Shown in pieces: positions 1 to 21,397 of a DNA stretch of 21,397 nt. Position numbers and translations under genes: made by a program. Every line of letters starts with the position of its first letter. Position 1 is the first letter of the stretch. The DNA comes from an uncultured Lachnospiraceae bacterium (lineage in GTDB: Bacteria > Bacillota_A > Clostridia > Lachnospirales > Lachnospiraceae). The notes under the pieces are model-generated. The model saw nothing but the letters and a program-made list of their open reading frames with translations. It searched no databases and was not told where the DNA came from. Location: contig CAMWMM010000024.1 in NCBI GenBank assembly GCA_947175285.1, positions 1 to 21,397 of the forward strand. The letters run 5' to 3'.

Positions 1-19
1 CAGCCGCATAAGGAAATAT

Positions 20-32
20 GCCGCTTCGCGGC
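20..32. repeat. GC-rich palindrome with TTC loop
   Basis: GCCGC and GCGGC arms surround a TTC loop. An outer CAGCCGC at 1-7 can also pair with GCGGCTG at 28-34 or 34-40, so this is a small imperfect cruciform. It lies 13 bases from a second palindrome that has the same loop (46-78). It is probably part of a REP-like extragenic element cut by the window edge. No transposase is visible nearby. Confidence 0.5.
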
Positions 33-45
33 TGCGGCTGGCGCA

Positions 46-78
46 ATACTCACGGTAAATTTCATTTACCGTGAGTAT
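46..78. repeat. Perfect 15-bp inverted repeat, REP-like or transcription-end hairpin
   Basis: Arms ATACTCACGGTAAAT and ATTTACCGTGAGTAT pair perfectly around a TTC loop. The element ends two bases before the stop codon of the leftward DUF5682 gene. No run of U follows in the direction of that gene, so a classic intrinsic terminator is not supported. An mRNA 3'-end stabiliser, an intercistronic hairpin or a REP/REPIN palindrome fits better, especially with the second TTC-loop palindrome beside it. Confidence 0.7.
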
Positions 79-80
79 AA

Positions 81-2489
81 CTAAAGCCCCAAAATACTCC
101 GCGCATAGCAATCCAGCTCCCTGCCGTATGTATACCAGTCCGGCAGAACTTCGTCACGCTCCATCAGCTCGCGCCCTGTCTTACGGTGAAGTCCCGCTGC
201 CCGCTGCGCAATCTGATCCGTCTCACCAGGCGTGAAATACGCAAATGCCATTCGAAGCTGTGGCAGCAGTTCCATAAATTCCGCCTCGTCAACCTCACCG
301 AGAAAAGTATCGATGATCGCAAGCATCTCGTGCTCCATCAGAATCAAATCCCTCGCGGTAAAAAACAAGCCCCTGAAAAAGATTGCTGTCTTTAAAAGCT
401 GTTCCCTTGTGCCCGTGAGATATCCTCTGCACACCGCTCCTACCGTCTGCAAATCCTCAATGCCGCCTCCATAGAGAATTCCGTGAATGCACCCATTCAG
501 TCCCGCATGAATCTGTACGTCTTCCTGCATCCGGTACAACGCCTCGTAAAAGTTCTCCCGCTCCCCTGTGTCCTCCTGCCCTTTCCTTCCCGTGATCTGA
601 TACAGTAATTTCAAAGCGTTCATGCCCGCATCTAACATATCATCCTGCATTCGCGTGATACTCGGGAGCAAAGTGATTAATTTTCTGACTCCCGTGTGCA
701 GAAGCGCCCCGAACTCCAAGTCAGATTCGTAAAGAGTTCCCAGCTCTTCCATCATCATCAGGGATTTCACGGCATCCGCAATCGAATAAAAATCCATATC
801 CTTCAGAATCAGTTCGTGCACGCGCTCATATACAAGATCAAGCTGGCTGGAAATGCCCATCTCAAACACCTGCGTCAAAAGAAGCGCCGCACCGTCTGCC
901 TTTGTATCCTGACGAAGCCGCTCCTGCACAAGGCTGACAATCGCCTCCTCCATAGTCGCGCCGTGCACCGACACATCAATCAATGACGCAAAAACCTGTG
1001 CACTGTACTTGTATTTCCAGATTTCCCGAATCAGGCTGCGGTCTTTCCTCTGCTGCAGGTTCGGTCCTTTCACGCGCTTTGCAAACTCTGCCCGCAGAAA
1101 AACCAGTCGGTGAAAAAACATGCTCATCCGCCTGTGCTTTTTGCTGGAAAAAATGGAGAGCGTCACTTCTTTTTCCAAGGTACTGTCTGTCCTGATTCCA
1201 AACTTTTTGCACTGATTCTGAAAATCAAGGATAATCGGAGGAACGTCCGCCAGCGTGCAGAGTGCTCCCGAACCGGTTCCTGTCATCAGCCGCCGCAAAA
1301 TGCGAAGCGGCATGTCTGATGTGATATTGTATTCACCCTTTACATACGAGGATAACACTGCGTCCTGCAGCTCATAGGCTCCCGGCTGGGGTTTCTCACG
1401 CAGACCTGAAAGCCCCTCTGCCATCTGCCACGCGCAGATTTCGTCGTAGGTCGACAGCGCTCCCTCCTCTTTTCTGACTTCCTTACCCGATGCAACCAGA
1501 AAATCCAATACTGCCGCCTCATAAGGTTTCTGCTCCTGACTGACAAGCCTTTCCCATATTTTCTGATAAAAACCCGTGTAGGGCATTCCGCTCGCATAAC
1601 CGTTCAATGCATCCGCCGCCTCCATGGAGTAAGGCATCAGATAGACACTCTCATTCTGATTCGGCACATAGCGCTCTATCTTCTTTGCATACTGAACTGT
1701 GTCCTGCCACTTTTCGTCAGAAAGTCTCTCGCTTAATCCCGGCGTATGGAATCCACCCGTTATGACGAGGATTCTCTGGAATCGGTTCTGCTCCTTTTTG
1801 TCACATCCTCCACATCCGCGAAGCACCTGCAGGACGATCCGCGCTGCCATATGCTGTTCTCTCGCAAGACACCCCTCCTGCTGCAACACCTCGGCCGGCG
1901 TATTTTTCCTTGCAAGCCCGCAGTATGTATTCAGATGAGAAAACCAGATCTCGCTGTCCTCGTATATTCCGTTTATCTCAAAATATTTTTCCCAGAATTC
2001 GTCAAAACTGCGCAGCCCTGTCTTTGCACACAATCTGTCAATATAGGCATTTCTGGCGAGCAGATAGTCGTCATTATAATTTCGCGGTGCCTCACCTTCG
2101 GTCACTTTTTCTGCCGTAGCTGCAAGAATATCCCCGTAAGACAGATCAATAAATGACACTTCTGTCATATTTTTACGCGCCTCCCTCAAAGCCACGAGCT
2201 CCGGAGAATAATCCAGAAACGGATAGTAGCACTTGTAGTGCTCCTGCTCCTCCGATATTCTTTTTGCCTTATCATGATAGGCATAGTAAATGGCAAACGG
2301 CGCGCGCGTATCCTCGTGCAGCATGACTGGCAGCAGCGCATTGGCATTGTCTGGTCCCTCCACCAGAACTGCATCCGGCTTCCAGTCCGCAAAGATTTTT
2401 TTGATCTGACAGGAACACGCCGGACTGTGATGACGGACAGGAATCAGCATTATTTCAGCCATTTCCTCGCTTCGTAATATTGTTTCCAT
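81..2489 (-). CDS. DUF5682-family protein of a MoxR AAA cassette
   Basis: The protein is 802 residues. I take ATG at 2489 as the start because an AGAGGGTGG ribosome binding site precedes it; the frame is open up to 2606, but no better site is seen there. The N-terminal third has the spaced motifs VRHHSPA (~18-24), VLVEGPDN (~41-48), REQHMA (~210-215) and ITGGFHTPGL (~243-252), which match DUF5682 as I know it. The pattern His-His, Glu-Gly, Arg-Glu-x-x-Met, Gly-Gly-x-His is reminiscent of the TraB/ChaN/EreA-like hydrolase superfamily; that link is inference. The rest is mostly helical and Leu-rich, without recognisable motifs. No signal peptide or membrane segment is seen, so it is probably cytosolic. 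It overlaps the AAA gene by 40 bases, indicating translational coupling. DUF5682 genes are known to sit with MoxR ATPases, VWA proteins and SWIM zinc-finger proteins; the others would lie beyond the left edge. The biochemical activity is unknown. Confidence 0.8.
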   Translation of the reverse strand: METILRSEEMAEIMLIPVRHHSPACSCQIKKIFADWKPDAVLVEGPDNANALLPVMLHEDTRAPFAIYYAYHDKAKRISEEQEHYKCYYPFLDYSPELVALREARKNMTEVSFIDLSYGDILAATAEKVTEGEAPRNYNDDYLLARNAYIDRLCAKTGLRSFDEFWEKYFEINGIYEDSEIWFSHLNTYCGLARKNTPAEVLQQEGCLAREQHMAARIVLQVLRGCGGCDKKEQNRFQRILVITGGFHTPGLSERLSDEKWQDTVQYAKKIERYVPNQNESVYLMPYSMEAADALNGYASGMPYTGFYQKIWERLVSQEQKPYEAAVLDFLVASGKEVRKEEGALSTYDEICAWQMAEGLSGLREKPQPGAYELQDAVLSSYVKGEYNITSDMPLRILRRLMTGTGSGALCTLADVPPIILDFQNQCKKFGIRTDSTLEKEVTLSIFSSKKHRRMSMFFHRLVFLRAEFAKRVKGPNLQQRKDRSLIREIWKYKYSAQVFASLIDVSVHGATMEEAIVSLVQERLRQDTKADGAALLLTQVFEMGISSQLDLVYERVHELILKDMDFYSIADAVKSLMMMEELGTLYESDLEFGALLHTGVRKLITLLPSITRMQDDMLDAGMNALKLLYQITGRKGQEDTGERENFYEALYRMQEDVQIHAGLNGCIHGILYGGGIEDLQTVGAVCRGYLTGTREQLLKTAIFFRGLFFTARDLILMEHEMLAIIDTFLGEVDEAEFMELLPQLRMAFAYFTPGETDQIAQRAAGLHRKTGRELMERDEVLPDWYTYGRELDCYARSILGL

Positions 2490-3562
2490 AATCCACCCTC
2501 TTTGCTGCTCTTGTCCCGGATCACCGTGTTGAAATATCCCTTTACTTTTTCCAGATCGTCCTTGTCTTCCTTTGAGATTGCGCCGACCAGATTCTGGACA
2601 AGGCAATCCACATCAAGATGCCCGTCCCCGTAATAATAGCCGGTGAGCATTGTCTGGTAATAGACAGACACTGCCTCCGCCGTACTCATCACTGCATTGG
2701 GCTTATCGATGCGATGGCCATATGACGAAACTCCCTCCCTCAGCTCATGGTATGTGGAGGCGAGCAGTTCCGCGACATCCTCATCTGCCTGCATATCGAC
2801 ATGACTCTCTTGTGCAAGCATGTTGACCTCATTCAAAATGATCTGCTTTTCAAGGGACACCTTATTGACCGGCATCACAGTCTCAAAATTAAAACGCCTC
2901 TTTAGCGCGCTGCTCATCTCATTGACACCCTTGTCCCTGGTGTTGGCAGTTCCGATCACGTTAAAACCGGGGCGCGCAAACAGAAAGCCGTCATCACCCA
3001 GCTCCGGCACATTCAAAACCTTGTCACTCAACACACTGATCAGACTGTCCTGAATCTCAGCGGGTGTTCTGGTGATCTCCTCAAACCGGGTGAGGATTCC
3101 CTTTTCCATGCCCACATAAAGCGGCGACGGCACGAGTGCCTCCCTGCTTGGTCCTTTCGCCAGCAGGAGTGCATAGTTCCACGAGTATTTGATCATGTCC
3201 TCCGTCGTCCCCGCCGTTCCCTGTATCGTATTCTTGCTGTTTCCGCTGATTGCGGCGGACAAGAGTTCCGAGAGCATCGTCTTTGCCGTCCCCGGTTCCC
3301 CGACAAGCATCAGCCCGCGGTTTCCCGCAAGCGTGACGATACACCGCTCAACGAGCGCGTCATTTCCGAAATACTTCTTCTTGATATCATACTTTTCGCC
3401 CTGATACTCGATCGGTTTCTCGCTGCCCAGGATAAACGTCCTGACCGCCTTCGGCGACATCTGCCAGTTATCTGGTCTCTTTGCATTTTGGTCTGCATTT
3501 TTGAGCGCTTCAAGTTCCCTCTGATAGCGCACCTCCACTGGGGGTTTTATCGTTTCCTGCAT
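2450..3562 (-). CDS. MoxR-type AAA+ ATPase
   Basis: The protein is 370 residues. ATG at 3562 is chosen over an upstream alternative at 3607 because AAAGGA lies 7 bases before it. The AAA+ core shows Walker A GEPGTAKT (88-95), a Walker B region ILTRFEEITR (~156-165), a sensor-1 segment IGTANTRDKG (~203-212) and a likely arginine finger in ALKRRF (219-224). This is the usual MoxR/RavA layout. Such ATPases act as chaperone-like remodelers, usually with a VWA partner; here the linked partner is the DUF5682 protein whose start overlaps this gene's end. The protein is cytosolic. The short leader contains two palindromes and a sigma-A-like promoter at 3695-3724. The substrate cannot be deduced. A general metabolic role as in methanol dehydrogenase maturation is unlikely, given the DUF5682 context and the nearby defence genes. 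Confidence 0.88.
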   Translation of the reverse strand: MQETIKPPVEVRYQRELEALKNADQNAKRPDNWQMSPKAVRTFILGSEKPIEYQGEKYDIKKKYFGNDALVERCIVTLAGNRGLMLVGEPGTAKTMLSELLSAAISGNSKNTIQGTAGTTEDMIKYSWNYALLLAKGPSREALVPSPLYVGMEKGILTRFEEITRTPAEIQDSLISVLSDKVLNVPELGDDGFLFARPGFNVIGTANTRDKGVNEMSSALKRRFNFETVMPVNKVSLEKQIILNEVNMLAQESHVDMQADEDVAELLASTYHELREGVSSYGHRIDKPNAVMSTAEAVSVYYQTMLTGYYYGDGHLDVDCLVQNLVGAISKEDKDDLEKVKGYFNTVIRDKSSKEGGLWKQYYEARKWLK

Positions 3563-3587
3563 AATCTTGTCCTTTCTAAGGAAATGT

Positions 3588-3604
3588 TCACAAATTATTT
3601 GTGA
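3588..3604. promoter_or_regulatory. Palindrome in the MoxR operon leader
   Basis: TCACAAAT and ATTTGTGA form a perfect inverted repeat around one base, 26 bases upstream of the MoxR start. A second, smaller one (GACAA, four bases, TTGTC) lies at 3603-3616 and shares its edge. AT-rich dyads of this size are typical of repressor operators, but they could equally be mRNA structure; nothing in the window identifies a cognate protein. Confidence 0.4.
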
Positions 3605-3667
3605 CAAGTCATTGTCATGAGTTATTTATGAGCAGTTCCTTATCATTTGCTTATTCTAAAATCTTTG

Positions 3668-3685
3668 GGTTGTTTCCGAACAACC
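3668..3685. promoter_or_regulatory. Inverted repeat at the predicted transcription start of the MoxR operon
   Basis: GGTTGTT and AACAACC pair perfectly around TCCG. On the minus strand this begins about 10 bases after the predicted -10 box, at or just past the expected transcription start, where a repressor would block initiation. This suggests, but does not prove, an operator. Confidence 0.45.
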
Positions 3686-3694
3686 ATTACTCTT

Positions 3695-3724
3695 ATTATA
3701 AACGCTGTCCTTCCCAATAGGCAA
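3695..3724 (-). promoter_or_regulatory. Sigma-A-like promoter of the MoxR-DUF5682 operon
   Basis: On the minus strand a -35 box TTGCCT (3719-3724) is separated by 18 bases from a perfect -10 box TATAAT (3695-3700). It lies about 130 bases upstream of the MoxR start and points leftward. Confidence 0.6.
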
Positions 3725-3824
3725 GCAGAATGTTGAATTGTATCGCCGGATCAAATTAAGAACTGTAGAAAAATGAGCCACAAAAGTTTGAACACATTAT
3801 TTCATAGAATTAATTGCGGGCTTG

Positions 3825-3833
3825 TGATATAAT
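3825..3833 (+). promoter_or_regulatory. Extended -10 promoter of the DUF3795 gene
   Basis: TGATATAAT is an extended -10 (TGnTATAAT) about 75 bases before the DUF3795 start. No convincing -35 is present, which extended -10 promoters tolerate. It diverges from the MoxR promoter. Confidence 0.5.
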
Positions 3834-3908
3834 GACACCAAATATTATAACTGTGTCCGTATTTCACATCAATTGACAAACGATCAAAGAAAGGACTCGA
3901 TAACGAAC

Positions 3909-4220
3909 ATGCAGCAAATAATAAACTTCACCACGATCACCGCCTGCGGCGAATGTTGTACCAACTGCCAAAAGAGATTAGATGGTATCTGCACAGGCTG
4001 CATTGAAGCAGATGGCTATGTCCCGGAATGGGCAGCTTCCGGCAGATGTAAAGTACACGAATGTGCCCGAAATCACCATGTACAATTTTGTGGTCTCTGT
4101 GATGAATTTCCCTGTGATCAGCTGACTTCTATCATACATTGGAATTCAGATATTGTAGAACATTTAAGTGCACTCGCAAAGTACTACCGTGAACAGGAAG
4201 GCCGCAACGGAGTCGTCTAA
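3909..4220 (+). CDS. Cysteine-rich DUF3795-type protein
   Basis: The protein is 103 residues from ATG at 3909. AAAGGA lies 13 bases before, a little far; an upstream TTG at 3873 in the same frame has no ribosome binding site and is rejected. Eleven cysteines occur, in the pattern CGECCTNC (13-20), CTGC (28-31), C47, C52, CGLC (61-64) and C69, ending in a short helix. This matches the DUF3795 family, small soluble proteins believed to bind zinc or an iron-sulfur cluster; no reaction is known. It has its own promoter and lies 109 bases before the XRE regulator gene on the same strand, which also has its own promoter. Confidence 0.75.
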   Translation: MQQIINFTTITACGECCTNCQKRLDGICTGCIEADGYVPEWAASGRCKVHECARNHHVQFCGLCDEFPCDQLTSIIHWNSDIVEHLSALAKYYREQEGRNGVV

Positions 4221-4278
4221 TAAATCTTTTAAATGGTTGTCCGCACCTGTCGTTTACTTTTTCGCCCTGATCAGGTTC

Positions 4279-4307
4279 TTTGCTCCTCTTTTCATATACC
4301 TTATAAT
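4279..4307 (+). promoter_or_regulatory. Promoter of the XRE-FliG-like gene
   Basis: A perfect TATAAT (4302-4307) lies 22 bases before the start codon. A weak TTGCTC-like -35 lies at about 4280-4285. The short distance gives a leader of roughly 15 bases, just enough for the GAAGGAG ribosome binding site at 4313-4319. Confidence 0.5.
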
Positions 4308-4329
4308 AGCGGTGAAGGAGTGTGATTTT

Positions 4330-4800
4330 ATGAACACAAATATTATTGCAGGATACTTGCAATTTCTACGAAAAAGCCACAATTACACACAGGAAGATTT
4401 GGCACAGAGATTAAACATAACCCGACAGTCCGTCTCAAAATGGGAAACAGGAACTACGATTCCTGACATAGCGCTTTTGCTGAAACTTTCGAAGTTATAT
4501 GATCTTTCGATCAATGACATTTTAGAACCTAAGATCTTACCTCAAAGGATAACTGATTTTGAGCAGATTTTAACAATTCCCGAAAAAGATTTGAAAGCAG
4601 CATTAAAACAGATTGATACAAATTGCCTTGCAACAGCCTTGATGGGTGCATCACCTGAGACAAACAATCTATGTGCAAAATTATTTCCTGAGACAGACTT
4701 TAAATCTACCCAGCATCACATCGGCAGCATCAGAATAGAACAGGTTGAAGAAACGCAGAATCAAATCATATCCATGATCAACTTACATGCGATCGAATAG
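4330..4800 (+). CDS. XRE-family regulator with a FliG C-terminal-like domain
   Basis: The protein is 156 residues. ATG at 4330 follows GAAGGAG by 10 bases; the longer open frame upstream is not used. Residues 6-63 form a Cro/C1-type helix-turn-helix with the signature YTQEDLAQRLNITRQSVSKWE. Residues ~76-152 (from FEQILTIPEKDLKAALKQID through LATALMGASPE to the helix around VEETQNQIISMI) closely follow the FliG C-terminal domain pattern: a leading Phe-Glu, Asp-Leu-x-x-Ala-Leu, Leu-Ala-x-Ala-Leu-x-Gly-Ala, and a final Val-Glu-x-x-Gln-x-x-Ile. The flagellar N and middle domains and the EHPQR motif are absent, so this is a DNA-binding protein that borrowed the fold, not a motor switch protein. 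A likely role is transcriptional control, perhaps of the neighbouring genes. The FliG assignment is by eye. Confidence 0.75.
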   Translation: MNTNIIAGYLQFLRKSHNYTQEDLAQRLNITRQSVSKWETGTTIPDIALLLKLSKLYDLSINDILEPKILPQRITDFEQILTIPEKDLKAALKQIDTNCLATALMGASPETNNLCAKLFPETDFKSTQHHIGSIRIEQVEETQNQIISMINLHAIE

Positions 4801-4824
4801 AAATGCTGCTATAAAAGCATTTCT
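4799..4824 (+). terminator. Hairpin at the end of the XRE-FliG-like gene
   Basis: AGAAATGCT and AGCATTTCT pair perfectly around an 8-base loop, starting inside the stop codon. A short T-rich stretch (GTTCTT) follows. The AT-rich stem and weak T tract make it a modest terminator candidate between the convergent genes at 4330-4800 and 4857-6440. Confidence 0.45.
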
Positions 4825-4856
4825 GTTCTTATGATCAAGTCATGGGTTTAGCACGC

Positions 4857-6440
4857 CTAATATGAATTTAGTAATTCCATTGTCCCGTCATCCAGTTTCC
4901 GGCGGTACACGTCTGTCTGCAGCCTGCGATAACCCTCGCTCCATCTGCTTGCATACTCCTCGTCGCAAACGCTGAATGTTGCCTCAAAATACAGATATCC
5001 GTCTGCATAACACAAATGATCATAGGTAATCTCCCAGCCTTCCCCAATGCCTCTTTGCTCCACACTGCTGTCAATCTGTGCTGCAACCCTGACAATCGTC
5101 CCAGAATCGACCAAAAGAGCATAGACATCTCCATCCCCCTCGCACAGAGTTCCCCGGGCAGACTTTTCCTGATAAAGATAAGGACTGTTATAGATCTGTT
5201 CTGCCGCTGGCACCAGCTCCGTCGGGAAATCCGCTGAAATTATGGTATTGGTCTCCAAATCCCACACGCACGTTTTTCCAGTAAATCCGATCTCCGCACA
5301 ATCTTCAAAATACATGCGTGGGCTGCCTGTATCATGACAGAGAAAACAGTCATCAGAATTTGCTTCGATCTCCCGATAATCTGAGCCATCTGTTTTGATT
5401 GCGATAAACTTTCCTCCTTGAAAATATCTGCCACTTGGATAGTCATATGCTCCATAGACGATACCGATCCATTCCCCATCAATCTCCATCCGGCAAATAT
5501 GTTCACCAAATCCATACCCTGCTTGTGAATTGTCCGATTCCAGTTCGGCGATCAGCCTCTGCTCTCCCTCAATCGACATTGCCACCACCCTGCAGTTATC
5601 CGTATCCCAGTGTTCATCAAAATAGCACCATCCATCGTGATAACCGCAAAGATACAGACCACCGCCGGAATTGTAGGTCAACAGTGTCATTTCGCCGCTT
5701 AAACCATTTAAAACAAAATAAGCCCCCTCCCCTGTATACTCTGAAAATAAGGTCAAAACGAGAATGTTTCTGTCCAGATCAACAGCCCTGATCTCTCCAT
5801 TGCCAATATCCACACGATCTCTTCCCTGCATATCAACGGAATAGATGTTGGAAAATGTCTCTTCAATGTCATCCTTTTTCTTTGTTATCATCTCCGTCAT
5901 ATAAAACCGATCGCCAAATAGATAGAGATTGCCATACCCCTTGTCTGAAAACAGCACAGTCTTTTCGCCGTCCGCATCAATACACACAATCTCCTTATCC
6001 GTTCCTGCGGTCGGGTAATAGTACGCACTCTCTGCCCCCTCCGCAAAAGAGTCCTCGTGATACTGACGATAATATATCATGCCATCACGATACGCATATC
6101 GAAAATCTGTCTGTTCCATCTGGTCAAGCAGTGACAAGTCATCTTTGTATTGAATATAAATTTGTTCATTAGAATATGTTATCCCTTCTGTCATGTAAGC
6201 AACTGCGCGCTTTGCCTCGTCTGTATCTTCTGGCGTTAAAAACACGCTGTCCATACTTTCGGTCGTCTTTGATGTCTCCAAAATCTCTCCAGACTGCACC
6301 CCTGTTTGCATTTCTACTTCCATCCATGACACTATTTCCGTGCTCTTTCCTGTATCTATATCTGTCCAATTCTTACACGCTGTCAAAACCATGCACAGAT
6401 TCAACATCAGTATGACGAATCGATAACTCCTACAATGCAC
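4857..6440 (-). CDS. Beta-propeller-like lipoprotein (A2)
   Basis: The protein is 527 residues. The start is GTG at 6440, 10 bases after GGGAGG; the next in-frame ATG would leave a signal peptide too short. Residues 1-22 are a lipoprotein signal ending in the lipobox LTAC with the acylated Cys at 22, so it is anchored outside the membrane. After a Ser/Thr/Glu-rich linker come repeated short blades such as DGMIYYRQYHEDS, VCIDADGEKTVLF, NIYSVDMQGRDRV and DGYLYFEATFSV, which resemble DUF5050-type or other propeller sensor proteins. It is a clear paralog of the gene at 9172-10851, with long matching stretches such as LSLLDQM, YAYRDG, TAGTDKEIV, DKGYGN and GYRRxQTDVYRR. It has a 110-base upstream gap, without the 11-bp repeat array of its paralogs. 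No enzyme motif is seen. Surface binding or sensing is a guess. Confidence 0.75.
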   Translation of the reverse strand: MHCRSYRFVILMLNLCMVLTACKNWTDIDTGKSTEIVSWMEVEMQTGVQSGEILETSKTTESMDSVFLTPEDTDEAKRAVAYMTEGITYSNEQIYIQYKDDLSLLDQMEQTDFRYAYRDGMIYYRQYHEDSFAEGAESAYYYPTAGTDKEIVCIDADGEKTVLFSDKGYGNLYLFGDRFYMTEMITKKKDDIEETFSNIYSVDMQGRDRVDIGNGEIRAVDLDRNILVLTLFSEYTGEGAYFVLNGLSGEMTLLTYNSGGGLYLCGYHDGWCYFDEHWDTDNCRVVAMSIEGEQRLIAELESDNSQAGYGFGEHICRMEIDGEWIGIVYGAYDYPSGRYFQGGKFIAIKTDGSDYREIEANSDDCFLCHDTGSPRMYFEDCAEIGFTGKTCVWDLETNTIISADFPTELVPAAEQIYNSPYLYQEKSARGTLCEGDGDVYALLVDSGTIVRVAAQIDSSVEQRGIGEGWEITYDHLCYADGYLYFEATFSVCDEEYASRWSEGYRRLQTDVYRRKLDDGTMELLNSY

Positions 6441-6550
6441 TCTACTTTATCCTCCCTCTCTTACACATTCCCATCATCTGTCAGTTTATACCACCCACAC
6501 CCCACTTGACTGGAAATAAAACGATGCAAAAAGACACCCTCCTCTATGGC

Positions 6551-6960
6551 TCACAATTGCGATACCGCCCTGCCACCCGACGCACCATAATCAAAAGAAT
6601 ACTCACAGATTGTCTCAAATCTTTCATTATTCAAATTAATGCGGTAAATGTTTACTTCCCGTTTCTTATCTTTCCCTTCTGTTTCGCATACACCATAGAA
6701 ATAATCATTATAGATGCATGCGCAAGAATAAAATGGCACTTCAAACGAACTGATTTCGCCATCTGATAACTGGTACCTGCTGATCTTCTTGCTATCCAAA
6801 TAAATATCGCAGCAGTAAATACTGCCCTCATATAACATTATGGTTCCCTCAAAGTCTATATTCGAGATTTCCTTCTGCTTTCAACAGACGCCTCTATCAA
6901 ACATTGGGCTCCACTGCCATCCTCTTTGGCTCGGTATATATCATCCCATTTATTATCAAC
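6551..6960 (-). pseudogene. Frameshifted remnant of a propeller-type lipoprotein gene
   Basis: Two reading frames together give a propeller-like sequence. In the first, the C-terminal tail of the upstream lipoprotein gene reads DDIYRAKEDGSGAQCLIEASVE. In the next frame, the sequence continues QKEISNIDFEGTIMLYEG and on to NIYRINLNNERFETICE, ending at a stop at 6551. The repeated IYRxxxxxxxxxxI pattern is typical of propeller blades. Loss of one A near 6879-6882 (GAAAAGCAG to GAAAGCAG) would explain the switch. The stretch starts where the paralogous B protein ends, so a deletion probably fused the B gene to the 3' part of a third propeller gene. The open frame from 6838 alone (95 residues) could still be translated, but it has no ribosome binding site that I can see. 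Confidence 0.6.
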
Positions 6961-7929
6961 TCCCTCAATCCACCATTTTAACACTTTTGGCATACCGTCC
7001 GCTTCCCACGTGATCAGAAACTGTGCCAAGGCAACACCATGCCCGTATCCACACTCACCATATAGGTACTCCGATGCCTGTAACACCTTATTTCCTTGAT
7101 ATTCTGTCGCACATAGATCAAAATATCCTCCCAGGTTGCCGCCCACATACTGCTCTATATCAGGTAAATACCATCCCTCAGGATTCTTCGAAGTAAAAGA
7201 GATCCACTCATCAAAATAAGGACAGTAGGCTCTGTAACTGTCCACGTCAGGCTCTTGAAATACATCAACACGAAGCCCATAGTCATTATATTCCTCATGG
7301 CCATAATCGGAGGGTAACTGCATCTGCTCTATGGCATGATTTCTGTATTTGAAAACCACCTTGTAATAATCTCCCACTCCACTATAGGCTGAACCCTGTG
7401 CGCAGTATACTATCTCCATATTTTCATCCTGATCGATATTCGCCCAAAATAAATCGAAATCCCCATAATAGGGACACCATTCTTCTGAAAAACAGTAAGG
7501 GTCATCCTCATTCATGTAAAACCAGAGACTGCCAAAACCATAAAAAGTCTTTTCCCGCGCGTCCATCACCACAACCAGCATATCTGTCTGGTCATTACCA
7601 TCTATATCACCGATCCGAAGCCCTGTCAGCTCCATTACCCCGTCTTGGAAAATATGATCATCCATCAGCACCTGCAGATATATCTCCGCTTCCTCCTGAT
7701 CAATTCCCTGCTCCAATGCCTGCCGATAAAACATCTCCTCGTTGATCTGCATCTGCTTTTCGGGATAATATCCTTCAGGATTCTCATAAATACTTATCTC
7801 ACTCTCCGCTGTCTCCCACTCTTTTATAGCTTTCTCCGGTCTCTGACCTGAGGAACATCCAACTCCACATCCAATGCATAACAATATCAGAACGATCAAT
7901 CCAACGCTTCTGGTCTGAAAACTCTCCAT
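6856..7929 (-). CDS. Lipoprotein with DxDGN calcium-loop motifs (B2), extended by fusion
   Basis: The protein is 357 residues. ATG at 7929 is preceded by AGGAGG at 12 bases. A lipoprotein signal ends at Cys 25 (GVGC), with Cys 21 as an alternative. The body matches its paralog at 7965-9002 throughout. It has an early helical segment (EQGIDQEEAEIYLQVL), then DIDGNDQTD (108-116) and NIDQDENME (164-172). These are EF-hand-like or FG-GAP/VCBS-type calcium-binding loops. It then has conserved CPYFDEWI and ASEYLYGE stretches. The paralog stops just after KWWIEED; here KWWIEG (318-323) runs on for 34 residues derived from a propeller gene remnant. It is 35 bases after the paralog, so the two are probably cotranscribed. 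It is anchored outside the membrane; the function is unknown. Confidence 0.72.
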   Translation of the reverse strand: MESFQTRSVGLIVLILLCIGCGVGCSSGQRPEKAIKEWETAESEISIYENPEGYYPEKQMQINEEMFYRQALEQGIDQEEAEIYLQVLMDDHIFQDGVMELTGLRIGDIDGNDQTDMLVVVMDAREKTFYGFGSLWFYMNEDDPYCFSEEWCPYYGDFDLFWANIDQDENMEIVYCAQGSAYSGVGDYYKVVFKYRNHAIEQMQLPSDYGHEEYNDYGLRVDVFQEPDVDSYRAYCPYFDEWISFTSKNPEGWYLPDIEQYVGGNLGGYFDLCATEYQGNKVLQASEYLYGECGYGHGVALAQFLITWEADGMPKVLKWWIEGVDNKWDDIYRAKEDGSGAQCLIEASVESRRKSRI

Positions 7930-7964
7930 AAAATGATTGTTCCTCCTATCACTATCCTGCCATT

Positions 7965-9002
7965 TTAGTCTTCTTCAATCCACCACTTAACCACCTTCGG
8001 CGTCCCGTCTGCCTCCCATGTGATCAGGAACTGTGCCGTGGCAACATTATTTACGACTCCTCCCCCTCCATACAGATATTCCGAGGCCTGCAACGCATTC
8101 TTTCCCTGGTACTCTGCTACACAAAGGTTATAAAATCCCCTCGCATTGCAGCCCACACTCACTGTTGTATCAGGAAACTTCAACTCCTCACCATTCTGCA
8201 CATTGAAGCAAATCTTTTCATCAAAATAGGGACAGTACGCACTATAGCGATTTGCCTCCGGTTCCTGAAACACCTCAACAAAAAGTCCGCAGTCATAATC
8301 CTCCTCAAAGTCAGATGGCATCTGCATTCGCTCTATGGAATGATCTTTGTACTTAAAAACAGCTTTGTACGAATCTCCCACCGCACCGCAGCCTGTCCCC
8401 TGTGCGCTGAACACGATCTCCACATTCTCATCGTTGTCAACATCGTCCCAGAACGTGTCAAACCATCCGTAATAAGAGCAATCCTCCTCTGAAAAACAAT
8501 ATGGCTCGTCCTCATTCATATAAAACCAGAGACCACCCGAACCGTAAAAAGGTGTCTCTCGCGCATCCAGCACCATAACCAGCATATCCATCTGACCATT
8601 GCCGTCTATATCATCGATCCGGAGTCCTGTAAGCGCCATAGCTCCATCCTGAAAAATATTATCTTTTTTCAAAATTTGTAGATATGTATCTGCCTCCTGC
8701 CTGTCAATCCCCTGTTTTTCTGCCTCCTCAAAAAATTTCTCTTCGTTTTTCCTGTTCTGCTCCCCGGGAGAAAATTCTTCTGCCAATCTCTCTGGAACAT
8801 CGGACTCCGGCTCAGATGTTTCTTCTATTATTTCTTGTGTATTTTCCTCTTCTGCGCTCTGCTCCTCCTGAACAGAACTTTGTGTTATCGCCTGTTCTTC
8901 TCCGGATCGCTCTGCCCCCTGGTCAGATGCACATCCAAAACTAACTCCCATACATATTGATATTAAAATGATATTTCCAACTCTGCTGACTCTCTTTTTC
9001 AT
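7965..9002 (-). CDS. Lipoprotein with DxDGN calcium-loop motifs (B1)
   Basis: The protein is 345 residues. ATG at 9002 lies 8 bases after AGGAGG. A signal peptide ends in the lipobox SFGC (Cys 24), followed by an acidic Glu/Ser-rich linker (~25-80), typical of a flexible tether outside the membrane. DIDGNGQMD (131-139) and DVDNDENVE (187-195) look like calcium-binding loops of the FG-GAP/VCBS kind. The rest is nearly colinear with the next gene, showing tandem duplication. It has its own promoter region with four 11-bp direct repeats at 9103-9146, in the 169-base gap after the propeller gene. It may lead a two-gene transcript with B2. No enzyme signature is seen, and the family is not one I can name precisely. 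Confidence 0.75.
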   Translation of the reverse strand: MKKRVSRVGNIILISICMGVSFGCASDQGAERSGEEQAITQSSVQEEQSAEEENTQEIIEETSEPESDVPERLAEEFSPGEQNRKNEEKFFEEAEKQGIDRQEADTYLQILKKDNIFQDGAMALTGLRIDDIDGNGQMDMLVMVLDARETPFYGSGGLWFYMNEDEPYCFSEEDCSYYGWFDTFWDDVDNDENVEIVFSAQGTGCGAVGDSYKAVFKYKDHSIERMQMPSDFEEDYDCGLFVEVFQEPEANRYSAYCPYFDEKICFNVQNGEELKFPDTTVSVGCNARGFYNLCVAEYQGKNALQASEYLYGGGGVVNNVATAQFLITWEADGTPKVVKWWIEED

Positions 9003-9076
9003 TACCGTCTCCTCCTACGCATACCAATATACCCCGGGATCTCCTTTACAGCTGTTTTCGCGGCCAAGCCCCCGAG

Positions 9077-9146
9077 AGTATATGCCAATATTATTTTACG
9101 CAGGAAATGCATCCTATTTGTATCAGAATTGCATCAAAGTTGTAAC
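9077..9146 (-). promoter_or_regulatory. Promoter with four 11-bp direct repeats upstream of lipoprotein B1
   Basis: On the plus strand four 11-mers follow each other without gaps from 9103 to 9146: GGAAATGCATC, CTATTTGTATC, AGAATTGCATC, AAAGTTGTAAC. The shared core is TTGTATC. The 11-bp period is the helical spacing of OmpR/PhoB-family response regulator sites. A -10 is either TAATAT (minus strand, 9088-9093) or TATACT (9077-9082). The array lies where an activator would contact polymerase. The same array precedes the gene at 9172-10851. Confidence 0.65.
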
Positions 9147-9153
9147 ATAAATC

Positions 9154-9173
9154 AGGAATTTCTATAAATTCCT
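9154..9173 (-). terminator. Hairpin overlapping the stop codon of lipoprotein A1
   Basis: AGGAATTT and AAATTCCT pair perfectly around a 4-base loop and overlap the stop codon of the leftward gene. The stem is AT-rich and there is no T tract after it, so termination is doubtful; it may only stabilise the transcript end. Confidence 0.3.
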
Positions 9174-10851
9174 AATACGAATACAACAGTTCCATCTCAC
9201 CATCAGCGAGCCTGCGGCGGTACACATCCGTCTGTATTCTGCGGTATCCGTCGCGCCAGCCGATCGCATACTCGTCGTCATACACATTAAACTCCGTCTC
9301 GAAATACAGATAACCATCCGCATAATACAGATGCTGATAATCAATCTTATACTCTTCCATGTCTTCTCTTGGTCTGATATCTTCGTCAATCCGCACGGCA
9401 GCCCTGACAACGCTGCCAGAATCGTCAGGCAGAGCATAAAAGTCTGTCCCTCCTGTGCTGCGCTGGTACACGCACACCGGATTTGAGAGCCCTGTCAGTC
9501 CCTCGATCGCTATTTTATGATCAAGACTGGAGATCATCTGAACCGGAAAATCACATGGATAAGTAATATTTTTTTCCACATCCCATACTGTTGTCTCGTA
9601 ATCATTTTCACCGTCTGCCGCCTGCTCTCCGTCATCATACCTGTAGTGCGGAAAATAAACCAATGGCCGCCCCTGTTCCTGCCGGACATAAAACTGGTCT
9701 GCGCTGCATTCGACTGCGCGGTAATCTGAGCCATCCAGCCTGGTCGTCAGTATCCTTCCTCCCTGATAAAAACTACCACTTCCAGCATAACCTCCAAACA
9801 CAATATAAATACGCTCCCCCTCAACACGCAAATCACAGATCCACTCACGATATCCATACTCCTCTGTTGTCATATCCGAAGTCAGCGCGATAACTTCCCT
9901 GCGCTCTCCATCCAGAGACACCGCCACAACCCTTTCAATCCCATCTCCAGAATCCTCTTCAAAATAACACCAGCCATCATGATAATCCCAGAATGTACGA
10001 TATTTGACCGTATCAAGTGGCAGAACTGTCAATTCACCACTTTCAGCATTTAAAATGGTATAAACGGTCTCCTGTTTATCTTCCGAATAAAATTCCATAA
10101 CAATACATTTTCTATCCCAGTCAACAAAACAGATCTTTCCGTTCTCGCCGTAATCGATTCGGTTGCGCCCCTCCATATCCACAGAATACACATTGGTGTA
10201 CCTCCGCTCCATATCGCCATCTTTCTTTGAAATCAGTTCCGTCATATAAAACCGTTCCCCCATCAGATAGATGTTCCCATATCCCTTATCATGAAAAAGC
10301 ACTGTACTTTCGCCGTCCGCATCGATACGCACAATCTCCTTGTCCGTCCCTGCCGTCGCCTGATAATTTCCCCACAGTGCGCCTTCCTCATAAGAATCCT
10401 TGTGATACTGGCGGTAATATACATTGCCATCGCGATAAGCATAACTGCAGTCCGTCTGCCCCATCTGATCAAGCAGAGACAAGTTGTCTGTATACACAAC
10501 TGGAAATTTCTCGCGGGAACGTTCGGGTTTCTCTGTCGTGTAAACTGTGATAACCTCCGCCTTAAATGACATATCGTCTGTGTGATGCTCTGTCTGTGAA
10601 CCATCTTCCAGTTCCTCCGCTTCCGAAACCTGCGTTTCCGAAGTATTCGCTTTCAGGCTCTGTGTCTCCAGGACATCTGGCCCTGCATCCTGTTCCTCTA
10701 AATCATGCAAAGCTTCCGTTCGCACGGTCTGAGCTTCTGCACCCACGCTGGAATCATCCATGATTTTTTGATCTGTCTGATTTCCACATGCCGTCAAAGT
10801 CAGTCCCAGCAGCAACACCACTATGTTATACCAATTTTTCCTGCAGCACAT
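9172..10851 (-). CDS. Beta-propeller-like lipoprotein (A1)
   Basis: The protein is 559 residues. ATG at 10851 lies 8 bases after AGGAGG; the longer frame begins with a TTG upstream of that site and is rejected. Residues 1-22 form a lipoprotein signal with lipobox LTAC (Cys 22), then a long Glu/Thr/Ser-rich tether to about residue 100. The remainder has propeller-like blades (DGNVYYRQYHKDS, VRIDADGESTVLF, NVYSVDMEGRNRI, DGYLYFETEFNV) that align along their whole length with the lipoprotein at 4857-6440. It is cell-surface anchored. It is expressed from a promoter with four 11-bp direct repeats at 11059-11102 and a leader of roughly 180 bases. It probably senses or binds something at the surface, but there is no catalytic motif and the role is unknown. 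Confidence 0.75.
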   Translation of the reverse strand: MCCRKNWYNIVVLLLGLTLTACGNQTDQKIMDDSSVGAEAQTVRTEALHDLEEQDAGPDVLETQSLKANTSETQVSEAEELEDGSQTEHHTDDMSFKAEVITVYTTEKPERSREKFPVVYTDNLSLLDQMGQTDCSYAYRDGNVYYRQYHKDSYEEGALWGNYQATAGTDKEIVRIDADGESTVLFHDKGYGNIYLMGERFYMTELISKKDGDMERRYTNVYSVDMEGRNRIDYGENGKICFVDWDRKCIVMEFYSEDKQETVYTILNAESGELTVLPLDTVKYRTFWDYHDGWCYFEEDSGDGIERVVAVSLDGERREVIALTSDMTTEEYGYREWICDLRVEGERIYIVFGGYAGSGSFYQGGRILTTRLDGSDYRAVECSADQFYVRQEQGRPLVYFPHYRYDDGEQAADGENDYETTVWDVEKNITYPCDFPVQMISSLDHKIAIEGLTGLSNPVCVYQRSTGGTDFYALPDDSGSVVRAAVRIDEDIRPREDMEEYKIDYQHLYYADGYLYFETEFNVYDDEYAIGWRDGYRRIQTDVYRRRLADGEMELLYSY

Positions 10852-11039
10852 AACAAACTCCTCCTTATACAATCACTATTCAGCAATCCAGCCACATTCT
10901 ATGCCTATCTGGCGAACGTTGTCCCCCTCCATTGACAGACCTCTCACCCGATCTCGCGACATAAGAAATTGCTTCTCCATACACAGAAAATATCTCCCGT
11001 TTCAGTGTGACACCTCCACCGGGAGAATCCAAAATAAAC

Positions 11040-11102
11040 AGTATATTGATTTTACACTGGAAATGCATCATGATTGTATCAGAATTGTATCAAAGTTGTA
11101 AC
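11040..11102 (-). promoter_or_regulatory. Promoter with four 11-bp direct repeats upstream of lipoprotein A1
   Basis: On the plus strand four contiguous 11-mers run from 11059 to 11102: GGAAATGCATC, ATGATTGTATC, AGAATTGTATC, AAAGTTGTAAC. On the minus strand a -10 box TATACT lies at 11040-11045. At 17-base spacing the -35 position falls inside the promoter-proximal repeat, as in activator-dependent promoters. The gap from 10852 to 11203 holds only this promoter, a long leader with a CTCCC/GGGAG potential stem, and the 3' end of the NUDIX transcript. Confidence 0.68.
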
Positions 11103-11203
11103 GTAACATTTCCCGGCCATTTTTGAACGCATCGTATATTACATCATTCATTCGCCCCATTCCTAAATCTTTTTTCCTGGCTTTTCTGAGCAAAAATTAT
11201 TTT

Positions 11204-11608
11204 TCATACACGCTTTAGCAATTCCTCACATTTATCCAATATCCCTATGTCCGCCGGAAGCCAGTCAACACTGTGCAAATCGTCCTTTCCAAGCCACCTT
11301 GCAGATTCATGTTCTTTCAAAACCAAATCGCCTGACTTGATCGTACAGGCAAAACAATCCATGGACAGATGGAAATTGGGGTAATCGTATTCGATCGTAT
11401 CCACCAGTTCTCCCACCTCAATCTCTGTATCAAGCTCTTCCCTGATCTCCCGCTTAAGAGCCTGCTGCGGCGTCTCTCCTTCCTCGATCTTTCCACCCGG
11501 AAATTCCCAGCCATCCTTGAACTCACCATATCCACGCTGCGTGGCAAAAAGCTTATTGTTATCCACAATGATCGCTGCTGCTACTTTTATTGTTTTCATA
11601 TGTTTCAT
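11204..11608 (-). CDS. NUDIX hydrolase, MutT/8-oxo-dGTP diphosphatase-like
   Basis: From ATG at 11608 the protein is 134 residues, the usual length for MutT-type pyrophosphohydrolases, and GGAG lies 11 bases before this start. The NUDIX box runs from 39 to 61: GKIEEGE, then seven residues, then REIREELDT. The catalytic Glu residues (54, 57, 58) are present. The usual Gly near the end of the box is Asp here, a change also seen in active clostridial homologs as far as I recall. The family cleaves nucleoside triphosphates or related compounds to monophosphate plus pyrophosphate, often cleaning oxidised nucleotides. It is cytosolic. The same frame stays open up to an ATG at 11740, adding 44 residues that resemble another domain; see the separate entry. 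Confidence 0.85.
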   Translation of the reverse strand: MKHMKTIKVAAAIIVDNNKLFATQRGYGEFKDGWEFPGGKIEEGETPQQALKREIREELDTEIEVGELVDTIEYDYPNFHLSMDCFACTIKSGDLVLKEHESARWLGKDDLHSVDWLPADIGILDKCEELLKRV

Positions 11609-11740
11609 TTGATCTTCTGCTCCGTTTTTATTACTTTTAAGAAAGTTTGTATAATCTGATGCAAACTGTATCTCAAGTTTTTTCGCCTTTATCAAATCGA
11701 AATCCGTGACACCTTTGAATAATTTTGATTCCTTCAACAT
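11609..11740 (-). pseudogene. SUKH (SMI1/KNR4)-like fragment in frame with the NUDIX gene
   Basis: From ATG at 11740, 44 codons run without interruption into the NUDIX gene. The stretch LIKAKKLEIQF followed by ASDYTNFLKSNKNG fits the start of SUKH domains, where helix one ends in a Lys/Glu-rich segment, then a short strand, then Pro/Ser-x-Asp-Tyr-x-x-Phe-Leu and a Gly-rich turn. A stop lies three codons upstream, and the ATG has only a weak GAAG site. It is probably the truncated 5' part of an immunity-type gene joined to the NUDIX gene by a deletion, possibly giving a 178-residue fusion. Recognition is by eye over about 30 residues. Confidence 0.45.
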
Positions 11741-11742
11741 AG

Positions 11743-11874
11743 AACTTCACAAAATGCATTGATAACCCTTCAGATAACATGACTTCAAAAGACATCAGCT
11801 CCATGAGCAAAGAAACCTTGCTGAATATGGGTTATTACCTCAATGAAGATGAAACTGATGACAATTTTGTCTAA
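11743..11874 (+). pseudogene. Short plus-strand coding scrap of unknown origin
   Basis: An open plus-strand frame after a stop at 11740 encodes about 43 residues ending in ETLLNMGYYLNEDETDDNFV and a TAA at 11872. The composition and acidic tail look protein-like, but there is no ribosome binding site and I do not recognise it. It abuts the minus-strand SUKH-like fragment at 11740, consistent with a rearrangement point. It could also be chance. Confidence 0.25.
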
Positions 11875-11980
11875 AAAGGTTTTTATATCCTATACCTAAT
11901 CGTTTTGTCTTTCAAACATATTCAAAAATCGCTATTTACTATATGGACACCACTTTACAACTTTTCATGATTCTTATCTG

Positions 11981-12053
11981 ATAGGAGTAAAATTTACTAT
12001 AGTCCTTGAAAATATTGGTTTTCTAGACTTAATAGGTGCAAATTTTGCTATAG
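11981..12053. repeat. Two related palindromic elements 51 bp apart
   Basis: The elements at 11981-12002 and 12032-12053 are each 22 bases and agree at 18 positions. Each begins ATAGG, ends CTATAG and is centred on a small dyad (AGTAAA-A-TTTACT and GCAAA-T-TTTGC). They lie in the AT-rich gap between the NUDIX gene and the end of the DISARM-like operon. Apart from these and the scrap at 11743-11874, I see nothing gene-like from 11741 to 12238. They might be operators for the NUDIX gene, recombination sites or remnants of a mobile element. Confidence 0.4.
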
Positions 12054-12238
12054 GATACAATATTTGACAAGGAAAATAGTTTAAATTTTAGAGCAAATTA
12101 TTATTTGCGACTTTCGTATTAGCCCTCGAAACACAGAAAAATTAGCAAGTCAAATTAGAGACCTTTATTATAGGACATCTTGACAAAGTAAAACATTAAA
12201 AAGTTGTAAACTGGTGTATATGGAAAAAACCATTACAT

Positions 12239-14089
12239 TTATGCTAAATTTGACCTCATTATACTAAAGTAACCTATTTCTGGATTCTCAAGTGTCCCTA
12301 TTAAAACACCTCTATCAAGTAATCTGTTTCCATTTTCACAACATGTTTCTGGCAAAATTGCACAGTTATGACATGCTGCCAGGTTACATGAATCTGTACC
12401 TTGTCCCAAAGATTGAATACACACGGGATCTGACGTACACCATAGTGCATTTCTCAATGCAGAAACGATGGTATTCTCAATTCTTCCCTTTTCGCCCTGT
12501 CTTACTAAGCCACCTAATGAGCCTTCTGAATCACCTGATGCCGTATAGATAAGAACCCCTGTCATGTTAAATTTATTATTATCCAATTCACAATATATTC
12601 TTTCCCTAAGGGCGGAACTTCCATAGCCACATTCAAAACTAAGCTGATTAATCAAAATATGTGAAAATGTATGTAATAGCACATACTCTGGCCGCAATTC
12701 ACCCTGCAGACCTTTTCCAAAATATGAACTCTTATACGAATCGCTCATTCTTTGAACACGTTTCATCACCACCTCATTTTGTGCCCATGATTGCAATTTT
12801 TCCTTATCAAATTCAAAAAAGATGCCTTCTCCCAAAGTTGCAATTGCAGGAAGCCAATTTCCACTTCCTAACCTCAGTAACTTTTTACTATTTGAGATAG
12901 ATAATGCATTGGGTTTCAATCGTGAAAACCCAACAAAAACACGTGTTTCTCGTAGCTTCGGAACTAATGTTATGCTTTGGAAAAAATCTTGTATTACCAT
13001 ATTATATTCACTAATCGGATGATTGATGGAATAAAACTCTTGTGCATCGTTGCCACTACTTTTATTCAAAACCTTATACTCAGCGAAACGATATTCCTCT
13101 TCAGACATATTTTCATTCACTTCTTGCATTCCTTCAATTGCATCTGCTTTTTCCAAAATAGCTTCGTATAACTTGTCACCATCTACATTTTTCGCTTGGG
13201 CATACATATTAATAAAGTTTCTATCAAATTTACCATCCGTACGTGAGTTATTTAATACATCAAATATTTCATTTACTAACCCAACAATTTTTAAATTTGA
13301 TTCTTCACCATTTGTTGGAATATATATCGAACTAATATTATTCGCAAACCATACATTAGTAGCGCCACGAAGAACTACTCTAATATCCTCTGGTTCGGAA
13401 GGGCACGAATTTTCATCATCTTTATATACTCCTAACCATGGTTTTGTCCCTTTACATTTATATTCTATCTTTTTAAGTGCACCTGGTCTTGTTGCCCCCG
13501 AAATAGATTTTTTTACACCACATGAACACTCATAAAAAACGCCACTCAACCCTGCAGACGTTCCACCAGTACTTCTTCTAATTTTACATTTGGTGTCATC
13601 ATATACCTTACCACTATCATGGTGTATCCATTCTGCAACAGGAAAATCATCAATATGTCCTTCTGGACAAATAGCAACAAATCTTTCTGGAATCATTTTC
13701 CTTCTATGTTTTGATTCTTTACTACATTTTCTACCATGTTCCCATTGGTATGCGTCACATTCAGGTTGTGCTTCATAATAAGTTGTTTTCTTCATCGTTC
13801 CACAAAATGGGCAATAATACCATCTTGGAAACCTTACTGCAGGAATAGTCAGATGATAATCTGCAGGATCTGCATTTTTCTCCATATATTCAGGTGGGTA
13901 TCTCAATTCTTTTACTCCCAACCTTTTCTCTAAACGCTCATCTCTAATAACAAACTTTTCCGGATTATTATATCTCCACATATCAAGACCGGCTATCATC
14001 AATGATTCATCATTCGGAAATGGAACAATTGCCCCTATGCCCCAAGGTCCGATTAATGAACTTCTTCTCATCGGCTTATACATAGTCAT
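12239..14089 (-). CDS. drmB: DrmB-like DUF1998 protein of a DISARM-like system
   Basis: The protein is 616 residues, starting at ATG 14089 with AAAGGGATG just upstream, 2 bases after the drmA stop. The N-terminus (RRSSLIGPWGIGAIVPFPN, ~8-26) is the hallmark start of DrmB. Zinc-binding-type cysteines follow: CPFC (93-96), C111, C122, CPEGH (141-145) and CSC (188-190). The C-terminal half carries the DUF1998 (MrfB-like) signature: HTFSHILINQLSFECGYGSSALRERIY at ~473-499, YTASGDSEGSLGGLV, and a cysteine cluster C551, C557, C568, C573, C576, C583, C584, which is probably a metal site. In DISARM, DrmB forms a complex with the helicase DrmA and helps it load on or translocate phage DNA. This is the last gene of the four-gene operon; no drmC follows. 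Confidence 0.88.
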   Translation of the reverse strand: MTMYKPMRRSSLIGPWGIGAIVPFPNDESLMIAGLDMWRYNNPEKFVIRDERLEKRLGVKELRYPPEYMEKNADPADYHLTIPAVRFPRWYYCPFCGTMKKTTYYEAQPECDAYQWEHGRKCSKESKHRRKMIPERFVAICPEGHIDDFPVAEWIHHDSGKVYDDTKCKIRRSTGGTSAGLSGVFYECSCGVKKSISGATRPGALKKIEYKCKGTKPWLGVYKDDENSCPSEPEDIRVVLRGATNVWFANNISSIYIPTNGEESNLKIVGLVNEIFDVLNNSRTDGKFDRNFINMYAQAKNVDGDKLYEAILEKADAIEGMQEVNENMSEEEYRFAEYKVLNKSSGNDAQEFYSINHPISEYNMVIQDFFQSITLVPKLRETRVFVGFSRLKPNALSISNSKKLLRLGSGNWLPAIATLGEGIFFEFDKEKLQSWAQNEVVMKRVQRMSDSYKSSYFGKGLQGELRPEYVLLHTFSHILINQLSFECGYGSSALRERIYCELDNNKFNMTGVLIYTASGDSEGSLGGLVRQGEKGRIENTIVSALRNALWCTSDPVCIQSLGQGTDSCNLAACHNCAILPETCCENGNRLLDRGVLIGTLENPEIGYFSIMRSNLA

Positions 14090-14091
14090 TT

Positions 14092-17000
14092 TTATTCATC
14101 CCTTTCTACGTATCTGTTCTTTATAACCATTGCCTCGCATGATGCATCAACACTACGCATTGACGTCGGGGTTTTCAATCCTCGCTCATTCCATATTGCA
14201 TTAGGTTTATTGCTTGAACTATAAATCAATGGAACTGCATTCCCCATAGAATGATCATAATTCATTTGTGGTGTCCATCTCTGCGGATTCCAATCCTCCC
14301 AACATTGTAATACATACTCCATGCGCTTCAAAGTATCCGATAATTCTTCTGGATCTATATCATTTACACGATTCTCTATTACTGCTTTTACATGCTCTAT
14401 TACTTCTGGTCGTGGCAGCTTAGGTGGATTTTGATTAAATTGTTCTCCGTGTTCCAACCTCATCATACCTATAATAATTGCATGTAAAGCACGTTCTCTT
14501 ATAGGTGTCGAAAATGGTGTGACGCTTGTAGGTTCAACATGGCAGTATAGTTTTGAATGATACAGTTTAAACTGCTCATAAAATGATTTGTCTCTTGGAC
14601 GTCCTGGTCTGTATAACACAAAAATAAGTCCAGGTGCATGCTGTGCATCTCTACCTACTCTACTCGTTGCTTGAATATATTCAGATGTCGTTTTAGGTTG
14701 TCCCGCTACTGTCATTAAGCCCAAACGTTGTACATCAAGTCCTACTGATATCATATTCGTTGCCAAACAAATATCTATTGGATATTCCTTTGCCTTTCCA
14801 TCTTCATTTAATTTTGGCGGATAGCCAATATTTAAGTTTGAAAGACTCGCTGTTACTTTATCTCCTGGAATTCGACTTGTAAGTTCTTCATCATGCCAAA
14901 TATATCTTCTATATGCTTTATACGTCTCTTGATCCATTCTCTTGTCATCATATCTTCTCTTATACATAACATCTAAATGCTGCTCAATATCTGCTTTAAT
15001 CCAAGTTTGAGCATTTCCTAACTCTCGAATACTATTATAATATCCAACATTAGTCCAATACGGATCTCTATCCTTTTCATTCTCAACCTTCATTGTTTTT
15101 GCTGCATATAACAACGCAGAAAATAAACGTATTGCAGTTGTTGCATCCGAGGGTGAACCAGATGCTAATATCCCAACATATTTGCGTCCATTTTTTGTTT
15201 TGTCTTCATTTGCAAAAAATGAATCTCCCGCATCCAATCCTGCTGGAGGAAATTGAAATACATTTTCTATTTTACATCCATACAATGCATGACACTGTTC
15301 TTTTGCACGACTTATAGTTGCTGTTGATGCAATAATTTTGGGGGAAATATTTCCCGAAGGTAATCTTTCTGTACACAAATCATGTATCATTGTTTCATAA
15401 TGCCCTACCATCGACCCTAATGGACCAGATATTAAATGAAGTTCATCTTGGATAATCAAATCTGGTGATGTTACCTTTTCTCCATTTTTATATCCAAAAA
15501 TACTTTGCGCTTCTGGCTTATATGGTAACATTGCAAACTTATCTACTGTTCCCAATACTAATGTCGGTGCCTTCTCATATATGTCATCATCAATAATATA
15601 TAACGGAAGTCCCGTGCCACTCGAAAATACACATCCTTTTTCCGTATTTGTACACCTGAAGATAAACTTTTTTGATTTTCGTGCCCCTGTAATAATCCTG
15701 TAGCCGGGAAGTTTTCTTTTACCCCCAATATCAACCACCCCCATCTGTGCTCCGCACCATGGACATTTCAACATTACAAAGGGATTAATATTCGTTCTAT
15801 GATTATATAGATCATCATACTTAGCAACTGCATCTTTCATATGGTTTGGAGTCGTATCTCCACCAACCCATAAACCAATATTAATTTCTTCTTCGCCTAA
15901 AACCTCTTTATTATCGCGACGAATAACTTCACAGGCACAAATCATTGCAGCAGCTCTTTCATATTGTTGCGCTGTAAGTAACCTTAAAGTGTAACGCATA
16001 ATAATTGCCGTACCAATATCATCTTTATTACGTAATCTTCTAACAAAAATAGTAAATGCTGACAAACCAAGATATGCCTCTGTTTTTCCACCACCTGTAG
16101 GAAACCATATCAAGTCAACAATTTTCCTCTCTTTTCCCTTTTTATTGCTCATGGATTCTAAATTCATCAAAATAAAAGCAATCTGAAACGGTCGCCACTT
16201 ACCATATATGCGTTGTTCTTTCTTATACCATGTTGATTCATCGTATATATCTGGCATGCTTTCAATTGAACTTTCAAGTTTAATTCCATCATCTCCATCG
16301 TCAATCCAAATTTGGAGAGGCAAACCATAATGAAGTTGTTGCATAAACATTGCTTGATTCATCCATTGAAATGCTTTTTGGACAATCTCATCATTTTCTA
16401 AAATACTTACACCATTCTCCATCCTTTTTTGGCACACTTTACAATTTGTTATATGTCTTTCTGCTGTTTCCAAATACTTATTATCAAGTTCCATTTTTTG
16501 CTTCTCTAATTTGTCAATCCAAATCCTGTACTTTTCACATAGCAAATGCAACTGGCAAATAACTTCACTAAAGTGTTCCACGTTGCTCATATCAAGCATA
16601 CTCAAATTTACACCCGAAATGGTACTGGGAACCACTGGCTTTACCTCATAAGATGGAAAAACAGATGTTTCTATCCATTTTACAGATTCATTCACCTCAT
16701 CCCACTCGGCCGCACAACCATGTCCAATAGCATAGTTTCTTACATTGCGATAGAGCAATTCATTTGATAAAAAATCTTCATCTGCATTAATTCGTTGTCC
16801 TTCTGGCAGAAAGTGAAAACCCATTTTTGATTCTATTTTAAGTTTTACCTGAAAAAAACAATCCTCATCTCGAACTTTCATGTCCTTCATTTCTTTAGTG
16901 TTTTCAAGCGTAATTGTATATATACAGTAATCATCTTTTCTAAAGCGAAATGTAATATCAATTCTAAGTCCTGTATCATCAACTGGTATTCTTTTAATCC

Positions 17001-17517
17001 CTTCCTTTTCTGAGGGCAAAATTAATGACTCCAACGAACTCCACACTATTGGAGTTCTAGAATACTTTGTCGTGACTTTTTGATTATCTGAATTTGTTTC
17101 AGTTGACTTATTATATATTCCCGCTTCTACACATGCTATTATTTCATCTTCTAAGGAAATTGCAACCGTCAAACTCATTGCAGATTGATTATATGCATTT
17201 GATCTATCAATAAGTTCCTCTGCATCTTCAAGATATTCACCCAAAAAGCCGCAAGGCCTATTGGGGGTAATGATTTTACCATCGTCGCTTTCATCTTCAA
17301 TCTCGATATCCTCATCTTTCCTTTCTTCTTCAGCATTATTGTCTTCCTTTGACTCCTTTGGAAACAAAATACCGGCAATATACCTTGTCCGCGGAGGATC
17401 TGAAATCAATATTTCTTCCCCATTCTCCTGCCTAAGTCCCTCCCAATCAATAGGATCTGGTCCAATAAACTCTCTCTCTACAAATGTTTTTAATTGGTCT
17501 CTTCTATTGTCTTCCAT
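14092..17517 (-). CDS. drmA: DrmA-like DISARM helicase
   Basis: The protein is 1141 residues, starting at ATG 17517, 8 bases after GAGGAG, and overlapping the upstream gene by 14 bases. An acidic low-complexity insert lies at ~57-79. The helicase core begins with a Walker A-like WFPTGGGKTEAYLG (471-484), then a zinc-ribbon insert (CPWC at 585-588 with C622 and C629), motif II QDELH (690-694), motif III-like STAT (731-734) and motifs V-VI with TNMISVGLDVQR (920-931) and QATSRVGR (949-956). The DELH in place of DEAH, the GGGK loop and the C-terminal RERALHAIIIGMMR (1007-1020) are characteristic of DrmA. The protein is expected to use ATP to translocate on invading DNA with DrmB, blocking or exposing it to nucleases. 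It is of usual length and complete. Confidence 0.9.
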   Translation of the reverse strand: MEDNRRDQLKTFVEREFIGPDPIDWEGLRQENGEEILISDPPRTRYIAGILFPKESKEDNNAEEERKDEDIEIEDESDDGKIITPNRPCGFLGEYLEDAEELIDRSNAYNQSAMSLTVAISLEDEIIACVEAGIYNKSTETNSDNQKVTTKYSRTPIVWSSLESLILPSEKEGIKRIPVDDTGLRIDITFRFRKDDYCIYTITLENTKEMKDMKVRDEDCFFQVKLKIESKMGFHFLPEGQRINADEDFLSNELLYRNVRNYAIGHGCAAEWDEVNESVKWIETSVFPSYEVKPVVPSTISGVNLSMLDMSNVEHFSEVICQLHLLCEKYRIWIDKLEKQKMELDNKYLETAERHITNCKVCQKRMENGVSILENDEIVQKAFQWMNQAMFMQQLHYGLPLQIWIDDGDDGIKLESSIESMPDIYDESTWYKKEQRIYGKWRPFQIAFILMNLESMSNKKGKERKIVDLIWFPTGGGKTEAYLGLSAFTIFVRRLRNKDDIGTAIIMRYTLRLLTAQQYERAAAMICACEVIRRDNKEVLGEEEINIGLWVGGDTTPNHMKDAVAKYDDLYNHRTNINPFVMLKCPWCGAQMGVVDIGGKRKLPGYRIITGARKSKKFIFRCTNTEKGCVFSSGTGLPLYIIDDDIYEKAPTLVLGTVDKFAMLPYKPEAQSIFGYKNGEKVTSPDLIIQDELHLISGPLGSMVGHYETMIHDLCTERLPSGNISPKIIASTATISRAKEQCHALYGCKIENVFQFPPAGLDAGDSFFANEDKTKNGRKYVGILASGSPSDATTAIRLFSALLYAAKTMKVENEKDRDPYWTNVGYYNSIRELGNAQTWIKADIEQHLDVMYKRRYDDKRMDQETYKAYRRYIWHDEELTSRIPGDKVTASLSNLNIGYPPKLNEDGKAKEYPIDICLATNMISVGLDVQRLGLMTVAGQPKTTSEYIQATSRVGRDAQHAPGLIFVLYRPGRPRDKSFYEQFKLYHSKLYCHVEPTSVTPFSTPIRERALHAIIIGMMRLEHGEQFNQNPPKLPRPEVIEHVKAVIENRVNDIDPEELSDTLKRMEYVLQCWEDWNPQRWTPQMNYDHSMGNAVPLIYSSSNKPNAIWNERGLKTPTSMRSVDASCEAMVIKNRYVERDE

Positions 17518-19252
17518 TTACTAATCTCCTCATCATCAAAGTTTGATATTCGGTATGTGCTGCTTTACTTTCCAAAATAAACAAACCACTTCTCGCCCTA
17601 CTTAGTGCGACATACATAAGTTTCTCTGCGCTATATGTATCAATATCCGTAAGAATAATTACTGCATTTTCTAAACCTTTGAATGACTGAATTGTCGAAA
17701 ATGTAATATCTTTTGTTTTTGTAAAATTAAAATCTTTTATTTTGATTTTCTCTACCTTCGACACAATTGAATTCTCTCTCCTTCTCGGCGAGAGAATTGT
17801 AATTTGTTCATTGACAATATGTTTTTCATCTAACGATAACAATAATTCTTCCAGTTTTTCAATAGCTTCATCATCTGAAGAATAGGTTATATGTTCAACT
17901 GGTGGCCCATCCACTTTCGACCATAAATCATCAGGTGCTTCAAATCCTGTAATCGTTTGTATTTCTTGGCAAATCTGCTTTGTATTCCTACAGTTCTCCG
18001 TCAATTTACAACGTACAAAAGCAGTTCTTTCTTCTAGCAAATCCAATAATTCTTTGCCATTAACATTTTCACTATAAATTGCTTGTCTTGAAAAATCTCC
18101 AAAAAACTTCCATCTCCCCAAATCAAAACCTTTTCTAATAATCAAGTCAAAAATATCAATATACTTTTCATTAATTAAATCTTGGGCTTCATCTACAACA
18201 ATTTCATCAAACTCTATTGGACTAGTTAATAAAATTTCTTCTGCCATCATCGGCAACATTTCTGTATAGAAGATGGTCTTATTATGATCATCCGATGGAA
18301 TACAAATCTGTTTTTCCGATTTAGCAACCACATCATAGAGCAATTTATGAAATGTCCCAACAAATTTAGGATGTAAATCCTCTGGTTTACCCGCAAAATA
18401 CGACTGAAACCAACGGCCTATACTGGCATTATAACACATTAATGCCACCTCTTTTCCTTCTGCAATTAGCTTTTCCACCTGTCTAATGGCTAAAAGTGTT
18501 TTTCCTGTTCCTGCAGGACCATAAACAATTGCACGACTATTTTCTTCTATCTGATCGACACATTTGTACTGCTTCTGTGTCAACTCCACAAGTTCCTGTT
18601 CTGCATACTTAATCTTTGCGCTTATTGCAACTGCTTTGTCAAAATCACCTCTTAATAGATTAGCAATATATTTAACATCCTTTATTGTTGGTAATTTCTT
18701 TTCGTCAAAATGTTTATATAGTTCTGTTACATGTTTCCTAGCGCCTTTTGCCAAACGTATTATGTAAGATTTTACGTCTCCGCCATCTTTACAATCAAAT
18801 ACTTGCCACGGTTCTTCATCAACTCCCACTGTGCCATAATCTATGTCTGGGAACATTACACCTGACCAGTAAAATGTATTTGCCACATGGTAATGTAATG
18901 TATCTGCTTTCTCCCCAACTGCCTTCATCAAACTATGAATGCCTTCCCTAGCTTGGTCAAATGGACCTCTCTCTTTAGCATCTGTGTTCCCTTTTCGGCC
19001 AGTAAAATACCAAATTCCATTTTCGCGCCTTACCCGCCCCCCCTTTACTTCTAATGCGAACATACCTAGTTCGGGTGCAATAACCAAAAAATCGATTTCT
19101 CCATATGGTAATTTTATATGTTCTGCTAATCCAAGCGAATGTAAGACAATCCAATTTTCTGTTCCTAGTGACTCCTGAAACCACTGGAAAACTCTACGTT
19201 CTGCGCTACTTTTTGTATCAGGCGAAATAATTGATGGTATCATTCTTGCCAT
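17504..19252 (-). CDS. NERD nuclease-domain / SF1 UvrD-like helicase fusion
   Basis: The protein is 582 residues from ATG 19252, with AAAGGAG 8 bases before, overlapping the end of the drmE-like gene by 13 bases. Residues ~14-110 form a NERD domain of the PD-(D/E)xK type: E18 in SAERRVF, D54 in GEIDFLVI, E68-x-K70 in ALEVKGG, and a conserved GPFDQAREG (96-104). A superfamily 1 helicase follows: GPAGTGKT (245-252), TFHKLL (motif Ic-like, ~300), VVDEAQDL (352-359), GDFSRQAIY (385-393), LTENCRN (417-423), STIQSFKGLENAVI (519-532) and YVALSRARSGL (547-557). NERD domains are predicted nucleases fused to DNA-handling enzymes. Inside a DISARM-like operon it probably degrades or unwinds invading DNA, filling the nuclease position usually taken by drmC. 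Activity is inferred from intact motifs. Confidence 0.85.
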   Translation of the reverse strand: MARMIPSIISPDTKSSAERRVFQWFQESLGTENWIVLHSLGLAEHIKLPYGEIDFLVIAPELGMFALEVKGGRVRRENGIWYFTGRKGNTDAKERGPFDQAREGIHSLMKAVGEKADTLHYHVANTFYWSGVMFPDIDYGTVGVDEEPWQVFDCKDGGDVKSYIIRLAKGARKHVTELYKHFDEKKLPTIKDVKYIANLLRGDFDKAVAISAKIKYAEQELVELTQKQYKCVDQIEENSRAIVYGPAGTGKTLLAIRQVEKLIAEGKEVALMCYNASIGRWFQSYFAGKPEDLHPKFVGTFHKLLYDVVAKSEKQICIPSDDHNKTIFYTEMLPMMAEEILLTSPIEFDEIVVDEAQDLINEKYIDIFDLIIRKGFDLGRWKFFGDFSRQAIYSENVNGKELLDLLEERTAFVRCKLTENCRNTKQICQEIQTITGFEAPDDLWSKVDGPPVEHITYSSDDEAIEKLEELLLSLDEKHIVNEQITILSPRRRENSIVSKVEKIKIKDFNFTKTKDITFSTIQSFKGLENAVIILTDIDTYSAEKLMYVALSRARSGLFILESKAAHTEYQTLMMRRLVNGRQ

Positions 19253-21396
19253 AAAACATTCTCCTTTTCTTCTGCAAGTATCTTATTGGTATCATTTACA
19301 TTAACTGGTATCCATTCTTGCCCCAAATCAATAACTTTAAGTATTTTAACATACCCTACATCTTCCAAATTAAGTTCTATTGAATCCCAAATATTATATG
19401 GATCTATTCGTTCTCCAGAAAATAATTTTTTTGCTATCCCTTCTGTTAACCGTTCAGACAATATTCGTCCCGCTTTGATATGCGCATTTTTTATAAAAAT
19501 CCCAGCATTGAAAACTTCATCTTTTTTTTCCAACAATACAGCGTCTTTTGTCATTTGTGCTATAAAAGTTAAATCTTCCTTATCCCGAGGAATAATAATA
19601 TCTTCCGATAAAATCCAGTTACGCACAGTTTGCATATTTCTAGTACATCCCAAAGCACATAATGCATTATATATATCTTCTATAGAAGAAAACGCAAATT
19701 CAATTTGTAGGGCTTCTTTCCATAATGCAGCAATCTTTCTTAAGGATAGCTTATTATTTGCCTCTAAAATATTATCTGCCACCTCTCTTATGATATCTTT
19801 TGAGGATTCTCGAACAACAACGAAATCTCCAATCACAAGTTCTCCAATTTCCTTTTCCTCTATCTTATCGCCTGTCTGTGTAATAATATTTGAAGCTACT
19901 AATATTTTATGTCCACTGGTATATAGCGCAAATTCTCCTCCAACAAAGCCTACCGGTTTTGCATTTACTATACTCTCTTGAGTTTGTCCACTTCTTGACA
20001 TATACTGGCGATATCTGTTTTCTTGCATAATCAAGTCAAAATCATCTTTTTCATGTAACACACTTTGCTCTACTTCAGTCATTTCAAGCATTTTTGCATT
20101 TTCATGAACTCGTATAGTCTGATTTGCAAATGATTTCTCGGCAATTACTTTATTATTTTGATTATTAAGTCCAATTTTCCATGACCTTGTATGCGCTCTT
20201 TTCCAACGTTCCTCGCATTCATAAGTGTAAATATGTATTTCCTCAACTAAATACCCATAAATAATCTTTCTCAGAACGGAAGCACTTAACCAACCTGAGA
20301 TAATAGCAATATCTGAAGTATATTTATCTAACTTCAGAAAATCCTTTGCATACATTACCATAATGTTTGGTCTATAGTTACGCTTTGCTAGTCTCTCAAT
20401 CCAATACTCTTTTACTGCTTGGACCAGATCATTATTGGCACAAATTAAGTAAAACGAATCTATACGCCTATCTATTAAAAACTGATAAATCGCTTCCGTT
20501 TTGGGATAAGAATTCATTTTTCTACTTACTATTTCGATATTTTTAATGACCGTTTTAAAATCAAAGTAAACTACTTCGTCAATAAATATTTTCTCTTCTT
20601 CTAAACTCTTTTGGCAAAATTGGATGACTTCAGAGAATTGTTGTTTCTCTACAGTTCCAATCTCTCTTACATTTCGGAGCATCGAATACAAGAGTGTCAG
20701 AAGCTTTCTAAATATAATATTTAACTTAGCAGACTCATTTTCTATGAGGTGATTATAATGATATAAAATATTAAAACTATCACTTATTTCTGGTGCCGAC
20801 AGACTATGATAATTGACTTTTGCGTTAACACATTTCTCTATTTTCTTGGCAAGCTTTATTCCCTCATTACTTCTTACGCTCTCTGAAATACTATCTTCAT
20901 CCCATCTCCAAACATTAAACTTTCTATCCTGCAAAAATTTTAAATTAAAAGAATTCGCTGTATCGGTTATGCACAAAATTGGAATTTTATATTGTAACAA
21001 ATCGTCCAACGCTGCCAACTGGCTCTCCATATTACACTCTGTCAGATTTATAATTACAGACTGCACTTTCGCTCCATAATTAATCGCTTTATTAACATAA
21101 TCTATTTGACTCGCAAAACTTAGAGCAGGTATTCCTATATATTTTCCCTTTAGCATCTTCATCTCACCAGTATATTCCGTTAATGCCACCAGAAAATATT
21201 CTAGCAACGGGTCTCCGTCAATCAATATCTTACCAGCAAAATTCCGACTATTAGTTACTGATGCAACATAAAAAATCGTCTTTTTGACATGTGTTTTTAT
21301 CTCTTTCAAATCATGTAAATAATTTTCATGAGTTCTCTTTTCTTCATCTATTTTTCTTTTTTCTTTACGATATGATGCCAGTTTAGATATTTTCAT
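19240..21396 (-). CDS. drmE: DrmE-like DISARM protein, start at the window edge
   Basis: At least 718 residues; the first ATG lies one base from the window end, so the true start and its ribosome binding site may be outside. No clear Walker motif is present. Residues ~80-165 resemble a Rossmann-like segment with QSVIINLTECN. Residues ~310-395 hold a second alternating alpha/beta part with IISGWLSASVLRKII (365-379) and IHIYTYECEERW (387-398), the Gly-Trp and Tyr-Glu-x-x-Trp pattern I associate with DrmE family proteins. Residues ~491-530 are beta-rich. The C-terminal region around 551-616, with CTRNMQTVRNWI followed by IIPRDKEDLTFIAQM, looks like a helix-turn-helix-type module. DrmE occurs in class 2 DISARM and its role is unknown. 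It heads the four-gene operon here, directly coupled to the NERD-helicase. Assignment rests on the neighbourhood as much as on sequence. Confidence 0.68.
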   Translation of the reverse strand: MKISKLASYRKEKRKIDEEKRTHENYLHDLKEIKTHVKKTIFYVASVTNSRNFAGKILIDGDPLLEYFLVALTEYTGEMKMLKGKYIGIPALSFASQIDYVNKAINYGAKVQSVIINLTECNMESQLAALDDLLQYKIPILCITDTANSFNLKFLQDRKFNVWRWDEDSISESVRSNEGIKLAKKIEKCVNAKVNYHSLSAPEISDSFNILYHYNHLIENESAKLNIIFRKLLTLLYSMLRNVREIGTVEKQQFSEVIQFCQKSLEEEKIFIDEVVYFDFKTVIKNIEIVSRKMNSYPKTEAIYQFLIDRRIDSFYLICANNDLVQAVKEYWIERLAKRNYRPNIMVMYAKDFLKLDKYTSDIAIISGWLSASVLRKIIYGYLVEEIHIYTYECEERWKRAHTRSWKIGLNNQNNKVIAEKSFANQTIRVHENAKMLEMTEVEQSVLHEKDDFDLIMQENRYRQYMSRSGQTQESIVNAKPVGFVGGEFALYTSGHKILVASNIITQTGDKIEEKEIGELVIGDFVVVRESSKDIIREVADNILEANNKLSLRKIAALWKEALQIEFAFSSIEDIYNALCALGCTRNMQTVRNWILSEDIIIPRDKEDLTFIAQMTKDAVLLEKKDEVFNAGIFIKNAHIKAGRILSERLTEGIAKKLFSGERIDPYNIWDSIELNLEDVGYVKILKVIDLGQEWIPVNVNDTNKILAEEKENVLWQE

Positions 21397-21397
21397 C

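Follow-up and report, generated by a model that had tools for sequence, protein, structure and literature searches.

A DISARM-type operon at the right-hand end of the window (the whole stretch of DNA analyzed here, 21,397 nucleotides) encodes a NERD nuclease-helicase, NERD-SF1, and lacks drmC. Comparison across DISARM loci supports NERD-SF1 behaving as an alternative to drmC. On balance, and with modest confidence, we favor a widespread DISARM variant, probably acquired horizontally, in which DrmMII would mark self, DrmAB would sense unmodified ends and NERD-SF1 would be the nuclease.

Gene content of the operon and the assembly gap

The first-pass annotation had described four overlapping or nearly touching minus-strand genes in the order drmE, NERD-SF1, drmA, drmB, and this description is borne out by coordinates and profile matches. 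Two further genes lie beyond the window edge, and the operon comprises:

drmB, 12239..14089, minus strand: 616 aa, DUF1998/MrfA zinc-binding type (NF038324, E=8.9e-138; Pfam MZB)
drmA, 14092..17517, minus strand: 1141 aa, SF2 (YprA-family) helicase (NF038325, E=3.2e-288)
NERD-SF1, 17504..19252, minus strand: 582 aa (PADLOC RTasNERD-Hel, E=2.7e-49)
drmE, 19240..21397 and continuing to contig position 22236, minus strand: the window holds the C-terminal 718 aa of 862 (NF038316)
AIPR gene, contig 22239-24296, beyond the window, in drmE's direction: 685 aa (PF10592, E=1.9e-98)
drmMII, contig 24320-25597, beyond the window, in drmE's direction: 425 aa (PADLOC DrmMII, E=1.7e-162)

Transcription thus runs drmMII-AIPR-drmE-NERD-SF1-drmA-drmB, with spacings of 23, 2, -13, -14 and 2 bases from drmMII to drmB by the coordinates. 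Chance is excluded for the four-gene set because of the family E-values and the recurrence of the same order in other genomes. The large proteins are assigned by NCBIfam profiles to DrmB, DrmA and DrmE, in agreement with the initial reading of the operon as DISARM-like. The DISARM core is present as a DrmA helicase and a DUF1998-type DrmB in separate adjoining genes, both over NCBIfam cut-offs, and the operon also encodes a DNA methyltransferase (DrmMII, beyond the window). DrmA has intact Walker A and DELH-type motifs in translation and its nearest PDB chain is the solved DrmA 7s9v_A (E=2.7e-144), while the DrmB profile built in this analysis matches the solved DrmB 7s9v_B, likewise the nearest PDB chain. 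At the operon ends, promoter-like sites were not above shuffles and no terminator was found.

The window corresponds to positions 409-21805 of its contig (G000:C316), and a run of 10 N at contig 21806-21815 makes the window edge an assembly gap within drmE. The start previously read at 21396 is not confirmed: the 718-aa reading opens at an internal ATG and the frame runs on over the gap. The part of DrmE within the window matches NF038316 with E=2.2e-100; read across the gap, the product of 862 aa (with four X) matches it with E=3.7e-120 over all profile positions 1-838. Since the window stops at this gap and drmMII begins 2.5 kb past its edge, with the AIPR gene between drmMII and drmE, the reported absence of a methylase is an artefact of the window edge and is true inside the window only. 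The linkage is backed by locus L142 (genome G842), in which all six genes occur in the same order with zero N, and by the viral contig locus L057, which has the same arrangement (a contig also represented by L100 and L139). An assembly chimera, in which the genes right of the gap would be foreign to the operon, could be suspected from the position of the 10-N gap within drmE and from an assembly contamination of 8.7%, but it is highly improbable given that the halves of drmE join without a break in the reading frame and together cover the whole profile, and that L142 and L057 share the arrangement.

DrmMII is a cytosine methylase whose sequence contains PCQ, ENV and QSRKR, which we take to be the motifs of this enzyme class. 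The window itself holds no methylase, and this had led to the suggestion that self recognition here does not depend on host DNA modification. That suggestion has no support left, as the operon includes DrmMII on the far side of the gap, which is the methylase part of what the first-pass annotation had set against its own idea; it is refuted unless the methylase is inactive, and a DISARM without methylation-dependent self recognition is scarcely credible. A methylase-free DISARM is ruled out by DrmMII past the gap and by L142, whose operon contains the DrmMII methylase without a gap. The AIPR gene may be an optional extra; a viral scan with the AIPR protein returned no viral contig beyond the one already found.

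PADLOC gave no DrmE match for the drmE product, and the assignment comes from NF038316. The predicted fold of DrmE is that of an SF2 helicase, RIG-I/SNF2-like, and Walker A and DExx motifs are missing from all 15 long DrmE ORFs (14 of them distinct) and from all 4 shorter ones. A relationship in sequence between DrmE and DrmD or DrmA was rejected, the profile comparison being empty and fold resemblance alone retained; a DrmE profile searched against solved structures reached at best E 0.029, to unrelated kinesins. The predicted fold suggests, as a hypothesis, what this DISARM subunit looks like. DrmE is rare near the source organism: it passes the cut-off in 3 of 392 genomes from the order and 6 of 398 from the phylum (own genome included in both), and in 2 of 82 genomes from another class. 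DrmB passes its own cut-off in 15 of the 398. A plasmid search with the window's DrmE gave zero matches.

The operon has a G+C content of 34.9%, compared with 44-48% in the stretches to its left and 48% in a Vsr-JetC stretch to its right, with a 33% remnant stretch between. Horizontal gain is probable, and fits both this contrast and the best NERD-SF1 match among 35 same-genus genomes (2.8e-17). Assignment to the host is not certain, owing to the contamination of the assembly. Broken frames upstream of drmMII resemble what is presumably an IS630-type transposase, and a Pfam search of three of these frames found nothing. Proteins from window positions 4857-10872 could not be placed in any family of Pfam, NCBIfam, PADLOC or PHROGs.

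NERD-SF1 and its avoidance of drmC

NERD-SF1 has an N-terminal NERD (PD-(D/E)xK) nuclease domain followed by a UvrD-like SF1 helicase. The nuclease core ExD ... ExK (E52, D54, E68 and K70), along with Q100 and the motor residues, is invariant in 42 of 42 aligned NERD-SF1 proteins, and the SF1 motifs, which we take to be Walker A, DEAQ, NCRNT and an LSRAR-type motif, are invariant in a 19-row alignment. Pfam NERD (PF08378) is matched by relatives such as those at L119 and L123, and the window's own protein falls short of a match. The structure model is moderate (pLDDT 74, pTM 0.41). VIA-align matches it to PcrA, Rep and UvrD, in lists that chiefly cover helicase parts and barely cover the NERD domain or the DrmE C-terminus; Foldseek TM-scores for the DrmE and NERD-SF1 models are low, at most 0.26 (query-normalised) among the rows shown.

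The stated absence of drmC holds for the genes scanned in the window and on the rest of the contig, none of which matched DrmC or a PLD family in PADLOC or Pfam. Extension of the right flank, which had been proposed as a check for a methyltransferase or PLD gene, thus yielded the former, and drmC was not among the scanned contig genes. Elsewhere in the same assembly, contig C214 has a DrmC-like gene adjoining a partial drmB (100.9 bits vs a cut-off of 133), and a DrmC from there could act in trans if C214 belongs to the same organism, a condition to be read against the 8.7% contamination.

A survey that used drmA, drmB or drmE as its entry points gave 57 DISARM loci (genomes 19, viral contigs 16, plasmids 22), which were annotated with profiles built in this analysis. 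NERD-SF1 is present in 15 of them, drmC in 19, both in 0 and neither in 23 (Fisher p=0.00097, a test which, like those below, ignores relatedness). These counts use an author-chosen NERD-SF1 threshold of E < 1e-20, with weaker SF1 hits (L114, L125, L126) placed under "neither", and some loci in that class are truncated by contig ends. Among the 47 loci whose drmA-drmB pair has 1.9 kb or more of flanking sequence on each side, L003 and L087 being retained by hand, NERD occurs in 12, DrmC in 18, both in 0 and neither in 17 (p=0.0014). With the addition of L142, found after the 57-locus count, the figures are 16, 19 and 23 of 58 (p=0.0005). L087 was set NERD-positive by hand, its NERD gene lying at the opposite end of the same contig (L075). 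Copies were dropped from the 57 (L075; L088, same genome as L087; L110, same as L109), as were L094-L096, whose DrmB was below the cut-off, and three more such genomes were left out. For plasmids, 86 records matched, and the 22 regions used were hand-picked from the 60 listed, with near-copies skipped; these picks were made with the plasmid NERD matches known, and 4 of the 22 are among them.

The drmE-NERD-drmA-drmB order recurs in L142 and L057, and drmC is missing from all 15 NERD-bearing loci of the 57; a C5 methylase is present in the retrieved stretch of 10 of these 15 loci, picked without regard to NERD. A contig scan guided by NERD, which selects for NERD, is no census and was kept out of the 57-locus count, placed 17 of 26 strong NERD-SF1 loci beside drmA/drmB among the matches listed. 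Within those 17, again among the matches listed, DrmC occurs in 0 and a C5 methylase in the retrieved stretch of 14. Verrucomicrobiota, Acidobacteriota, Actinomycetota, Pseudomonadota and Melainabacteria are represented among the matches listed.

A quick tree built from 69 DrmA rows has two sides, with an SH-aLRT of 99 at the split. Side one (34 rows) contains 18 loci with DrmC, 8 with NERD after drmB, the usual drmC position, and 8 with neither; without the loci chosen through NERD, its 31 rows comprise 5 with NERD, 18 with DrmC, 8 with neither and 0 with both (p=0.0076). Side two (35 rows), which includes the window's operon, contains 20 with NERD before drmA, 2 with NERD after drmB, 13 with neither and 0 with DrmC. 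The avoidance is therefore partly a matter of lineage, as the window's DrmA clade is without any DrmC. The proposal that NERD takes the place of drmC accordingly stands in part: drmC is absent and the two genes never share a locus among the 57, and the idea fits best where NERD-SF1 directly follows drmB. Here, NERD-SF1 precedes drmA on the drmC-free side, and the difference may be one of lineage rather than a swap.

Proposed mechanism and alternative roles

The analysis shows which genes the operon holds and in which order, the families they belong to, the conservation of the catalytic residues, the lack of drmC in the operon and the avoidance between drmC and NERD-SF1 across loci; the steps that follow are proposed. 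DrmMII would methylate host cytosines, marking self. DrmA and DrmB would load where unmodified DNA offers a free single-stranded end and would open it, as the available text reports for loading by Serratia DrmAB, which is activated by unmethylated 5'-overhang DNA (PMC9142583). DrmE, with a predicted SF2 fold and no ATPase motifs, may hold DNA or assemble the complex. NERD-SF1, with an ATP-driven motor and a nuclease domain, would cut or degrade the DNA opened by DrmAB, a job proposed elsewhere for DrmC. A more specific reading, which we hold tentatively and at a little less than even weight, is that the window's DrmA clade, one of two large ones, never used DrmC and instead gates three helicase-fold proteins by cytosine methylation: DrmA as an active SF2 helicase, DrmE as a putative SF2 fold having lost its ATPase, and NERD-SF1 as an apparently active SF1 motor and executioner nuclease, with a relative in the DrmC position of the other clade.

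The role of NERD-SF1 could be otherwise. It may be a back-up or suicidal effector, or a helicase that processes DNA ends, with DrmAB blocking phage DNA largely alone. In the available text of PMC9142583, DrmC is dispensable and often missing, DrmAB possibly acts by blocking, and the DISARM nuclease is left open; the accessible parts of PMC12839542 and PMC10853773 propose that the NERD domains of BREX and Dnd serve as back-up effectors, and the 23 loci with neither nuclease gene point the same way. Nuclease and motor residues are both invariant, however, and the avoidance of drmC fits a shared role, so that this alternative is unlikely, if worth keeping in view. A lower probability still attaches to an ordinary DISARM minus drmC in which NERD-SF1 is a defence-island hitchhiker. 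The island's neighbors are mixed and, among the matches listed, DISARM was not seen in the retrieved stretch of 9 of the 26 strong NERD-SF1 loci; yet the gene lies inside the operon with overlapping ends, occupies the same place in L057, L072-L074 and L142, and directly adjoins drmA or drmB in several phyla.

Some observations count against the favored reading, including the loci with neither nuclease, the strong NERD-SF1 loci without DISARM among the matches listed, the DrmC-like gene on C214, the published pairing of DrmC with DrmE in type II, the moderate NERD-SF1 model, the low Foldseek scores and the share of lineage in the avoidance. As a conserved nuclease-helicase that avoids drmC, NERD-SF1 is a concrete candidate for DISARM's open nuclease, and search tools requiring DrmC would miss or misname such operons.

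Comparison with known systems

Our literature search, which excluded the founding DISARM paper (Ofir 2018), most subscription papers and supplements, found no description of a NERD-SF1 helicase in DISARM; the variant is apparently undescribed, a statement about the texts searched rather than about print as a whole. RTasNERD-Hel is the best PADLOC match of NERD-SF1, nearly full length, but no reverse transcriptase is among the scanned contig genes, unlike the RTasNERD-Hel setting.

The available text of PMC12458937 describes several related systems, and there NERD is used for TALON, not DISARM. TALON combines a YprA-like helicase with a NERD nuclease, as here, but its TPR-CSD and TBP genes and ARMADA-like helicase were not seen here; neither TPR-CSD nor TBP is named among the Pfam-scanned contig genes, several neighbors being without a family match. 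ARMADA type II likewise combines a methylase and a YprA-type helicase with an SF1 helicase that has an N-terminal nuclease-type domain. Its SF1 protein, though, resembles GajB and carries a RelE-like domain, whereas the domain here is of the NERD kind, and DrmA and DrmB are DISARM-type proteins encoded separately. BRIGADE, in which a PLD nuclease is occasionally swapped for a PD-(D/E)xK nuclease, offers a precedent from a different setting, a 7-deazaguanine-type system of halophilic archaea.

With type I DISARM (DrmA, DrmB, DrmC, DrmD, DrmMI) the operon shares the DrmAB core and a methylase, but it is without DrmD or DrmC and has DrmE and a C5 cytosine methylase. With type II (DrmA, DrmB, DrmC, DrmE, DrmMII, as listed in the accessible part of PMC9252829) it shares DrmA, DrmB, DrmE and DrmMII. 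The operon is not filed as type II in the strict PADLOC sense because DrmC is absent, although DrmE is present. It would be wrong to describe NERD-SF1 as a feature of type II in general, since the published type, with DrmC and DrmE together (PMC9252829), lies outside our 57 loci, where that combination is absent. The operon differs from this type in having NERD-SF1 between drmE and drmA, AIPR between drmMII and drmE, and no DrmC.

Genes surrounding the operon

Beyond the DISARM operon itself, the following genes were identified in the window and on the same contig to its right, after the operon (L003 coordinates):

Window 81-3607: DUF5682 gene (E=9.2e-96) and an adjoining MoxR/GvpN-like AAA ATPase gene
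Window 4857-10872, minus strand: genes with no family match in Pfam, NCBIfam, PADLOC or PHROGs
Window 11204-11740: gene for a NUDIX hydrolase, downstream of drmB, with a match to PDC-S07, a candidate defence family (E=1.6e-51)
L003:11627-15837: genes for a Vsr endonuclease and for a large JetC3-like (Wadjet-type) protein

The presence of the Vsr endonuclease and JetC3-like genes beyond the operon marks this contig as a defence island. Elsewhere in the same assembly, a partial second drmB with an adjoining gene similar to DrmC, the PLD-type nuclease of DISARM, is found on contig C214 (L093:1160-2766).

Gene arrangements in other DISARM loci

In the window's operon the C5 methylase gene and the drmE place are separated by an AIPR gene, and the same holds for genome locus L142, viral contig L057 and L021, the last from a single-cell record of a marine Pseudohongiella. 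In the actinobacterial NERD-DISARM locus L029, the drmE place is occupied by a protein of ~1550 aa (5337-10001) that combines a sacsin-like with an SF2 helicase domain, and ORFs of similar length are found at this place in two further actinobacterial NERD-DISARM loci, L031 and L032. Four loci (L085, L103, L104 and L123) in which the NERD-SF1 nuclease-helicase is located after drmB carry an additional SF1 helicase of larger size (791-824 aa) immediately before drmA. In L136, a locus on a plasmid from Sphingomonas, drmB is directly followed by the start of a type I-E cas operon (L136:11994-16787); this locus has no drmC and contains drmD, a methylase, drmA and drmB.
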